From Microtetraspora sp. NBRC 13810 (GTDB lineage Bacteria; Actinomycetota; Actinomycetes; Streptosporangiales; Streptosporangiaceae), in NCBI RefSeq assembly GCF_030268685.1, contig NZ_BSRQ01000004.1, forward strand, positions 310,001 through 374,000: a stretch of DNA of 64,000 bases, in the 5' to 3' direction. How positions within the stretch are numbered: position 1 is the first letter of the stretch; every line of letters begins with the position of its first letter. Under the pieces are notes generated by a model that was not told the origin of the DNA, did no database searches, and saw only the letters and a list, made by a program, of their open reading frames with translations. Below are positions 1-64,000 of the stretch, piece after piece. A program made the translations under genes and the position numbers.

Positions 1-202
1 CCTCGGCGACGCAGTGGGCCAGGTGCTCCTCCAGCAGCGGGAGGGCGAAGGACTGCAGGGCGCGGGTGGCGGCCGACACCTGGGTGAGGACGTCGATGCA
101 GTACTTGTCCTCTTTCACCATCCGCTGCAGGCCCCTGATCTGGCCCTCGATCCGGCGCAGCCGCCGCAGGTGGTCCTGTTTGGCGTGAGTGTATCCGGCC
201 AT
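1..202 (-). CDS. csoR: CsoR-family metal-sensing repressor (partial, 3' end outside window)
   Basis: Dimeric or tetrameric all-helical DNA-binding repressor that releases DNA when it binds Cu(I), derepressing copper efflux genes. The visible 67 residues contain the family opening HLRRLRRIEGQIRGLQRM and the copper triad Cys35, His60 and Cys64 in the exact C-H-C spacing of copper sensors (KYCID, then EEHLAHC). The C-terminal part runs off the left edge. The start ATG at 202 is chosen because it gives the usual short N-terminus before the first helix. The neighbouring copper transport genes expected in such operons would lie to the left of the window. Other members of this fold sense nickel, formaldehyde or persulfide, but the triad favours copper. 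Confidence 0.9.
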   Translation of the reverse strand, partial: MAGYTHAKQDHLRRLRRIEGQIRGLQRMVKEDKYCIDVLTQVSAATRALQSFALPLLEEHLAHCVAE

Positions 203-235
203 GTCCTCGCCTCCGCTCGGTTCCCCGTGGCGCCA

Positions 236-262
236 CAACACCCCTACCCCCCATCCGTATTC
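236..262. promoter_or_regulatory. possible CsoR operator (C/G-tract element)
   Basis: Between the repressor gene and the next gene there is a run CACCCCTACCCCCCATC, resembling the G-tract half-sites that CsoR proteins bind. A second GTGGGTAGTAGGGG tract lies near 355-370. Neither is a clean palindrome, so the assignment rests on position and composition only. Confidence 0.3.
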
Positions 263-399
263 CGGCACGCCGGCGAGGCGCGTCCGCCGCCGGCACGAGT
301 CATCGGGGACGCCCCGGCGGCACTCTCTTTACCAAACCCGATATGTCGCGCCTTAGTGGGTAGTAGGGGTCCACGCGATTTCTAGAGGAGGAATCTCCG

Positions 400-591
400 A
401 TGGGCTGGAGTTACCGGAAGTCGATCAAGGCCGGGCCCGTCCGGCTGAATCTGTCCCGCGGCGGCGTGGGGCACAGCTGGGGCAACCGGCTGTTCCGGGT
501 CACTCGCACGGCCGACGGCCGCCGCACCCTGACGGTCAACCTGCCCGGCGGCCTTCACTGGCGCAAGACCCTCAGCAGCCGCTCCCGCTGA
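400..591 (+). CDS. DUF4236 domain protein
   Basis: Small 63-residue protein of unknown function. The sequence MGWSYRKSIKAGPVRLNLSR followed by glycine-rich beta-strand-like text matches the DUF4236 pattern, in which one short domain begins at the initiator methionine. It has no signal peptide or membrane segment and is very basic. A strong ribosome binding site (GAGGAGG at about 386-392) supports the ATG. The gene stands alone and is followed by a hairpin terminator. DUF4236 occurs in many bacteria, often at the start of larger proteins, and no biochemical role can be read from this sequence. Confidence 0.8.
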   Translation: MGWSYRKSIKAGPVRLNLSRGGVGHSWGNRLFRVTRTADGRRTLTVNLPGGLHWRKTLSSRSR

Positions 592-622
592 GCCGCGGCG
601 CCCGTACGGGCGGTCCGCGATC

Positions 623-660
623 CGGCCCGGAGACACCCGCGCGGGCGTGCCTCCGGGCCG
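623..660 (+). terminator. hairpin terminator after the DUF4236 gene
   Basis: Perfect 10-bp arms CGGCCCGGAG (623-632) and CTCCGGGCCG (651-660), with further GC pairing in the loop, about 30 bp after the stop codon. There is no T-tract, as is common in actinomycetes. Confidence 0.6.
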
Positions 661-786
661 TCGCGCGTCCTGCGGCGGCTTCGTGGTCGGGCGCGTGGTC
701 GTCGCGTGCCCACTCGGCGAACGTGCGCGCGGGCTTGCCCGTGACGTCTGTGGTGGTCGGCGTCGGTTCCAGCGTGGCGCTCTCAC
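661..786 (-). pseudogene. C-terminal remnant of an NmrA-like NAD(P)-binding reductase
   Basis: The minus strand reads TLEPTPTTTDVTGKPARTFA followed by EWARDDHAP. This resembles the conserved C-terminal end of NmrA/SDR-type NAD(P)H-binding proteins (VTGRPARTFAEWA...H). Only about 35-40 codons are recognisable. The Rossmann-fold N-terminus is absent: upstream on the minus strand the sequence becomes the MerR-type promoter region of the next gene, and the normal stop has been lost. A short palindrome CCGTAG-CCT-CTACGG (795-809) next to it may be a leftover operator. Recognition rests on one motif, so a chance similarity cannot be fully excluded. Confidence 0.45.
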
Positions 787-852
787 CCGGGAGTCCGTAG
801 CCTCTACGGTAACCGTCTAATCGCTGGTGAGCGTGGGTGGCGCCTGGGTTTG

Positions 853-873
853 ACCTTGACCCTGGGTCAGGGT
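853..873 (+). promoter_or_regulatory. MerR-type promoter/operator of the hydrolase-merR operon
   Basis: Inverted repeat with arms ACCTTGACCC (853-862) and GGGTCAGGGT (864-873), one mismatch, lying over a promoter whose -35 is the TTGACC at 850-855 or the overlapping TTGACC at 857-862 and whose -10 is near 876-881 (ACGCTG). MerR regulators act at dyads placed between over-spaced -35 and -10 elements, as here. The GTG at 887 would be at or very near the transcription start, suggesting a leaderless mRNA. Confidence 0.65.
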
Positions 874-886
874 GCACGCTGAACGG

Positions 887-1693
887 GTGACCAACTCCAA
901 CTCCACCTGGACCGGCATGGTGCCGGTCGACGACACCGCACTGGCCGCGACCGACACCGGTGGTCCCGGTCGTCCCGTGGTCTACCTCAATGGCCAGTTC
1001 GCCAGTCAGGCGTACTGGCGGCGCGTCGTCGCCGAACTCGGCGGCGGATACCGGCACATCACCTACGACATGCGGGCCCGCGGCAGATCGAGGCGTTCGG
1101 CCTCGGCCGCCTCGTTCGAGGCGCACGTCCGTGACGTCGACGCCGTCCTTGCGGCGAGGGGCGTGCACCAGCCGCTTGTGGTCGGCTGGTCCTACGGCGC
1201 GGCGGTCGCGGTGCACTGGGCCAACCGGCATCCGGACCGCGCCCTGGGGGTGGTGCTCGTGGACGGCGCCTTCCCGCACGACTACCCCGACGCTCCCCCG
1301 GAGCGGGTCCGGCGGATATGGCGCCGCTCCCGCTGGGTGCTGCCGATGCTCTCCAGGATGGGCATGGCCGCGAGGATGTCCGCCGAGTCGCATGCCCAGA
1401 GCAACATCGAGCTCATCGAGATCTGCGCCGCCCTCGGCCCGCTCCTGGACGGTGCGACCTTCCCGGTCCGGTACGTGGTCGCCACGGGCGCCAACCTCGG
1501 AGGCGGCCATGATGAGATGGAAAGCGCACGCGCCACCCTCGCCCCGGTGCTCGCCCGCAACCCCAACATCAAGGTGAGTGCGAAGGTCGCCAGCAACCAC
1601 ACCAAGATCCTGAACAAGGACTTCCGCGCGGTCGCGGACGCGGTTCGCGAGCTCGCAGGCACCCGGCGAGCGCCGGGTCGGCAGAGCAGATGA
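887..1693 (+). CDS. alpha/beta-fold hydrolase
   Basis: Predicted cytoplasmic serine hydrolase of about 268 residues. It has the nucleophile elbow GWSYG near residues 102-106 and a candidate catalytic histidine in SNHTKI near residue 236. The strand VVYLNGQFASQAYWRRV supplies the oxyanion region usual in this fold. There is no signal peptide. The GTG at 887 is preferred because it sits just after the MerR-type promoter; ATG at 917 (MVPVDD) and GTG at 872 are alternatives. The gene overlaps the MerR regulator by ATGA, so the two are translationally coupled and the hydrolase is probably induced by the effector the regulator senses. The substrate cannot be inferred. Confidence 0.85.
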   Translation: MTNSNSTWTGMVPVDDTALAATDTGGPGRPVVYLNGQFASQAYWRRVVAELGGGYRHITYDMRARGRSRRSASAASFEAHVRDVDAVLAARGVHQPLVVGWSYGAAVAVHWANRHPDRALGVVLVDGAFPHDYPDAPPERVRRIWRRSRWVLPMLSRMGMAARMSAESHAQSNIELIEICAALGPLLDGATFPVRYVVATGANLGGGHDEMESARATLAPVLARNPNIKVSAKVASNHTKILNKDFRAVADAVRELAGTRRAPGRQSR

Positions 1694-2478
1694 CGGACGG
1701 CGTCACGATCGGCCAGGCGGCGGCCTTCGCCGGCGTCACGGTGAAGACCATCCGGCACTACCACCGGCACGGGCTGATCGACGAGCCCCGCCGCGACGTT
1801 TCCGGCTACCGACGCTACGCATCGGCCGACCTGCTGCGGCTGGTCCAGATCCGGACGCTGGCCGCCGCCGGCGTGCCGCTGGCCGAGATCGCGGCGATCC
1901 TCGACGCTGATCCCGACCGGTTCGCCGCCGTGCTCGTCGACGTCGAACGGCGCCTCACCGACCGGATCGACGACCTGATCGCGCGGCGTGGGACGCTGCG
2001 CCGGCTCGCCACCGGGGACCGGGCCCTGCTGCCGGACCGCGCTCTCGCCCTGCTGGACAAGGCCCCCGATCTCGGCTTCACCCCGGACGACGTGACGATG
2101 GCCAGGGAGGGCCTGGTACTGATCAAAGCCCTGGTGCCGGAGGGCTTCGACGACTACGTCTCCCGGATCGAGCGCGCCATCGACGACCCTCGGTACCTGT
2201 CCTTGATCAGGCGCATGTGGCGTGCTGCCGAGTGGGAGCCGGACGACCCCCGCCTCGACGAACTCGCCACGGCCGTCGCCGATCATTTCCTCGCCCATCC
2301 CGCACTGCTGCCCATCCCGGCCGGACTCCAGGCCCGCACCGACAGTGCGATCCGGTACAGCCTGCTCGCCCACCACGGACAGGAGCACAAGCCGGCCTGG
2401 ACCCGGCTGACCGCGTTGATCGAAGCGCGTCTGCGCTCGGCCGGCATCGACGTCGCGGACCAGACTCCCGTGGACTGA
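1690..2478 (+). CDS. MerR-family transcriptional regulator
   Basis: 262-residue activator/repressor. The N-terminal MerR helix-turn-helix (about residues 4-72) reads TIGQAAAFAGVTVKTIRHYH with the wing motif SGYRRY, followed by the dimerisation helix and a long C-terminal effector domain of about 170 residues. It lacks the cysteine clusters of metal-sensing MerR proteins, so an organic ligand is more likely. It is the second gene of a two-gene operon with the upstream hydrolase and probably controls the dyad at 853-873, giving autoregulation. This hydrolase plus MerR arrangement is compact and self-contained. Confidence 0.9.
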   Translation: MTDGVTIGQAAAFAGVTVKTIRHYHRHGLIDEPRRDVSGYRRYASADLLRLVQIRTLAAAGVPLAEIAAILDADPDRFAAVLVDVERRLTDRIDDLIARRGTLRRLATGDRALLPDRALALLDKAPDLGFTPDDVTMAREGLVLIKALVPEGFDDYVSRIERAIDDPRYLSLIRRMWRAAEWEPDDPRLDELATAVADHFLAHPALLPIPAGLQARTDSAIRYSLLAHHGQEHKPAWTRLTALIEARLRSAGIDVADQTPVD

Positions 2479-2569
2479 ACCCTGCCACAGGCTGCCCAAG
2501 ATCGTTCGCCGCGGGAGACGGACAGGCTTGTGGGTCTGTTTCGGTCTTGACGCCCTCTCGGAGGGTCGA

Positions 2570-3355
2570 CTACGAGCCTGCCCTGGCCCGTCCTGTCCTT
2601 CCCGCCCCTCTCGGTGCGGCCGGCATCGGGGGCTCGGCCGTTGCCGGGAGGGCCGCGGCGATGCAGTCGAGGACGCGCCGGAGCCCGTCCCGGAACTGGT
2701 CGTCGCGGCTCAGGTGCGGCTGGCGCGCCTCCATCACGATCTTGGTGAAGATCGGGTACTCCCCGCTCTTCACCAACCGGTCGACGTACGGGTAGCTCCG
2801 CGCCATCCACTCCGACTCGCTGAGCCCGCTGCGGCGGACTTCCTCGGCCGCACGGATCTCCTCGCGGACGGTGCCCTCGACGTAGCTGTTCAGCATGGCG
2901 ACGAGGCCGAGGTTCTCGTCGATGGAGACGAAGGCGTCGAGCACTCCCATCAGCCGTTCGATCAAGAGCAGCTGGTTGGGGCCGAAGCTGGGGAGTGACC
3001 GCTGCACGGTGGCGATCCAGGGATGCCTCTGCCACATGACCCGCAGCCCGTCGGCGTAGCGGGTCAGGTCGGCGCGCCAGTCGCCCGAGGGCATGCCGGT
3101 GACGTCGATCTCGCCCATCAGCCGGTCGGCCATGAGCTCGACCAGGTCGCCGCGGCTCGGGACGTACCGGTAGAGGGACATCGCGCCGGCGCCGATCTCG
3201 GCGGCGATCCGCCGCATGGTGGCGGCCTCCAGCCCCTCGGCGTCGGCGATCCGGATCGCCGCCTCGGTGATCTGCGCGCGGCTGTAGACCGGCTTCGGCC
3301 CGCGGGCGGGGCGCTCGGGCCGCATCCAGATGTTCACGTACTCGGCGTCGGCCAC
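2570..3355 (-). CDS. TetR-family repressor of the DrrAB-type exporter
   Basis: About 261-residue TetR/AcrR repressor. The N-terminal helix-turn-helix is preceded by the linker GPKPVYSRAQI and includes ATMRRIAAEIGAGAMSLYRY. The C-terminal part resembles the TetR C-terminal domain PF02909 (HPWIATVQRSLPSFGPNQLL). The GTG at 3355 is chosen because GGGGAGGAG lies just upstream; the ATG at 3380-3382 would lie inside an operator. The gene is divergent from an ABC exporter pair, and the intergenic space carries two matching palindromes, so it very likely represses both itself and the exporter until a drug-like ligand binds. The ligand is unknown. Confidence 0.9.
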   Translation of the reverse strand: MADAEYVNIWMRPERPARGPKPVYSRAQITEAAIRIADAEGLEAATMRRIAAEIGAGAMSLYRYVPSRGDLVELMADRLMGEIDVTGMPSGDWRADLTRYADGLRVMWQRHPWIATVQRSLPSFGPNQLLLIERLMGVLDAFVSIDENLGLVAMLNSYVEGTVREEIRAAEEVRRSGLSESEWMARSYPYVDRLVKSGEYPIFTKIVMEARQPHLSRDDQFRDGLRRVLDCIAAALPATAEPPMPAAPRGAGRTGRARAGS

Positions 3356-3376
3356 CGTCTCCTCCCCCTTAGTTGC

Positions 3377-3426
3377 GTACATGGTACCCAGTAATCTAAC
3401 CTGACCCGCAACCGCGTACAACGTAC
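3377..3426. promoter_or_regulatory. two tandem TetR operators
   Basis: Two copies of a GTAC-N3-GTAC palindrome, at 3377-3387 and 3416-3426, each within the longer direct repeat GCGTACANNGTACCCAGT. Their centres are 39 bp apart. They occupy the divergent promoter region between the TetR gene and the exporter operon, one next to each start, which suggests co-operative repression in both directions. Confidence 0.7.
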
Positions 3427-3440
3427 CCAGTGGAGGGGTC

Positions 3441-4385
3441 ATGCCTGATCCGATCGTGGTCGCCGAGGGGCTGCACAAGTCCTTCGGCGACACCCATGCG
3501 CTGCGGGGGCTGGACCTGAGCGTTCCGAGAGGAACGGTCTGCGGCGTGCTGGGGCCCAACGGCGCGGGGAAGACGACCGCGGTGCGCATCCTGGCGACCT
3601 TGTCCGATCCCGATGCCGGGCATGCCCGCATCGCCGGATACGACGTCGTCCGCGAGGCCGGCGAGGTGCGGGCCAGGATCGGGCTCGCGGGCCAGTACGC
3701 CGCCGTGGACGAGAAGCTCACCGGCCGCGGCAACCTGCGCATGTTCGGGCGCCTCTCCCACCTGTCCCGGCGCCAGGCGCACCGGCGGGCCGACGAGCTG
3801 CTCGAACGCTTCGGCCTGATGGACGCCGCCGATCGGCAGGTCGCCGGCTACTCCGGCGGCATGCGCCGCCGACTCGACCTGATCACCTGTCTCATCCTGC
3901 GCCCCGACGTGCTCTTCCTGGACGAGCCCACCACCGGCCTGGACCCGCGCAGCCGCGGCGAGATCTGGGACAGCATCCGCGAGCTGGTGGCGGACGGCAC
4001 CACGGTGCTGCTCACCACGCAGTACCTGGACGAGGCCGACCAACTGGCCGACGACATCGCCGTCGTCGACCACGGGCAGGTGATCGCCACCGGCACGCCC
4101 GACGAGCTGAAGGCCACGATCGGCGACCGCCTCGACGTCACCCTCGAAGACCCCGCCGCGCTGCCCGCGGCGGCGACCGTCCTGAACACCCTGGCCGGCA
4201 CCGAACCCACGACGACCGACGCCGACCGGCTCAGCGTCGCCCTGCCCGCCACCGGCCTCCGGCTCGCCGACATCGTGCGCGAGCTCGACCACGCCGGAGT
4301 CGCCGCCGCCGATGTGAGCCTGCGCCGCCCCACCCTCGACGAGGTGTTCCTGCGCCTCACCAACCGCAAGGAGCCTGCCCGATGA
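3441..4385 (+). CDS. DrrA-type ABC transporter ATP-binding protein
   Basis: 314-residue ATPase of a two-component drug exporter. Walker A GPNGAGKTT is near residue 37, the signature YSGGMRRRLD near 136, and Walker B VLFLDEPTTGLDP near 155. The switch region reads LLTTQYLDEADQLAD, with Gln where many ABC ATPases have His, as is usual for the daunorubicin-resistance DrrA type. The long C-terminal extension (LDVTLEDPAAL through LRRPTLDEVFLRLT) is also typical of DrrA. A GGAGG site precedes the ATG. It overlaps the permease gene by ATGA and is probably repressed by the divergent TetR protein. The exported compound is unknown. Confidence 0.95.
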   Translation: MPDPIVVAEGLHKSFGDTHALRGLDLSVPRGTVCGVLGPNGAGKTTAVRILATLSDPDAGHARIAGYDVVREAGEVRARIGLAGQYAAVDEKLTGRGNLRMFGRLSHLSRRQAHRRADELLERFGLMDAADRQVAGYSGGMRRRLDLITCLILRPDVLFLDEPTTGLDPRSRGEIWDSIRELVADGTTVLLTTQYLDEADQLADDIAVVDHGQVIATGTPDELKATIGDRLDVTLEDPAALPAAATVLNTLAGTEPTTTDADRLSVALPATGLRLADIVRELDHAGVAAADVSLRRPTLDEVFLRLTNRKEPAR

Positions 4386-5200
4386 CCGCCCTCACCACGC
4401 CACTGGGCCGCCTGCGCTGGACACTCACCGACGGGCTGACCCTGGTCGGCCGCGAGCTGGGCCGGCTGCGGCGGGAGCCCGGACAGATCGTCGCTGCGCT
4501 GGTCTTCCCGGTCATCATGGTGGTGCTGTTCGGGTACGTCTTCGGCAGCGCGATCCAGGTGCCGGACGGCGGCGACTACCGCGAGTACCTCATGCCCGGC
4601 CTGTTCGCGATGGTGACCTTCTCCGCGTGGCTGGGGGTCATGACGCGGATGGCCGCCGACGCCTCCCGTGGGGTGATGGACCGGTTCCGCTCCATGCCGA
4701 TGGCGCGTTTGGCGGTGCCGTTCGGGCAGACCGGCGCCGACCTGCTGACCGGCCTGCTGATGCTGGCCATCATGGTGGGCGCGGGGCTCCTGGTGGGCTG
4801 GCAGCCGCACCGCGGCCTGATCCCCACGGCCCAGGCGTTCCTGCTGATGATCGTGCTGCGGTACGCGCTGAGCTGGGTGGGCGTCTATGTGGGCCTGGCG
4901 GTGAAGAACGACCGGGTCGCCGACGCGCTGGTGCCGCTGGGCCTGCCGTTCACGATGCTGTCCAACGCGTTCGTGCCGACCGGCGGCATGCCGGGCTGGC
5001 TGCGCTTCCTGGCCGACTGGAACCCGGTGAGCGCGCTCACCGCCGCCTCACGGGAGCTGTTCGGCAACCCGGGCGCCCCGTCCGGAGACGTGGCCTGGCC
5101 ACTCGCGCATCCGGTGACCGCCGTCCTGCTCTGGTCGGCCGCACTGCTGGTGATCTTCGTCCCGCTGTCGCTCCGCGCCTACATGCGCAGAGGACGCTGA
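4382..5200 (+). CDS. DrrB-type ABC-2 permease
   Basis: 272-residue integral membrane partner of the upstream ATPase. It has six hydrophobic segments (first IVAALVFPVIMVVLFGYVF, last AVLLWSAALLVIFVPLSL) and the ABC-2 features expected of DrrB proteins, including the motif MTRMAADASRGVMDRFRSMP between the second and third segments. Start and stop overlap the ATPase gene, so the subunits should be made in equal amounts. Together they should form a homodimeric-type exporter that pumps a hydrophobic compound out of the cell. Confidence 0.93.
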   Translation: MTALTTPLGRLRWTLTDGLTLVGRELGRLRREPGQIVAALVFPVIMVVLFGYVFGSAIQVPDGGDYREYLMPGLFAMVTFSAWLGVMTRMAADASRGVMDRFRSMPMARLAVPFGQTGADLLTGLLMLAIMVGAGLLVGWQPHRGLIPTAQAFLLMIVLRYALSWVGVYVGLAVKNDRVADALVPLGLPFTMLSNAFVPTGGMPGWLRFLADWNPVSALTAASRELFGNPGAPSGDVAWPLAHPVTAVLLWSAALLVIFVPLSLRAYMRRGR

Positions 5201-5391
5201 ACGCACCCTCGCGCCGAGCACCGACGACGGCCGGCAGAGGCTCCAGCGGCGGTCCGGAAAAGAATCTCGCGGTGGCTGTCACGGGTCCGCGGGCTGTCCG
5301 GTCTTAGCTGGCGACCGGTCGCAAGGAGTGGCTCGGCCGGATCCGACCCACCGCGACCGGCTCGACCGGGCCGTTGACGAAAGGCTGTGCC

Positions 5392-5802
5392 ATGTCCGAA
5401 CCGAGATCGACCGTGTGGCAGACGGCACTCACCGTGCTGCAGGAAGTCGAACCGCCGTTCATCCCCGAAGGGGCGCACGTGATGACCGTGGTCATCGAGT
5501 ACCCGCCCGGCGACCCCGGAGCGCCGCCGCATCGCCACCCCGGGCCCGCCTTCGGCTACGTCGTGGAGGGCGAGATGCTGATGGAGCTGGAGGGCGAGCC
5601 GGAGCGGGTGATCCGCGCCGGCGAGGCGTTCTGGGAGCCGGGTGGAGATGTCATCCACTACCAGGACGGCAACAACCGCGACAACATCCCGCTCAGGTTC
5701 ACCGTCACCATGCTGTGCGACCCGGGCAAGCCGATGCTCGTCCTGGTGGATGACGAAGAACTCGCCCAGCGTCAGGACCGCCGCGCCCCTCGCCCGTCTT
5801 GA
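5392..5802 (+). CDS. cupin-domain protein
   Basis: About 136-residue single-domain cupin. The two cupin motifs are visible: PPHRHPGPAFGYVVEGEM (first motif, with the His pair and Glu) and PGGDVIHYQDGNN (second motif, with the remaining His). Such proteins bind a divalent metal and are either small enzymes or sensors; no substrate can be assigned. The ATG at 5392 is chosen over the in-frame TTG at 5374 because AAAGG lies about 10 bp before it. The 190 bp upstream show no clear feature. Downstream, after 130 bp, lies a broken ferritin-like gene, so this may be the surviving member of a former operon. Confidence 0.85.
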   Translation: MSEPRSTVWQTALTVLQEVEPPFIPEGAHVMTVVIEYPPGDPGAPPHRHPGPAFGYVVEGEMLMELEGEPERVIRAGEAFWEPGGDVIHYQDGNNRDNIPLRFTVTMLCDPGKPMLVLVDDEELAQRQDRRAPRPS

Positions 5803-5934
5803 GCCACCTGTGCAGAACAGGTGAGCGCTTCGAGCAGTCCGGTGACGAGGTCGAGGTGGAAAGGACGACCCCAGACGCGGCGATCACGCATGCCCTTGGC
5901 GGACCCACCCTTCCGACGAACGAGGAAAGACACG

Positions 5935-6673
5935 ATGAAACACTCACAACCGTCAGCGCGTGCCGTTCCCGGCTCGCCGCCCCGGATCGGCACGCTCGAC
6001 AGCCTCCGCGAGCACCTGCAGTGGGCGATCGAGCTGGAACACGCGACCCTGCTGCCGTACCTGTGCGCCCTGTACTCCCTCGACCCGGAACGGAACCCGG
6101 AAGCCGTCCAGTTGGTGGGCGGCGTCTTCGCCGAGGAGATGCTGCACCTGGCACTGGCCGCGGCTGGTCGCGGTCACGGACCTGGCCTCGGCGCTGGCGG
6201 CGCTGGAGGAGATCGTCGAGCAGGGCGAGGGCACCGCCCGCGGCGAGGTCTGGGACGGCGACCGGGACGTCTTCCACCCCGACCGGGACGAGGTCGCCCA
6301 CTACTACCGGTTCCAGGAGCTCAAGATCGGCCGGCGGTACCGGCGCGGCGACACCCCGCAGTCCGGCCCCACCGGCGAGACGATCTCCGTGGACTGGGGC
6401 GGCGTACTCCCGATGAGACGCAACCCGCGGCCGGCCGACCACGCGCCGGGCAGCGCGATCCGCACGGCACAGGAGGAGTTCGACCACACCTACTGCACGC
6501 TCCTGAACCTGCTGGAGCAGGCGTTCAACGGCAGCCCGGGCCAGTTGGCGGCCGCCACCGGCACCATGTACGCGCTCAAGGCCCAGGCCCAGACCCTGAT
6601 GCACCTGCCCGACGAGGACGGCACCACGGCCGGGCCGGTCTTCGCCTACGTGCCGCCCGAATCACGCCGGTGA
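5935..6673 (+). pseudogene. ferritin-like domain protein, internally deleted and frameshifted
   Basis: The first about 75 codons (frame of 5935) read LDSLREHLQWAIELEHATLL and VFAEEMLHLALAA, the two-helix ferritin-like iron-ligand pattern (ExxH repeats) of the iminophenyl-pyruvate dimer synthase/VioB-like family PF12902. Near 6158-6168 the reading jumps to another frame (LVAVTDLASALAALEEIVEQ), which continues to AFNGSPGQLAAATGTMYALK and ends at 6673. Intact homologues have roughly a hundred residues between these two blocks, so a deletion removed the middle and broke the frame. ATG 5935 has a GAGGAAAG site upstream. The product is probably inactive. Confidence 0.75.
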
Positions 6674-6889
6674 CCGCCGGCGACGGCGCCCGGCCGTCGT
6701 GCCCCTCGACGGCCGACGCGTCCCGTACGACGGCGTCCCGTACGCGATGCATCGAAGCGGCGAGCGCGGCACGATTACCGTGGGCGAGTAGACGGCGATT
6801 CGGCCGCGGATGTCGAGAACGTGGCGGCGGCTCCGTCCCAGGGGCACAGCGACCACGAGCGGCCGCGCGAGAGCAGAGGACGACGAGTC

Positions 6890-7375
6890 ATGGACCCCAA
6901 GCAGATCGCACAGGAACTGGCCGACGCCCACGAGCTGTTGAGCCAGGCGTCAATGGCGCGGCTGGCATACAACGGACTCGACGGGCGGCCACGCGTCGTC
7001 CCGATCGGGATCTTCTGGACCGGCGACGAGATCGTCATGTCCACCGCGGCCACGGCGCCCAAGGTAAAAGCGCTGTCCGCCCGCCCCGAGGTCGCCCTGA
7101 CCATCGACGCCGGCGACAGCCCCGGCTCGGCCAGGACACTGTCGGTGCGCGGCGTCGTGCACCTCACCATCGTCGACGGGGTGGTCCCGGAGTACCTCGC
7201 GGCCGCGCGGAAGAACTTCGACGCCGAGTACGCGGCCGAGTTCGAGCGGAACTGCCGGGCTATGTACGACCAGATGGCACGTATCGCGGTCGAGCCGCAG
7301 TGGGCACGGTTCTACGACTTCGGCGCCGGCCGAGTGCCGCAGTTCCTCGCCGAACTCGCCAAGAAGTCGAGTTGA
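6890..7375 (+). CDS. pyridoxamine 5'-phosphate oxidase-family (split-barrel flavin-binding) protein
   Basis: 161-residue protein of the FMN/F420-binding split beta-barrel fold. The strands MARLAYNGLDGRPRVVPIGI, GDEIVMSTAATAPKVKAL and RPEVALTIDAG match PNPOx-like proteins, while SVRGVVHLTIVDG is the usual third block. These proteins reduce quinones or other small molecules with flavin or deazaflavin; the actual substrate is unclear. The ATG at 6890 follows an AGAGGA site. The 216 bp before it contain a twofold GCGTCCCGTACG repeat (6718-6746) but no gene. It stands alone between two pseudogene regions. Confidence 0.88.
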   Translation: MDPKQIAQELADAHELLSQASMARLAYNGLDGRPRVVPIGIFWTGDEIVMSTAATAPKVKALSARPEVALTIDAGDSPGSARTLSVRGVVHLTIVDGVVPEYLAAARKNFDAEYAAEFERNCRAMYDQMARIAVEPQWARFYDFGAGRVPQFLAELAKKSS

Positions 7376-7422
7376 CGCGGTGGCGCGTCGTCGGTAGCGG
7401 TGATCGGTGACCAGCCGGGCGT

Positions 7423-8260
7423 TCAAGGTGTCCACGCCTCGACGCGGGGGGTCGCCTGCCATTCGCGCGGGGACATGCCGTAGGCGGCGTGGAACGCCCG
7501 GCTGAAATGGGCTGGGCTGACGAAGCCTCACCGGTGGGCGATGGCGGCCACGGTCGGCCGGGCCCGCCCCGGACGGCTGAGTTCCCGACGGCATTCGTCC
7601 AGACGGCGGCGGCGAATCCAGCCGCTCACGGTGGTGCCCCTCGTCTGGAAGAGGCGTTGCAGGTGGCGTACGGAGATGTGATGGGCGGCGGCGATCCTCT
7701 CTGTGGAGAGTGCCGGATCTGCCAGGTGCGCGTCGATGAAGGACTGGATCCGCAGCATCAAAGTTTTCCTGGGGAGCGCCTGTCGTGGCGGTGTCCCGGC
7801 CGAGCTGTTCGGCGACGACGGTGGTGATCAGGTCTCCCACGTTGCGGGCGAGCATCTCGGCGACGTCGGAGCAGCAGGCGTCGGCTTCGGACGCCAGCCC
7901 GGACAGGATCGGACGCCAGCCCGGACAGGAAGGGCAGCACGGTCCCGGCCAGGCCCCGATCGGTTCTCATCATGACCGCGGTGATGCGCCGGAGCTCGGC
8001 TTCGGAGAGCCCGACCGCCCGGCGGGACACGCGGAACACCATCGTCTGGAAGCGATCGGTGAAGTTCCACGTGTACGGGCGGGTCGTGTCGTGCAGGGCG
8101 AACTGCCCCGGGCTCAGCAGCGCGCTCCGCCCGTCCTGGAGGACCACCCCTGTTCCGCGGGTCAGCAGACAGAGCTGCAGGTACTCGCCCTGGGACGCCG
8201 CGATCAGGCGTTTGCTGCGCCGGACGAGGTAGCGGTCGGCGTCCGCGGCCACCGGCTGGA
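7423..8260 (-). pseudogene. AraC-family regulator with several disabling lesions
   Basis: The N-terminal AraC-binding-like domain reads RTDRGLAGTVLPFLSGLAS and, before it, LHDTTRPYTWNFTDRFQTMV. The C-terminal double helix-turn-helix reads STERIAAAHHISVRHLQRLF and PAHFSRAFHAAYGMSPREWQ. Three lesions separate these parts: a 22-bp tandem duplication at 7887-7930 (frameshift), a further frame change near 7765-7800, and an in-frame TGA at 7528-7530 where homologues usually have Trp (AIAHR-stop-GFVSPAHF). The 5' end is also missing, abutting a histidine kinase remnant near 8250. Removing one repeat copy restores the reading SGLASEADACCSDVAEML across the break. Confidence 0.85.
7887..7930. repeat. 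22-bp perfect tandem duplication inside the AraC pseudogene
   Basis: Two identical 22-bp units, 7887-7908 and 7909-7930 (each starting TCGGACGCCAGCCCGGACAG). Because 22 is not a multiple of three, the duplication shifts the frame of the AraC gene, and deleting one copy repairs it. Confidence 0.95.
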
Positions 8261-8978
8261 ATACGTCATCGGCGCCTGCCTGGCACTGGCCGCCCTCCTG
8301 TGGACGTGGGCGACCTGGCGGATGGCCGGCCGCGTCCTGCGGCCGGTGGCGGCCATCCGGCGGAAGGTGTCGCAGATCACGGAGAAGGACCTGTCCCCGC
8401 GAGTGCCGGAGCCGCCCGGTCACGACGAGATCGCCCAGCTCGCCCGTGCCGCCAACCGGACCCTCGACCGGCTCGAGACGGCCGTGCGGCACCAGCGCCA
8501 GTTCGCCTCCCTCGTCGCCCACGAACTCAGGACCCCGCTCACCGGCCTGCGAGCCGGGCTGGAGGAGGCGCTGCTGTACCCGCGTGAGTCCGACTTCCAG
8601 GAGACGATCGAGAACTCACTGGTGATCGCCGACCGCCTGCAGGGGATCACCGACGACCTGCTGGTCTTCACTCGCATCCGCGACGCCCCCGTCACCCTGG
8701 AACCGGTCGATCTCGGGGCGCTCGTGACGGACGAGGCCGGGGCGCGGCACGGGTTCGTCCCCGTGCACGCCCGCGCCCAGCACGGCGTCATGGTCCACGG
8801 CAACCGCATCCAGCTGATCGGTGTCCTGACGAACCTGCTGGTCAACGCGCAGCGGCACGCGGAGTCCGCGGTGGAGGTGACCGCCGAGCGATCCGGCGGC
8901 CAGGCGGTGGTGACCGTGCTCGACGACAGCGACGGCGTCGCCCCGGAGGACCGCGAGCGCGGCGGATCCGGCCGCTGA
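8250..8978 (+). pseudogene. sensor histidine kinase remnant, truncated at both ends
   Basis: An open frame encodes the last transmembrane helix (VIGACLALAALLWTWATW), a HAMP domain (GRVLRPVAAIRRKVSQITE), the phospho-acceptor box VAHELRTPLTGL and the N box NLLVNAQRHAESAVEV of the ATPase domain. The G1 box DSDGVAPEDRE is followed directly by RGGSGR and a stop, so the segment between the G1 and G2 boxes and everything after is lost. No N-terminal sensor domain or start exists: the left end runs straight into the AraC remnant on the other strand. No response regulator gene is adjacent. It cannot bind ATP normally and is presumably dead. Confidence 0.8.
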
Positions 8979-9233
8979 AGCGGCGGGTTCGACCGGCGGG
9001 CGGCGGCTTTCCGGCGGAGGCGGCAGCGAGGAGCAGCCGGACCGCACGTCGGCGGATGCTTTGTAGGACAGCGTCGTCGAATCCCAGGGGCCGATTCTCC
9101 GCCCTGGATCCGGCCGCGCTCTGGCCGGGATCCGGCGGCTGGAGGGCGCATGGCATGCGAGGGGTGATCACGGTCAGGCTCGGGTGCGTCAGGGCGGGTG
9201 GGTCAGGACGGGGGCGGCCGGGTCGGGACACGC

Positions 9234-9273
9234 GTGCGGCTCGCGCCGCCCGGCCGGGCGGCGCGAGCCGCAC
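9234..9273 (-). terminator. 40-bp perfect palindrome, terminator of the amidase gene
   Basis: Two perfectly complementary 20-bp arms (9234-9253 and 9254-9273, beginning GTGCGGCTCGCGCC) lie 6 bp beyond the amidase stop codon. The 255 bp to the left (8979-9233) contain no recognisable gene. Confidence 0.8.
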
Positions 9274-9279
9274 GGGGGA

Positions 9280-10782
9280 TCAGACGCGGGTGATGCGGAT
9301 GGCGTCGGCGACGACGTAGCCGACGCCGGAGGTCCAGCGGCTCGCGCTCACGATGTTCTGGTCACCGGCGCTGAGGGAGAAGGTGCCGATGCTCCGCCAG
9401 GCGCCGCCGCCGGAACGCTGGTCCACGTAGACGGTCCGGTTGCCGCCCGAGGTGGCCACGATGTACGGGGCCGAGCTGTTGTAGCCGGGATCGGCGGGGT
9501 ACCAGACCTCCACCCGGTAGGTGCCGGCGCTGGGGATGGTGGCCCGGTACCAGGCCGGGTCGCTGGCGGCGACCGGGGCGGCGAACCGGTAGTCGGCGCC
9601 GTGACGCTGGCTGGAGAAGGTCGAAGTGCCCCAGTTGGCGCTGGCGGTGAACTTGCCCGCCGTGGTGTTGTCGACGGTGACCGACCACGGGGTGCCGCCG
9701 CTGTTGCCGGTCACGTACTGCATGTACTTGGTCCAGTTCCAGTTCGGACCGGGGTCGGTGTGGGTCGCGCCCGGGACCTGGTTGTGCCCGACGATGTGCG
9801 ACCGGTCCTTGGGGATGCCGTACTTGTCGCAGATGTAACGGGTCAGCGCGGCGGAGGACCGGTACATCGCCTCGGTGAACCAGGAGGCGTCGTTGACGAA
9901 GCCCTCGTGCTCGATGCCGATGGACCTGCCGTTGAAGCTGGTGGCGTGCCAGGCGATGTCCTTGTCGCGGACCATCTGGGTGATGGCGCCGTCGGAGGAG
10001 CGCACGACGTAGTGCGACGAGACGTTGGAGCTGGCGTTCTGGAACCAGGAGATGGTGCCCGCGTAGGACCCCTGGGTCACGTGGATGACGACCCGGTCGA
10101 TGGGCTGGCTGCTCTCCCGGTTGGAGACGGCGTAGTTCCCGGAGTTCGCCGGCACCCAGGCCGCGTCCGGGTAGTCGGGGCTGGCGGCGCGGGCGTTGAG
10201 GTCGCGGGCCCGGGCGTAGGCGCCCCGGTCCGCGGTCACCTCCTGGGACTCGACGCTCACCCCGGCCGCCTGGAAGCCGGTGCCGAGGAACTCGTAGACG
10301 GTGTCGGCGTAGAGCCTGGCCACCTCGGGACTGGTGGCGTTGCCGTACGCGGCGACGGCGGGGTACCAGCGGCCGATGTCCTTGCGGGCGGACGCGTCCA
10401 GGCCGAGCTTGTCGGCGTGCGAGCGCAGGACCGCGGCCCCGCCCATCACGTTGGCCGCGTCGTCGGTGCGCAGGTCCGCGGCCGGCAGCCCGGTGAGCTC
10501 CGCGGCCTGCTCCAGGGTGCGCGTGGTGGGGTTGCTGACCAGGTGCATCACACCGTAGCCGCCGCTCGCGCTGGGCTTGCCACGGTGGCCGTCGAGATGG
10601 GTCTCCGAGTAGGCGACGGCGACAAGAAGATCACGGGGTACGCCGTGCTCGGCCGCGGCGCGGTCGAACGCGGTGGCCAGGGGGCTCGGGGCCGCGGCGG
10701 TCGCCGGGCTGCCGGGGAGCACCAGCAGGGCGGTGAGCAGGCAGGTCGCCAGTGCGGCTAATCGGGTCCGGGCGAGCGTCAT
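9280..10782 (-). CDS. secreted N-acetylmuramoyl-L-alanine amidase with golvesin-type C-terminal domain
   Basis: 500-residue secreted peptidoglycan hydrolase that should cut the bond between N-acetylmuramic acid and the stem peptide. Residues 1-29 are a Sec signal peptide ending ATAAA. Residues about 33-135 resemble a lytic-transglycosylase/lysozyme-like module (VPRDLLVAVAYSETHLDG). Residues about 215-350 are an Amidase_2 domain with zinc ligands in RVVIHVT and ATHTDPG plus IVGHNQVPG and GIEHEG. Residues about 370-500 form a golvesin C-terminal-like beta domain (VTVDNTTAGKFTASANW), probably a wall or carbohydrate binder. GAGGAG precedes the ATG. It is divergent from the giant LamG protein gene. 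Likely roles are wall turnover, spore germination or attack on other bacteria. Confidence 0.93.
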   Translation of the reverse strand: MTLARTRLAALATCLLTALLVLPGSPATAAAPSPLATAFDRAAAEHGVPRDLLVAVAYSETHLDGHRGKPSASGGYGVMHLVSNPTTRTLEQAAELTGLPAADLRTDDAANVMGGAAVLRSHADKLGLDASARKDIGRWYPAVAAYGNATSPEVARLYADTVYEFLGTGFQAAGVSVESQEVTADRGAYARARDLNARAASPDYPDAAWVPANSGNYAVSNRESSQPIDRVVIHVTQGSYAGTISWFQNASSNVSSHYVVRSSDGAITQMVRDKDIAWHATSFNGRSIGIEHEGFVNDASWFTEAMYRSSAALTRYICDKYGIPKDRSHIVGHNQVPGATHTDPGPNWNWTKYMQYVTGNSGGTPWSVTVDNTTAGKFTASANWGTSTFSSQRHGADYRFAAPVAASDPAWYRATIPSAGTYRVEVWYPADPGYNSSAPYIVATSGGNRTVYVDQRSGGGAWRSIGTFSLSAGDQNIVSASRWTSGVGYVVADAIRITRV

Positions 10783-10815
10783 GATCGCTCCTCGTTCGGG
10801 GGTGCCAACGGCTGC

Positions 10816-10857
10816 ACAGTAAGGTCTATTCCTGACAAATGTCGATAATTGACATTA
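10816..10857 (-). promoter_or_regulatory. candidate amidase promoter with adjacent dyad
   Basis: On the minus strand, TCGACA (10840-10845) and TACTGT (10816-10821) are separated by 18 bp, a fair -35/-10 pair 34 bp before the amidase start. A dyad AATGTC-N7-GACATT (10839-10857) overlaps the -35 and could be a repressor site. Confidence 0.45.
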
Positions 10858-11571
10858 CTGGCATACTCAAAGAAAATTTCTGCCCGAACCAGGACCAAAA
10901 GCTATTATGCCGCGCCTGCCGCGCGACGTCCCGGATCTGCTCCGTTTGCCCATCCCCCGCCCCGGACCGGCCCGCTGACCTGCTCGGCGACCGACGCGAC
11001 AGCCGTACGGCCCCGCCGTCAGCGGCAGGCGGGTCGCTCAGTATCCGAAGGACCGCATCGCCCCGGCGCGCACGGGACTGCACAGGTGCGTGTTAAGGGG
11101 CCGCGCCGGTCCTGGCGAGGCCACCACCCCAGCCTCCAAGCCGCGCGGGCCGAGGTCGCGGAACCGCGGCGATTTTGTTTCCCCAGGTCACCGGGTGCAC
11201 AACAAACACCACGCGTACTAAACCAGGATCGACGTAGTCAACAAGTACAACGCAGTCGCGAGCAGCAGGGGTCCCGGTAGTATCGGCGAAATTTTCAACG
11301 GATATGCAGGTCAGAGCTCTCTTAGCCCACCTTCCAGGCTGTGCCCGAAGATCCGCCGACCTGCATATCCGTTGTTCCTCGTCGTCACTACTGGGACCCC
11401 AGGTGACTGCACGCCGGCGATGCCGGCACGTAAGCCCGCCCGTACCAGAGCCTTTGCCCGCGCCCTTGAGGTCTCCGGGATCGTCCCGTCCCGTGAGACG
11501 TCCACCGCCGCTTCCGGGGCGATGTCGAAGGGCCCCTTGTGGCTCTACCCCACATCGGATGGAAGGTGTCA
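10858..11571. other. intergenic region between two divergent secreted-protein genes
   Basis: About 710 bp without a convincing gene. Short open frames exist in several directions but none shows family motifs or a good ribosome site. The main visible structure is the long imperfect inverted repeat at 11268-11400. Base composition dips locally (10850-10910 and 11170-11300 are A/T richer), suggesting promoter or regulatory DNA. I searched by eye for a c-di-AMP (ydaO-type) riboswitch, which controls many actinomycete wall hydrolases, and saw no convincing match. Confidence 0.6.
11268..11400. repeat. 133-bp imperfect inverted repeat (long hairpin or MITE-like element)
   Basis: The inner arms are perfect over 17 bp: CAACGGATATGCAGGTC (11296-11312) and its complement at 11358-11374, around a 45-nt loop. 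The outer parts (11268-11281 and 11387-11400, GGGGTCCCGGTAGT) are again complementary, with one G.U-compatible difference, separated from the inner arms by a diverged stretch that still shares CGRCGA. The whole thus looks like a 45-bp sequence duplicated in inverted orientation. No target-site duplication or transposase is seen. Confidence 0.8.
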
Positions 11572-14500
11572 GTGAACAAATCAGTCAGCCCACCGAAGCG
11601 GCCACGACCTGCCCGTCGGCAGGTCGCGATGGCAACGGTGCTCACGATGGCAGCGTCGCTGCTGGTGGCGGGGGTGACCGGCGCCGCGCAGGCGGATCCC
11701 GGCCCTGCCGCCGGTCCCGCCGAACCGGCGTTGACCGCGTTCCCCCGGCCGGCGGACCCGGACGCGCCGCTGCGCGCGGCAATCACGGAAGCCAGAAAGC
11801 AGAACAAACCGGTGGCGGTCGAGGCCACCTTCACCGAGACCTCCCGCACGTGGGCCTATCCGGACGGGCATCTGGCCACCCAGTCCTACAGCGGCCCCAC
11901 CCAGCTTCAGCACGATGACGGCTCCTGGGCGTGGATCGACACCACACTCGAGGAAAAGGACGGCGTCCTGAAACCTCGGCTGGCCAAGGCCGGCCTACGG
12001 CTGTCGACCGGCGGCTCCGGCCCGTTCGCCAGCATGAGGGTGGGACGCCAGGACAGCTTCGGCCTGTCCTGGCCGACCCCGCTGCCCAAGCCGCTGATCA
12101 AGGGCAACGTGGCCACCTACGCAGGCGCGGCCGGCCCGTCGGCGGACCTGGTGGTGACCGCGCTGGCCACCGGCTTCCGGCACGACGTGGTACTGCGCGA
12201 GCGGCCGACCGGGCCGGTGGAGTTCCGGCTGCCGGTACACGCCCCGAATCTCAAGCTCAAGCTGACCAAGTCCGGCGGGCTGTCCCTGTCCGGCGCCAAG
12301 GGCAAGAAGGTGGCCTCCGCACCCGCCCCGCGCATGTGGGACGCGGTCGCCGCCCAGCCCGCCGCCCAGCAGCCGGGCCGGGAGGCCAAGGTCGCCACCG
12401 AGGTGCGAACCAAGGACGGCGACACCGTGCTCGTGCTCAAGCCGGACGCTGAATGGCTGGCCGATCCGGCCACCAAATACCCGGTGACGGTCGATCCCAC
12501 CACCACCCTGGGCGTGACCCAGGAGGTGGGCATCACGTCGCCCGACTATCAGACCAATCCCGGCGTGGTCGACCGTTGGACCGACGGCGAAGAGGACCAC
12601 GTCACCCGGTGGCTGATGGCCTTCGACACCGCGCCGATCTCCAACCGCCAGGTGATCAATGCCACCATGCAGTTGCGGCTACGTGAGGCCGCCGACTGCA
12701 TCGACTTCCAGGGCGTGGCCGCGCGGCGGATCACCTCCGCGTGGGTGGCCGACGACACCTTCTGGGAGGACCAGCCCACCACCACGGGTGAGGGGCGGGC
12801 GTACGTCGACTCCTGTTCGGTGCCGCTGTCCGCGGGATCGGTGTGGAGCTGGAACCTGACCGCGATGGCCCAGGCCTGGGCCTCCGGAACGGCCAACCAC
12901 GGGCTGATGCTCAGCCTGGCCGAGGAGTTCCCGGTCCCCCACTTCGACGGCGGGTATTACTCGTTCTGGCCGCAACTGTTCGGTCAGAACGTGCCCAAGC
13001 TCAGCGTGGACTGGGTGCTGCCGCCCGAGATCCCCACGGTCAGCGCCGAATCGATCGACTCCATGGCCGGCAACGACGCCATCGCGCGCAGCACCAGCGT
13101 CAAGGTGACCTACAAGTCCAGCGTCCCTGAGACGACCGGCCTGGACTACACGGTGACCGTCAACGACTCCACCATGGCGCCACCCGCCCCGCAGCTCCCG
13201 ACGGGTGAGGCGGCGTACTGGAAGCTCGACGAAGCCTCCGGCGGCACCGCCACCGACGCCTCCGGCAACAACCGGACCGCCACTCTCTACGGCGCCTACA
13301 GCCGGGTCCCCGGCCAGCTCGGTCAGGCCGTGAAGTTCACCGACGAAGCCTACGCCGCCACCGGCGGACCGGTGCTCAACACCAACCAGAGCTGGACCGT
13401 GGCCGGATGGGTACGCCTGGACAGCAGCCTCACCAGCCAGGCCGTCTGGTCCCAGATGGGGGTCAACGTCCCCGGCTTCACCCTCTCCTACACCGCCTTC
13501 GACGCCTCCGAGTTCGACCAACGCTGGCTGCTGTCCTTCGTCACCCAGGACAACTCCGACCAGATCCATGAGCAGGCCGTCGAATCCGAGAACCTGGCCA
13601 AGATCGGTCAGTGGACCCACCTGACCACCCAGTACGACGCCGGCGCGCACAAGATCCGCCTGTACGTCGACGGCGAGCTGGCCGGCGAACGCGACCACAC
13701 CGTCGGCTGGAACGCCCGTGGCCCCTTCCGGATCGGCCGCGGCCTGGGCGACGAAGGCGACCTCTCCCTGGATGGCGCGGTCGATGACGTGCACGTCTAC
13801 CAGCGGGTGCTGAGCGTGGCCGACATCCGCGCCATGGTCGGAGTGCCGACCACCACCACCCACAACAACATCCCCTCCGGCCAGGTCCTGAACCAGATCT
13901 TCACCCTGGACAACCCGGCCAGCTTCAAGTTCGTGGTCAAGGCCTGCCGGACCGGCGTCGTCCCGCCGTCCTGCAACGAGAGCCCGGCCTACCGCATCAC
14001 CAGCGACGCCCCCATGCTGCCGTCCGACACCGAGACCGGCATGGCCGACCCCAGCCAGCCGATCCTTTCCGGCATCGTCAACCGCCCCTCCGGCGGGCAG
14101 ATGACGGCCAAGTACTACCTCTACGACAACCAGGGACTGCCCGTCGGCTCCGCACCGCTCGCCATCCGCACCGCCAACGGCGGCGAACGCGCCTCCGTCA
14201 AACTCCCGTTCAACACCGTACGGCCCGGCAGTACGTACAAGTGGCAGATGACCGCCTGCGCCACCAGCCCACAGGACGGCGGCGGCACCGGTCCCGACCC
14301 CGACCCGGACCCGGACCCCGATCCCGACCCCGACCCGGACCCCGACCCGGACCCGGACCCCGACCCGGACCCCGACCCGGACCCCGATCCCGACCCGGAC
14401 CCCGACCCGGACCCCGATCCCGACCCGGACCCCGATCCCGACCCGACGCCGGTAGGGCTGGTCGCCGCCTACGGCATGAACGAGGGCACGGGAACGGCCG

Positions 14501-17500
14501 TCGCCGATGTCACCGGTGTCAACCACGGCAACGCCAAGGCCACGACCTGGGTGCCCGGCAAGTACGGCCAGGCGCTGTCCTTCAACGGCACCACCAGCTG
14601 GGTCAACATCCCGAGCAACCCCTCCCTGCGGCTGAGCACCGGGCTGACCCTGTCCGCCTGGGTCAAGCCCAGCGCGGTCAACGGCTGGCGACCCGTCATC
14701 GGCAAGGGGTACGAGTCCTTCCTGGACCTGTCCTACGCGCTGTACGCAGCCGCCTCAGGCGGTCCCGCCGGATGGTTCACCACCGCGGACGATTACTACG
14801 TCGTCGGAGGGGACAGCCCGCTGACCGCCAACACCTGGACACATCTGGCCGTCACCTTCAACGGCACCACCGCCACCCTTTACCGCAACGGCACCCAGAC
14901 CGGCCAGAGCCCCGTCAACGGCCCCATCCTGACCGACGGCGGCGCCCTGCGCATCGGCGGCAGCACCGCCTACGACGGCGAGTACTTCCAGGGCGCCATC
15001 GACGACGTCCGCATCTACAACCGCGCCCAAACCGCCGCCCAGATCACCACCGACATGAACACCCCCCTCGGGGGTACGTCTCTGCCCGCCCGGTCAGCCG
15101 CCGAAGCGCCGGCCGTGAAGGGTACCGAGTCGTCGGACGGCGCCGTCCATGAGGTCTGCACTCCCAAGAGCGCCTTTGTCGAGTTCACCACCCCCGGTAC
15201 GCCCTCGCCGGACCCGGTGGAGGATGTTCGGCACCTGACGCTGGGCAAGGACAGCTTCGTCTTCAAAACCGCCAAGACCGATCCGGCCGCCTGTGACGGT
15301 GAGCCGTGCACGGTCCAGGACTCGGCGATCATGCGAGTCGGCGGCTCGGGCACGGACAAGACCGCCACCGTCATCGGATTCAACCTGGCCGAACTGCCCG
15401 ACGGTGCCGGAGTCTCGGAAGGCACGATGAAGCTGGGCACGCCCACGGCGGACTCGTGCGCCGGCGCCTGCCCCGCAGGGGTGATCATCACTGCCACACC
15501 CTTGCAGAATCCGGTCACCGGTCAGAGCAAGGGATCGGATCTGGCATCTGACGCGGTCGCAGACACCGAACCGTTCACCATGCCGTTGAACAACCCGCAA
15601 GCCGACATCGCCGGCAGCGAGTACCAGTGGCTGCTGATCACCTCCAACACAGAGGAGATGATCACCTTCGCGGATCCTTCCGCCACCGAGCAGCCGTCGC
15701 TGGCACTCACCTACCTTCCCGCAGGGCCTCCCAGCAAGGTGGTCAACCTCACCGCGTCCGGCGGCGACGCCAGTGCGGTGGCCAGCTGGGGCCTGCCGGA
15801 ATCGAACGGCAGTGTCGCGATCCTGGACGGCTATGACGTCGAGGTGGTCGACAACGCAGGTACGACCGTCGAAACCATGGAAGTCAGCGACCCGCACGCC
15901 GCCATCGACGGCCTGACCAACGGTGTCACCTACACCATCAGGGTGCGGGCCAAAACCGCCTTCGGCGTCAGTGAGTGGGAGAGCACCACGGCCGTCACCA
16001 GAGCCGTTCCACCACCTCCCGAGCCAGGCGGGGGTTGTCTGCCCTTCCTTGAGCCCATGGCACGGACCAGTGCCACGGAGGTAACGGGAGCCCAGGCTTA
16101 CATCGACCGGGTCAAGGCCTACTACGTGGCGCAGGACGCTGTATTGGAAGGTAGGGCGGACACGATCTGGGACGGTACCGGGGTGACGCCCTCCGCTCCC
16201 AGCACGGCGAAACTCTCCCTGCTGAACACCGCGCTTGTCGAAACCCGGGCCAGCCTGGCCGACCAGGGAATCACCCGTTCCGATTCCAGCGTCAACGTAA
16301 CGAACGCGGTCGTCCAGCCGTCACCAGGCGGCGGCGTGAAGGTGACCGCCGAGATCAAGCGCAATTGGACCGAACAGAGCGACACCGGGAAGGCGCCGGC
16401 GGGCACGGCCGGGCAGGTAGAGCCAAGCGCGGCGACGATCAATATCCACGTCTTCGACAACTGCGGCAACATGACCGTCATCATCATGCCGCTGGAGGAC
16501 TCGCGGGATCCGAGCGACTTCCGCGATGAGACGGGTGAATACTGTTCACACGATTTCGTCGAAGGCGAGATTCCCCCGTCCCGCCTGGCCGCGGGCCCGG
16601 CCGCGGCAGCCCCGGCTGTCTGTAGCGGTGAGGACTCCGCACCCGACCCGGCATGGTCCAAAGCGCCGGTCGATCACCGCCAAGGCAACCTGGTCTCGGG
16701 TTCGCTCGGCCGCCAACGGGTTTTCAGCACGGTGAACGGCCAGGAGCGAAGCACCCTCGACATCACCAAGACATGGGCGGTGAAGGCCTGGAGCGGCGCC
16801 TATTGGCCGCGGTCGTCGGGTCCGCTGAACACCTGGCAGAACAGGTGGCTCGTCGAGGGCTATCACAACTATCTCGAGATCTACCCCGCCTATTGGAAGA
16901 GATGGGATGTGGTAAAGAGGCAGTACGTATACGACGATCCGTGGCAGACGGCGTACGGGAAGTACGTGATGAAAAACTGGGGAATGCAGTTCGATTCCAA
17001 AGCCTGCTTCGGCGCCAAGTCCACGAATACGAAAAAGTCCGAGAGCGTCGACATCGGCCTGAGTGGCGGCACCGAGGGCCCCGTCGCCACGAGACGCGGC
17101 CGTGACGCCGGCGGTGGCACCGGCAGCGGAGGGCTGTCGTTCACCTACAGTTGGAGTGAAGAGGTCGACAGTCAGCACGCTCCCACCTGCGTCAGCTCCA
17201 AGGGCAAGCGTAAGCCGGGACACCTTCCCGTTCTGGACGTGCTCGTGCCCAACCTCAACGCCTATTGTCAGAATGCGGCGCCGGAAGCCTGTGAGGTGTA
17301 CTCGTTCCGACACACGTTCACCGGGACGCTCGACCTGTCGTTCAGGGGGAGCAGCGGTCAGATGACACCTGCGCACATCCAGATCACCATGGACTGTGTC
17401 ACTGTCAGACAACCTCAACTGGTGAGCGGTTTGAAGATTCAAGCACAACATAGGTGCGACTTCTGCACTACCGGGTCCGGCCTGAATCGGGGCGGTACGC

Positions 17501-17517
17501 CGCCCATCGAGTCCTGA
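11572..17517 (+). CDS. giant secreted LamG/DNRLRE protein with Pro-Asp repeat linker
   Basis: 1981-residue exported protein. Residues 1-45 are a basic Sec signal (RQVAMATVLTMAASLLVAGV, ending AAQAD). Rough domains: 50-300, beta-rich N-terminal region; 300-476, DNRLRE-type domain (TRWLMAFDTAPISNRQVINA); 543-760, LamG-like jellyroll (GEAAYWKLDEASGGTATDAS); 908-957, 25 Pro-Asp repeats; 963-1163, second LamG (VAAYGMNEGTGTAVADVTGV); 1216-1383, second DNRLRE-like domain; 1383-1480, fibronectin type III; then about 500 residues of unknown fold rich in aromatic residues and cysteines. The GTG at 11572 follows GGAAGG. Relatives often carry a nuclease or toxin tip at the C-terminus; I recognise no catalytic motif here. 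It is probably a wall-associated adhesin or polysaccharide-binding protein. Confidence 0.85.
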   Translation: MNKSVSPPKRPRPARRQVAMATVLTMAASLLVAGVTGAAQADPGPAAGPAEPALTAFPRPADPDAPLRAAITEARKQNKPVAVEATFTETSRTWAYPDGHLATQSYSGPTQLQHDDGSWAWIDTTLEEKDGVLKPRLAKAGLRLSTGGSGPFASMRVGRQDSFGLSWPTPLPKPLIKGNVATYAGAAGPSADLVVTALATGFRHDVVLRERPTGPVEFRLPVHAPNLKLKLTKSGGLSLSGAKGKKVASAPAPRMWDAVAAQPAAQQPGREAKVATEVRTKDGDTVLVLKPDAEWLADPATKYPVTVDPTTTLGVTQEVGITSPDYQTNPGVVDRWTDGEEDHVTRWLMAFDTAPISNRQVINATMQLRLREAADCIDFQGVAARRITSAWVADDTFWEDQPTTTGEGRAYVDSCSVPLSAGSVWSWNLTAMAQAWASGTANHGLMLSLAEEFPVPHFDGGYYSFWPQLFGQNVPKLSVDWVLPPEIPTVSAESIDSMAGNDAIARSTSVKVTYKSSVPETTGLDYTVTVNDSTMAPPAPQLPTGEAAYWKLDEASGGTATDASGNNRTATLYGAYSRVPGQLGQAVKFTDEAYAATGGPVLNTNQSWTVAGWVRLDSSLTSQAVWSQMGVNVPGFTLSYTAFDASEFDQRWLLSFVTQDNSDQIHEQAVESENLAKIGQWTHLTTQYDAGAHKIRLYVDGELAGERDHTVGWNARGPFRIGRGLGDEGDLSLDGAVDDVHVYQRVLSVADIRAMVGVPTTTTHNNIPSGQVLNQIFTLDNPASFKFVVKACRTGVVPPSCNESPAYRITSDAPMLPSDTETGMADPSQPILSGIVNRPSGGQMTAKYYLYDNQGLPVGSAPLAIRTANGGERASVKLPFNTVRPGSTYKWQMTACATSPQDGGGTGPDPDPDPDPDPDPDPDPDPDPDPDPDPDPDPDPDPDPDPDPDPDPDPDPDPTPVGLVAAYGMNEGTGTAVADVTGVNHGNAKATTWVPGKYGQALSFNGTTSWVNIPSNPSLRLSTGLTLSAWVKPSAVNGWRPVIGKGYESFLDLSYALYAAASGGPAGWFTTADDYYVVGGDSPLTANTWTHLAVTFNGTTATLYRNGTQTGQSPVNGPILTDGGALRIGGSTAYDGEYFQGAIDDVRIYNRAQTAAQITTDMNTPLGGTSLPARSAAEAPAVKGTESSDGAVHEVCTPKSAFVEFTTPGTPSPDPVEDVRHLTLGKDSFVFKTAKTDPAACDGEPCTVQDSAIMRVGGSGTDKTATVIGFNLAELPDGAGVSEGTMKLGTPTADSCAGACPAGVIITATPLQNPVTGQSKGSDLASDAVADTEPFTMPLNNPQADIAGSEYQWLLITSNTEEMITFADPSATEQPSLALTYLPAGPPSKVVNLTASGGDASAVASWGLPESNGSVAILDGYDVEVVDNAGTTVETMEVSDPHAAIDGLTNGVTYTIRVRAKTAFGVSEWESTTAVTRAVPPPPEPGGGCLPFLEPMARTSATEVTGAQAYIDRVKAYYVAQDAVLEGRADTIWDGTGVTPSAPSTAKLSLLNTALVETRASLADQGITRSDSSVNVTNAVVQPSPGGGVKVTAEIKRNWTEQSDTGKAPAGTAGQVEPSAATINIHVFDNCGNMTVIIMPLEDSRDPSDFRDETGEYCSHDFVEGEIPPSRLAAGPAAAAPAVCSGEDSAPDPAWSKAPVDHRQGNLVSGSLGRQRVFSTVNGQERSTLDITKTWAVKAWSGAYWPRSSGPLNTWQNRWLVEGYHNYLEIYPAYWKRWDVVKRQYVYDDPWQTAYGKYVMKNWGMQFDSKACFGAKSTNTKKSESVDIGLSGGTEGPVATRRGRDAGGGTGSGGLSFTYSWSEEVDSQHAPTCVSSKGKRKPGHLPVLDVLVPNLNAYCQNAAPEACEVYSFRHTFTGTLDLSFRGSSGQMTPAHIQITMDCVTVRQPQLVSGLKIQAQHRCDFCTTGSGLNRGGTPPIES
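14293..14442 (+). repeat. (Pro-Asp)25 coding repeat
   Basis: 150 bp of CCN-GAY codon pairs encode 25 uninterrupted Pro-Asp dipeptides that join the first and second LamG halves of the giant secreted protein. Codon choice varies (CCC/CCG, GAC/GAT), so it is not a simple recent hexanucleotide expansion. An extended acidic rod that spans the wall is a likely role. Confidence 0.97.
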
Positions 17518-17530
17518 CCAAGCAGCGATG

Positions 17531-17561
17531 AAGGTGAGTGGAGGTCTTCTCCACTCACCTT
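17531..17561 (+). terminator. terminator of the giant LamG gene
   Basis: Perfect 13-bp arms AAGGTGAGTGGAG (17531-17543) and the complement (17549-17561) around the loop GTCTT, 14 bp after the stop codon. Confidence 0.85.
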
Positions 17562-17739
17562 CTCCACGCCGGCTCGTGACAACACCCCGTCAAAGCGAAT
17601 CTTGAAGGCCGCGTCGCTCTCCCTTCCCGCCGGGGTCACGGCCGGCTCGGCGGCCGGGGTCACGTGCGGCTCCGGCGATCCGGATCCGGTTGGGGCGCCG
17701 CGAGTTCCACCGCCTCCGGCGGCGCCGAGGCGGCGTGGC

Positions 17740-18440
17740 GCGATGGGCGGGCGCGTTGCCCATGATGGCGGCCGAGGCCGCGGTCATCGCCAGGCCCAGC
17801 CCGGCCCCGGCCAGCAGCATCCCCGGCACGACCCAGAGTTGCCGGTCGAGCGGGAGGAACGGCCCGAGCCGCGCGGCGCGAGCACGGCCGCCGCGGCCAG
17901 TGCGACCAGCACCACGGGCACGTTGATCAGGAAGACCGAGCCCCACCAGAAGCGTTCAAGGAGCAGCCCGCCCAGGACCGGGCCGAGCGCGGCGCCGCAG
18001 ACCGACATCGAGCCCCACACGCCGATCGCGATGTTGCGCTCCCGGGCGTCCTCGAAGGTGGTGCGGATCAGCGACAGCGTGGCGGGCATCATCGCCGCCG
18101 CGCCCACCGCGAGGAAGGCCCGCGCCCCGGCCAGCGCCCACGGCCCGGGGGCGAACGCCGCCGCCAGCGAGGCGGCGCCGAACAGCGCCAGACCGGCGAG
18201 GAACATCCGCTTGTGCCCGACGCGGTCGCCCAGCGTGCCCGCGCCCAGCAGCAGCCCGGCCATCACCAGCGGATACGCGTTGACGATCCACAGTTTCTGC
18301 GACGCGTCGGCGCGCAGCTCCGCCGTGAGCGTCGGCAGCGCGGTGTACAGCACCGTCATGTCCACCGAGATCAGCAGCAGCCCGGCCGACACCGTCACCA
18401 GCAGCCACCAGCGGTTCGCGCCGCTCATGTCTCCACCCAT
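17740..18440 (-). pseudogene. MFS drug exporter with internal deletion
   Basis: The N-terminal half of a 14-helix drug:proton antiporter is intact: LLLISVDMTVLYTALPTLTA, then GTLGDRVGHKRMFLAGLALF (the MFS loop 2-3 motif) and GVWGSMSVCGAALGPVLGGL (antiporter motif C). After VLAPRG near 17860 the frame changes and resumes at LDRQLWVVPGMLLAGAGLGL and AMTAASAAIMGNAP, which in full-length homologues lies near helices 13-14. The middle is thus deleted, and the end downstream of 17740 is unrecognisable. The original start is ATG 18428 (GGAG upstream) or 18440. A truncated TetR gene lies directly upstream on the same strand. Confidence 0.8.
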
Positions 18441-18470
18441 GTCTCTTCGCGGTCGTCGGGCACAGCGGGG

Positions 18471-18791
18471 TCAGGTGGTGTCAGGCGTGTCGGCCGCCTC
18501 GGCCAGGGCGGCCAGGCGTTCGCGCAGGGCCTGCCTGACCGGCTCGGACAGCGGGATCCCGCTGGTGGCCTCGAACAACCACAGCCCGTCGGCGGCCAGC
18601 CGGGCCAGGAACGGGTCGATGTCCCGCGGCTCGGCCGACCTTGGCACCGGGGCCCAGCGGCTCATCAGGTCCTCCCACACCTGGGCCAGCTCCGGGTGGC
18701 TCACCGACTCGACCATGAACGCCAGATCCGCCTTGCCCGCCCCGCCCGCGACGCTCACCCGCGCGTACACGGCGGCGGGGGTGCGCCCGGG
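18471..18791 (-). pseudogene. C-terminal fragment of a TetR-family regulator
   Basis: About 100 codons encode the ligand-binding half of a TetR protein (ARVSVAGGAGKADLAFMVES, then LARLAADGLWLFEATSGIPL). The helix-turn-helix N-terminus is absent: the sequence begins immediately after the stop codon of the XRE gene at 18792. It lies 30 bp upstream of the broken MFS exporter and was probably its repressor. GTG at 18770 could start a 99-residue product, but without a DNA-binding domain it would not be a repressor. Confidence 0.75.
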
Positions 18792-19634
18792 TCAGCGGAG
18801 CAGCGGCCGTGCCGGGGCCGCGGCGCGGGCCATCTCGGCGAGGGTCAGCATGGCGTGCTCGGAGGGGCTCCCCGCCTCCGCCTGGACGGTGATGAGCTGC
18901 TGACCCGGCGAGCTGTTGACGTTGAACAGTTCGCAGGTCAGGGTCAGCTCGCCGATGTCCGGATGGCGCAGCCGCTTGGTCTCCCTGGGCATGCCGAAGA
19001 CGTCGTGCCTGGCCCACATCCGGCGGAAGTCGGGGCTCTCCCGGCACAGCTCGCCGACCAGCTCGGTCAGGCGCGGGTCGTCCAGGTCGGCCCCGGCGAC
19101 GGCGCGCAGGTGGGCGACCCTGGCCTCGGCGACCCGTTCCCAGTCCAGGTAGAACTCGCGGGCGGCCGGGTTCATGAAGGTCAGCCGCAGCAGGTTGTCC
19201 CCGTGCTCCTGCCCGCCGTAGAGGGCGCCCGCCAGCGGGTTGCACGCCAGCACGTCCATCCAGCGGCCGACCACCAGCGCCGCCGTGCTCGGCCAGCCGT
19301 TCATCATCCGCACCAGGTGCGGGCTGACCGCGACGTCGGCGGAGCCGGAGCGGCGCGGCCAGGGGCGGGCGAGCTCGCGCAGGTGGGCCGCGGCCTCGGG
19401 GCCGAGGGCCAGGGCCCGTCCGAGCGCGGCGAGGACCTGCTCGGACGGGTGGCGCTCGCGGCCCTGTTCCAGCCGGATGTAGTAGTCGGTGCTGACTCCG
19501 GCCAGCATCGCCACCTCCTGCCGGCGCAGCCCGGGCGTCCGCCGGTTGCCCGAGCACGGCAGCCCCACCTGGCCTGGAGCGGTGACCTCACGCCGGGCGC
19601 GGAGGAACTCGCCCAGCAACGTGCCGTTGTCCAT
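18792..19634 (-). CDS. XRE-family regulator with MmyB-like ligand-binding domain
   Basis: 280-residue regulator. Residues about 5-75 are an XRE helix-turn-helix (LRRQEVAMLAGVSTDYYIRL, then EQGRERHPSEQVLAALGRAL). Residues about 100-270 match the MmyB-like domain PF17765, a PAS-like fold thought to bind fatty acids (ACNPLAGALYGG, RESPDFRRMWARHDV). It lies 65 bp downstream of the SMR exporter gene in the same orientation, so it may regulate that gene or be cotranscribed. A paralogue with the same layout is at 21673-22491. ATG 19634 gives the standard N-terminus (LLGEFLRARRE). Confidence 0.92.
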   Translation of the reverse strand: MDNGTLLGEFLRARREVTAPGQVGLPCSGNRRTPGLRRQEVAMLAGVSTDYYIRLEQGRERHPSEQVLAALGRALALGPEAAAHLRELARPWPRRSGSADVAVSPHLVRMMNGWPSTAALVVGRWMDVLACNPLAGALYGGQEHGDNLLRLTFMNPAAREFYLDWERVAEARVAHLRAVAGADLDDPRLTELVGELCRESPDFRRMWARHDVFGMPRETKRLRHPDIGELTLTCELFNVNSSPGQQLITVQAEAGSPSEHAMLTLAEMARAAAPARPLLR

Positions 19635-19698
19635 TTCGTCACACTATGTCCGGCTTCGGCATCCAGGGTAGGTCTGCCGTTACCACCCTGGGCTCCCG

Positions 19699-20013
19699 CT
19701 AGGCGAGGACCTTGAGGCCGATCACACAGCCGACGATGCCGGCGACCAGGAGCAGCTTCACGGCGGAGAACGCCTCGGCGCCGGAGATCGTCGCGTAGGC
19801 GACGGTGAGCGCGGCCCCGATGCCGACCCAGACGGCATAGCCGGTGCCGACGGGCACCTCGCGGAGGGCGAAGCCGAGTCCGATCATGCTGAGCGCCAGC
19901 CCGGCGGCGAACACGGCGACGGGCACCGGCCGGGTGAACCCCTCGGACCTGTCCAGCGCCGCCACCCACACGGCTTCCAGCACACCGGACACCACCAGGA
20001 CGATCCAGGCCAT
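19699..20013 (-). CDS. small multidrug resistance (SMR) family exporter
   Basis: 104-residue protein of four transmembrane helices that works as an antiparallel dimer, exchanging protons for cations. The essential glutamate is Glu13 in helix 1 (VLVVSGVLEAVWVAAL), and the loop SEGFTRPVP and helix 3 GTGYAVWVGIGAALTV are diagnostic. Sequence alone does not separate the quaternary-ammonium exporter (Qac) from the guanidinium exporter (SugE/Gdx) subtype; the AVWVG helix occurs in both. ATG 20013 follows GAGGAG at good spacing and is preferred over GTG 20016. A guanidine riboswitch was looked for upstream and not convincingly seen. Confidence 0.9.
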   Translation of the reverse strand: MAWIVLVVSGVLEAVWVAALDRSEGFTRPVPVAVFAAGLALSMIGLGFALREVPVGTGYAVWVGIGAALTVAYATISGAEAFSAVKLLLVAGIVGCVIGLKVLA

Positions 20014-20172
20014 CACGGGCTCCTCGGCGCCGTCTTGTCTGGCCGGGTACGGCGCGCCTCGTCCGGGAGCCGGTCTGGGCTTCCCCGTCAGGATCTCACA
20101 CTCCGGTTTCGCCGGCGGTGAGAGGCCCGTCGACGCACGGCGGACGTCTCACCGGCGTCCGGCACGGTGAGT

Positions 20173-20213
20173 GCGGGCGCCTCACCCGCGTCCGGCACGG
20201 GTGAGGCGCCCGC
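20173..20213 (-). terminator. terminator of the HNH nuclease gene
   Basis: Perfect 16-bp arms GCGGGCGCCTCACCCG (20173-20188) and complement (20198-20213) with a 9-nt loop, 9 bp beyond the HNH nuclease stop codon. Confidence 0.85.
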
Positions 20214-20221
20214 TTCGCCGG

Positions 20222-20848
20222 TCAGCAGGTGCCGAGCATCCCGTTCAGCGCCGTCTTCTCCGCGCTGTCCACGCTCAGGCCGTAGTACCACTTCACCTGG
20301 ATCCAGGCGCGGGCGTAGGTGCACCGGAATCCGGCCAGCGGCGGCTGCCACTGCGCCGGGTCCTTGTCGCTCTTGGCCTGGTTCACGTTGTCGGTGACGG
20401 CCCACAGCTCGGGTCCGCCGAGGTCGTTGGCGTACGCCTGGCGCCGGGCGGTGGTCCAGGCCCAGGCGCCGGAGGCCCACGCCTCGGCGAGCGGCACCAT
20501 GTGGTCGATGTCGACGTCGGACGCGGCGGTCCAGGTCGCGCCGTCGTACGGGCTGTACCACTGGCCGGAGACGGCGCAGCTCGAGTTGGTGGAGATGTTG
20601 GTGCCGTCGCGCTTGAGCACCTGCTCGCGGGTGTCGCAGGTGCCGGAGACGGTGATCCAGTGCGGGAAGAGGTCGCGGTCGTAGCTGGAGGCGTTGGACT
20701 CGGCGGCGACCGTCAGGGACGCCAGCCGGGAGGCCGCGGTGGCGGCGGAGGGGATGTTCGGCGGGACGGCCGCCGCCGGTCCGGCGGTGAGGCCGGCGAC
20801 GAAGAGGACTGCCAGGGCGGCAGACAGGACAGAGACGACTCGGCGCAT
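20222..20848 (-). CDS. secreted HNH endonuclease family protein (DUF1524-like)
   Basis: 208-residue exported nuclease. Residues 1-27 are a Sec signal (VLSAALAVLFVAGLTAGPAA). The HNH core is DVDIDHMVPLAEAW (Asp115-His116 as general base and metal site), followed by the Asn/Lys part WAVTDNVNQAKSDKDPAQW. Four cysteines (two in SGTCDTR and NSSCAVS, two near the C-terminus) suggest disulphides, fitting an extracellular enzyme. ATG 20848 is preceded by AGGAGG. It stands alone. Such secreted nucleases are common in actinomycetes and probably scavenge phosphate or nucleotides from environmental DNA. A clear dyad lies in its promoter region. Confidence 0.9.
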   Translation of the reverse strand: MRRVVSVLSAALAVLFVAGLTAGPAAAVPPNIPSAATAASRLASLTVAAESNASSYDRDLFPHWITVSGTCDTREQVLKRDGTNISTNSSCAVSGQWYSPYDGATWTAASDVDIDHMVPLAEAWASGAWAWTTARRQAYANDLGGPELWAVTDNVNQAKSDKDPAQWQPPLAGFRCTYARAWIQVKWYYGLSVDSAEKTALNGMLGTC

Positions 20849-20926
20849 GCGAGCGGGTCCCTCCTGGCCGACATCCTCGGCCAGGGCTGGGGGTCCCTGG
20901 TCGGGGGCGAGGAATAGGCCAGAAAG

Positions 20927-20963
20927 GACTTTTACCCACAAGATTGTCGTGTAAGTAAAAGTC
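20927..20963 (-). promoter_or_regulatory. dyad operator upstream of the HNH nuclease gene
   Basis: Perfect 9-bp arms GACTTTTAC (20927-20935) and GTAAAAGTC (20955-20963) in otherwise A/T-rich DNA about 80-115 bp before the nuclease start. Position and symmetry suggest a repressor or activator site; the protein is unknown. Confidence 0.5.
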
Positions 20964-21064
20964 GGGTTAACCCTGCTATTTCGTAATAAGGCAGCATTGG
21001 TGGTGGCTGGCTCGCGGCGACCGGGAGGAACCGGCCGGCGGCCCGCGCAGGCTGCCGGTGACCC

Positions 21065-21448
21065 TCAGGCGAACAGGTCGACCGCGTTGCCGTCCGGGTC
21101 GTGCACGATGGCGTAGCGCTGGCCCCACACCGCGTCCCACGGCTCCTTGTGCCCGTGGTAGCCGAGGCCGGTGAGCCGGCCGTACGCGGCGTCGACCTCG
21201 GCGGCCGACTCCAGCCTGAAGGCCAGGGCGATCCGGTGGCCGCCGGTGGGCCGCTCCCAGCCGGGGTCGAAGGACCGGACGGTCTCCTCGGTGTCCCAGG
21301 CGAGGCGCAGGCCGCCGGGCAGTTCCGTCTCGGCGTGCGGCAGCGCGTCCGCGCTCGCGGGCAGGTCGAGACCGAGGTGCCGGTAGAAGGCGAGGGACCG
21401 GGCCATGTCCCGCACGACGATCCCGATGAGGTCGATGGTGGCTTTCAT
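21065..21448 (-). CDS. VOC (glyoxalase/bleomycin-resistance) family protein
   Basis: 127-residue single-subunit VOC protein. It has the two beta-alpha-beta-beta-beta modules expected: TIDLIGIVVRDMARSLAFYR in the first and VDAAYGRLTGLGYHGHKEPW then YAIVHDPDGNAVDLFA in the second. The terminal DPDGN motif is characteristic. Metal ligands are not complete, so a binding or small-molecule role is as likely as enzymatic glyoxalase activity. ATG 21448 follows AGAAGGAAG. It is divergent from the second XRE/MmyB regulator, which may control it. Confidence 0.9.
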   Translation of the reverse strand: MKATIDLIGIVVRDMARSLAFYRHLGLDLPASADALPHAETELPGGLRLAWDTEETVRSFDPGWERPTGGHRIALAFRLESAAEVDAAYGRLTGLGYHGHKEPWDAVWGQRYAIVHDPDGNAVDLFA

Positions 21449-21672
21449 ATGTCTTCCTTCTGCTGGGATACGAACTGGCGATACGGACTGGGGAGACGGA
21501 TTCGGAGAGTCTAGGAGCCGGTCGGCCGCCCGGTCTTGCACGAATCGGTCACCGGGCGTACGGCGGGCCACGCGCCGGCGTCCCTCACGGCCGGTCGGAC
21601 CGCGTCCGGCCGAGGGGTACCTAGGAACGACAGGACCACCCTGACCAGGTGTGTACGACATACCGTGTGGGC

Positions 21673-22491
21673 ATGGAAAGCGACCGGCTTCTCGGTGAGT
21701 TCCTGCACGCCCGGCGCAGGGCCACCACCCCGGCGCAGGCGGGGCTGGACGTCGGCGCCTCCCGGCCCCGCGGGCTGCTCAGGGAGGAGGTGGCCATGCT
21801 GGCCGGGGTCAGCACCGCCTACTACATCCGGCTGGAACAGGGGCGCGAGCGTCACCCGTCCCGCCGGGTGATCAATTCCCTGGCCCGGGTGCTCGGGCTC
21901 GACCCGGAGGCCACGGCCCACCTGCACGAGCTGGCCAGGCTCCCGCAGCGGCAGCGGGTGCACGGGCGGCCGGAAGCCGTCAGGCCGATCCTGACCTGGC
22001 TGATACGGAGCCAGCCGTACACCGCGACGCTGGTGGTCAACCGGTGGATGGACGTGCTGGCCGCCAACCCGCTGGCCACCGCCCTGTACGACGGGCTGGA
22101 GTGCTGGGACAACCTGACCCGGCTGGCCTTCCTCGACCCGGCCGCCCACGATTTCTACCACGACTGGGAGGACGTCGCCCGGATCAGGGTGGCGAACCTG
22201 CGGGCCGCCGCCGTACGGGATCCCGAGCATCCCTACCTCACCGAACTCGTCGGCGAGCTGACCCGCGAGAGCGCGGACTTCCGCCGGCTGTGGGCGCGCG
22301 GAGAGATGTTCGACCCTTCCTGCACGGGCAGGCGCCTGCACCATCGGGAGGTGGGCGAGCTGGACCTGTCCTGCGGGCAGTTCCAGATCAACCGCGCGCC
22401 CGGCCAGCAGCTGTTCTCCATGCACGCCGAGCCCGGCAGCGCGTCGGCGCAGCGCCTGGTCCTGCTGGGCAGCCTCGCCGGCACGGTGTGA
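21673..22491 (+). CDS. XRE-family regulator with MmyB-like ligand-binding domain (paralogue)
   Basis: 272-residue paralogue of the regulator at 18792-19634. The XRE helix-turn-helix reads LREEVAMLAGVSTAYYIRLE, and the MmyB-like domain includes WMDVLAANPLATALYDG and TRESADFRRLWARGEMF. It is divergent from the VOC protein gene with a 220-bp gap. The operon partner of such regulators is often a short-chain dehydrogenase; none is present here. ATG 21673 gives the standard N-terminus (LLGEFLHARRR). Confidence 0.92.
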   Translation: MESDRLLGEFLHARRRATTPAQAGLDVGASRPRGLLREEVAMLAGVSTAYYIRLEQGRERHPSRRVINSLARVLGLDPEATAHLHELARLPQRQRVHGRPEAVRPILTWLIRSQPYTATLVVNRWMDVLAANPLATALYDGLECWDNLTRLAFLDPAAHDFYHDWEDVARIRVANLRAAAVRDPEHPYLTELVGELTRESADFRRLWARGEMFDPSCTGRRLHHREVGELDLSCGQFQINRAPGQQLFSMHAEPGSASAQRLVLLGSLAGTV

Positions 22492-22516
22492 CATCCCGGG
22501 CGGCGGGTGGGCTGCG

Positions 22517-22570
22517 CCGCCTTCGACCGGCGGGCCCCGGATGCCCCCGGTGGCCGCCGGTCGAAGGCGG
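22517..22570. terminator. bidirectional terminator between convergent genes
   Basis: Perfect 17-bp arms CCGCCTTCGACCGGCGG (22517-22533) and complement (22554-22570) with a 20-nt loop, between the XRE gene and the convergent carboxylase operon. Confidence 0.85.
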
Positions 22571-22585
22571 ACGTTCCGGCGGCCG

Positions 22586-24364
22586 TCAGCCCTTGATCTC
22601 GCAGATGGCGGATCCGGCGGTCACGGTCGCGCCCACCCGGGCGGACAGGCCGGTCACGGTGCCCGCCCTGTGCGCGGTCAGCGGCTGTTCCATCTTCATG
22701 GCTTCGAGCACCACCACGAGGTCTCCCTCGGCCACCTCGGCGCCGTCCTCGACGGCCACCTTGACGATGGTGCCCTGCATCGGCGAGGTCAGCGTGTCAC
22801 CGCTCACCGCGGCCTGCGCCCGTCCCCGGGATCCGCGTCTGGGCTGCGCGGCCCGCCCGTTCGCCGCCCCGTGCCCGGTGGTCCCCCGGCCGGTCGCGCC
22901 GAAGCCGGCGGGCAGCACGACCTCCAGCCGCCTGCCGCCGACCTCGACGACCACGGTCTCCGTCTCCGGCGGCGCGGCCGTCTCCGCGGCGCCCGCGTAG
23001 TGCGGGAGGGTGTTGGCGAAGCCGGTCTCGATCCACCTGGTGTGCACGGCGAAGGAGCCGCCGTCGCCGATGAAGGCGGGGTCCTCCAGGACGGCCCGGT
23101 GGAAGGGCAGCACGGTGGGCATCCCCTCGACGGTGAACTCCGCCAGCGCCCGCCGCGCCCGCTCCACCGCCTGCGCCCGGTCTGCGCCGGTGACCACCAG
23201 TTTGGCGAGCAGCGAGTCGTACACACCGGGGACGGTCTGGCCCTCGGCGAAACCCTCGTCCACCCGGACACCCGGTCCCGACGGCGGACGCCAGCGGGTG
23301 AGCGTCCCGGGTGCGGGCAGGAAGTCGCGGCCGGGGTCCTCGGCGTTGATCCGGAACTCGATGGAGTGGCCGCGTCCCACCGGGTCGTCGTAGCCGAGCG
23401 GCTCCCCCGCGGCGATCCGGAACATCTCCCTGACGAGGTCGACGCCGGCCACCTCCTCGGTGACGGGGTGCTCGACCTGGAGGCGGGTGTTGACCTCCAG
23501 GAAGGAGATGACGCCGTCCTGCCCGACGAGGAACTCGCAGGTGCCGGCGCCGACGTAGCCGGCCTCGCGCAGGATGGCCTTGGAGGATCGGTAGAGCGTG
23601 CGGACCTGCTCCTCGGTGAGGAAGGGCGCGGGGGCCTCCTCGACCAGCTTCTGGTGGCGGCGCTGGAGAGAGCAGTCCCGGGTGCCGACCACGACGACGT
23701 TGCCGTGCGCGTCGGCCAGGCACTGGGTCTCGACGTGCCGCGGGCGGTCGAGGTAGCGCTCGACGAAGCACTCGCCGCGGCCGAAGGAGGCGATCGCCTC
23801 GCGCACGGCCGAGTCGTACAGGCCGGGGATCTCCTCAAGGGTCCTCGCCACCTTGAGGCCGCGCCCGCCGCCGCCGTACGCGGCTTTGATCGCGACCGGC
23901 AGGCCGTGCTCGCGGGCGAAGGCGACCACCTCCGCCGCGTCCGCCACCGGGTCGGGGGTGCCCGCGACCAGCGGCGCGCCGACCTTCTGCGCGATGTGCC
24001 TGGCGCGCACCTTGTCGCCGAGGGCGTCGATCGCGGCGGGCGGCGGCCCGATCCAGGTCAGCCCCGCGTCGATGACCGCCTGGGCGAAGGCGGCGTTCTC
24101 GGCGAGGAACCCGTACCCGGGGTGCACGGCGTCCGCGCCCGACCGCCGGGCGATGTCCAGGATCTTGCCGATCGCCAGGTAGGTCTCGGCCGGGGCGGAG
24201 CCGCCCAGGGCGTACGCCTCGCCGGCCATCCGGGCGAACGGGGCGTCCCGGTCCGGGTCCGCGTAGACCGCCACGCTGCCGAGACCGGCGTCCCGGCAGG
24301 CGCGGACGACGCGGACGGCGATCTCCCCGCGGTTGGCGACGAGCACCTTGCGCAGTGCGCTCAC
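22586..24364 (-). CDS. acyl-CoA carboxylase alpha subunit (biotin carboxylase plus biotin carrier)
   Basis: 592-residue subunit that carboxylates biotin with bicarbonate and ATP and carries it to the beta subunit, giving malonyl- or methylmalonyl-CoA. It opens with [20 protein letters not shown]; the ATP-grasp glycine loop is [13 protein letters not shown]; the active-site region is [17 protein letters not shown]. The C-terminal carrier domain has the biotin site EAMKM with Lys557. Length fits the actinobacterial AccA-type fusion. It lies 19 bp downstream of the beta subunit gene, so the pair forms one operon. The beta subunit decides acetyl- or propionyl-CoA preference. Confidence 0.95.
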
Positions 24365-24383
24365 AGCAGCCCTCCAGGCTCGC

Positions 24384-25946
24384 TCACAGCGGGATGTTCC
24401 CGTGCTTCTTCGGCGGCAGGGACGCCCGTTTGTTCCTGAGCAGCCGCAGGGACCTGATGACCTGGCCGCGGGTGTCGCCCGGCCGGATCACGGCGTCGAC
24501 GTAGCCGCGCTCGGCCGCCTGGTAGGGGTTGGCCAGCGTGTCCTCGTACTCGGCGACCAGCTTGGCGCGCAGGGCCACGGGGTCGTCGGCGGCGGCGAGT
24601 TCCCTGCGGTGCAGGATGTTGACCGCGCCCTGGGCGCCCATCACCGCGATCTGCGCGGTCGGCCAGGCGAGGTTGACGTCGGCGCCGAGATGCTTGGAGC
24701 CCATGACGTCGTAGGCGCCGCCGTACGCCTTGCGGGTGATCACGGTGACCAGCGGGACGGTGGCCTCGGCGTAGGCGTAGAGGAGCTTGGCGCCGCGGCG
24801 GATGATGCCGTTCCACTCCTGTTCGGTGCCGGGCAGGAAGCCGGGCACGTCGACCAAGGTGAGCACCGGGATGTTGAAGGCGTCGCAGGTGCGGACGAAG
24901 CGCGCGGCCTTCTCCGAGGCGTTGATGTCGAGGGTGCCGGCGAGCTGGGTCGGCTGGTTGGCGACGACGCCCACCGGGCGGCCGTCCATCCGCCCGAAGC
25001 CCACGATGATGTTGGGCGCGAACAGCGCCTGGACCTCCAGGAAGTCCCGGTCGTCCAGCACCGACTCGATGACGACCCGCATGTCGTAGGGCTGGTTGGG
25101 CGAGTCGGGCACGAACGCGTCGAGTGCCGCGTCGCCCGCGGTGAGCTCCGCGCCGGACGCCCCCGCGCCGGACGGCGCCTCGTCCAGGTTGTTGGACGGC
25201 AGGTAGGACAGCAGCGCCCTGACGTAGTCGAGCGCGTCGTCCTCGTCGGCGGCCAGGTAGTGCGCGTTGCCTGACCTGGTGTTGTGCGCGCGGGCGCCGC
25301 CGAGCTCCTCGAAGGTGACGTCCTCGCCGGTGACCGTCTTGATCACGTCGGGGCCGGTGATGAACATGTGCGAGGTCGAGTCGACCATGACGGTGAAGTC
25401 GGTGAGGGCCGGGGAGTAGACGTGCCCGCCGGCGCAGGCGCCCATGATCAGGGAGATCTGCGGGATCACCCCGGAGGCGCGCACGTTCCTGCGGAAGATC
25501 TCGCCGTACAGGCCGAGCGAGACGACGCCCTCCTGGATCCGCGCCCCGGCGCCCTCGTTGATGCCGATGATCGGCGATCCGGTCTTCAGGGCGAGGTCCA
25601 TGACCTTGCAGATCTTCTCGCCGTAGACCTCGCCCAGGCTGCCGCCGAGGACGGTGAAGTCCTGGGCGAAGACGCACACCGTACGGTTGCCGACGGTGCC
25701 GTACCCGGTGACCACGCCGTCGCCGGGGACGCGGTTGCGGTCCAGGCCGAAGGCGGTGCTCCGGTGCGCGGCCAGGGCGTCCAGCTCGACGAACGATCCC
25801 TCGTCGAGCAGCCGCTCGATCCGCTCGCGGGCGCTCAGCCTGCCGCGGGCGTGCTGCTTCTCCGCCGCCCGTGCCCCGGCGGCGCGCACGGCGTCCAACC
25901 GGTCCTCCAGCCGGGCGAGACGCCCGGCCGTGCCCTTCAGGTCCAT
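24384..25946 (-). CDS. acyl-CoA carboxylase beta (carboxyltransferase) subunit
   Basis: 520-residue carboxyltransferase that moves the carboxyl group from biotin to an acyl-CoA; it forms hexamers with its alpha partner. Visible are [19 protein letters not shown] near the N-terminus, the two oxyanion-type glycine pairs in [11 protein letters not shown] and [13 protein letters not shown], and the C-terminal KKHGNIPL. Length and motifs match AccB/PccB. The residue that separates acetyl from propionyl specificity cannot be judged by eye. First gene of the two-gene operon, divergent from a TetR regulator, with a dyad in between. Confidence 0.95.
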
Positions 25947-25965
25947 GGACCACCGCTTCCTGGAA

Positions 25966-25992
25966 CTCAGTATCGCTCAGAAGATACTCAGT
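25966..25992. promoter_or_regulatory. operator between the carboxylase operon and its TetR regulator
   Basis: Dyad AGTATC-N8-GATACT (25969-25974 and 25983-25988), flanked by a repeat of ACTCAGT. It sits in the 86-bp divergent promoter region and is the natural target for the TetR protein at 26033. Confidence 0.6.
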
Positions 25993-26032
25993 CCCATCGC
26001 GTCCGACAACACCAATGCGGGAGAATGGGGAG

Positions 26033-26728
26033 ATGCCAAGATCGCCCATCCGCCGGCGACTCGCCGAGGCGGCGACCGCGCTGTTCGACGAGCGCGGTTA
26101 CGACGCCACCACCGTCGACGACATAGCGGCCAGGGCGGGGGTCAGCCGCAGCACCTTCTTCCGGCACTACCGCTCGAAGGAGGACGTGATCTTCCCCGAG
26201 CACGACGCGCTGCTGGCGAAGGTCGCCGCCCGGCTGGCGGCCTCGACCGCGGACACCGCCGTCGTGGCCGTGTGCGACGCGGTGCGCATCGTGCTCGCGC
26301 ACTACGTGGACGACGCCGAGGTGTCGTTGCAGCGTTACCGGCTCGTCGGCAAGGTGCCCGCGCTGCGGGACCGGGAGATCGCCAGCGTCGCCCGGTACCA
26401 GCGGCTGTTCCGGGAGTTCGTCGCCGACTGGCTGGACGGCTCCCCGGACGCCGCCCTGCGCGCGGAGCTCATGGCCGCCTCCGTCGTCGCGGCGCACAAC
26501 CAGGTGCTGCGCGGCTGGCTGCGCGCCGAAGGGCGGCACGACCCCTTCGGTCCGCTGGACCACGCCCTCCAGTACGTCATCACGACGTTCCGGCACCTGG
26601 AGAAGCCGCGCGGCCGGGAGACCTCCGACCGGGTCGTGGTGGCCGCCTTCCGCAGCTCCGCCTCGCCGGACACGGTCATGGACGCCATCCGCGCCCAGCT
26701 TGACGCGCGCCCCCCGGCGGACAGGTAA
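26033..26728 (+). CDS. TetR-family regulator divergent from acyl-CoA carboxylase
   Basis: 231-residue TetR protein. The helix-turn-helix reads YDATTVDDIAARAGVSRSTF (about residues 25-50) and then FRHYRSKEDVIF. The C-terminal domain is helical and ends in a Pro/Arg-rich tail, with no obvious known ligand signature. ATG 26033 is preferred because GGGAG lies upstream; an open frame extends further left but overlaps the carboxylase promoter. By position it should regulate the carboxylase genes and itself, probably in response to an acyl-CoA. Confidence 0.9.
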   Translation: MPRSPIRRRLAEAATALFDERGYDATTVDDIAARAGVSRSTFFRHYRSKEDVIFPEHDALLAKVAARLAASTADTAVVAVCDAVRIVLAHYVDDAEVSLQRYRLVGKVPALRDREIASVARYQRLFREFVADWLDGSPDAALRAELMAASVVAAHNQVLRGWLRAEGRHDPFGPLDHALQYVITTFRHLEKPRGRETSDRVVVAAFRSSASPDTVMDAIRAQLDARPPADR

Positions 26729-26830
26729 CCGCCGTTCAGACGGCGGGTTCGCCCAGTGGGCATCTTTGCCGGGCCGGAAAGCTGTCCGCACCGTGGAGAG
26801 CATGCGAGACCCAGCAGGCCGTGCACGAGG

Positions 26831-26867
26831 CCGCGCCGCCGCCCCCGCAAAGGGGGCGGCGGCGCGG
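26831..26867. terminator. bidirectional terminator between TetR and erm genes
   Basis: Perfect 16-bp arms CCGCGCCGCCGCCCCC (26831-26846) and complement (26852-26867) with a GCAAA loop, between convergent genes. Confidence 0.9.
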
Positions 26868-26875
26868 CGTGTACG

Positions 26876-27721
26876 TCAGCCGAGCACGACGTGCCGGAAC
26901 AGCGTGAGCCACTGGTCCGGGTGGACGTAGGCAACCACGGCCGCCGGGTCGACGCCGGCCCTGGCGAAGGCGTCACCGACCACGCCGGGCGGGTGGCGCC
27001 GGCTCAGCGAGGCGTACAGCGTGCCGCCGTGGCCGCCGAAGCCGAGCTCGACGAACTCCGCGTAGTCCGCCAGGGTCCCGGCCGGCAGCAGCCCGGCGGG
27101 CCTGCGCTCGATGCGCATGATCGCCGAGTCGGTCTGCGGCACCGGCCGGAACCGTTCCCTGTCGATGCGGCCGTGCAGCTCCCAGGCGTACCGCGGCCAG
27201 GTGGTCACGGTCAGCCTGCTCCACCGTCCGTAGTCGCCGGTGCGTTTGCGGGCGTACTCCCACTGGGTCACCAGTGTGGCCGAGGTGAGATCCGGCGCCC
27301 GCAGGCACCACCGGACGATGCCGGCGGTCACCGAGTACGGGATGTTGCCCACGACCGCGAACGGCCGGCCGGGAGCCCTGGCGGTGGTGAAGTCGCCCCG
27401 GGCCACCTCGATCCGGTCGTCGTCGCGGGTGCGGGCGGCCAGCCTTCCGGCGAGCAGCGGGTCGATCTCGTAAGCGATCACCTTCCGGCAGTGGTCGGCC
27501 AGCGCACGGGTCAGGTGCCCCTCCCCGGCGCCGGGCTCCAGGATCAGGCCGTCGCGCGCGGGCCGCGCGGCCCGGACGATCCTGCCGATCTCGGCGGCGT
27601 CGGTGAGGAAGTTCTGGGAGAACTCGCGGCGGCGATCCCGGCCGGGCCGGGTATGCCCGCCGCCGTTCCTGACCTGCTTCTGGGTGTGTGAATGGTCTCC
27701 GTGTGCGAATGAACGCGTCAC
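26876..27721 (-). CDS. erm: 23S rRNA adenine-N6 methyltransferase (Erm type)
   Basis: 281-residue SAM-dependent enzyme that methylates A2058 of 23S rRNA and so gives macrolide, lincosamide and streptogramin B resistance. The N-terminal block RRREFSQNFLTD (about residues 30-41), the SAM-binding motif LEPGAGEGHL (61-70) and the catalytic NIPY (126-129) are all intact. The basic N-terminus and tail resemble actinomycete Erm(E)-type enzymes. GTG 27721 has AGGGG upstream. A 177-bp leader with a small open frame and stem-loops precedes it (27722-27900), with a WhiB7-like promoter beyond. KsgA (16S) is the sister family, but spacing and motifs favour Erm. Confidence 0.9.
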   Translation of the reverse strand: MTRSFAHGDHSHTQKQVRNGGGHTRPGRDRRREFSQNFLTDAAEIGRIVRAARPARDGLILEPGAGEGHLTRALADHCRKVIAYEIDPLLAGRLAARTRDDDRIEVARGDFTTARAPGRPFAVVGNIPYSVTAGIVRWCLRAPDLTSATLVTQWEYARKRTGDYGRWSRLTVTTWPRYAWELHGRIDRERFRPVPQTDSAIMRIERRPAGLLPAGTLADYAEFVELGFGGHGGTLYASLSRRHPPGVVGDAFARAGVDPAAVVAYVHPDQWLTLFRHVVLG

Positions 27722-27819
27722 AGCTGTCGCCCCTATGGGTCCGAGAGAGATGGGTCTCGGTGGCCCTGGGCACGCGTGCGGGACGCCTCGCCTCGGTTTT
27801 CGTCTGAGGAGGTTGCGTC

Positions 27820-27900
27820 CTAGCGGGCCAGGGCCCGGGTGACGCGAGGCCTCACGACCCGCCCCACCACGAGCGGGGCGTTCAACAGTGCCTGATTCAT
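27820..27900 (-). CDS. putative erm leader peptide (26 residues)
   Basis: Short open frame in the erm leader that encodes MNQALLNAPLVVGRVVRPRV and six further residues. It begins with ATG placed 7 nt after the -10 box, so it would be leaderless. The sequence around it folds into several hairpins: CGCCCC/GGGGCG at the coding start, CGGGCC-CT-GGCCCG across its stop, and CCGAGA/TCTCGG before the erm gene. Leader peptides on which macrolide-bound ribosomes stall are established for erm genes; this one has no known stalling motif I recognise. Existence of translation is inferred. Confidence 0.5.
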   Translation of the reverse strand: MNQALLNAPLVVGRVVRPRVTRALAR

Positions 27901-27907
27901 GCGGGAG

Positions 27908-27945
27908 AGGTTAGGGATCAGGGGTACGGCCTGCCAACTGGTTTT
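27908..27945 (-). promoter_or_regulatory. erm promoter with WhiB7-like AT-rich element
   Basis: On the minus strand, TTGGCA (27932-27937) and TAACCT (27908-27913) are 18 bp apart. An AAAA block (27942-27945) lies just upstream of the -35, the arrangement typical of WhiB7-activated promoters. WhiB7 controls erm genes in several actinobacteria (established); binding here is inferred. Confidence 0.55.
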
Positions 27946-27957
27946 CCGGCGGCCGGT

Positions 27958-28422
27958 TCACACCTGGAGGTCGAGGCGCATGTACAGCCGCAGCCGGGAG
28001 ACGCCTCCGGGGTGGTCCAGCACGATCCGGTCGCAGAGTTGGCGGATCAGCCACAGGCCGTGCCCGCGCAGCGCGGCGTGGTCGGGTTTGGGCTGGCGGA
28101 GATGGCGGGCGGTCAGGCCGCCGGCCGTGTCGGTGATCTCGGCGGTCACCTCCGCCCGGTCGCTGGTGATGGTCAGCGTGCCCCGCCCGCCGCCGTGTTC
28201 CAGCACGTTGATGGCCGCCTCGTTGACCGCGATCACCAGGTCGCCCAGCCGCTGCCCGGACAGCCCGGCCTTGGCGCCGTAGTCGTGGACCTGCGCCCGC
28301 AGCCCGGACAGATCGTCGGTGATGGGACGGCTGACGTCACCGGCGCTCACGCCGGTGTCGTCCGGTCTTCCTCGGCGATGATCGATGAAACCGTCACCCC
28401 CGGGCTCAGGCCGGAGTCGCAT
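27958..28422 (-). CDS. RsbW/SpoIIAB-like anti-sigma factor kinase (HATPase)
   Basis: 154-residue serine kinase of the GHKL ATPase fold that would bind a sigma factor or phosphorylate a STAS antagonist. The N box reads DLVIAVNEAAINVLEHGGG, and the G1/G2 region reads EITDTAGG and LRGHGLWLIRQLCDRIV. The gene directly follows and overlaps the STAS gene by 17 bp, the classic partner-switching pair. ATG 28422 has an AGGGCAGG-like site, but GTG 28350 (VSAGDVSRPITDDL) fits family lengths better and is a real alternative. The sigma factor itself is not in this window. Confidence 0.85.
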   Translation of the reverse strand: MRLRPEPGGDGFIDHRRGRPDDTGVSAGDVSRPITDDLSGLRAQVHDYGAKAGLSGQRLGDLVIAVNEAAINVLEHGGGRGTLTITSDRAEVTAEITDTAGGLTARHLRQPKPDHAALRGHGLWLIRQLCDRIVLDHPGGVSRLRLYMRLDLQV

Positions 28423-28813
28423 CGGTCGACCTGCCCTCGCCGGTGCCGCCGCGGGGCAGCACCTCGGCCACGGCGGCCTTCAGGGCCTCCTCCACGGTGG
28501 CCTGCACGGCGAGATGGTCTCCGGCGTGGGTGAGCTGGAGGACGCGGGCCGGCATCGGCTGCACGGCCGCCAGGTGCACCCGGCCACCGTGGCGGCGGGC
28601 GAAGGCGTGCGCGTTGAGCAGCACCCGTAGCCCCGCGCTGTCCATGAAGCTCAACTCGGCCAGGTCGAAGACCAGGTGGTCGCCGGGATCCTGGCGGGCC
28701 TGGACGACGAACTCCTCCAGGCCACCGGTGACGGTGGCGTCGAGCTGCCCGCTGAGGGCGATCAGCACGATCCCGATGGGCAGCCGCCAGCTGGACACGC
28801 TGAGATGCTCCAT
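28406..28813 (-). CDS. STAS-domain anti-anti-sigma factor
   Basis: 135-residue STAS protein. It contains the phosphorylation loop SFMDSAGLRVLLNA with Ser59 as the target, and the leading strand IALSGQLDATV. When unphosphorylated, such proteins bind an anti-sigma kinase and free the sigma factor. The partner HATPase gene overlaps its 3' end. ATG 28813 places the domain at the usual distance from the N-terminus; the open frame continues upstream but without family sequence. Confidence 0.9.
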   Translation of the reverse strand: MEHLSVSSWRLPIGIVLIALSGQLDATVTGGLEEFVVQARQDPGDHLVFDLAELSFMDSAGLRVLLNAHAFARRHGGRVHLAAVQPMPARVLQLTHAGDHLAVQATVEEALKAAVAEVLPRGGTGEGRSTDATPA

Positions 28814-29067
28814 CGATCTCCGGCCGCCGTCGGCGGCCTGCGGAGGATAGTCGGCCACCGACAACATACTAGGGGCGGACGCCCCCGGGCCGGGAGCTCG
28901 GCACCGCGGGAATCCGCCCGGCCGCCCCGCCCGAGAGGGGCTCCCAACCCCTACGGCGACGCCCGCGGACGCCCGGACTTCGAGGAGCATTTCCTATTGG
29001 ATATTTCGTGCATGCTCCTCGGAATGGACTACGCTCGTCAACACCCCCGGTCGACTAAGGAGCGCGG

Positions 29068-29754
29068 ATGACCAGCGAGATGGAGCGCCGGCTGAAAGGC
29101 CAGGTGCCGCCCGCGCGGCGCACCGTGCTCACCGAGGACGTCTACGAGCACCTCAAGACGCTGATCATGGACGGCGAGCTCGCCCCCGGGGCCAGGGTCA
29201 ACATCTACGCGGTGGCCCGGCTGCTGGACGTCTCGCAGACGCCGGTGCGGGAGGTCCTCGCCCGCCTGGAGTCCGACGGGCTGGTGACCAAGGAGCCGCT
29301 GCGCGGTTACTCCGTCGCCCCGGTGCTCACCCCGGCCCAGGTCACCGACCTGTACGACCTCCGCCTGCTGCTGGAGCCGTGGGCCGCGGGCCGGGCCGCC
29401 GCGGCGGTGACGGCGGCCGGCGCGCAGCGGCTGCGCGCGGAGCTGGAGAGCCTGGCCGGAGCGCCGGAGGGCACGAGCTACCAGCAGTACCGCGCCATCC
29501 AGGGGCACGACGCCCGCTTCCACGACCTCATCGCCGAACTGTCGGGCAGCGAGGCGGTCCGCGACGCGCTGGAGCGCACCCACAGCCACCTGCACCTGTT
29601 CCGCCTGGACTACCCCGGCAGGGACAGCGGGGAGCCGACCCTCGACGAGCACCACGCGATCGGGGAGGCCGTCATCGCGGGCCGGCCCGAGGAGGCGGAA
29701 ACCGCCATGCGCGACCACCTCTCCCGCGCCAGGAACCGCTTCCTGTCGGCCTGA
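29068..29754 (+). CDS. GntR-family regulator (FadR/FCD subfamily)
   Basis: 228-residue regulator. Its winged helix (about residues 20-85) reads VARLLDVSQTPVREVLARLE, and the C-terminal FCD domain has the metal-binding residues in GHDARFHDLI, SHLHLF and DEHHAIGEAV. This subfamily binds sugar acids or other carboxylates. A -35/-10-like A/T-rich stretch lies at 28990-29045. It converges with a broken enolase-superfamily gene, which may have been part of the regulon; FCD regulators often sit beside such genes. A surviving target is not evident. Confidence 0.9.
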   Translation: MTSEMERRLKGQVPPARRTVLTEDVYEHLKTLIMDGELAPGARVNIYAVARLLDVSQTPVREVLARLESDGLVTKEPLRGYSVAPVLTPAQVTDLYDLRLLLEPWAAGRAAAAVTAAGAQRLRAELESLAGAPEGTSYQQYRAIQGHDARFHDLIAELSGSEAVRDALERTHSHLHLFRLDYPGRDSGEPTLDEHHAIGEAVIAGRPEEAETAMRDHLSRARNRFLSA

Positions 29755-29778
29755 CGGCCCACCGACGCGGCGCCGGGC

Positions 29779-29840
29779 GGCCTGCGCGATCGGTCGGCGC
29801 GATCGGTCGGGACCATCGGCCTGCGCGATCGGTCGGCGCG
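29779..29840. repeat. 23-bp direct repeat
   Basis: Two identical 23-bp copies (29779-29801 and 29818-29840, starting GGCCTGCGCGATCGGTCGGC), with partial copies of GCGATCGGTCGG between them. They lie in the convergent space between the GntR gene and the enolase-type pseudogene. Confidence 0.85.
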
Positions 29841-29881
29841 GTGCCGGGTGGCATTCGCGACCGGTTGGCGCGAACCGGGGT

Positions 29882-30201
29882 TCAGCCGGTGCGGTCCCGG
29901 CCGGGGGCGGCGCCGGACGACTCGCCGAGCACCATGGCGGTCCAGGCGGCGGGGATGTCCATCGGATCGACGCCGGTCACCAGCGGGGCGAGCGCCTCGG
30001 CGGCGTAACCGGCCGCCGCCGGGGGGGCGCGTACGTCCAGCCGGTGCCGGTCACGCCGCCCGCCGTGACGTGCGCGACCACCAGGGTGGTGGCGTCCCAG
30101 GCGAGGGTGCCGTCGCCCTCGGGCCGGTCGGTCGGCACCCGGTACGCCGCGGCACGCACCCGTTCGATCACCCTCTCCACCGCCGCCCTCTCCCGCCGCA
30201 C
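29882..30201 (-). pseudogene. N-terminal fragment of an enolase-superfamily (mandelate racemase-like) protein, frameshifted
   Basis: The minus strand reads RVRAAAYRVPTDRPEGDGTL, then AWDATTLVVAHVTAGGVTGT and GWTYAPP. This is the N-terminal capping domain of the mandelate racemase/muconate lactonising family. At a seven-base C run (G run on plus, 30021-30027) the frame breaks; adding one base would continue it as AAAGYAAEALAPLVTGVDPM. The sequence then ends at 29882, about 100 codons in, without the catalytic barrel. The original start region overlaps the upstream hairpin at 30184-30224. Confidence 0.7.
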
Positions 30202-30224
30202 GGGCTACCCGGCGGGAGAGGGCG
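30184..30224 (-). terminator. terminator of the keto acid dehydrogenase operon
   Basis: Perfect 14-bp arms CGCCCTCTCCCGCC (30184-30197) and complement (30211-30224) with a 13-nt loop, 41 bp beyond the E2 stop codon. Confidence 0.85.
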
Positions 30225-30264
30225 TAACGAGGGCCGCGGTAAAGCCCCCGGGTGGCGGGCGCTC

Positions 30265-31656
30265 TCAGAGGTCGGCGAGCAGGGACACCGGGTGCTCGAC
30301 GCAGTCCGCGACGTAGCGGAGGAAGCCGCCCGCCGTGCCGCCGTCGCAGACCCGGTGGTCGAAGGTGAAGGACAGCTGGGTCACCTTGCGCACGGCGAGC
30401 GCCCCGCCGACCGCCCACGGCTTGTCCACGATGCGGCCGACGCCGAGGAGGGCCGCCTCCGGGTGGTTGATGATGGGGGTGGAGCCGTCCACGCCGAAGA
30501 CACCGTAGTTGTTGAGGGTGAAGGTGCCGCCGGTGAGCGCGGACGGCGGGAGGCCGCCGGTACGGGCCAGGCCGGTCAGCCGGGTGAGTTCCGCGGCGAG
30601 TTCGGCCGTGGTCAGCCGGTCCGCGTCCCGGACGACGGGGACCACGAGGCCGCGTTCGGTCTGGGCGGCGAAGCCGAGGTGCACCCGGGAGTAGGTGACG
30701 ATCTCGCCCCGCTCGGTGTCCACCTGGGAGTTCAGGTCGGGGAAGCGGCCGAGCGCCCTGACGCAGATGCGCGCCAGCAGGGCGAGGAGGCCGATCCGCG
30801 CGTCCGGGGCCGTGGTGCGCAGCACGTCCCTGGCTTCCAGGAGGCCGGTGGCGTCCACGTCGACCCAGGTGGTGGCGTCCGGGATCTCCCTGCGGCTGCG
30901 GGCCAGCTTCTCGGCCACCGTCCTGCGCACTCCGCGCAGCGGTACGCGCCGCACCCCTTCCTCGCCGGCCGTCCGCGCTTCTTCCACGGCCCGCTCCACG
31001 TCCCGCCGCAGCACGATCCCGGCGGGGCCGCTGGGCGTCAGCGTCGCGAGGTCGATCCCGTGCTCCCGGGCCGTCCGCCGTACCAGCGGCGAGATCACCC
31101 GCACCGCGCCCTCCCCCGCACGTACCCCGCCCCCGCCCGCCACACGCGCCGCGGGCGTCGCGGGCGTCGGCGGGGCGGGCGTCGCAGGCGTCTGCGGGCC
31201 TGTGGACGCGGACGCGGGCGCGTCCGTGCGGAGCGCTCGCCGGCGGGCGCGGCGGGACACGGCGTGTCCCGTCCCGTACCCCACGAGCACGTTCCCCGAG
31301 CCCGCCCGCTCCTCCTCCCGGTACCGCTCGGCGGCCCCGTCCACCGCCGCGGCGGGCGTGCCGGTGGGACCGGCGTCGGCTGCCGCGGGGGTGTCGGCGG
31401 GGGGCGCGGTCTCCGCGGTGGTGGCGACGGTGATGAGGGGTTCGCCTACCGAGACGGGGGCGCCTGGGACGGCGTGGAGGGTGAGGACCCTGCCCGCGTA
31501 GGGGACGGGGAGTTCCACGGCGGCCTTGGCGGTCTCGACCTCGACGACGATCTGGTCGACGGTCACCGTGTCACCGGCCGCGACCCGCCATTCGACGATC
31601 TCCGCCTCGGTCAGCCCTTCACCGAGGTCGGGCAGCAGGAACGTGCGGCCGGTCAC
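30265..31656 (-). CDS. dihydrolipoamide acyltransferase (E2) of a branched-chain keto acid dehydrogenase
   Basis: 463-residue core of the complex that passes the acyl group from lipoate to coenzyme A. Residues 5-78 are a lipoyl domain with Lys44 (VETAKAAVEL). Then comes a long Ala/Pro linker, a subunit-binding domain (VISPLVRRTAREHGIDLATL, about 190-225), and the catalytic domain ending in the active-site motif FTFDHRVCDGG. Only one lipoyl domain is present. It overlaps the E1-beta gene by ATGA and is the third gene of the operon. A pyruvate complex would look similar; the AsnC-type regulator favours a branched-chain substrate. Confidence 0.93.
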   Translation of the reverse strand: MTGRTFLLPDLGEGLTEAEIVEWRVAAGDTVTVDQIVVEVETAKAAVELPVPYAGRVLTLHAVPGAPVSVGEPLITVATTAETAPPADTPAAADAGPTGTPAAAVDGAAERYREEERAGSGNVLVGYGTGHAVSRRARRRALRTDAPASASTGPQTPATPAPPTPATPAARVAGGGGVRAGEGAVRVISPLVRRTAREHGIDLATLTPSGPAGIVLRRDVERAVEEARTAGEEGVRRVPLRGVRRTVAEKLARSRREIPDATTWVDVDATGLLEARDVLRTTAPDARIGLLALLARICVRALGRFPDLNSQVDTERGEIVTYSRVHLGFAAQTERGLVVPVVRDADRLTTAELAAELTRLTGLARTGGLPPSALTGGTFTLNNYGVFGVDGSTPIINHPEAALLGVGRIVDKPWAVGGALAVRKVTQLSFTFDHRVCDGGTAGGFLRYVADCVEHPVSLLADL

Positions 31657-32678
31657 GCGGCGCCCTCGATCCGGCCGCCGAGGTGGCGCAGGTCGGGGGT
31701 GTCGCCGAACTGGAGGCGGTCCACGGCGTCGAGGACGCGGTCCACTCCGGGCAGGTGGGCGTGTTCGAGTTTCGGCGGCGGGTAGGGGATGTCGAACCCG
31801 GCCACCCGCAGGACCGGCGCGGCCAGCGAGTGGAAGCAGCGTTCCTGCACCCGGGCCGCGATCTCGGCGCCGACCCCGGCGAACCCCTGCGCCTCCTGGA
31901 GCACCAGGCAGCGGCCGGTCCGCCGGACCGACGCGGTCACCGTCTCGTCGTCGAACGGCACGATCGTGCGCAGGTCCACGACCTCCAGTTCGACGCCCTC
32001 GCCGGCGGCGACCTCGGCGGCCTCCAGCGCCACCGGGACCGAGGGGCCGTAGGCGACGAGCGTGGCGTCCCGGCCCGGCCGCCGGACGGCCGCGCGGCCG
32101 AACGGCGCGGCCCCGCGCCGGGTCAGGTCGGCCTCCTGCTTGGACCAGTAGAGCTTCTTCGGTTCCATGAAGACGACCGGGTCGGGGTCGGCCACGGCGT
32201 CGCGGAGCAGCCAGTAGGCGTCCTCCGCGGTGGCGGGGGTGACGACCTTGAGGCCGGGCGTGTGCGCGTAGTACGCCTCGCTGGAGTCGCTGTGGTGCTC
32301 GACGCCGCCGATGCCGCCCGCGTACGGGATGCGGATCACCATCGGCAGGGACATCAGGCCCCGGGTGCGGTTGCGCAGCTTGGCGACGTGCGAGGCGATC
32401 TGCTCGAACGCCGGGTAGGCGAAGGCGTCGAACTGCATCTCCACCACCGGCCGGAACCCGCCCATGGCCATGCCGACGGCGAGCCCGACGATCCCGGACT
32501 CGGCGAGGGGGGTGTCGAAGCAGCGCTCCTCGCCGAAGTCGCGGGTCAGGCCGTCGGTGATGCGGAAGACGCCGCCGAGCGGGCCCACGTCCTCACCGAA
32601 GACGAGCACCCGCTCGTCCTGGCTCAACGCGTCGCGCAGGGCGGTGTTGAGCGCCTGCGCCATGGTGACCTTGGCCAT
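31653..32678 (-). CDS. keto acid dehydrogenase E1 beta subunit
   Basis: 341-residue partner of the E1 alpha subunit; together they decarboxylate the keto acid with thiamine diphosphate. Typical landmarks are RVLVFGEDVGPLGGVFRITD near the N-terminus, LAESGIVGLAVGMAMGGFRP and SLPMVIRIPYAGGIGGVEHH in the middle, and RCLVLQEAQGFAGVGAEIA near the end. It starts 2 bp after the alpha gene stops and overlaps E2 by 4 bp, so the three subunits are made from one message. Confidence 0.95.
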   Translation of the reverse strand: MAKVTMAQALNTALRDALSQDERVLVFGEDVGPLGGVFRITDGLTRDFGEERCFDTPLAESGIVGLAVGMAMGGFRPVVEMQFDAFAYPAFEQIASHVAKLRNRTRGLMSLPMVIRIPYAGGIGGVEHHSDSSEAYYAHTPGLKVVTPATAEDAYWLLRDAVADPDPVVFMEPKKLYWSKQEADLTRRGAAPFGRAAVRRPGRDATLVAYGPSVPVALEAAEVAAGEGVELEVVDLRTIVPFDDETVTASVRRTGRCLVLQEAQGFAGVGAEIAARVQERCFHSLAAPVLRVAGFDIPYPPPKLEHAHLPGVDRVLDAVDRLQFGDTPDLRHLGGRIEGAA

Positions 32679-32680
32679 GG

Positions 32681-33790
32681 TCAGCCCTCCTCGGCGGTCA
32701 GTTCGGCGGCGAGCAGCGCGCGCTGCTCACGCAGTTGCGGGGTGGGTTCGGCGAAGACGTGGTCGAAGAGTTCCAGCGGGTCGCCCACCGGTTCGGTGTC
32801 CATCGCGGCGCGCAGGTCCGCGGCGGCCGTCTCGGCCTCGGCCCGCGCCCGTTCCACGTCGTCGGCGGTCAGCTCGCCCCTGGCCAGCAGGTGGGCCTCC
32901 AGCCGGGCCAGCGGGTCGGCGCCGGCCCACTGCTCGACCTCGGCCGCGTCCCGGTAGCGGGTCGCGTCGTCGGCGTTGGTGTGCGCGTCCATCCGGTAGG
33001 TGTGCGCCTCGACCAGGGTCGGCCCTCCGCCGGCGCGGGCGCGTTCCATCGCGGCCGTGAGCACGGCCAGCACGGCGACCAGGTCGTTGCCGTCCACCTG
33101 CTCGGACGGCACGCCGTACCCGACGCCCTTATAGGCCAGGGACGGCGCCGCCGACTGCCGGGCCAGCGGCACCGAGATCGCGTACTTGTTGTTCTGCACG
33201 AAGAACACCACGGGGGAGGCGAAGACGGCCGCGAAGTTCAGCGCCTCGTGGAAGTCGCCCTCGCTGGTGCCGCCGTCCCCGACCAGCGCCAGCACCGCGC
33301 CCGGCTCGCCGCTGCGGCGCAGGGCCTCGGCCATGCCGGCGGCGTGCAGCACCTGGGTGGCCAGCGGCGTGCACTGCGGCGCCACCCGTACGGCACGCGG
33401 GTCGTAGCCGCAGTGCCAGTCGCCGCGCAGCAGGGTCAGCACCTGCACGGGGTCCAGCCCCCGGGCGACCAGCGCCACGGAGTCGCGGTAGGTCGGAAAG
33501 AGCCAGTCGTGCTCGCCCAGGACGAGCGCCCCGGCGACCTGGCACGCCTCCTGGCCCCGGCTGGAGGGGTACACGGCGAGCCTGCCCTGCTTGGTCAGGG
33601 CGGTGGCCTGCGTGTCGAAGCGCCGCCCGGCCACCATCCGCCGGTACGCCTCGCGGAGCAGCCCCGCGGGCGGCTCGGTGTAGCCGCCGGGCGGTCTGGC
33701 GACGGCGGTGCCGTCCTCCGCCACGAAGCGCACGGGCGCGGCGGACGGCAGCAGCCCCTGCGCGGTCCGCCTGGTGGTCTTCCCCGGCAT
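32681..33790 (-). CDS. keto acid dehydrogenase E1 alpha subunit
   Basis: 369-residue thiamine diphosphate-binding subunit. The cofactor motif is ALVGDGGTSEGDFHEALNFA, ending in the usual asparagine pair (VQNNKYAIS). The regulatory or phosphorylation loop region is YRMDAHTNADDATRYRD. The size and the N-terminal extension (RPPGGYTEPPAGLLREAYRR) match branched-chain E1 alpha subunits. ATG 33790 is preferred to GTG 33796. First gene of the operon and divergent from the AsnC/Lrp regulator. Confidence 0.94.
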   Translation of the reverse strand: MPGKTTRRTAQGLLPSAAPVRFVAEDGTAVARPPGGYTEPPAGLLREAYRRMVAGRRFDTQATALTKQGRLAVYPSSRGQEACQVAGALVLGEHDWLFPTYRDSVALVARGLDPVQVLTLLRGDWHCGYDPRAVRVAPQCTPLATQVLHAAGMAEALRRSGEPGAVLALVGDGGTSEGDFHEALNFAAVFASPVVFFVQNNKYAISVPLARQSAAPSLAYKGVGYGVPSEQVDGNDLVAVLAVLTAAMERARAGGGPTLVEAHTYRMDAHTNADDATRYRDAAEVEQWAGADPLARLEAHLLARGELTADDVERARAEAETAAADLRAAMDTEPVGDPLELFDHVFAEPTPQLREQRALLAAELTAEEG

Positions 33791-33882
33791 GAGCACTCGC
33801 TTTCTGGTGGACGCTTCGCGGACGAGGCGCTGTATGTTCGTTCGAAAGGTTGGGACGGCGACGGCTCGGAAGAGAGAGCGAC

Positions 33883-34383
33883 ATGTCTTCGGAAGCGGGG
33901 GAAGCGGGTTCCGGTCCCGGGCGGACGTTCGCGCCGCTCGACGAGACCGATCGGGCGATCATCGCCGAGCTGCGCAGGGACGGGCGGGTGTCCATCCGGG
34001 CGCTCGCCGAGCAGGTGCACATCTCCCGGGCCAACGCCTACACGCGGCTGAACCGGCTGCTGGCCGACGACGTGATCAGCGGCTTCACCGCACGGCTCAA
34101 CCCGCAGCGCGCCGGACTCGGCACCAGCGCCTACGTCATGGTGACCATCGAGCAGAACGCCTGGCGGACGGTGTCGCGACATCTGCGCGAGATCCCGTAC
34201 ATCGAGCACTTCGCGATGGTCGGCGGTGACTTCGACATCCTCGTGCTGGTCCGCGCACCGGACAACTCGGCCCTGCGCCAGGTGGTCCTGGAGCGCGTCC
34301 AGGAGGTTCCCGGGGTGCGCGCGACGCGGACGTGGCTGGTGTTCGAGGAGGCGCCGGGCCGCGGGGTGGACTGGAGCGCCTGA
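33883..34383 (+). CDS. Lrp/AsnC-family regulator (BkdR-like)
   Basis: 166-residue regulator. The helix-turn-helix (about residues 20-65) reads IIAELRRDGRVSIRALAEQV and HISRANAYTRLNRLL; the C-terminal RAM (ligand-binding) domain reads YIEHFAMVGGDFDILVLVRA. AsnC-type proteins of this kind (BkdR) sense branched-chain amino acids and switch on the keto acid dehydrogenase operon, which lies divergently 92 bp away. ATG 33883 has GGAAGAGAGAG upstream. The shared promoter region contains CGAACGAACATA-like repeats that may be its site. Confidence 0.92.
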   Translation: MSSEAGEAGSGPGRTFAPLDETDRAIIAELRRDGRVSIRALAEQVHISRANAYTRLNRLLADDVISGFTARLNPQRAGLGTSAYVMVTIEQNAWRTVSRHLREIPYIEHFAMVGGDFDILVLVRAPDNSALRQVVLERVQEVPGVRATRTWLVFEEAPGRGVDWSA

Positions 34384-34762
34384 GCCCGCGGGCGGGCGCC
34401 GCCGTGCCACTCCCGGCCGGGTACGCGATCCGCGGGATCCGGTTCCGGTCGCACCATGGCCAACTCACTTCTCGTGGACGATCGCCGTGGACGGCGTGTA
34501 CCCGAATAGTGAACGAAACCGGACAAGCTGTTCAATAGCCCGCCAAATCTGGCGACGTTCTGCCTGCCGGCCCGGATCCGGCGGGCCAAACGTCTCCGGC
34601 GTGGCTGCGGCGGGACCCGGCCACCAGACAAATGGCGCCACCCGCTGAAACCGCTCCGGGAAAGCCGCTCCGGAAAGCCGAAAACGCCCGGCGGCCCCCG
34701 GCGCGAAGCCGGTGAAGCCGCCGGACGTCTCCCGGACGCCTCCGGGCGTCTCCGGGCAGAGA
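34384..34762. other. intergenic region with terminator-like hairpins
   Basis: 379 bp between convergent genes. It holds a hairpin with arms CCGGCGGC (34688-34695) and GCCGCCGG (34717-34724) that also pairs internally (CGGC/GCCG), suitable as terminator for the ThuA gene, plus short direct repeats of GCTCCGGAAAGCC near 34650-34680. A more A/T-rich stretch at 34500-34560 contains a small CGCCA/TGGCG hairpin. I see no gene here. Confidence 0.6.
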
Positions 34763-37700
34763 TCAGCCGATCTCGTCGATCATCTTGCCGGCGTCACGGG
34801 TGAGGGTCTGGCGCACCTCGGCGCGTGTCACCAGCCGCTGGTCGGCGACCAGTGTCCGGAAGCCGGCCAGGTGGCGCAGGGCCTTGGCGTCCTTGCCCTG
34901 GGCCTCCGCCTTCCTGGCCCTGGTCAGCTCCTTGGTCAGGGTCGTGTGCCCGGGGAGGGAGAGCCAGCCGGTGGCGCGGAAGCGGTCCAGCAGGTTCTGC
35001 ATGTCCCGCAGCGAGGTCGTGACGGTGAACCTGACGTCCGCCGTCACGGTGTTGCCCGCCCGGTCGTCCGCGGTGACGGCCACCGCGTGCGGCGTCAGGG
35101 ACTGGGTGAACAGCGGCAGCACGGAGCCGGCGGCGAGCGCGGAGCCGTCCAGCGTGCCGGCGGTGGTGCGTACCCCGGAGGTGGCGTCCACCGCCTGCCA
35201 GGTGATGCGCAGGTCCTGGGAGTCGCCGTACACCTCCCCGTCGGACACGCCGGAGACCATCAGGGTGGGCCGGGTGCCGTCGATCTTGAGCACGGCGGCC
35301 TTCTCCTGCTCGGCGGTGCCCGAGACATCCGTGGCCCGGTAGCGCAGTTCGTGCTCGCCGTCCCCGGCGACGACCACGGCCTCGCCGGCGTACTCCCGCC
35401 ACTCCCCCCGGTCCAGGGAGTACTCGACGCGGGCGACGCCGGAGGTGGCGTCCTGCGCGGCGAGGAGCACCGGCACGTCGCCGCCGCTCCAGCCCGCGTC
35501 GTTGGGCGCGGCGAACGACGCGGTCGTCTGCGGCGCGGTGGTGTCGATCCTCAGGGTGAGCGTCCTGGCCTCCTCCACGTTGCCCGCGCCGTCCCGGGAG
35601 CGGTACTCGAAGGCGCGCGAGCCGTCCCCGCTGACCAGCACCGGCTCCGTGTACGGGGTCCAGGCGCCCGCGTCGAGGCGGTACTCGGTCGCCGCCACGC
35701 CCGAGTCGTCGTCGGTGGCCGACAACGCCACCTCGACCGGGCCGGAGGTGTGCCAGCCGTCCGCCCCTTCGGGCTCGGCCGCCTCGGCCTCGGTGACCGG
35801 CGCCGTCCGGTCCGCGCCCCGGGCGGGGTTGAGCCGGAACCGCTGGTTGTCGCTGTTGGTGCAGTTCCACTGGATCACCCGGGCGCCGTCGGCCTGGGAG
35901 ACCCCGTCCACGTCGAGGCACAGCCCGTTGGCCGCCGAGGTGATCTTGTAGGTGTCCCCGGCCGGCACCGCCTCGAACCGCTGGTGCACCTGGTGGGCGT
36001 GGCCGGCGGGATGGCAGCTCCACTGGACGAGCTGGGCGCCCGCGGTGGGGGTGCCGCCGGGCACGTCGAGGCACTTGCCGCTCAGCGCGTTCCTGAACTG
36101 GTACCCGCCGGCGGCCGGGATCGCCTCCCACCGCTGCTCGGCCCCGCTGCTCGCGCCCATCTGGACGATGAGCGCGTCGTCGGCGGTCGAGCCGCCCTGG
36201 ACGGCGACGTTCTTGCCGCTGTGCTGCGCGGTGAGGGTGTAGAAGCCGGGCTCGGGGCCGCCGCCCGCGTCCCCGCCGGCGAACTGCACGGCGTCCAGGT
36301 CGAAGCCGTTGTCGCGGCCGTTCCTGAACACGGCGTAGATCGTCGTGCTGCGCACGCCGGAGTTCACCTGGACCGGCGGCGTCATCTGGTAGTTGTTCCA
36401 GTCGCCGGTGTTCGGCACGGGGGTGGTGGCCAGCAGGGTGCCGGTGGGCGAGCCGGCCCGCAGTTCGATGGAGCCGCCGCCGAACGGCGTGGACACCCGG
36501 TAACCGACCGACGTGATCCCGTTCAGGTCCATCGGGGTGAACGCGATCCAGTCGTTGTCGCTGATGTCGCCGATGCGCCTGCCGCTCTCCGCGCCCGCCT
36601 GGTCGATCACCCGGACGCCGGACATCGCGGTGAAGTACTCGGCCTGCTTGCGCTTGGGCTGGAGTACCACCTTGGCGTACCCGGTGAGCGCGTCCTCGCC
36701 CTCGTCGGTGTAGCGGGCGTTGATCACGTAGTAGAGGTCGGCGCCCTCGGGGTGGCCGCCGAGGTCGCCGGTGGAGATCGTGCCCTGGCAGCCCGGATGC
36801 TCGGCGGTCTCGTGCTCGTGGTCGTCGTGGCCGAGCGCCGGGACGGCGAGCACCCGGTCGCAGTCGATCGTGCCGTCCTCGGGGTCGGTCACCTCGATCG
36901 TGTACGGCACGTCCTGGCCGAACTCGATCAGCGTGCCGTCCAGGGGCGTCTCGACGGTGACCGTGGGCGAGGTGTTGCCCGCGGTGATCTCGATGTTGGC
37001 GAAGCCCTCCCTGCCGGTGTTGTCGGTCACCCTGAGCTGGGCGGTGTGGCGTCCGGCCTCCTGGTAGACGTGGGTCGCCGAAGGCTGGGAGGAGTCGAAG
37101 TCGCCGTCGCCGTCGAAGTCCCAGGCGAAGGTGATCGGGTCGCCGTCGGGGTCGGCGCTGCCCGCGCTGCCGAACTCCACGGTCAGCGGGACCGGGCCGT
37201 CGGTGCGCGAGGCGGTGGCCCTGGCGACCGGGGCGCGGGCGCCCGCGGAGTAGTCGATCCGGTAGAGCCCGGAGTCGTTGTTGCCGCCGCCGAAGGAGCT
37301 GCCCCACTCCAGCAGGTACATCGACCCGTCACGGCCGAAGGTGACGTCCATCGGCTTGACGAACGGCTGGTTCGCCAGGAAGTCGTTGACCTTCAGCACC
37401 TTGTCGTCGGCGTCGAGGTGGACCTCCTTGACGTAGTTGCGGGCCCACTCGTAGAAGAAGCCCACGCCGTCGAAGTAGGCGGGGAACTTCGTCTCCGACG
37501 GGTTGTCCTCGTCGTAGCGGTAGACGGGCCCGCTCATCGGGGCCGCGCCGCCCGATCCCAGTTCGGGGAAGCCCGGCGAGACGCCGTAGCCGTACCACAT
37601 GACGGGCTGCCGGAGCGGCGGCAACTCGGTCAGCCCGGTGTTGTTCGGCGAGTCGTTGACCGGGTTGGCGCAGTCGAACTTCGGCCCGACGACCTTGGTG

Positions 37701-39355
37701 TCCGGGTTGTAGGGCGCGTACGCCTGGTTGTCGCCGTGGCAGAACGGCCAGCCGAAGTTGCCCGCCTCCTTGATGACGTTGTACTCGACCAGGCCCTCGG
37801 GCCCGCGGTTCGTGGCGGGCGCGCCGCGGTCCGGGCCGTAGTCGGCCACGTGCACGTACCCGGTCTCCTGGTCCACGGTGAACCGGAACGGGTTGCGGAA
37901 GCCCATCGCGTAGATCTCCGGCCTGGTCTTCCCGGTGCCGGCCGGGAACAGGTTGCCCTCGGGGATGTCGTAGCCGCCGTCGTCCTTCGGCGTGATCCGC
38001 AGGATCTTGCCGCGCAGGTCGTCGGTGTTCCCCGCGGTGCGGGCGGCGTCCAGCATGTGCCGGCCGGGACGCCAGTCGAGCGGCGCGTAGCCCTGCCAGT
38101 CCGGCGACAGGTTCGGCGGGACGTCGTCACCGGTGCTCAGGTAGAGGTCGCCGTCCGGGCCGAACTCCACCGCGCCGCCGGTGTGGCCGGGCTCGGGGTA
38201 GGTGTCCTGCCGGTAGGCGGGCACTTCGAGGATCTGTTCCTCGGTGGCCGGGTCGATCGTGTCGCCGCTCACCGTGAACCGGGAGAGCCGGTTGACGTCC
38301 TCGTCGCTGGTGGCCGGCGACCAGTAGACGTAGATCCAGCCGTTGTCGGCGAAGTCCGGGTCGAGCTCCATGCCGACCAGGCCGTCCTCGCCGCCGGTGT
38401 ACACGTCCAGGGTGGCGGCGGTGACCGTGGTGTGGGTGTCCGGCTTGAAGATCTTGATCTCGCCGCGGCGCTGGACGTAGAAGACCCTGCCGTCGGCGGC
38501 GACGTCGAGTTCCATCGGGTCGGCGGTGTTGTCGTCCAGGGTGATCTTCTCGAAGCTGCTGTGCACGGTGCCGCCGCAGTCGCCCTCCTCGACACCGGCG
38601 GCCCAGCCGATGCCGCCGAGCACGTGCTCGCGGAACAGCGGCTCGCTGTAGGCGGCGGTCTCGTGGCCCATCGCGGTGGCCCACACCTTGCCGCCCTCGG
38701 CGTCGCGGCACCAGGAGATCGGGTGGTCGGCGCCCATCGCGGAGCCGCCCGGGTTGTAGGTGGTCTCGTCGGCGGTCACCAGGACGTGCACGTCGCCGCG
38801 CGGGTTCGGCGCGAAGTTGTACCACTCCTCGGCGCGCTGCCAGCGCGGCGGCAGGTTCCGGGTGGAGGGGTGGACCCGGTCGGCGACCTTGGCGGTGCCC
38901 TGCAACGTGCCCGGTGAGTGGGCGGGCATGTGCGCGCCGCCGTTGATCAGGTCGTCCCACCAGGGGAACTCGTTCTCGATGCCCATGTCCAGGGCGTTGT
39001 GCACGGCCACCACGCCCTTGCCCGAGCGTACGAAGTTCTGCACCGCCTGCCGCTGGGCGTCGTTCTCCCAGACCATGCCGGAGTTCTGCAGCATGATCAG
39101 CACGTCGAACGTCGCCAGGTTGGCGTCGTCGAACACGCCGGAGTCGGCGGACTGCACGACCTCGAACCCGTGCTCCTGGGCGAGCTGCCGGACCATCTGG
39201 ATCCCGGCCGGGATCGACCCGTGCACGTAGCCGACGGCCTTGGTGAACAGCAGCGCGCGGAAGGGCTCGTGCCGTACGGCTTCCGCGCGAGCCGTACCGG
39301 CGAGGGCGGTCAGGAGCAGGACGGGGAGGAAGAGGGCAGCGAGTAATCGGCGCAT
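34763..39355 (-). CDS. giant secreted ThuA / sugar dehydrogenase multidomain protein
   Basis: 1530 residues. A Sec signal spans 1-24 (ALFLPVLLLTALAGTARAEA). Domain order by rough residue number: ThuA-type glutamine-amidotransferase-like domain 30-250; soluble PQQ-type glucose/sorbosone dehydrogenase beta-propeller 265-690; PKD domain 700-790; CBM6-like domain about 900-1028 (LNGITSVGYRVSTPFGGGSI); ricin-type lectin about 1040-1175 (QW motifs); three OmpL47-type Ig-like units about 1185-1435; and a helical FIMAH-like domain 1449-1530. ThuA domains are linked to trehalose and other sugar use. It lies just downstream of a sugar transporter operon. Probably a wall-bound enzyme that oxidises a sugar at the surface. 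Confidence 0.88.
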   Translation of the reverse strand: MRRLLAALFLPVLLLTALAGTARAEAVRHEPFRALLFTKAVGYVHGSIPAGIQMVRQLAQEHGFEVVQSADSGVFDDANLATFDVLIMLQNSGMVWENDAQRQAVQNFVRSGKGVVAVHNALDMGIENEFPWWDDLINGGAHMPAHSPGTLQGTAKVADRVHPSTRNLPPRWQRAEEWYNFAPNPRGDVHVLVTADETTYNPGGSAMGADHPISWCRDAEGGKVWATAMGHETAAYSEPLFREHVLGGIGWAAGVEEGDCGGTVHSSFEKITLDDNTADPMELDVAADGRVFYVQRRGEIKIFKPDTHTTVTAATLDVYTGGEDGLVGMELDPDFADNGWIYVYWSPATSDEDVNRLSRFTVSGDTIDPATEEQILEVPAYRQDTYPEPGHTGGAVEFGPDGDLYLSTGDDVPPNLSPDWQGYAPLDWRPGRHMLDAARTAGNTDDLRGKILRITPKDDGGYDIPEGNLFPAGTGKTRPEIYAMGFRNPFRFTVDQETGYVHVADYGPDRGAPATNRGPEGLVEYNVIKEAGNFGWPFCHGDNQAYAPYNPDTKVVGPKFDCANPVNDSPNNTGLTELPPLRQPVMWYGYGVSPGFPELGSGGAAPMSGPVYRYDEDNPSETKFPAYFDGVGFFYEWARNYVKEVHLDADDKVLKVNDFLANQPFVKPMDVTFGRDGSMYLLEWGSSFGGGNNDSGLYRIDYSAGARAPVARATASRTDGPVPLTVEFGSAGSADPDGDPITFAWDFDGDGDFDSSQPSATHVYQEAGRHTAQLRVTDNTGREGFANIEITAGNTSPTVTVETPLDGTLIEFGQDVPYTIEVTDPEDGTIDCDRVLAVPALGHDDHEHETAEHPGCQGTISTGDLGGHPEGADLYYVINARYTDEGEDALTGYAKVVLQPKRKQAEYFTAMSGVRVIDQAGAESGRRIGDISDNDWIAFTPMDLNGITSVGYRVSTPFGGGSIELRAGSPTGTLLATTPVPNTGDWNNYQMTPPVQVNSGVRSTTIYAVFRNGRDNGFDLDAVQFAGGDAGGGPEPGFYTLTAQHSGKNVAVQGGSTADDALIVQMGASSGAEQRWEAIPAAGGYQFRNALSGKCLDVPGGTPTAGAQLVQWSCHPAGHAHQVHQRFEAVPAGDTYKITSAANGLCLDVDGVSQADGARVIQWNCTNSDNQRFRLNPARGADRTAPVTEAEAAEPEGADGWHTSGPVEVALSATDDDSGVAATEYRLDAGAWTPYTEPVLVSGDGSRAFEYRSRDGAGNVEEARTLTLRIDTTAPQTTASFAAPNDAGWSGGDVPVLLAAQDATSGVARVEYSLDRGEWREYAGEAVVVAGDGEHELRYRATDVSGTAEQEKAAVLKIDGTRPTLMVSGVSDGEVYGDSQDLRITWQAVDATSGVRTTAGTLDGSALAAGSVLPLFTQSLTPHAVAVTADDRAGNTVTADVRFTVTTSLRDMQNLLDRFRATGWLSLPGHTTLTKELTRARKAEAQGKDAKALRHLAGFRTLVADQRLVTRAEVRQTLTRDAGKMIDEIG

Positions 39356-39406
39356 GTCGCATCTCCGGTGGGGGTGCTGGGGGGCTGGGAGAGGGACGGT
39401 GAGGGG

Positions 39407-39436
39407 GCCGCGGGAGGGGAGTCTCCTTCCCGCGGC
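39407..39436 (-). terminator. hairpin between the isomerase and ThuA genes
   Basis: Arms GCCGCGGGA (39407-39415) and TCCCGCGGC (39428-39436), with near-complete pairing of the loop sequence GGGGAG/CTCC. It could reduce or end transcription from the transporter operon into the ThuA gene. Confidence 0.55.
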
Positions 39437-39449
39437 AGGGTGAGGGGGG

Positions 39450-40283
39450 TCAGAGGGTGCGGAGGAAGGCCAGTCCTTCGACGGCGAGGGCGTCCTGGCT
39501 GGGGGCGAGCGGCCGCCAGACGGAGGCCGCGGTGGCGATGGCCTGGTTGTGCGCGGTGAACGACTCGATGACGAGCGGCCCGGTGTAACCGGCGGCGCGC
39601 AGGGCCTCGGTGAAGCCGGGCCAGTCGAACTTGTCGGCGCCGGGCGTGCCTCGGTCGGTGCCGCAGACCTGCACGTGCGCGATCCGGCCGGCGGCGGCCC
39701 GTACCGCCCGCGCCGGGTCCTTCTCCTCGATGTTCAGGTGGTAGACGTCGAGGGCCAGGCCGGCGTCCTCGGGCAGCAGGTCGAGGGCCTGCTCGACGGT
39801 GTTGATCAGGCTGGTCTCGTACCGGTTGAGCGGTTCGACGGCGAGCCGCACGCCGCGCTCGCCCGCGTAGTCCACCACCGGCAGCAGGTTGCGGCGCAGC
39901 TCGGCGCGGGCGGCCCCGCGCTCGTCCGGCGTCATCCGCCAGGTCCTGCCGACCGACGCGTAGGCGGGCCCGCCGATCACCGGCGAGCCGACGGTGACCG
40001 CCACGTCGACGCAGTGCCGCAGGTAGTCCTGGGTGTCCCGGACGATCTCGGGTGACGCCGCCACGAGCTCCCGGCCCGGCGGCATGACCAGCACCACCGT
40101 CGCCGCGAGTCCGTGCCGGGCGAGCAGGTCGGCGGCCCGGTGCGGGTCCCAGTCGCCGGGCCGCTCGACGGGCAGCTCGATGACGTCGAACCCCCACGCG
40201 GCGACCCGGGGCACGAGGCGGGCGAGATGGACGCCGGTCAGCGGGGAGACCCACACCCAGGTGTTCACTCCAGCCTGGAACAT
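39450..40283 (-). CDS. sugar phosphate isomerase/epimerase (TIM barrel)
   Basis: 277-residue xylose-isomerase-like TIM barrel of the family that includes D-tagatose and D-psicose 3-epimerases. Metal-binding residues occur in the expected places: the Glu in LAVEPLNRYET, the Asp/His in ALDVYHLNIEE, the His in IAHVQVCGTDRG and the Glu in LVIESFTAHN. No signal peptide. It begins 2 bp after the transporter lipoprotein stop, so it belongs to the same operon and probably processes the imported sugar first. Confidence 0.92.
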   Translation of the reverse strand: MFQAGVNTWVWVSPLTGVHLARLVPRVAAWGFDVIELPVERPGDWDPHRAADLLARHGLAATVVLVMPPGRELVAASPEIVRDTQDYLRHCVDVAVTVGSPVIGGPAYASVGRTWRMTPDERGAARAELRRNLLPVVDYAGERGVRLAVEPLNRYETSLINTVEQALDLLPEDAGLALDVYHLNIEEKDPARAVRAAAGRIAHVQVCGTDRGTPGADKFDWPGFTEALRAAGYTGPLVIESFTAHNQAIATAASVWRPLAPSQDALAVEGLAFLRTL

Positions 40284-40285
40284 CC

Positions 40286-41497
40286 TCACCCCTTCGTCCC
40301 GCCCCAGCCCTCGGGGAAGCCCGGCATGTCCTCGCAGCCGCACAGGGCGTAGTGCAGCGGCGGCATGCTGGGCTGCAGGTAGGTGTCGAGGTTCTCCGCG
40401 GTGATCTTGGGCTGGGGCAGGTTCCACACCTTCGGCACCTCCTCGCCCTTGAGGATCTTCAGCGCCGCGATGATCGGGGTGCGCCACTGGTAGGTGGGAT
40501 AGGTGGGGGCCATCGCGGTGAGGCCGTCGTCCTTCCACTTGCGCAGGAAGTCCTGCTGGTCCTCGCCGGTCATCGGCGGGACGGGCAGCCCGGCGTCCTC
40601 GAACGCCTCGGCGACGGCCACGGAGGTGGCGCCGGAGTCCATCCAGACGCCGTCGATCCTGCCGTGCCGCTGGATGTAGTCGCTGACGACGCTCTTGGCC
40701 TTGGCCGCGTCCCCGTCGGTGAACTCCACCCCGACGACTTCCAGCTCGCTCGCGTCGAAGGCCACCTTCGCCGCCGACCAGCGGGTCTCCAGCACGTCGA
40801 CGCCCGGGCTGATCCGCAGCGCGAGGATCTTGCCACCGGCCGGCACCTTCGCCACGAGGAACTCGGCCGCGTCGGCGCCGAACGCGTAGCCGCCGATCGG
40901 CTTGATGAACGTGACCGGGCAGTCGGTCTCCACACCGCGGTCGAAGACGATCACCGGTACCTCGGCGCAGGCGGCGGTCACGGCCGGGGTGAGCGTCGCC
41001 GTCGTGTTCGGCGAGATGATCAGCACGTCGCAGCCCTTGGCCTGGAGCTCGGCGATGTCGGAGATCTGCTTGTCGTCCTTGCCCTCGGCGTCCAGCGCGG
41101 TGAGCCCGGAGATCTCCTCGTGCAGCGCCACCTCGGCCTGCATGGTCTTCCAGCCCACCTGCCGCCAGGGGTTGTTGACCGCCGCGTTGGAGAAGCACAG
41201 CCGGTAGGGGCCGTCCTTCCGGTGCTCGGCGGTGTCCACCGGCTCCGGGGCGATGGCCTGCTCCCACGGTCTGTCCGCCGGGCCTTCCGGCGTCTGGGAG
41301 CGCATGGCGAGCTGGGCGTCGTAGTCGGCCTGGACGAAGAACTTCGACTGGTCTCCGGTGCCGGCCGCGGGCGGCTGCGGGGAGGCGCCCGCGCCGGACC
41401 GCTGCCCGGCCGCGCCGGTGGGCCGGTCGGTGGTGCAGCCGGCGGCGAGCACGGTGAGTGCCGCCACGGCGACGAGGAGGGTTCTAGGACGCGGCAT
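40286..41497 (-). CDS. sugar ABC transporter substrate-binding lipoprotein
   Basis: 403-residue periplasmic-binding-fold protein of the ribose/galactose type. A lipobox LAAGC gives Cys21 as lipidated residue after a short signal (MPRPRTLLVAVAALTVLAAG). The mature part contains the typical hinge text DVLIISPNTTATLTP and KIGLAV-like repeats. The Pro/Gly linker after Cys21 is usual for actinomycete lipoproteins. It overlaps the permease gene by about 14 bp. The sugar is unknown; the downstream epimerase suggests a rare pentose or hexose. Confidence 0.93.
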   Translation of the reverse strand: MPRPRTLLVAVAALTVLAAGCTTDRPTGAAGQRSGAGASPQPPAAGTGDQSKFFVQADYDAQLAMRSQTPEGPADRPWEQAIAPEPVDTAEHRKDGPYRLCFSNAAVNNPWRQVGWKTMQAEVALHEEISGLTALDAEGKDDKQISDIAELQAKGCDVLIISPNTTATLTPAVTAACAEVPVIVFDRGVETDCPVTFIKPIGGYAFGADAAEFLVAKVPAGGKILALRISPGVDVLETRWSAAKVAFDASELEVVGVEFTDGDAAKAKSVVSDYIQRHGRIDGVWMDSGATSVAVAEAFEDAGLPVPPMTGEDQQDFLRKWKDDGLTAMAPTYPTYQWRTPIIAALKILKGEEVPKVWNLPQPKITAENLDTYLQPSMPPLHYALCGCEDMPGFPEGWGGTKG

Positions 41498-42425
41498 GGG
41501 CGTCTCCTTTGCTTCTCCGGGGATGCGCGAAGGGCAGGCGTACCGCCCCCGCCGCCACGGCGGCGATGATGATGACCCCCTGAACGGTGAACTCCAGTGC
41601 CCCCGAGATCCCGTACAGGTTGAGCAGCGTGAACAGCGCCTCCAGGGTGAGCGCGCCGGCCATCGCGGCGACGACGGAGCCGCGTCCGCCGCCGAGCACG
41701 ACGCCGCCGAGCACGACCGCGGTGATGGCCTGGAACTCCAGCCCTTGGCCGACCTGGGCCGACACTCCGGCGAAGCCGCCGAGCAGGATGCCCGCGACGA
41801 CCGCCGAGGCGCCGGACAGGACGAAGGCGAGGATGCGCACCCGGTTCACCCGCACGCCCGACAGCGCGGCGGCGCGCTCGTTGTCCCCGGTGGCGACGAG
41901 GGTCCTGCCGAAGTCGGCGCGTGTCAGCAGGACGACGACCAGCGCGGTGACCGCCAGGATCAGCACGGCCCAGCCGGTCTGCCTGCCGAACATCCGGAAG
42001 CCCTCCGACAGCGCGCCGCGCGGCGCGCCGCCCGTCCACAGGAACACCGCGCCCGACAGCACGAGCATCATGCCGAGCGTGGCGATGAACGACGGCACCC
42101 GCAGCAGCGTCGTCACCAGCCCGTTGGCCAGGCCCACCAGCAGGCCGAGGACGACGAGCAGGAGCAGCACCGGCCAGGTGGCGCCCTCGTTCCCGTCGAT
42201 GAGCCGCGCGGCGACGACCACCTCGACGGTCACCAGCGAGCCGACCGACAGGTCGAACTCGCCGGAGACGATCACGAAGTACTGCCCGGCGGCCAGGATG
42301 ACCAGCGGCGCGGCCCGCCGGACGAAGCCGAGGAACCCGGCGGGCTCCAGGAAGAACGGGTTGGCGATCGCGATCGCGGCCAGCAGCACCGCGAGGACCG
42401 CGAGGATCGGCAGCGTGCGTCTCAT
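41484..42425 (-). CDS. sugar ABC transporter permease (RbsC-like)
   Basis: 313-residue inner membrane subunit with about eight to ten transmembrane helices. The conserved Asp and Gly-rich loop in GEFDLSVGSLVTVEVVVAAR and the EAA-type loop RTLVATGDNERAAALSGVRV identify it as a ribose-type permease. Start overlaps the second permease by ATGA, which fits a heterodimeric transport channel. Confidence 0.92.
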   Translation of the reverse strand: MRRTLPILAVLAVLLAAIAIANPFFLEPAGFLGFVRRAAPLVILAAGQYFVIVSGEFDLSVGSLVTVEVVVAARLIDGNEGATWPVLLLLVVLGLLVGLANGLVTTLLRVPSFIATLGMMLVLSGAVFLWTGGAPRGALSEGFRMFGRQTGWAVLILAVTALVVVLLTRADFGRTLVATGDNERAAALSGVRVNRVRILAFVLSGASAVVAGILLGGFAGVSAQVGQGLEFQAITAVVLGGVVLGGGRGSVVAAMAGALTLEALFTLLNLYGISGALEFTVQGVIIIAAVAAGAVRLPFAHPRRSKGDAHAAS

Positions 42426-43423
42426 GCCCGCCTCCCGCGCAGCAGCCCGGTACGGCGGGCGTAGACGGCCACCGCGACCACGATGACCACGCCGCGCACG
42501 ACGTCCTTGAAGAACGAGTTCACCTCTAACTGGTTGAAGACGCTGTCCAGCACGGCCAGCAGCAGCACGCCGCCGACGGTGCCGGCGACCCCGCCTCTGC
42601 CGCCGGCCAGCGCGGTGCCGCCGAGGACGACGGCGGCGATGGACTCCAGGTCGTAGCCGCCGTCGGTGCCCACCGTCGGGGCGCCCGCGCCGAGCCTGGC
42701 GGCCAGCAGCAGGCCGGCGATCCCGGCGCACAGCGAGCACAGCACATGCGTGACGATCACCACCCGGTCGGTGCGCACCCCGGACAGCCGGGCGACCTCC
42801 ACGTCGCCGCCGACGGCGTAGACGCGGTAGCCGTACCTGGTGCGGCTGAGCAGGAACCAGGCGGTGAGCGCGACGGCGGCCCACAGCAGCGCGGAGACCG
42901 GGACCGGGCCGATGCGGTCGTAGCCGAGGTGCTGGAAGGTCTCGGGCACCCGGCCGGCGGGGCCGTCGTAGAGGTGGTCCACGATGCCCTTGATGATCAG
43001 GCCGACGCCGAGGGTGGCGATGAAGGCGTGCACCCGCAGCTTGGTGATCACCAGGCCGTTCACCAGCCCGACGAGCACGCTGACCCCGGCGACGGCGGCG
43101 ATCGCGGCGACGATGCCGCTGTCCTGCCCGGCCATGGTCTCGGCCGCGACCAGCGAGGTGAGACTGATCAGATAGGCGACCGACAGGTCCAGCGACCCGG
43201 CGAGGATGGCGAGGGTCTGCCCGACGGCGACGATGCCGAGCGCGGCCGAGCGTTGCTGCACGCCGACGACGTTCTCCAGGGTGAGGAACTGGCCGCCGTC
43301 CGCGGCGACCAGCGCCCAGCCGATGAGGATCACCCCGGCCAGCGCCAGGAAGACCACCCGGGTCGGGCCGGCCACCGCGGCGAACCGGCGGGACCGGCGG
43401 GCGGGTAACGCGTCCGGGGTCAT
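42422..43423 (-). CDS. sugar ABC transporter permease (RbsC-like, second subunit)
   Basis: 333-residue permease, paralogous to the downstream one. The hydrophobic core includes AGSLDLSVAYLISLTSLVAA and the EAA-type loop YRVYAVGGDVEVARLSGVRT. Overlap with the ATPase gene by ATGA shows tight coupling. The two permeases most likely form a heterodimer. Confidence 0.92.
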   Translation of the reverse strand: MTPDALPARRSRRFAAVAGPTRVVFLALAGVILIGWALVAADGGQFLTLENVVGVQQRSAALGIVAVGQTLAILAGSLDLSVAYLISLTSLVAAETMAGQDSGIVAAIAAVAGVSVLVGLVNGLVITKLRVHAFIATLGVGLIIKGIVDHLYDGPAGRVPETFQHLGYDRIGPVPVSALLWAAVALTAWFLLSRTRYGYRVYAVGGDVEVARLSGVRTDRVVIVTHVLCSLCAGIAGLLLAARLGAGAPTVGTDGGYDLESIAAVVLGGTALAGGRGGVAGTVGGVLLLAVLDSVFNQLEVNSFFKDVVRGVVIVVAVAVYARRTGLLRGRRA

Positions 43424-44868
43424 GCGGCCACCTCGCCGGCGGCCAGCCGCATGACGGCCTCCTCGGAGGGGCCCGCGGGGAGGGTGCCGCTGATCCGGCC
43501 TTCGCGCAGGACGACGATCCGGTCGCTCATGCCGATCAGCTCGGGCAGCTCGGAGGAGATCATCATGACGGCGGCGCCCTCCCCGGCCAGTTCGCGCATC
43601 AGGTCGTGGATGGCGGCCTTGGCACCCACGTCCACGCCGCGGGTGGGCTCGTCGAACAACAGCACCCTGGGGGCGACGGTCAGCCACTTGGCCAGGACGA
43701 CCTTCTGCTGGTTGCCGCCGGACAGGTACCGGACCTCCCGGTCCTGGCGCGGCGGGACGAGCCGGACCCGTTCCAGCAGTTCCCGCACGCCGTCGCGCCG
43801 GCCGCGGCCCGAGGCGCGGGCCACCAGCAGCGCGTTGTCCCGCACGGACTGGCGCAGGGCGAGGCCCTCCGCCTTGCGGTCCTCGGTCACCAGGCCGATC
43901 CCGGCGGCGATGCCCTCACGGACCGTGCGGGGACGGACCGGCGTCATCCGCCCCCGGGTGAACGGCTCGGCGCCGAAGAGCGCCTTGGCCAGTGCGGAGC
44001 GGCCGGATCCCTGGAGCCCGGCGAGACCGAGGATCTCCCCCGCCCGCAGTTCCAGGTCGATGTCGCGCAGCCGGTCGTTGCCCCCGCCGGTGACCCGTAA
44101 CCGGGTCTCCCCGGCCGAGGTGGCGCGCGGCGGGAAGTAGCTGCCCAGGTCGCGCCCGACCATGAGGCGGACGAGTCCGTCCGGGGTGAGCTCGCCGGTG
44201 GCGGCGGAGGTGACGAGTCTCCCGTCCTTGAGCACCGTCACCCGGTCGGCCAGGTCGAACACCTCGCGCAGCCGGTGGGAGATGTAGAGCACCGCGATCC
44301 CGCGCCCCTGTAGCCGGCGCACCAGCCGGTGGAGCAGGTCGACCTCGTGCTCGGCGAGCGCGGCCGTGGGCTCGTCCATGACGACGATCCGGGCGTCCAG
44401 CGACAGCGCCTTGACGATCTCGACGACCTGCTGCTGCGCCACCGACAGGTGCCTGACGGGGTCGCGCGGGCCGAAGGAGTCCTCGCCCAGTTCGCCGAGC
44501 AGCCGGGCGGTGGCCGCGTCCATGGCCGGCCGGTCCACCAGGCCGCGGCGCACCGGCTCCCGGCCGAGGAACACGTTCTCGGCCACGCTGCGCTCGGGCA
44601 GCAGGTTGAACTCCTGGTGGATGATCGCGACCCCGGCCCGCTGCGCGTCGAGCGGGTGGCCGAACGACACGCCCCGGCCGTCGATCTCGATCGTGCCCTC
44701 GTCCGGCGGGTGCACCCCGGCGAGGATCTTCATGAGGGTGGATTTTCCCGCGCCGTTCTCTCCCACTACCGCGTGCACTTCACCCGCCGCCGCGACGAGA
44801 TCGACTTCGCCGAGTACGCGCACGCCGAGAAAACTCTTACCGATTCCGATCATCTTCAGCACGGCCAC
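43420..44868 (-). CDS. sugar ABC transporter ATP-binding protein (RbsA/MglA-like, two ATPase domains)
   Basis: 482-residue tandem ATPase. The first domain has Walker A GENGAGKSTLMKILAG and Walker B ARIVVMDEPTAALAEHE. The second has LAGLQGSGRSALAKALFG (a degenerate Walker A) and VLLFDEPTRGVDVGAK. This two-domain layout is characteristic of pentose/galactose importers. GTG 44868 is the annotated start; the exact codon is uncertain among nearby GTGs. First gene of the operon and divergent from the ROK repressor. Confidence 0.92.
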   Translation of the reverse strand: MAVLKMIGIGKSFLGVRVLGEVDLVAAAGEVHAVVGENGAGKSTLMKILAGVHPPDEGTIEIDGRGVSFGHPLDAQRAGVAIIHQEFNLLPERSVAENVFLGREPVRRGLVDRPAMDAATARLLGELGEDSFGPRDPVRHLSVAQQQVVEIVKALSLDARIVVMDEPTAALAEHEVDLLHRLVRRLQGRGIAVLYISHRLREVFDLADRVTVLKDGRLVTSAATGELTPDGLVRLMVGRDLGSYFPPRATSAGETRLRVTGGGNDRLRDIDLELRAGEILGLAGLQGSGRSALAKALFGAEPFTRGRMTPVRPRTVREGIAAGIGLVTEDRKAEGLALRQSVRDNALLVARASGRGRRDGVRELLERVRLVPPRQDREVRYLSGGNQQKVVLAKWLTVAPRVLLFDEPTRGVDVGAKAAIHDLMRELAGEGAAVMMISSELPELIGMSDRIVVLREGRISGTLPAGPSEEAVMRLAAGEVAA

Positions 44869-45017
44869 ATCCCTGTATCGGCGGAGACAGGGATTCGGAC
44901 GGCGTCAGGGGCGGAGCCGGACCGGAGGCGGGGGGTGCAGCGGTCCGGACCTGCGCCTTTCCACTGGCTATCAGCCGATTTATGGCTAATTTCCTCCATA
45001 TTTCGGGATAGTAAAAC

Positions 45018-45066
45018 GGCTTATGACGATGGTCAAGCAAAAGGCAGGTAAGCTACGCCATAAGCC
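45018..45066. promoter_or_regulatory. probable ROK repressor operator between divergent genes
   Basis: Perfect 8-bp arms GGCTTATG (45018-45025) and CATAAGCC (45059-45066) in the 227-bp divergent promoter region, with a second, related element AGCC-N7-GGCT at 44973-44987. A/T-rich stretches suitable for promoters overlap both. They are natural binding sites for the ROK protein. Confidence 0.5.
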
Positions 45067-45095
45067 AGGGGTATGACCATCGGAAGGGGGCGGAG

Positions 45096-46256
45096 TTGGC
45101 ACATGCCACCGCCGGAACGCTGCTGTCTATTCTGCGTGACGGCCAGGCGCGGACCCGGGCCGAGCTGATCGAGCTCACCGGCCTGGCGAGGTCCACGCTC
45201 TCCCAGCGGCTCGACGCCCTGCTGCTGCACCGCTGGATCCTGCCCGCGGAGGACGTGGTGCACTCCAAGGGGAGGCCGCCGATCGCCTTCGCCTTCAATC
45301 CCCGGGCCAAGATCGTGCTCGCCGCCGACCTCGGCGTCAGCCGCGCCCGGCTCGCGATCACCGACCTGCACGGCACGATCCTCACCCAGCGCACCGCCGA
45401 TCTGGCGGTCGACTCCGGCCCCGAGCACTGCCTGAGCTGGCTGCTGGAGACCTTCACCGAGTTGCTCGCCGAGTGCGGGCACGGCCTGGCCGACGTCTGC
45501 GGGGTCGGCCTCGGCCTGCCGGGCCCGGTGGAGCACGAGACCGGCCGCCCGGTGAACCCGCCCCTCATGCCGGGGTGGAACGGCTTCCCGGTGCCCGACT
45601 GGCTGGGCTCGCGCATCGGCGCCCCGGTGCTGGTGGACAACGACGTGAACATCATGGCCCTCGGCGAGCACTGGTCCGCCAGTCCCGCCACCAGGCATCT
45701 CGTGTTCGTGAAGATCGGGACCGGCATCGGCTGCGGCATCATCTCCAAGGGCCGCCTGCACCGCGGCGCGCGCGGCGCGGCCGGCGACATCGGCCACATC
45801 AGGGTGCCGGCCGCCGACCACGTGCAGTGCCACTGCGGCAACCCCGGCTGCCTGGAGGCGGTCGCCGGCGGGCGCGCGCTGGCCGCCCGGCTCCGCGAGG
45901 GCGGCGTCGAGGCGGCCGGCGGCCGTGACGTCGTGCGCCTGGTCCGGGCCGGCAACACCTGGGCGACCCGGCTCGTCCGGCAGAGCGGCAGGGACATCGG
46001 CCTGGTGCTCGCCTCGATGGTCAACTTCTTCAACCCCTCGCAGATCGTGATCGGCGGAGACCTGGCCGGGGCCGGCGACCATCTGATCGCGGGGGTCCGT
46101 GAGGTGATCTACGGCCGCTCGCTGCCGCTGGCCACCCAGCGTCTCGACATCCGGGCCAGCGCGCTGGCCGACCGCGCGGGGGTGACCGGCGCCGCGGTCA
46201 TGGTGATCGAGCACGTGCTCGCCCCCGACGCGGTCGACCAGACGGTGACGTTCTGA
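45096..46256 (+). CDS. ROK-family transcriptional repressor
   Basis: 386-residue regulator. A winged helix-turn-helix at the N-terminus (RTRAELIELTGLARSTLSQR) is fused to a sugar-kinase-like ROK domain with the zinc-binding consensus CHCGNPGCLEAVAGG (about residues 245-259) and the phosphate-binding text VDNDVNIMALGEHW. The start is TTG 45096, preceded by GGAAGGGGGCGGAG. It is divergent from the sugar transporter operon and should repress it until the sugar or its phosphate binds. Confidence 0.92.
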   Translation: MAHATAGTLLSILRDGQARTRAELIELTGLARSTLSQRLDALLLHRWILPAEDVVHSKGRPPIAFAFNPRAKIVLAADLGVSRARLAITDLHGTILTQRTADLAVDSGPEHCLSWLLETFTELLAECGHGLADVCGVGLGLPGPVEHETGRPVNPPLMPGWNGFPVPDWLGSRIGAPVLVDNDVNIMALGEHWSASPATRHLVFVKIGTGIGCGIISKGRLHRGARGAAGDIGHIRVPAADHVQCHCGNPGCLEAVAGGRALAARLREGGVEAAGGRDVVRLVRAGNTWATRLVRQSGRDIGLVLASMVNFFNPSQIVIGGDLAGAGDHLIAGVREVIYGRSLPLATQRLDIRASALADRAGVTGAAVMVIEHVLAPDAVDQTVTF

Positions 46257-46307
46257 CTTCTGCCGGTCATCGCCATATATCCGTACCTGCACCGACGAAA
46301 TAGCCCC

Positions 46308-46336
46308 TTTACACAACCAAAAGTCAGGTTTATACA
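46308..46336 (+). promoter_or_regulatory. promoter of the Ebo-like operon
   Basis: TTTACA (46308-46313) and TATACA (46331-46336) are exactly 17 bp apart, close to the housekeeping consensus, and 30 bp upstream of the first ATG. This is one of the best promoter matches in the window. No clear operator dyad overlaps it. Confidence 0.65.
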
Positions 46337-46366
46337 CCGAATATCAACGGACGTTCGGAGGTGCCT

Positions 46367-47473
46367 ATGGCTGCGGTCGGTGTCTGGCTCATCGGCGCGC
46401 GCGGATCCGTCGCGACCACGGTCGTCGCCGGTGCGGCCGCCATCCGGGCCGGACTGGCGCCGCCGCAGGGCTGTGTCACCGAGACCCCGGGCTTCCCCGG
46501 CACGCTGCCCAGGATCGCCGACCTGGTGTTCGGCGGCCACGACATCGCCGAGACCTCGCTGCGCAAGCGGGCCGAGCGGCTGAGCGCGGCCGGGGTGATG
46601 CCGGTCGCGCTGCCCGCCCTGCTCGCCCGGGATCTCGACGCCGCCGACGCCGAGATCAGGCCGGGCGACGTCCCGCTCGCCCGCCTGACCGAGGACCTCA
46701 CCGGATTCCGCGAACGGCACGGGCTGGACCGGGTCGTCGTGGTCAACGTGTCCTCCACCGAGCCGCCCGCCGTACCGCATCCCGCGTTCGGGGACCTGGC
46801 CGCGCTGGAGGCGGAGGGGCTGGACCTGCTGCCGCCCAGCTCCCGCTACGCGTACGCGGCCTTCCGCGCCGGGTGCGGCTACGTCGAGTTCACCCCGTCC
46901 ACCGGGCCGACGCTGCCCGCGCTCGCCGAACTGGCCGCCCGGGAGGGGGTGCCGTTCGCCGGGCGGGACGGCAAGACGGGCGAGACGCTGGTCAAGAGCG
47001 CGCTGGCGCCGATGTTCGCCGGGCGGGCGCTGCAGGTGCGGTCCTGGTCCGGGCTCAACCTGCTCGGCGGCGGCGACGGGGCCACGCTCGCCGACCCCGC
47101 CGCCAGGGCCAGCAAGCAGATCTCCAAGGACCGCGCGGTGTCCGGGGTGCTGGGCGAGGACGTCGAGGGCCAGACGCACATCGACTACGTGCCCGAGCTC
47201 GGCGAGTGGAAGACGGCCTGGGACCACGTCACGTTCGACGGCTTCCTCGGCGTGCGGATGACCTTCCAGTTCACCTGGCAGGGGTGCGACTCCGCGCTCG
47301 CCGCGCCGCTGGTGCTGGACCTCGCCCGGCTGGTCGCCAGGGCACACGAGAAAGGCAGGTCCGGAGTGCTCCCCGAGCTGGGCTACTTCTTCAAGGATCC
47401 GCTCGGCTCGGCCGAACACGGGCTGGCCGCCCAGTACGAACGGCTGCGCGCCTTCGCGGGGGAGCTGGCGTGA
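46367..47473 (+). CDS. inositol-3-phosphate synthase family protein (first gene of the Ebo-like operon)
   Basis: 368-residue homologue of myo-inositol-1-phosphate synthase, which converts glucose-6-phosphate to inositol-3-phosphate with NAD. It has an N-terminal NAD-binding loop WLIGARGSVATT and, in the catalytic domain, the block ARASKQISKDRAV with Lys250 and Lys254, and YVPELGEWKTAWDHVTF with Lys282; these lysines match catalytic positions in the yeast enzyme. The domain layout (SWSGLNLLGGGDG, then CDSALAAPLVLDL) is closer to the eukaryotic type than to the shorter mycobacterial Ino1. GGAGG lies 5 bp before ATG 46367. Overlaps the prenyltransferase gene (GTGA). Confidence 0.88.
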   Translation: MAAVGVWLIGARGSVATTVVAGAAAIRAGLAPPQGCVTETPGFPGTLPRIADLVFGGHDIAETSLRKRAERLSAAGVMPVALPALLARDLDAADAEIRPGDVPLARLTEDLTGFRERHGLDRVVVVNVSSTEPPAVPHPAFGDLAALEAEGLDLLPPSSRYAYAAFRAGCGYVEFTPSTGPTLPALAELAAREGVPFAGRDGKTGETLVKSALAPMFAGRALQVRSWSGLNLLGGGDGATLADPAARASKQISKDRAVSGVLGEDVEGQTHIDYVPELGEWKTAWDHVTFDGFLGVRMTFQFTWQGCDSALAAPLVLDLARLVARAHEKGRSGVLPELGYFFKDPLGSAEHGLAAQYERLRAFAGELA

Positions 47474-48408
47474 GGGCGCTGCTGGAGCTCGTCAGGGCGC
47501 CCGCCGCGGTCTCGGTGCCCGGGGACACGATGGCCGGCGCCGCCGCCGCGGGCCGGCCGGCCGCTCCCGGCGCCGCGGTGGCCTCGACGCTGCTGTACTG
47601 GGCGGGCATGGCGCTCAACGACTGGTCGGACCGGAAGATCGACGCGGTGGAGCGCCCGGAGCGGCCCATCCCGTCGGGCCGGGTCCGGCCCGGCACCGCG
47701 CTCGGGCTGGCCGCGGCCCTGACCGGCGCCGGGCTCACCGCCGCCGCGGTCTCCGGCGGACGCCGCGGTCTCGCCCTCGCCGGGCTGCTCGCGGGCTGCG
47801 TGTGGGCCTACGACCTGGGGCTCAAGCACACGGCGGCCGGACCCGCGTCGATGGCGGCCTGCCGTACCCTCGACGTGCTGCTCGGCGCGGGCGATCGGGT
47901 GCGCGCCGCCGTCCCGACGGCGCTGGCGATCGGGGCGCACACCTACGGGATCAGCGTCCTCGGCCGCGCCGAGGTCAAGGGGGCCACGCCCGGCACGGCC
48001 ACCGCCGCGCTCGCCGCCGCCGGCGGCGCCGCCGCCCTCACCGCCCTCGGCGCCCTGCGCCCCGCCGCCGCGTCCGGTCCGCCGGTCAGGGGCGTGCGCG
48101 CCCGCACGGCGGCGCTCCTCCGCCCGCCCGCCAAGGGCGCCACGGCCGCAGGGCCGTGGCCGCCGGGGCGGACCGTGGCGGCGCTGCTGCTGGCCGGGTA
48201 CGTCGCCGCGTCGGCGCGGGCGCAGGCCGGGTTACGCGCCGACCCGTCGCCCGAGCGGGTACGGCTGGCGGTGCGGACGGCCATCCTCGGCCTCATCCCG
48301 CTCCAGGCGGCGACGGTCGCCGGGCGCGGGCGGCTCACCCAGGCGGGCGCCCTGCTGGCCCTGCTCCCCGCGGGCCGCGTCCTCTCGGAGCGGATGGCCA
48401 CCTCGTGA
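47470..48408 (+). CDS. eboC: UbiA-family prenyltransferase (EboC / SCO3242 type)
   Basis: 312-residue membrane prenyltransferase with about eight hydrophobic helices. The first Asp-rich motif is NDWSDRKID (residues 50-58), needed to bind the isoprenoid diphosphate, followed by RPERPIPSGR as in the UbiA family. The second motif is weaker (YDLGLKHT). It would transfer a polyprenyl chain to a polar acceptor. The next gene in the operon overlaps by GTGA. In Ebo clusters this position is filled by EboC. Confidence 0.88.
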   Translation: MRALLELVRAPAAVSVPGDTMAGAAAAGRPAAPGAAVASTLLYWAGMALNDWSDRKIDAVERPERPIPSGRVRPGTALGLAAALTGAGLTAAAVSGGRRGLALAGLLAGCVWAYDLGLKHTAAGPASMAACRTLDVLLGAGDRVRAAVPTALAIGAHTYGISVLGRAEVKGATPGTATAALAAAGGAAALTALGALRPAAASGPPVRGVRARTAALLRPPAKGATAAGPWPPGRTVAALLLAGYVAASARAQAGLRADPSPERVRLAVRTAILGLIPLQAATVAGRGRLTQAGALLALLPAGRVLSERMATS

Positions 48409-49265
48409 ACTGGTCCTACTGCACCAACGGCTTCCCCGGGCATCGCCTGCCCGAGGCGCTGACCGTCCTCGCCGACCTGGGCTACACCGGGGCGGCGATC
48501 ACCCTGGACCACGGCCATCTCGACCCGTACGCCCCCGGGCTGGCCGGCGAGGTCCGGGCGACCGGCAAGCTGCTCGGCGAGCTGGGCATGAACGCCGTCG
48601 TCGAGACCGGCGGGCGCTACACCCTGGACCCCCTGCGCAAGCACCACCCCACGCTGCTGAGCGACGGCGCGGAACGCAGGATCGACTACCTGGTCAGGTC
48701 GATGCGGATCGCCGCCGACCTCGGCGCCCCGGTGGTGCACCTGTGGAGCGGGGCGCTCCCCGCCGGGGTGACGCCCGAGGAGGGCTGGGACCGGCTGGCC
48801 CGCGGCTGCGCGCGGCTGGTCGAGGAGGCCGGGCGGGCCGGGGTCGTGCTCGGCTTCGAACCCGAGCCGGGGATGCTGGTGGCCGACCTGGCCGGGTACG
48901 AGCGGCTGCGCGGCATGCTCGGCGGCCCCGCGGCGCTCGGGCTCACCCTGGACATCGGCCACTGCCGGTGCGTCGAGCCGTACGACGTGCCCGAGTGCGT
49001 ACGGCGGGCGCTGCCGTACCTGGTGCACGTGCAGATCGAGGACATGCGCAGGGGCGTGCACGAGCACCTGGAGTTCGGCGAGGGCGAGATCGACTTCCCG
49101 CCCGCGCTCGCCGCGCTCGGCGGTTTCCGGGGGCAGGTGGCGGTCGAGCTGGCTCGGCACGGCCACGCGGCCCCGGATGTCGCCCGCCGGTCGATCGACT
49201 TCTTGAGGAGGGCATATGAACGAGTGGACCGCGCAGGCCCTGAGGCAGGTGAGGGAGGATCCTGA
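48405..49265 (+). CDS. sugar phosphate isomerase/epimerase in the Ebo-like operon
   Basis: 286-residue TIM-barrel protein of the xylose-isomerase-like superfamily. The metal-binding positions are visible as Glu in LGFEPEPGML, Asp and His in LTLDIGHCRCVE, His in LVHVQIEDM and Glu in VAVELARHG. It starts with GTG 48405 overlapping the prenyltransferase stop. Its 3' end overlaps the EboA gene by 50 bp, a long overlap for coupled genes. It could act on the product of the inositol phosphate synthase or be a second EboE-like fold protein; its substrate is unknown. Confidence 0.85.
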   Translation: MNWSYCTNGFPGHRLPEALTVLADLGYTGAAITLDHGHLDPYAPGLAGEVRATGKLLGELGMNAVVETGGRYTLDPLRKHHPTLLSDGAERRIDYLVRSMRIAADLGAPVVHLWSGALPAGVTPEEGWDRLARGCARLVEEAGRAGVVLGFEPEPGMLVADLAGYERLRGMLGGPAALGLTLDIGHCRCVEPYDVPECVRRALPYLVHVQIEDMRRGVHEHLEFGEGEIDFPPALAALGGFRGQVAVELARHGHAAPDVARRSIDFLRRAYERVDRAGPEAGEGGS

Positions 49266-49704
49266 GGCGGTGCACCGGCTGTTCCCCCGGGCGGAACGGC
49301 TGGGCGGCCCGGACGCCAGGGCCGCGCTGCTGGCACTGGTGGACGCCGGGGCGGTGGCGGCCCTCTACCGCGACGGCGACGCGGGCGAGCGGCTGGCGAT
49401 CCTGCGCGCGCTGCCCGGTCTCGACCTGGGCCCGGCCGCGCTGCCCCTGGTCGAGGACGCGCTGCGGACCAACGACGCCCGGCTGGTCGCGGCGGCGCTC
49501 GGTCCCTACGGGTCGCGCTGGCTGGACGACCACGCCTTCCGCCACGGCGTGCTCAAGTGCGTGTTCATGTCGATCCCGCTCGCGTCGGTGGACGGGCTCG
49601 ACCGCCGGTTCGACGCCGAACTCGCCAGGATGCTCGCCGACCACGCCGCCGAGCGGCGGGCGGCGGGCCGTGAGGTCCCCCAAGACGTGCTGGAGAGGCT
49701 CTGA
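49216..49704 (+). CDS. eboA: EboA-domain protein
   Basis: 162-residue protein of the EboA family, a set of small, cytoplasmic, all-helical proteins with HEAT-like text and no known catalytic motif. Characteristic are RLAILRALPGLDLGPAALPL and the segment HAFRHGVLKCVFMSIPLASV. EboA is the marker of Ebo clusters; its biochemical job is unknown. It starts within the preceding isomerase gene (50-bp overlap) after a GAGGAGGG site and is joined to the hydrolase gene by TGATG. Confidence 0.88.
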   Translation: MNEWTAQALRQVREDPEAVHRLFPRAERLGGPDARAALLALVDAGAVAALYRDGDAGERLAILRALPGLDLGPAALPLVEDALRTNDARLVAAALGPYGSRWLDDHAFRHGVLKCVFMSIPLASVDGLDRRFDAELARMLADHAAERRAAGREVPQDVLERL

Positions 49705-50546
49705 TGCGCATCTTCGACCCCCATATCCACATGACGTCCCGCACGACCGACGACTACGAGCGGATGTACGCCGCGGGCGTGCGGGCGGTGGTGGAGCCCG
49801 CCTTCTGGCTGGGCCAGCCGCGCACCGGTGTGGGCAGTTTCCTCGACTACTTCGACTCGCTGCTCGGCTGGGAGCCCTACCGGGCGGCGCAGTACGGGAT
49901 CCGGCACCACTGCGCGCTGGCGCTCAACCCCAAGGAGGCCAACGACCCGCGCTGCGCGGACGTACTCACCGAGCTGCCGCGTTACCTGCTCAAGGACTCG
50001 GTCGTCGCGGTCGGTGAGGTGGGCTACGACTCGATGACGCCGGAGGAGGAGCGGGTCTTCGAGGCGCAGCTCGCCCTGGCCGCCGACGCCGACCTGCCGG
50101 TCCTGGTGCACACGCCGCACCGGGACAAGACCGCGGGCACCCGGCGCACGCTGGACGTCGTGCGCGCCTGCGGCACCCGGCCGGAGCGGGTGCTGGTGGA
50201 CCATCTGAACGAGCTGACCGTCGGCATGGTCGCGGAGTCCGGCTGCTGGATGGGGTTCTCCATCTATCCCGACACGAAGATGGACCCGGACCGGATGGTG
50301 GCGATCCTGAAGGAGTACGGCACGGAGAGGATGCTGGTGAACTCGGCGGCCGACTGGGGACGCAGCGACCCGTTGAAGACCCGCCAGGTCGCCGACGCGA
50401 TGCTGGCGTCCGGGTTCACCGCCGATGACGTGGACCGGGTGCTCTGGCACAACCCGATCGGCTTCTACGGCCAGAGCGGGCGGCTGGACCTCGGCGAGGT
50501 CTCCGCCGGGGCGGAGTACGCGGGCAACACGATCAGGCGGGGCTGA
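49704..50546 (+). CDS. eboB: TatD-family metal-dependent hydrolase (EboB-like)
   Basis: 280-residue TIM-barrel hydrolase. The metal site begins with DPHIHM (Asp5, His7, His9); further ligands are Glu in AVGEVGYDS, His in VLVHTPHR and DHLNEL, and Asp in NSAADWG. TatD proteins cut DNA or small phosphoesters, but the relatives inside Ebo clusters probably act on a small metabolite. One-base overlap (TGATG) with EboA and 3 bp gap to EboE show one message. Confidence 0.87.
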   Translation: MRIFDPHIHMTSRTTDDYERMYAAGVRAVVEPAFWLGQPRTGVGSFLDYFDSLLGWEPYRAAQYGIRHHCALALNPKEANDPRCADVLTELPRYLLKDSVVAVGEVGYDSMTPEEERVFEAQLALAADADLPVLVHTPHRDKTAGTRRTLDVVRACGTRPERVLVDHLNELTVGMVAESGCWMGFSIYPDTKMDPDRMVAILKEYGTERMLVNSAADWGRSDPLKTRQVADAMLASGFTADDVDRVLWHNPIGFYGQSGRLDLGEVSAGAEYAGNTIRRG

Positions 50547-50549
50547 CCG

Positions 50550-51656
50550 ATGCGGCTGCGCCATCCCGACGGCTCGATCGTCCACCTCGCCTACTGCACC
50601 AACGTGCACCCCGCCGAGGACCTGCCCGGCATCCGCGGCCAGCTCTCCGGCTTCGCCGCCCGGGTGCGCGGCCTGCTCTCCGCCGACCGCCTCGGGGTCG
50701 GCCTGTGGCTGCCGCACGACGCGGCCCGCGCCCTGCTCGACGACCACGCCGAGCTGGTACGGCTGCGCTCGCTGCTGGACGATCTCGGGCTGGAGGTGGT
50801 GACGCTCAACGGCTTCCCGTATCGCGGATTCCACCAAGAAGTCGTGAAATATCGGGTCTACAGTCCGGACTGGGCGTGCGCCGACCGGCTCCGGTACACC
50901 CTCGACCTCGCCGAGATCCTCGCCGCGCTGCTGCCGGACGACATCGACGAGGGCACGATCTCCTCGCTGCCGCTGGCCTGGCGTACCGGCTGGACGCCGG
51001 GGAAGGCGGCGGTCGTGGCGGGCATGCTCGACCAGGCGGCGCTCGGCCTGCGCGCGCTGGCCGAGCGCACCGGCAAGGTGGTCAGGCTCGCCCTGGAGCC
51101 GGAACCGGGCTGCATCGTGGAGACCACCGCGCAGGCCGCCCACCACCTGCGCGGCGTGGACCGCGACTTCGTCGGCGTCTGCCTGGACGCCTGCCATCTC
51201 GCGGTGGGCTTCGAACGGGCCCGGATCGAGCTCGACCTGCCGATCGTGAAGCTCCAGGCGTCGTGCGCGCTGGAGGCGCCGGCCGGTTCGCAGGCGGCGC
51301 TGTCGGCCTTCGCCGAGCCGCGCTTCCTGCACCAGGCCCGTTCGGCGTCGGGATCGGTGGACGACCTGGACGAGGCTCTCGCCGGCGGCCTGCCCGCGGA
51401 CGAGGACTGGCGGGTGCACTTCCACATGCCGTTGCACGCCACGCCGCCGCCGCCGCTCACCACCACCTCCCCCTACCTGCGAGAACTGCTCGGCACGCTG
51501 TTCGGCGGCCGGACGCCGGCCACCCGGCACGTCGAGGTGGAGACCTACACCTGGAGCGTGCTGCCGGGCGGCGCCCCCGACCTCGCCGAGGGCATCGCCG
51601 CCGAACTCGACTGGACGCGGCGGGAGCTGGCCGCCCTCGGACTGAAGGAGCTGTGA
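50550..51656 (+). CDS. eboE: EboE-like TIM-barrel protein
   Basis: 368-residue protein that begins with VHLAYCTNVHPAEDLPGIRG, the signature opening of the EboE family (metabolite traffic protein). Further family text is VVTLNGFPYRGFHQEVVKYR and RLALEPEPGCIVETTAQAAH, with metal-ligand-like residues Glu, Asp-His (CLDACHLAVGF) and Glu (VEVETYTW). No signal peptide. The name reflects genetic evidence in other bacteria that Ebo proteins help a metabolite reach the outside; the reaction is not known. Confidence 0.88.
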   Translation: MRLRHPDGSIVHLAYCTNVHPAEDLPGIRGQLSGFAARVRGLLSADRLGVGLWLPHDAARALLDDHAELVRLRSLLDDLGLEVVTLNGFPYRGFHQEVVKYRVYSPDWACADRLRYTLDLAEILAALLPDDIDEGTISSLPLAWRTGWTPGKAAVVAGMLDQAALGLRALAERTGKVVRLALEPEPGCIVETTAQAAHHLRGVDRDFVGVCLDACHLAVGFERARIELDLPIVKLQASCALEAPAGSQAALSAFAEPRFLHQARSASGSVDDLDEALAGGLPADEDWRVHFHMPLHATPPPPLTTTSPYLRELLGTLFGGRTPATRHVEVETYTWSVLPGGAPDLAEGIAAELDWTRRELAALGLKEL

Positions 51657-52981
51657 TGGCGCCGCTCGTCGTGATCAACGTGGTCGGCCTGACCCCCCGC
51701 CTGCTGGCGCACATGCCGAACGTGGCGCGGGTCGGCGCCGCCGCCTCGCTGCGGCCGGTGCTGCCCGCGGTGACCTGCTCGATGCAGGCCACCCTGCTGA
51801 CCGGCACGATGCCGCGCGAGCACGGGATCGTCGGCAACGGCTGGTACTTCAGGGACCTCGGCGAGGTGCTCCTGTGGCGCCAGCACAACGCGCTCGTCCA
51901 GGGCGGCCAGCTGTGGGACGCCGTGCCGGGGCTGCGCACCGCCAACGTCTGCTGGTGGTACGCGATGGGCGCGGCCAGCGACCTGCTCGTCACGCCGCGC
52001 CCGATCTACCACGCCGACGGCCGCAAGTCGCCCGACTGCTACACCCGGCCGCCCGCGCTGCACGACGCCCTGGAGGCGAAGCTCGGGCCGTTCCCGCTGT
52101 TCAACTACTGGGGGCCGACCGCGGGGATCGCCTCCTCGCGGTGGATCGTCGCCGCCGCCCGGCACATCCTGCGCGAGGAACGCCCCGGCCTGCTCATGGT
52201 CTACGTCCCGCACCTCGACTACGACCTGCAACGGTTCGGTCCGGACGGCCCGGAGGCGATCGCCGCCGCCAGGGAGGTGGACGCCGTGCTGGCGCCGCTG
52301 CTGGTGGAGGACGCCACGGTCGTGGTGGTGTCCGAGTACGGCATCACCGCGGCCTCCCGCCCGGTCGACGTCAACCGGGCCCTGCGCAGAGCCGGCCTGC
52401 TGGAGGTCTACACCCAGGCCGGGATGGAGTACCTGGACCCGTGGGCGTCCAGGGCGTTCGCGGTGGCCGACCACCAGGTGGCCCACGTGTACGTGCGCGA
52501 CCCCGCCGACCTCGACCGCGCCCGGGACGTGATCCGCGAGCTGCCCGGCGTGGACGAGCTCCTCGACCAGGCGGGGAAGGCGAAGTACGGCCTGGACCAC
52601 GAGCGGGCCGGCGACCTGGTCGCGGTGGCCGAGCCGGACGCCTGGTTCACGTACTACTACTGGCTCTCCGACGACCGCGCGCCCGACTTCGCCCGGCTGG
52701 TGGACATCCACCGCAAGCCCGGCTACGACCCGGCCGAGCTGTTCATGAACCCCGCCGATCCCCTGGTCAAGGCCCGCGCCGGGTACGCGCTGGCCAGGAA
52801 GGCGCTCGGCTTCCGCTACACGATGCCGGTGGTGCCGCTCGACCCCGCCCCGGTGCGCGGCAGCCACGGCCGGCTGCCCGACGCCGCCGCCGACGGCCCG
52901 GTGCTGCTGGGCCCCTTCGACCGCGCCGCCTACGACGCCACGGAGGTGAAGGGCCTGCTCGTCGGCCTGCTGACCGAATGA
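51656..52981 (+). CDS. alkaline-phosphatase-superfamily phosphodiesterase (EboF-like)
   Basis: 441-residue nucleotide-pyrophosphatase-like enzyme, last gene of the operon. The nucleophile region reads PVLPAVTCSMQATLLTGTMP (the Thr of VTCSMQ is the likely nucleophile). Metal sites are VPHLDYDLQRFG, VVVVSEYGI and DHQVAHVYV. It should cleave a phosphodiester or pyrophosphate. No secretion signal is evident, so it would act in the cytoplasm. Start and stop overlap EboE (TGATG). Its stop codon touches the stop of the convergent ligase gene. Confidence 0.87.
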   Translation: MAPLVVINVVGLTPRLLAHMPNVARVGAAASLRPVLPAVTCSMQATLLTGTMPREHGIVGNGWYFRDLGEVLLWRQHNALVQGGQLWDAVPGLRTANVCWWYAMGAASDLLVTPRPIYHADGRKSPDCYTRPPALHDALEAKLGPFPLFNYWGPTAGIASSRWIVAAARHILREERPGLLMVYVPHLDYDLQRFGPDGPEAIAAAREVDAVLAPLLVEDATVVVVSEYGITAASRPVDVNRALRRAGLLEVYTQAGMEYLDPWASRAFAVADHQVAHVYVRDPADLDRARDVIRELPGVDELLDQAGKAKYGLDHERAGDLVAVAEPDAWFTYYYWLSDDRAPDFARLVDIHRKPGYDPAELFMNPADPLVKARAGYALARKALGFRYTMPVVPLDPAPVRGSHGRLPDAAADGPVLLGPFDRAAYDATEVKGLLVGLLTE

Positions 52982-54484
52982 TCACCTCCTGCGCGGGTGC
53001 GGGGCCACCGTGTCCTGCGGTGAGCCGATCGTCCGCTTGAGGATCTTCCCGGTGGGGCTTATCGGCAGCTCGTCGGCGAAGGAGATGTGCCGCGGATACT
53101 TGTACGCGGCCACCCGCTGCCGGGTGAAGTCGCGCAGTTCCTCCGGCTCCACCGGGGAGCGCGGCACCACCACGGCGGCGATCTCCTCGCCCAGTTCCGG
53201 GTGCGGCACCCCCATGACCACCGCGTGCCGTACGGCGGGATGCTCGTACAGCACCTCCTCCACCTCCCGCGGGTACACCGTGTAGCCGCCTCGGATGATC
53301 ACGTCACGGCGGCGGCCGACCAGGAAGAAGAAGCCGTCGCCGTCCACCCTGCCGAGGTCGCCGGTGTGGAACCAGCCGTCCCTGAGGGCCTCGGCGGTGG
53401 CGGCGGGGTTGTTCCAGTAGCCCTTCATCACGTTGGGGCCGCGGATGACGATCTCCCCGACGTGGCCGCACGGCACCTCCTCGCCGCGCTCGTCGACCAC
53501 CTTCATCTCCACGCCCTTGATCGGCCAGCCGATCGACCCGGCCCTGCGGCCCTCGCCGGAACGGTTGGTGGCGGCCACCGGCGACGTCTCGCTCAGGCCG
53601 TACCCTTCGACGATCGAGCAGCCGAACCGGGTCTCGTAGGCGCGGAGCACGTCCACCGGGAGGGCGGAGCCGCCGGAGGTGCAGACGCGCAGCAGCGACA
53701 TGTCCGAGGCGCCGGGGTGGTCGAGCAGCGCGATGTACATCGTGGGCACGCCCTGGAAGACCGTGACGCCGTCGCGCCGGATCACCTCCAGCGCCCGGCC
53801 CGCCTCGAAGCGCGGCAGCAGGGTGAGGCGGGCGCCGGCGTGGATGGTGGCGTTGAGCGAGCAGGTCTGGCCGAAGGCGTGGTAGAGCGGCAGCGCGCCG
53901 AGGACGACGTCGTCCACGCCGAGCGCGTGCATCCGGGCGACCGTCGCGGCGTTGCCGCCCAGGTTGGCGTGGGTCAGCTCGACGCCCTTGGCCCGGCCGG
54001 TCGTCCCGGAGGTGTAGTGGATGACGGCGGTGTCGTCCGGCGCGGTGGCCGCGACGTCGTGTTCGGCGGCCACGCCGCGCAGCAGCCGGCGGAACTCCTC
54101 GGGGACCACGAAGAAGCAGTCGGCGCCGGTGCCCGCCGTACCCGCCTCGGCCGTCTCCGCGAAGGCGTGCCAGGCGATCAGCAGCCGGGCCCCGCAGTCT
54201 CCGACGTACGCGGCGATCTCCCGTCTGCGCAGCAGCGGGTCGAGCGGGACGACCACGGCGCCGATGCGCAGGATGCCGTAGTAGATGACCGCGAACTCCG
54301 GGACGTTCGGCAGCATGACCGCCACCCGGTCGCCCGCGCCGATGCCGCGCTGCCGGAGCAGGCCCGCGACGCGCGCGCTCAGCAGTTCGAGGGTGCCGTA
54401 GGTGATCTCGGCCTCGTCCAGCGTGACGACCGCTCTCCCGGCGAGCCGCTCCGCGGCGGCGCGCAGCCGGTCAGCGAGGTTCAT
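52982..54484 (-). CDS. AMP-binding acyl-CoA ligase
   Basis: 500-residue member of the ANL superfamily that activates a carboxylic acid to its CoA thioester via the adenylate. The phosphate-binding loop is YTSGTTGRAKG (residues 157-167). The core contains VEGYGLSETSPVA and WFHTGDLGRVDGDGFFFLVG; the hinge is GRRRDVIIRGGYTVYPREVE; and the catalytic lysine near the C-terminus is in PTGKILKR. ATG 54484 overlaps the upstream PucR gene by 14 bp, so both are coexpressed. Aromatic or medium-chain acids are likely substrates given the neighbouring transporter and decarboxylase. Confidence 0.93.
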   Translation of the reverse strand: MNLADRLRAAAERLAGRAVVTLDEAEITYGTLELLSARVAGLLRQRGIGAGDRVAVMLPNVPEFAVIYYGILRIGAVVVPLDPLLRRREIAAYVGDCGARLLIAWHAFAETAEAGTAGTGADCFFVVPEEFRRLLRGVAAEHDVAATAPDDTAVIHYTSGTTGRAKGVELTHANLGGNAATVARMHALGVDDVVLGALPLYHAFGQTCSLNATIHAGARLTLLPRFEAGRALEVIRRDGVTVFQGVPTMYIALLDHPGASDMSLLRVCTSGGSALPVDVLRAYETRFGCSIVEGYGLSETSPVAATNRSGEGRRAGSIGWPIKGVEMKVVDERGEEVPCGHVGEIVIRGPNVMKGYWNNPAATAEALRDGWFHTGDLGRVDGDGFFFLVGRRRDVIIRGGYTVYPREVEEVLYEHPAVRHAVVMGVPHPELGEEIAAVVVPRSPVEPEELRDFTRQRVAAYKYPRHISFADELPISPTGKILKRTIGSPQDTVAPHPRRR

Positions 54485-55868
54485 GGAACCGACCGTACGT
54501 CTGGCGCGCACGGCTCTCATCGGTCGCGGCGGCCAGTCTTTTCCGCTCGGGATTGGTGCCCGGAGGCAGCGAGTCCACCAGCGCGATCGCGACGAGCAGT
54601 TCGAGGAGGTCGTTGATCCTGCGCAGGCTGCGCCCGGTGCGCTCGCGGATCCTGCGCAGCCGGTACTGCGCGGTGTTGGGGTGGATCTGCAGCCGCTCCG
54701 CGCAGTCCCGCAGGTTGAGGTCGGCCGCGGCGAAGGCCCTGATGGTGGCGGTGAGGACGCCGCCGCGTGCCCGGTCCTCGGCGAGCATGGAGGTGATCCG
54801 CGGGTCGACGAGGTGCCGGGCGGTGTCGTCGGCGCGCAGGGCGAGATACTGGAAGGCGGTGATCCGGGGCAGCGCCGCCACCCCGCCGTCCTCGGGCAGG
54901 AACTCCAGCACGGTGCGGGCCTCCTGGTAGGCCTGCGGGATGCGCGCGGTCCCGGCGATCACGGTGCTGATCCCCACCGCCAGCACGATCCCCTCGCCGA
55001 GCAGGCTCTCCCGCGTCGCCTCCAGCCGGTCGCACAGGTCCCCGGCGGCGGCCCCGGGGCCGAGGGCGGGGATGGCCACGATCTCCGACTGGCGTACGAC
55101 GGACAGCGTCCTGGTGCCGTTCCCCCAGGTCCGCGCGATCGCCGCGCAGGCCGCGTGCCGCGCGTCGGCGCCGCGGTCCGGCCCGGCCGCCACCGCCTCG
55201 CCGCGCGGCCCGGGTAACAGCGGCGCGAGGACCGCGACCACCACGAGCAGCGGCGTGCGGGTGTCCGGCCCGAGGCCGTGCGCCTGCGCGGCGGCGAGCT
55301 GCCGGCCGCGGGTGGGCGCGCCGCCGGCCAGCAGGGTCTCCAGCAGGTCCCTGCTCTCGCGCACCGCCTCGGCGGCGGCGTACTGCTGGAACTCCATGTA
55401 GGCGTTGGCCGCGTGCGTGCTGGCGAAGTCGCAGTAGCGCATCAGCGGCGTGGCCAGCGAGAGCGCGGCCTCGTGCCCGGCGAACGTACGGCCGGCCCGC
55501 TCGACCACCGACTCCCAGAAGACCTGCTGGCCGACCCGGAAGGCGTTGATGTAGTCGGCCAGGGCGACCCCGGACCTGGCCCGCCGCATGGCCGCGCGGC
55601 GGGTGAAGGCGATGTCGTCCAGGGTCACCGTGCGGTCTTCGAGGAGGACGGCCAGTTTGCTGCGGTAGTGCCGGGCGACCTGGTCGCGCACGTCGGCGTG
55701 AAAGGTGTCGTCCTGGGCCGCGTAGGCGGGGATCTCCGCCCGCATCGTCCTGGCGGCCGTGTCGGCCAGGCGGTTCAGGTCGTGGAGGAGCTCTGACAGG
55801 ATGCGCGTCCGTTCAGCACGGACCGTCTCCGCACCAGTGAACGTTTCCGCGCTGAAGCCACTGGACAT
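54471..55868 (-). CDS. PucR-family (CdaR-like) transcriptional regulator
   Basis: 465-residue regulator with an N-terminal helical sensor domain, a central GGDEF-like/CdaR region and a C-terminal PucR helix-turn-helix (FAAADLNLRDCAERLQIHPN, then TAQYRLRRIRERTGRS). Such regulators respond to purine breakdown products, sugar diacids or aromatic acids. It is divergent from the transporter operon with a dyad between them, and coupled to the ligase, so the whole locus is probably under its control. ATG 55868 is preferred over the upstream open frame. Confidence 0.88.
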   Translation of the reverse strand: MSSGFSAETFTGAETVRAERTRILSELLHDLNRLADTAARTMRAEIPAYAAQDDTFHADVRDQVARHYRSKLAVLLEDRTVTLDDIAFTRRAAMRRARSGVALADYINAFRVGQQVFWESVVERAGRTFAGHEAALSLATPLMRYCDFASTHAANAYMEFQQYAAAEAVRESRDLLETLLAGGAPTRGRQLAAAQAHGLGPDTRTPLLVVVAVLAPLLPGPRGEAVAAGPDRGADARHAACAAIARTWGNGTRTLSVVRQSEIVAIPALGPGAAAGDLCDRLEATRESLLGEGIVLAVGISTVIAGTARIPQAYQEARTVLEFLPEDGGVAALPRITAFQYLALRADDTARHLVDPRITSMLAEDRARGGVLTATIRAFAAADLNLRDCAERLQIHPNTAQYRLRRIRERTGRSLRRINDLLELLVAIALVDSLPPGTNPERKRLAAATDESRARQTYGRFHEPR

Positions 55869-55962
55869 GCCGGGATGATCCACGCTCGTAGCGTGCCGGT
55901 CAACGGTTCGTAACCGGTCCGAGACAGATGCTGTGTCCGGCGGACAACACCCCTGCCACATG

Positions 55963-55980
55963 TTGGGTCACCGCACCCAA
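55963..55980. promoter_or_regulatory. candidate PucR operator
   Basis: Perfect dyad TTGGGT-N6-ACCCAA in the 192-bp divergent promoter region between the PucR gene and the transporter operon. A smaller TGTCC-GGC-GGACA dyad (55934-55946) lies beside it. Confidence 0.5.
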
Positions 55981-56021
55981 TGCGGTCGGTTACGGCCGGA
56001 TCCTACGCTGACCACAACATC

Positions 56022-56034
56022 AGAACATTGTTCT
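56022..56034. promoter_or_regulatory. small dyad upstream of the transporter operon
   Basis: AGAAC-ATT-GTTCT, 27 bp before the ATG of the first transporter gene, within an A/T-rich stretch that may also hold the promoter. A second operator for the locus is possible. Confidence 0.35.
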
Positions 56035-56060
56035 TCCGTCGGCTGCGCCCAGGAGGCCGG

Positions 56061-56815
56061 ATGCTGGAGGTACACGAGCTTACCGTTCGCTTCGGGGGGA
56101 TCACCGCGCTGGACGGCGTCGGCTTCTCCGTGCAACACGGCGAGATGGTCGGGCTCATCGGGCCGAACGGCGCCGGCAAGACCACCCTGTTCAACTGCCT
56201 GACCCGGCGCTACGACGCCGACGGGGGAACGGTCCGGTACGAGGGCGGGAACCTGCTGGCCGTACCGCCGCACGCGATCGCGGCGCTCGGCATCGCGCGC
56301 ACCTTCCAGAACCTCGGCCTGTTCCCGCGCATGTCGGTGCGGGACAACGTGCTCGTCGGCGCGCACCACCGGGGCGAGGCCGGTTTCCTCAGGGCCGGGC
56401 TGGGACTGCCCCGGGTGCGCGCCGAGGAGAGGCGGCTGCGCGCGGAGGCGGACCGGGTGCTGGAGCGGCTGGGGCTGGCCGAGGTCGCCGGCCACCTGGC
56501 GGCGGGCCTGCCGTTCGGCACGCTGAAACGGGTCGAGCTCGCCCGGGCGCTGGTCGGGCGGCCCAAACTGCTGCTGCTGGACGAGCCGGTCAACGGGCTC
56601 AACTCCGCGGAGGTCGAGGAGTTCGCCGGCACCCTGCGCGCGATCAGGGACGAGTTCGACGTGACGGTGGTCGTCGTCGAGCACCACATGGGCTTCGTCA
56701 TGGGGATCTGCGAGCGGATCGTGTGCCTCGACTTCGGCCGCAAGATCGCCGAAGGGCCGCCGGCGGAGGTCCAGCGCGATCCCGGCGTCATCGCCGCCTA
56801 CCTGGGGACATCCGC

Positions 56816-56819
<4 letters not shown>
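56061..56819 (+). CDS. branched-chain-amino-acid-type ABC transporter ATPase (LivG-like)
   Basis: 252-residue ATPase. Walker A is IGPNGAGKTTLFN (residues 33-45), the signature region LPFGTLKRVELARALVGRP, Walker B LLLLDEPVNGL, and the switch His in VVVEHHMGFVMGICERI. The extra insert after the Q loop and the C-terminal YLGTS are typical of LivG. AGGAGG sits upstream of the ATG. Overlaps LivF by ATGA. Transporters of this type often carry aromatic or aliphatic carboxylates rather than amino acids. Confidence 0.93.
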
Positions 56820-57535
<716 letters not shown>

Positions 57536-57538
57536 AGC

Positions 57539-58420
57539 ATGGTCGGCTTCCTGCAGCAGATCGTCGAGGGGCTCGGCGCGGGGGCGATCTACGCCAGCCT
57601 CGCCCTGGCCCTGGTGCTGATCTACCGGTTCACCGGGATCGTCAACTTCGCCCAGGGCGAGATGGCGATGTTCGCCACCTACATCGCCTGGCAGTTCACG
57701 GCCGCCGGCGTGCCGTTCTGGCTGGCCCTGGTGCTCACGCTGGCGCTGTCCTTCGTGGGCGGCATGCTCATCGAGCGGGTCGTCATCCGGCCGGTGGAGG
57801 GCGCCCCCGAGCTCACCGTGGTCATCGTCACCGTGGGACTGTTCATCTTCGTCAACGCCGCCGCCGGCTGGATCTGGACGTTCCTCATCAAGGACTTCCC
57901 CAACCCGTTCCCCGCGGGCGCCTTCGAGGCGGGCGGCCTGCACGTCGGGTACTCCACGCTGGGCATCCTCGCCGTGGTCGGCCTGGTCATGGGCCTGCTG
58001 TACCTGCTCTTCCAGCACACCAGGATCGGCCTCGGGATGCGCGCGGTGGCGGCCAACCCCGAGTCCGCCCGGCTCGTCGGCATCCGGGTGGGCTGGACGC
58101 TCGCGCTCGGCTGGGGGCTCGCCGCGACCGTCGGCGCCGTGTCCGGGATCCTGGTGGCCCCGCTGCTCTTCCTCGAACCCAACATGATGGGCGGCGTCCT
58201 CATCTACGCCTTCGCCGCGGCGACCCTCGGCGGGTTCGACAGCCCGGTCGGCGCCGTGGCCGGCGGCCTGATCGTCGGCGTCGCCGAGACGCTGGCCGGC
58301 GCGTACGTCGGGTTCGTCGGGTCCGACCTGAAGGTGGGGGTGCCGCTGGTCATCATCCTCGGCGTCCTGCTGCTGCGGCCCCAGGGGCTGTTCGGCCGAG
58401 CGGTGGTGGAGCGGGCATGA
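57539..58420 (+). CDS. branched-chain-amino-acid-type ABC permease (LivH-like)
   Basis: 293-residue permease with about eight transmembrane helices. The N-terminal block QIVEGLGAGAIYASLALALV and IVNFAQGEMAMFATYIAW are the LivH hallmarks, and ATLGGFDSPVGAVAGGLIVG comes from the C-terminal half. It starts 3 bp after LivF and overlaps LivM by ATGA. Confidence 0.93.
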   Translation: MVGFLQQIVEGLGAGAIYASLALALVLIYRFTGIVNFAQGEMAMFATYIAWQFTAAGVPFWLALVLTLALSFVGGMLIERVVIRPVEGAPELTVVIVTVGLFIFVNAAAGWIWTFLIKDFPNPFPAGAFEAGGLHVGYSTLGILAVVGLVMGLLYLLFQHTRIGLGMRAVAANPESARLVGIRVGWTLALGWGLAATVGAVSGILVAPLLFLEPNMMGGVLIYAFAAATLGGFDSPVGAVAGGLIVGVAETLAGAYVGFVGSDLKVGVPLVIILGVLLLRPQGLFGRAVVERA

Positions 58421-59451
58421 GCGGCTCGACCGAAGTGACCTCCAAGGCCGCGTCAGCGGAGACGCCCGGCCGGGGGCGGGCGCCGGGGCGGGCCGCCACC
58501 GTGCGGTGGCGGTGGATCGTGGCCGCGCTGCTGCTCGCGGCGGCCTGCTACGCGCCGTTCCAGCTCGTGCCCTTCCACGTCTTCCAGCTCAGCATGGTGC
58601 TGGTCTACGCGGTGGCGCTGCTCGGGCTGAACCTGCTGGTCGGCCACGCCGGGCAGATCTCCCTCGGCCACGGCGCCTTCTTCGCCGTCGGCGCCTACAC
58701 GGCCGCGATCCTGCTCCAGCGGGTCGAGTTGCCGTACCCGCTGACGCTGCCGGTCGCCGCCGCGGTGGCGTTCGTGCTCGGCCTGGCGCTCGGCCTGCCC
58801 GCCATGCGGCTGCGCGGCCTCTACCTGGCCCTCGTCACCCTGGCCATCGCGATCTTCCTGGTCCCGCTGCTCAAGCGGTTCGAGCCGCTGACCGGGGGTT
58901 CCATGGGGCTGACCCTGGCCAAGCCGGCGCCGCCCGCCTGGACGGGGCTCGCCGAGGACCAGTGGCTGTACTTCCTGGCGCTGGCCGTGGCCGTCGCCGC
59001 CTTCCTGCTGGCGCACAGCCTGCTGCGCTCGCGGGTCGGCCGGGCGCTGCACGCGATCCGGGACAACGAGGCGGCGGCCGAGGTCATGGGCGTGCGGCTG
59101 TCGTTCTACAAGACGCTCGCCTTCGCCTGGAGCGCGATGTTCGCGGGCGCGGCGGGCTGCGTCTACACATGGGTCATCGGCTTCGTCTCGCCGGACTCCT
59201 TCGTCGTCACGCTGTCCATCACGCTCCTGGCGGGCCTCGTCGTCGGCGGCCTGGGGTCGTTCTCCGGGCCGATCCTCGGCGGGCTGTTCGTGATGTTCGT
59301 GCCGGGCATCGCCCAGGACGTCAACGACGCGGCGCCCGGCGTCATCTTCGGCCTGCTGATCATCGCCGTGATGTACGTCGCCCCGACCGGTCTCGCCGGC
59401 CTGGCGGGACGTGTGACGCGCTCGATCCAGAAGATCCTCCGGAAGGAGTAA
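58417..59451 (+). CDS. branched-chain-amino-acid-type ABC permease (LivM-like)
   Basis: 344-residue permease with a longer N-terminal cytoplasmic stretch and about ten transmembrane helices. Typical text is LVGHAGQISLGHGAFFAVGA and IRDNEAAAEVMGVRLSFYKT. It pairs with the LivH-like subunit. The 3-bp gap to the binding protein gene keeps the operon tight. Confidence 0.93.
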   Translation: MSGSTEVTSKAASAETPGRGRAPGRAATVRWRWIVAALLLAAACYAPFQLVPFHVFQLSMVLVYAVALLGLNLLVGHAGQISLGHGAFFAVGAYTAAILLQRVELPYPLTLPVAAAVAFVLGLALGLPAMRLRGLYLALVTLAIAIFLVPLLKRFEPLTGGSMGLTLAKPAPPAWTGLAEDQWLYFLALAVAVAAFLLAHSLLRSRVGRALHAIRDNEAAAEVMGVRLSFYKTLAFAWSAMFAGAAGCVYTWVIGFVSPDSFVVTLSITLLAGLVVGGLGSFSGPILGGLFVMFVPGIAQDVNDAAPGVIFGLLIIAVMYVAPTGLAGLAGRVTRSIQKILRKE

Positions 59452-59454
59452 GAA

Positions 59455-60729
59455 ATGCGGGTATCTGCGCTCGGCTGTACGGCGGTGACGGCACTCCTGC
59501 TGCTGGCCGCGACGGCTTGCGGAGGACGGGAGGAGAACGGAGCGGCCGCCACGGCCACGGGAGCCTGCCAGGGACAGCAGACGACCGGCATCACGGCCAC
59601 CGGCATCAAGCTCGGCGGCATCTACCCGCTGTCGGGCCCGGCCTCGGCCTACGGCGACATCCCCAAGGGGATCAAGGCGTACTTCGACTACGTCAACGCG
59701 GAGAAGAACGGCATCGGCGGCAGGAAGGTGGAGTTCGTCGTACGCGACGACGGCTACCAGCCGCCGAAGGCCGTGGAGGAGGCGCGCAGGCTCGTCGAGC
59801 AGGAGCAGGTGTTCGCGCTCTTCCAGACGCTGGGCACCCCCTCGACCACGGCGACGTGGGACTACACCAACCAGCGGAAGGTGCCGCAGGTCTTCGTCGC
59901 CACCGGCGCGTCGGTCTGGGGCAGCGACAAGGCCCACCCGTGGACCATCGGCTGGCAGCCCAACTACATCTCCGAGGCACGCGTCTACGCGCAGTACCTC
60001 AAGGAGGAGCGGCCGGACGCCAAGGTGGCGGTGCTCTACCAGAACGACGACTTCGGCGACGACCTCCTCGGCGGGTTCAAGAAGGCGATCGAGGGCAGCG
60101 GGATCCAGGTGGTCGCCGAGCAGAGCTACGAGGTCTCCGACCCGAGCGTGGACCCGCAGATGCGCAACCTGGCGCAGTCCGACGCCGACGTGCTGCTCAA
60201 CGTCACCACGCCGAAGTTCGGCTCCCAGGCGCTGGCCGCCGACGCCAGGAACACCGGCTGGAACCCGCTGCACATCGTGAACAACGTGGCCGCCTCGATC
60301 ACCGTCCTCCAGCCGGTCGGCTTCGAGAACGTCCAGGGCGTCGTGTCCTCCACGTACTACAAGGACCCGAACGACCCGAAGTGGGCGAGCGACCCGGAGA
60401 TGACGCTCTACAAGGCGAAGATGGGGCAGTACGCGCCCGACGCCGACCCGAGCATCCCCTACCACGCCTTCGGGTGGGCCGTGGCCAGCAGCTTCCACAA
60501 GGCGATGGAGGCGGCGAAGTGCCCGACCCGCGAGGGGCTGCGCGACTCCATGCGGAACCTGCAGAACGTCCAGGTGGACATGCTGCTGCCCGGCGTGACG
60601 ATGAACACCGGGGCCGATGACGGCTTCCCCATCGAGTCCATGCAGCTCATGGAGTTCAAGGGTGAGCGGTGGGAGCTGTTCGGCGACGTGATCGACACCC
60701 GTCAGGAGTTCGGCCCCGTCGGCGAGTGA
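59455..60729 (+). CDS. ABC transporter substrate-binding lipoprotein (LivK-like)
   Basis: 424-residue binding protein anchored by a lipid at Cys22 (lipobox in LLLLAATACGG). The mature protein reads GGIYPLSGPASAYGDIPKGI near its start, the classic opening of the branched-chain amino acid/amide/aromatic acid binding family, and contains VAVLYQNDDFGDDLLGGFKK. Loss of the family's amino-group-binding residues cannot be judged by eye. It is the last gene of the operon before a strong hairpin. Confidence 0.93.
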   Translation: MRVSALGCTAVTALLLLAATACGGREENGAAATATGACQGQQTTGITATGIKLGGIYPLSGPASAYGDIPKGIKAYFDYVNAEKNGIGGRKVEFVVRDDGYQPPKAVEEARRLVEQEQVFALFQTLGTPSTTATWDYTNQRKVPQVFVATGASVWGSDKAHPWTIGWQPNYISEARVYAQYLKEERPDAKVAVLYQNDDFGDDLLGGFKKAIEGSGIQVVAEQSYEVSDPSVDPQMRNLAQSDADVLLNVTTPKFGSQALAADARNTGWNPLHIVNNVAASITVLQPVGFENVQGVVSSTYYKDPNDPKWASDPEMTLYKAKMGQYAPDADPSIPYHAFGWAVASSFHKAMEAAKCPTREGLRDSMRNLQNVQVDMLLPGVTMNTGADDGFPIESMQLMEFKGERWELFGDVIDTRQEFGPVGE

Positions 60730-60745
60730 CCTCCTCCCGGGACCC

Positions 60746-60778
60746 GCGCCCCGGCCGCCCTCCCGGCGGCCGGGGCGC
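60746..60778 (+). terminator. terminator of the Liv-type operon
   Basis: Perfect 14-bp arms GCGCCCCGGCCGCC (60746-60759) and complement (60765-60778) around CTCCC, followed by TT, 17 bp after the stop codon. Confidence 0.85.
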
Positions 60779-60873
60779 TTCCGCCGTACGACCGCTCAGC
60801 GTGTCGTCCCGCCGCGCGGCACGGGACGACGGACACTGGAGGCAGGCCGGGGGGACAGCACGGGGGGCGGACC

Positions 60874-61857
60874 ATGCGGCGGGTGGCGTTGGAAGAGGCG
60901 TTCTGGTTCGACGGGCTGACGACCGCCGGGTCGTTCACCGGTGCCGGCCGGGTCACACCGTACCGGCCCGAGGCGGTCGAGGGGTACACGCGCAAGCTGA
61001 CGGACTTCACCGAGTACCGGCTGCCCGAGATGGACGAGCACGGCATCGACGTGCAGGTGCTGTCGCTGACCTCGCCGGGCGTGCAGATGCAGCCGGACGC
61101 CGGCATCGCCGTGGACGACGCCCGGCGAGCCAACGACTTCCTCGCCGAGACCATCGCCCGGCACCCGACGCGGTTCGCCGGGCTGGCCGCGCTGCCGCTG
61201 CAGGACCCCGAGCGCGCCGCGGCCGAGCTGCGCCGCGCCGTGACGTCGCTGGGCCTGCACGGCGCGCTGGTCAACGACCACACCCTGGGCCACTACCTCG
61301 ACGAGGAGCCGTACGACGTGGTGTGGGCGGAGTTGGAAGCGCTCGGCGTCCCGCTCTACCTGCATCCGAACGCGGTGCCGGTGGACCGGTGGCGGGTGCT
61401 GGAGGGGCATCCCGAGCTGGAGGGCGCGTCGTTCAGCTGGGCGGCGGCAACTGGCGGGCACGCGATGCGGCTCGTCTACGCCGGGGTGTTCGACCGTTTC
61501 CCCGGGGTCACCGTCATCCTGGGGCACAACGGCGAGTTCCTGCCCTACCAGCTGACCCGGTTCGACTCCCGGCACCGGCAGCTCGCGCTGAGCCGTCCGC
61601 TGGCCAGGACGCCGTCGCAGTATCTCAGGGACAACTTCATGATCACCACGAGTGGCGTCTACTCGCACGCCGCCCTGGTCGCGGCCGTGCAGGCGATGGG
61701 CGTGGACAACGTCATGTTCGCCATCGACTATCCCTACGAGTCCACCGCCGAGGCCGCCGCCTTCCTGGACGGCGCCCCCTTCGCCCCGGACGACCTCGCC
61801 CGCATCGCGCACGGCAACGCCGACCGCGTGCTCCGGCTGTCCCCGGCGCCGCACTGA
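60874..61857 (+). CDS. amidohydrolase-superfamily metal-dependent decarboxylase
   Basis: 327-residue TIM-barrel enzyme of the ACMSD/resorcylate decarboxylase family. Ligands visible are Glu in VALEEAFWF (the opening of 2,3-dihydroxybenzoate decarboxylase-type proteins), His in PLYLHPNAVP, His in VILGHNGEFLPY and Asp in FAIDYPYES. These enzymes remove CO2 from aromatic or related acids without oxygen. It follows the transporter after a terminator and 95 bp, so it may have its own promoter but belongs to the same pathway. Hydrolysis rather than decarboxylation is possible. Confidence 0.88.
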   Translation: MRRVALEEAFWFDGLTTAGSFTGAGRVTPYRPEAVEGYTRKLTDFTEYRLPEMDEHGIDVQVLSLTSPGVQMQPDAGIAVDDARRANDFLAETIARHPTRFAGLAALPLQDPERAAAELRRAVTSLGLHGALVNDHTLGHYLDEEPYDVVWAELEALGVPLYLHPNAVPVDRWRVLEGHPELEGASFSWAAATGGHAMRLVYAGVFDRFPGVTVILGHNGEFLPYQLTRFDSRHRQLALSRPLARTPSQYLRDNFMITTSGVYSHAALVAAVQAMGVDNVMFAIDYPYESTAEAAAFLDGAPFAPDDLARIAHGNADRVLRLSPAPH

Positions 61858-61875
61858 CCGCCCGGCCGGCGCGCT

Positions 61876-64000
61876 CTATGCCTGCCGGTCGTATGCCTGC
61901 CGGTCGTCCCCCTGCCGGGCGGGCGCGGCGGGCCGGGTCAGGCTCACGGCGACGCGGAGGGCGAGGCCGGTGTTCCTGCGCTGCCCAAGCCGGTGCGCCG
62001 CGAGCTCCAGCGCCTCCCGGGACCCGACGAGGACCACCCACGATTTGGCCCTGGTGACCAGCGTGTACAGCAGCCTGCGGCGCAGCATCACCCCGCCGGC
62101 CTCGACGGTGACCGGCGCCACCACGAACGGATACTCACTGCCCTGGGAGCGGTGCACGCTGATCGCGTAGGCGTGGGTCAGCTCGTCCAGCTCGTCGAAG
62201 GCGTACTCCACCGTCTCGCCGTCGTCGGTGCGGATCTCGACCGACCGGTTCTGCGGGTCGACCGCCGTGACCGTGGCGGTCTCGCCGTTGAACACGCCCT
62301 TGTCGTAGTTGTTGCGGATCGGCATGACGCGGTCGCCGGCCCGGAAGACCGACGGCCCCGACCAGTGCTCGGCCACGCCCTCGCGCGCCGGGTTCAGCCG
62401 CTCCTGGAGCCTGCGGCCCAGCTCGGCGGTGCCGGTCGTGCCCTTGCGCATCGGGCACAGCACCTGGACCTGGTCCCGGCCGATGTTCTGTTTGCGGGGG
62501 ATCGCCTCCGTCGCCAGGTGGACCACCCGCTCGGCCACCCGCTCGGGGTCGTCGAGCTCCTCGAACCAGAAGCCGCCCCGGCCGGGCAGCGTGGGCAGCT
62601 CCCCCACCCTGATCCGGTGGGCGGCCTGGACGATCCCGCTGTCCTGAGCCTGCCGGAAGACGTGGGTCAGCTGGACGCGCGGGATGTCGGGCACGGCGAG
62701 CAGGTCGGCCAGCACGCTGCCCGGCCCGATGCTGGGAAGCTGGTCGCCGTCGCCGACGAGCAGCAGGTGGCCGCCCGACGGGATCGCGGCCGTGAGCCGG
62801 GTGGCCAGGTGCAGGTCCAGCATCGACGCCTCGTCCACCACGATCAGGTCGGCCCGCGCCGGCGTCTCCTGGAACAGCGTGCCCTCCTCCTGCTCGGGCT
62901 GGCGGGCGAGCATGCGGTGCACGGTCATCGCGGGCAGGCCGGTGAGCTCCGACAGGCGCTTGGCCGCCTTGCCCGTCGGCGCGGTCAGGGTGACCGTGCC
63001 GCCCATCGCGCGCACGGTCGCCGCGATCACCTTCACCGTGTGGCTCTTGCCGCAGCCCGGCCCGCCGGTCAGCACGGACACGGTGCTGGTCAGCGCCAGG
63101 TTGACGGCGATCCGCTGGTCCTCGTGCAGGCTGCCGTCCTCGGTGAACGGCCGCAGCGGCAGCGTCGAACGGGCCCTGAGCAGCCTGGCCAGGTGTCCCG
63201 CCAGCGCCACCTCGCGGCCGTGGTGCTCCTTGCCGTACACCAGCACCCGGCCCGGGTCGTCCGGCGGCGTCTCCAGGACCACCCGGCGCTCGGCCGCGAG
63301 CGCGTCGAGCGCCCGGCGGATGGGGGCCTCGTCCTGTTCGACCAGCACCGCCACGGCGGCGATCAGCGCCGGCAGCGGCAGGAAGCAGTGCCCGTCGCGG
63401 GCGGCGGCCGTCTCCAGCCGGTCCACGATCGCGGCCTTGATCCGCTGCGGGCTGTTCTCCGGCACGCCCGACCGCAGCGCGATCCGGTCGGCGGTCTGGA
63501 AGCCGATCCCCCTGACCTGCCCGATCAGCCGGTAGGGGTCGCCGGTGAGGACGCCGGCCGACTCGTCCCCGTACACCTGGTAGATCTTGGCGGCGAGCAG
63601 GGGGCTGATCCCGAACCCCTGCAGGACGACCATCAGCGCGGCGACCGCCTTCTGCTCCGCCCACGCCTGGACGATCTGCGCCTGCCGGGTGGCGCCGATG
63701 TTGATGACCTCGCGCAGCCGCTCCGGCTCGGTGTCGATGACCGTGAGCGTCCGCTCGCCGAAGTGGCTGACGATGGCGTGCGCGAGCCGTGGCCCGATGC
63801 CGCGGATCAGGCCCGACCCGAGATACAGCGAGATGGCGCGGACGGTGGAGGGGATCACCCGCTCGCACCGCCCGACCAGCAGGCGGCGGCCGTGCCGCGG
63901 ATGCTCGTCCCACTCGCCGGTCAGCCGCAGCGTCTCCCCGGGCTGCACGCCGGCCAGCGCGCGGCCCGAGGCGACGAACCCGGCCAGGCCGTCGGCGCTC
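61876..64000 (-). CDS. recD2: RecD2-type ATP-dependent DNA helicase (partial, 5' end outside window)
   Basis: At least 708 residues of a superfamily 1B helicase that unwinds DNA 5' to 3'. The N-terminal region with helix-hairpin-helix repeats (LGSGLIRGIGPRLAHAIV, YRLIGQVRGIGFQTADRIAL) identifies the RecD2 rather than the RecBCD RecD type. Motif I is LTGGPGCGKSHT, motif Ia TLTAPTGKAAKRLSEL, motif II VVDEASMLD, motif III LLLVGDGDQLPSIG, and the last motif AISVHRSQGSEYPFVV. The gene runs off the right edge; the frame is open to the last base. The C-terminus ends in a short repeated DRQA tail. Confidence 0.93.
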   Translation of the reverse strand, partial: SADGLAGFVASGRALAGVQPGETLRLTGEWDEHPRHGRRLLVGRCERVIPSTVRAISLYLGSGLIRGIGPRLAHAIVSHFGERTLTVIDTEPERLREVINIGATRQAQIVQAWAEQKAVAALMVVLQGFGISPLLAAKIYQVYGDESAGVLTGDPYRLIGQVRGIGFQTADRIALRSGVPENSPQRIKAAIVDRLETAAARDGHCFLPLPALIAAVAVLVEQDEAPIRRALDALAAERRVVLETPPDDPGRVLVYGKEHHGREVALAGHLARLLRARSTLPLRPFTEDGSLHEDQRIAVNLALTSTVSVLTGGPGCGKSHTVKVIAATVRAMGGTVTLTAPTGKAAKRLSELTGLPAMTVHRMLARQPEQEEGTLFQETPARADLIVVDEASMLDLHLATRLTAAIPSGGHLLLVGDGDQLPSIGPGSVLADLLAVPDIPRVQLTHVFRQAQDSGIVQAAHRIRVGELPTLPGRGGFWFEELDDPERVAERVVHLATEAIPRKQNIGRDQVQVLCPMRKGTTGTAELGRRLQERLNPAREGVAEHWSGPSVFRAGDRVMPIRNNYDKGVFNGETATVTAVDPQNRSVEIRTDDGETVEYAFDELDELTHAYAISVHRSQGSEYPFVVAPVTVEAGGVMLRRRLLYTLVTRAKSWVVLVGSREALELAAHRLGQRRNTGLALRVAVSLTRPAAPARQGDDRQAYDRQA
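61877..61906. repeat. 15-bp tandem repeat at the end of the helicase gene
   Basis: Two copies of TATGCCTGCCGGTCG (61877-61891 and 61892-61906) and a third, degraded copy encode the end of the helicase tail (DRQAYDRQA). As a multiple of three it can vary in copy number without breaking the frame. Confidence 0.9.

Follow-up and report, generated by a model that had tools for sequence, protein, structure and literature searches.

An apparently undescribed actinobacterial variant of the ebo operon with an inositol-phosphate-synthase relative in the place of EboD

Introduction

In most of the bacteria sampled outside the actinobacteria, the cyclitol of the ebo pathway is presumed to come from EboD, a sugar phosphate cyclase that resembles dehydroquinate synthase. 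A locus that gathers ebo-type genes around a relative of inositol phosphate synthase (INO) raises the question of which enzymes supply the ring where EboD is absent, and of what this implies for the ebo pathway. The canonical operon, eboA-F, has been described from Bacteroidetes, Cyanobacteria and eustigmatophyte plastids (Yurchenko et al. 2016, PMC5133447; Klicki et al. 2018, PMC6282210). Ebo clusters have been found across many phyla as well as in the plastids of algae, and Nostoc depends on its cluster for scytonemin (PMC5133447, PMC6282210); in Nostoc, the transfer of a metabolite to the periplasm is a published function (PMC6282210).

Results

Seven genes in a conserved order

The window, i.e., the whole stretch of 64,000 nt that was analyzed, contains a co-directional run of seven mostly overlapping ORFs on the + strand (46367-52981; ORF calls), which encode INO, a UbiA prenyltransferase, a xylose-isomerase-like protein (TIM), EboA, EboB, EboE and EboF. 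The original prediction had the seven genes joined by GTGA, TGATG and 50-bp overlaps, and the junctions were confirmed apart from a 3 bp gap between the TatD-like EboB and EboE: GTGA overlaps link INO to UbiA and UbiA to TIM, TIM and EboA overlap by 50 bp, and TGATG links EboA to EboB and EboE to the phosphodiesterase-like EboF. The start of INO is the ATG at 46367 behind GGAGG, and the listed GTG at 46361 lies six bases upstream. The promoter-like pair TTTACA-17-TATACA (46308..46336, + strand), picked by eye and taken at the outset for a near-consensus promoter, was not borne out, as a consensus scan gave no site over threshold at 46308-46336. The gene order INO-C-TIM-A-B-E-F on a single strand was kept exactly in 71 of 90 actinomycete EboA loci, showing that it is conserved far beyond chance and that the seven genes do stay together elsewhere.

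Identity of the shared Ebo genes

The assignment as an Ebo-type operon held up, with the EboA-domain, EboE and SCO3242-type prenyltransferase profiles all over their cut-offs. The UbiA protein (47470..48408), in the EboC position, carries NDxxD and YDxxxK motifs and scored 324 bits against the SCO3242 family prenyltransferase model NF045897 (cut-off 260) and 113 bits against the EboC model NF035940, below its cut-off of 250; these profile scores place it in a subfamily separate from canonical EboC. Assayed EboC relatives preferred the aromatic quinoline 8-HQA, not a cyclitol (PMC9235831), which counts against the scheme favored below. EboA (49216..49704) scored 150 bits against the EboA_domain model NF035938 (cut-off 50) and 61 bits against the stricter full-length NF035937, below the cut-off of 320, and its AlphaFold model (pLDDT 97) is all-helical in a HEAT/alphaRep-like arrangement. 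EboE (50550..51656), a TIM-barrel "metabolite traffic protein" that was aligned with canonical EboE, reached 374 bits against TIM_EboE NF035939 (cut-off 250).

EboB (49704..50546), a TatD-like metal-dependent hydrolase, matched TatD_DNase in Pfam at 56 bits, and EboF (51656..52981), a phosphodiesterase-like member of the alkaline phosphatase superfamily (PF01663), matched Phosphodiest at 195 bits. They scored 496 and 747 bits against EboB and EboF profiles, respectively, which were built from annotated ebo loci and from the window genes themselves. EboF and canonical EboF have SEYG, HLDY and DHQ..H stretches in common. The usual metal-ligand motif of NPP enzymes is of the SDHG type; this motif is absent from EboF, and SEYG was found in all eight EboF sequences aligned, which weakens the phosphodiesterase role.

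INO is distinct from the mycothiol-type Ino1 of the strain

INO (46367..47473) was assigned to an ebo-linked clade of inositol-phosphate-synthase-like proteins (compare SCO3243) by Pfam, PDB and alignment evidence. It exceeded the cut-offs of Inos-1-P_synth (113 bits) and NAD_binding_5 (153 bits), and its best PDB relative is the archaeal-type inositol-1-phosphate synthase of A. fulgidus (Ino1, 1u1i; 2.4e-68), to which it is homologous over most of its length. Although INO shares its Pfam superfamily and active-site lysines with the mycothiol-pathway Ino1, it scored 38 bits against that equivalog (TIGR03450, curated cut-off 638), whereas a mycothiol-type Ino1 on another contig of the same genome (C28) scored 683. 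In the tree, the INO rows fell on one side of the deepest branch (support 100) and 31 other Ino1 rows on the opposite side. Thus, INO is distinct from the mycothiol-type Ino1 of the strain and does not cluster with housekeeping Ino1.

Nine positions (D225, K227, N255, D261, K274, K278, K306, D332 and K367 in A. fulgidus numbering) were identical in 90 of 90 ebo INO rows. PDB alignments have alanine at K278, K367 and N255 in 3qvw, 3qvx and 3qw2, respectively, and we take the other six positions to be active-site residues as well. Lysine conservation had been predicted and was found, although for four lysines (K274, K278, K306 and K367) and not three. The 31 housekeeping-type rows retain all nine residues just as well, and their conservation does not prove activity of INO on glucose-6-phosphate. 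INO differs from A. fulgidus Ino1 in its place within an ebo operon and at the D259 position, where 89 of 90 ebo rows have G and all 31 other rows have N. A further homologue, PDB 6k96, is named as a five-membered-cyclitol-phosphate synthase, showing that the Ino1 fold can make other rings.

INO and EboD exclude each other within loci

The proposal that an Ino1 homologue takes the place of EboD was supported by a count of actinobacterial EboA neighborhoods: of 90 actinomycete EboA loci, 83 carried INO and, by profile search, not one had EboD. The 87 non-actinobacterial loci, which comprised seven plasmid loci and the top 80 of 579 EboE relatives in order of similarity to an Azospirillum EboE, included 71 with EboD, one with INO, 15 with neither and none with both. 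At E <= 1e-90 the EboD profile found no match in 394 genomes of the class, that of the strain included, while the positive control recovered 5/5 EboD-type genomes; nor was there a match within the window. In the phylum outside the class, all four EboE-bearing genomes found had INO-type operons. INO is the actinomycete rule for the ebo loci sampled, and INO and EboD are mutually exclusive within loci. Against this, Saccharomonospora, an actinobacterium, is counted among the bearers of an ebo cluster described with a 3-dehydroquinate synthase (PMC9235831).

The exclusion is not always genome-wide, as two of seven EboD-type genomes tested also hold an INO relative. The Gemmatimonadetes genome of locus L160 has a strong one (519 bits) on another contig, on which EboE was not found, and the Cesiribacter genome of L190 a weaker one (262 bits). 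At two loci (L148 and L149) the stretch contains A, B, C, E and F but no gene for either cyclase.

TIM is coupled to INO

TIM (48405..49265) matched AP_endonuc_2 in Pfam (118 bits) and, weakly, UlaE, IolE and hydroxypyruvate isomerase, which is consistent with a xylose-isomerase-like sugar or cyclitol isomerase. It was present in 82 of 86 INO loci, the remaining four lacking it, compared with 0 of 71 EboD loci, and TIM and EboA form one open frame in five loci. These results couple TIM to INO as part of the swap. Two extra ebo copies (L068 and L071) have TIM and no INO.

A likely second swap on a Gemmatirosa plasmid

The sole INO locus among the 87 sampled outside the actinobacteria lies on a Gemmatirosa plasmid (L133), where TIM and INO are adjacent and the 17 kb that were read contain no EboD. 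In the EboE tree it groups with the EboD-type Gemmatimonadetes locus L160 (support 88), within a starred set of EboD loci, and in the EboB tree its partner is an EboD-type locus of Deinococcus; given the starred branches, each of the two trees requires a minimum of two changes. Because L133 nests among EboD-type loci in the EboE and EboB trees, a second, separate exchange of INO and EboD is likely in Gemmatirosa, with EboD looked for in those 17 kb only. A similar synthase elsewhere in the related EboD-type genome of L160 calls for caution on this point.

GSDH and ScyE-type neighbors

INO-type ebo operons are associated with GSDH-domain proteins, which lie near 53 of 89 such operons compared with 3 of 40 control stretches; none was found within the stretch at 36 of the 89 loci, or in families f36, f26, f4, f17 and f8. 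Within the window, a large and putatively secreted protein with ThuA, GSDH, PKD, CBM6 and ricin-lectin domains (34763..39355, - strand; ORF and Pfam) stands outside the operon, and proteins of the same kind were found near many other INO-type ebo operons. A ScyD/ScyE-family gene is directly upstream of INO in three Streptomyces plasmids. We take GSDH and ScyE-like proteins to be beta-propellers.

Discussion

The locus is real and apparently an undescribed variant of a known system. As in canonical ebo, EboA, the TatD-like EboB, a UbiA enzyme, EboE and EboF are all clustered; unlike canonical ebo, it has no EboD, an Ino1-fold synthase plus an extra xylose-isomerase-like gene, a UbiA of the SCO3242 subfamily and its own gene order. 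We favor, with moderate confidence, an actinobacterial form of ebo in which INO and TIM have taken over the ring-forming step, the shared Ebo enzymes using the product. We infer the reactions, substrates and product of this scheme alike. INO would take a hexose phosphate, of which glucose-6-phosphate is the likeliest, and cyclise it through NAD-dependent oxidation, aldol closure and reduction; TIM would isomerise or epimerise the result into a form usable by the shared enzymes. The membrane UbiA would then add a prenyl chain, and completion of the molecule would fall to EboE, EboB and EboF, with the HEAT-like helical EboA, sometimes fused to TIM, as their possible scaffold. The product may serve enzymes or metabolites beyond the cytoplasm, working either at the membrane or across it. 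The prenylated inositol lipid of the original prediction, with trimming by the phosphodiesterase and the TatD-type hydrolase, is a hypothetical candidate for it.

That the genes are neighbors by chance, or were brought together recently, with no joint function is practically untenable. Nothing was found in favor of this view, and conservation already contradicts it: the full one-strand order recurs in loci from many families, the genes overlap, and TIM and EboA can share one frame. It is also highly improbable that INO serves a general demand for inositol, free or phosphorylated (for phosphatidylinositol, mycothiol or an osmolyte), and is just a passenger among the ebo genes; such a role would fit the likeness of INO to genuine inositol phosphate synthases in Pfam domains and active site, but the strain already has the C28 enzyme, of the opposite clade, and INO, for all its prevalence, is never beside EboD. 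Changed chemistry is conceivable, if on the unlikely side, with INO giving a keto- or deoxy-cyclitol (phosphate) or a five-membered ring in place of myo-inositol phosphate and TIM moving the ketone or epimerising. The products of EboD-type cyclases are keto-cyclitols, which would agree with such a change. So would the homologue 6k96, the G at the D259 position, a separate cluster without ebo genes that pairs INO-like genes with TIM and an IolG-like Gfo/Idh oxidoreductase, and the release of phosphate by EboD-type cyclases (PMC5133447); however, every canonical catalytic lysine and aspartate examined is retained.

The neighbors of the operon bear on where the product acts. All ebo mutants and a scyE mutant of Nostoc pile up the same monomer (PMC6282210), which, together with the GSDH association and the ScyD/ScyE-family genes immediately before INO, is consistent with a soluble cofactor or electron acceptor used by extracytoplasmic beta-propeller proteins (GSDH, ScyE-like), with no lipid carrier and with the apparent export defect of the ebo mutants following from ScyE inactivity. 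We consider this unlikely: the monomer is in the periplasm of the scyE mutant but not of the ebo mutants, which favors export (PMC6282210), and many loci and several whole families have no GSDH. Quite unlikely, in our estimate, is a broader proposal in which ebo would yield a cyclitol-derived cofactor, membrane-bound or exported, that is needed by beta-propeller oxidoreductases outside the cytoplasm (sugar oxidases of the GSDH/ThuA kind and ScyE-like proteins). Its ring would have been built independently in different bacteria, with EboD using a C7 sugar phosphate and INO plus TIM using glucose-6-phosphate, and the actinobacterial operon would form the cytoplasmic half of a system that oxidizes sugars outside the cell.

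The exchange of a synthase and an isomerase for EboD gives a new handle on what the ebo pathway makes. If two unrelated enzyme sets supply the ring, it must be reachable from both, which narrows the candidates, and the GSDH/ThuA link offers a concrete physiological assay. The published S. coelicolor pair SCO3242/SCO3243 and the near-universal INO type among the sampled actinomycete ebo loci make the pathway testable in that species, which is in standard laboratory use. The pair is a putative transferase, namesake of the UbiA model, and a myo-inositol phosphate synthase; the sections of the source used here count both within the CDA cluster and do not treat them as ebo genes, and our comparison is with the pair alone (PMC3610822). 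By its description, the EDB cluster of Pseudomonas fluorescens NZI7, with ebo homologues and a postulated role in excretion (PMC6282210), is a further likeness.

Organization of the ebo operon and its gene products

The operon consists of seven genes on the + strand (46367-52981), with a ROK-family gene upstream (45096-46256) and an AMP-binding ligase gene on the opposite strand downstream (52982-54520). The original prediction described these genes as tightly joined behind a near-consensus promoter. The GTGA, TGATG and 50-bp overlaps were confirmed, together with one 3-bp gap, but the promoter, TTTACA-17-TATACA, was not recovered by a promoter scan, which returned 0 sites. Profile searches bore out the assignments of EboA (EboA_domain, 150 bits; cut-off 50) and EboE (TIM_EboE, 374 bits; cut-off 250). 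Gene 1 (INO, inositol-phosphate-synthase-like) matched the Inos-1-P_synth and NAD_binding_5 domains, gene 3 (TIM, xylose-isomerase-like) the AP_endonuc_2 domain and gene 5 (EboB) the TatD_DNase domain. The UbiA gene matched the SCO3242 family prenyltransferase profile (324 bits; cut-off 260), and its product retains the NDxxD and YDxxxK motifs. Elsewhere in the genome, near the end of contig C9 (L309), we found a partial match of 183 bits to residues 1-242 of the EboE family; no other ebo gene was detected around it.

The seventh gene (EboF, 51656-52981, + strand) had been called a phosphodiesterase, and it indeed matched the Phosphodiest domain. NPP phosphodiesterases carry an SDHG-type metal-ligand motif. 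At this position SEYG was found in all eight aligned sequences, i.e., the window protein and those of the canonical loci L125-L131. Because of this replacement, a plain phosphodiesterase role appears doubtful for the whole EboF family, actinobacterial and canonical alike.

The EboA model was an all-helical solenoid of high confidence (pLDDT 97). Foldseek returned no match for this fold at E <= 0.001, and VIA-align gave Z scores of up to 9.5 against HEAT-like and alphaRep solenoids, a range that may merely reflect a common arrangement of helical repeats. The modeled fold can thus be described as resembling HEAT repeats, and as nothing narrower; it would be compatible with a scaffold, which falls short of proving a function. 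TIM and EboA share a single open frame in L034, L097, L116, L117 and L119. This fusion was rejected as a novelty, since xylose-isomerase-EboA hybrids from Actinobacteria are already reported in the portion of PMC5133447 consulted.

INO and EboD in actinomycete ebo loci

Most of the non-actinobacterial ebo loci sampled encode EboD, a dehydroquinate-synthase-like sugar phosphate cyclase, and INO had been predicted to take its place here. To count the two genes, we located EboA_domain in 85 of 394 actinomycete genomes, at 91 places including the window's own, and scanned the other 90, once fetched, using profiles derived from the window together with annotated loci on plasmids. INO was present in 83 of these 90 loci and EboD in none: 79 carried INO and TIM, 4 INO without TIM, 4 TIM without INO and 3 neither. 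A partial INO in L069 (79 bits) was counted as present and, being under 300 aa, was left out of the INO tree. The seven genes proved to be conserved together, as the exact order INO-UbiA-TIM-EboA-EboB-EboE-EboF on one strand was observed in 71/90 loci. Furthermore, when the best four first-look candidates were scored for each listed genome, EboD was found nowhere in the 394 genomes of the class at E <= 1e-90; in the same search, five of five EboD-type genomes matched at 1e-168 or better. In the wider phylum, EboE occurred in 11/246 genomes, and the four of these that lie outside the class (G440, G462, G482 and G542) were all of the seven-gene INO type.

The seven INO-less actinomycete loci might have carried EboD instead, and none does (0/7). 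Three are cut by contig ends (L035, L048 and L085), one has a Gfo/Idh gene in the place of INO (L072), one is a lone EboA (L122), and two are second ebo copies (L068, 12504-16886; L071, 12515-17340). Upstream of the copy in L068 lies an inositol-monophosphatase-family gene with a counterpart in L071 by profile. L068 also encodes a CrtO-like FAD protein and a gamma-glutamyltranspeptidase (Pfam/NCBIfam), and L071 has ORFs of the same length.

Exclusion of INO and EboD operates at the level of the locus

Outside the Actinobacteria, loci were drawn from plasmids (48 records with EboE, of which 13 were opened: 7 of 16 non-actinobacterial and 6 of 32 actinobacterial) and from named genome contigs (the best 80 of 579 EboE relatives). 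Among the resulting 87 non-actinobacterial loci, 71 carried EboD, one carried INO and TIM, 15 carried neither cyclase and none carried both. In eight of the 15, several of which lie on short contigs, EboE was the only ebo gene seen. Two alphaproteobacterial loci (L148 and L149) and a Nostoc locus (L207) have the A, B, C, E and F genes; within the fetched stretch, the former two showed neither EboD nor INO and the latter no EboD, and a scan of genes upstream in L148 and L149 revealed no other cyclase. Over all profile-scanned loci, TIM accompanied INO in 82/86 cases, which include two plasmid loci that served to build the profiles, and EboD in 0/71.

A general rule that INO is never present in EboD-type genomes was rejected, because two of the seven such genomes tested hold an INO relative elsewhere. 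The Gemmatimonadetes genome behind EboD-type L160 (G714; contigs C223 and C207) has two, of 519 and 226 bits, on contigs other than the EboD contig, where its only EboE resides. The Cesiribacter genome behind L190 has one of 262 bits. Given these relatives, and since the absence of EboD from the Gemmatirosa locus described below was read over 17 kb, the exclusion of INO and EboD is one between loci and not between genomes.

A Gemmatirosa plasmid locus with INO and TIM

The one non-actinobacterial INO locus, on plasmid 2 of Gemmatirosa kalamazoonensis (L133, Gemmatimonadota), contains TIM, INO, a UbiA gene, EboF, EboB and EboE; EboD was absent from the 17 kb of sequence read. We placed this locus in EboE and EboB trees, in which about one in three of the actinobacterial rows was kept (33 and 34 INO rows). 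In the EboE tree it joined EboD-type L160 (support 88) within a starred group of EboD loci, and in the EboB tree it was paired with an EboD-type locus of Deinococcus (100/95). In each tree, the starred branches require the cyclase type to have changed at least twice. INO and TIM together thus appear, on these phylogenies, to substitute for EboD against two separate backgrounds, which matches the prediction of a functional replacement. We consider a separate change from EboD to INO and TIM in the Gemmatirosa locus likely and not shown, because two of the seven EboD-type genomes hold INO relatives.

INO is distinct from housekeeping Ino1

Among solved structures, INO was closest to 1u1i, an archaeal Ino1 from A. 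fulgidus (2.4e-68), compared with 4e-10 for the inositol-3-phosphate synthase 1gr0 (Mtb Ino1) and 1e-11 for 6k96, a five-membered-cyclitol-phosphate synthase. A single-sequence structure model of INO was discarded (pLDDT 41). In a tree of 123 Ino1 rows, 90 ebo-linked and two PDB rows were separated with support 100 from 31 other actinobacterial Ino1 rows, 30 of them from fetched loci that were the best-scoring matches and therefore biased to housekeeping forms. The midpoint root splits the dividing branch into segments of 5.35 and 2.96; long-branch warnings applied to L133 and both PDB rows, whose placement was disregarded. The strain's own mycothiol-type Ino1 copy (683 bits; cut-off 638) fell on the non-ebo side. 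Clustering with housekeeping Ino1, which would have spoken against the original prediction, was thus not seen, and the profile scores, the separate mycothiol-type copy and the tree position led us to reject INO as the housekeeping enzyme. Nine active-site positions are identical in 90/90 ebo rows and likewise in the 31 others; the position of A. fulgidus D259 is G in 89/90 ebo rows and N in 31/31 other rows.

Previously, eboA-F were defined in 148 taxa in PMC5133447, the consulted part of which proposes that EboD uses sedoheptulose 7-phosphate and that the product is an isoprenoid-cyclitol. According to the parts of PMC9235831 consulted, EboC relatives farnesylate quinoline-like substrates, foremost 8-HQA, and Saccharomonospora counts as an ebo bearer; SCO3242 and SCO3243 are counted in the CDA cluster in the excerpt of PMC3610822 consulted. 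The word inositol is absent from the main texts of PMC5133447, PMC6282210, PMC9235831 and PMC6092422, and, subscription journals, preprints and supplements aside, we recognized no description of an INO-type ebo operon in the literature searched. The INO-type operon is a real and widespread ebo variant, apparently new to the literature, in which the ring-forming step has probably been replaced. As an overall explanation, we modestly favor an actinobacterial form of ebo in which INO and TIM replace this step, having lowered our estimate on account of the INO relatives in two of seven EboD-type genomes.

A further tie between INO and TIM comes from two clusters that lack ebo genes (L291, 3070-11137; L292, 2908-10890), which combine an INO-like synthase (263-290 bits), an HD-domain protein, an IolG-like Gfo/Idh protein and TIM. 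They possibly make an inositol-derived natural product. L291 additionally has a YcaO gene and a methyltransferase-like gene.

Genes in the neighborhood of INO-type operons

Finally, we counted neighbors in fetched stretches of at most 20 kb surrounding EboA and in 40 arbitrary control stretches from 40 of the same genomes. The glucose/sorbosone dehydrogenase (GSDH) domain was present at 53/89 actinomycete loci and in 3/40 controls (Fisher p 7e-9), and four other families were similarly distributed: ThuA (43 loci, 2 controls), 3-keto-disaccharide hydrolase (39 and 1), a second xylose-isomerase-like gene (48 and 0) and Gfo/Idh (35 and 1), with p-values overstated because related genomes are not independent. 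One GSDH-matching control (L269) adjoins ebo locus L080 on the same contig, which would, if anything, inflate the GSDH control rate. GSDH-positive loci occurred in 6/11 families (f18, 21/30; f1, 14/21; f19, 14/18; f37, 2/2; f28, 1/3; f45, 1/1), and none was seen within the fetched stretches of f17, f8, f36, f26 and f4. An uncontrolled count gave 20/87 for non-actinobacterial loci. No literature joining three of ThuA, 3-keto-disaccharide hydrolase, sorbosone dehydrogenase and Streptomyces was found.

The window itself encodes a large GSDH protein of 1530 aa (34763-39355, - strand) with ThuA, GSDH, PKD, CBM6, ricin-lectin and FIMAH domains, ~7 kb from the operon and one of eight GSDH matches in 9 Mb; similar proteins lie near many other INO-type operons. 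Judging from their domains, the GSDH proteins would be secreted. The operon may be linked to these putatively sugar-oxidizing proteins.

Three Streptomyces plasmid loci (L130, L245 and L247) have a ScyD/ScyE-family gene immediately before INO. Genes for a multicopper oxidase and an aromatic prenyltransferase lie close by in each of these loci, and one for a type III polyketide synthase was seen in L245 and L247; this arrangement possibly parallels scytonemin. Two other plasmid loci lie near nonribosomal-peptide-synthetase or adenylation-domain genes.
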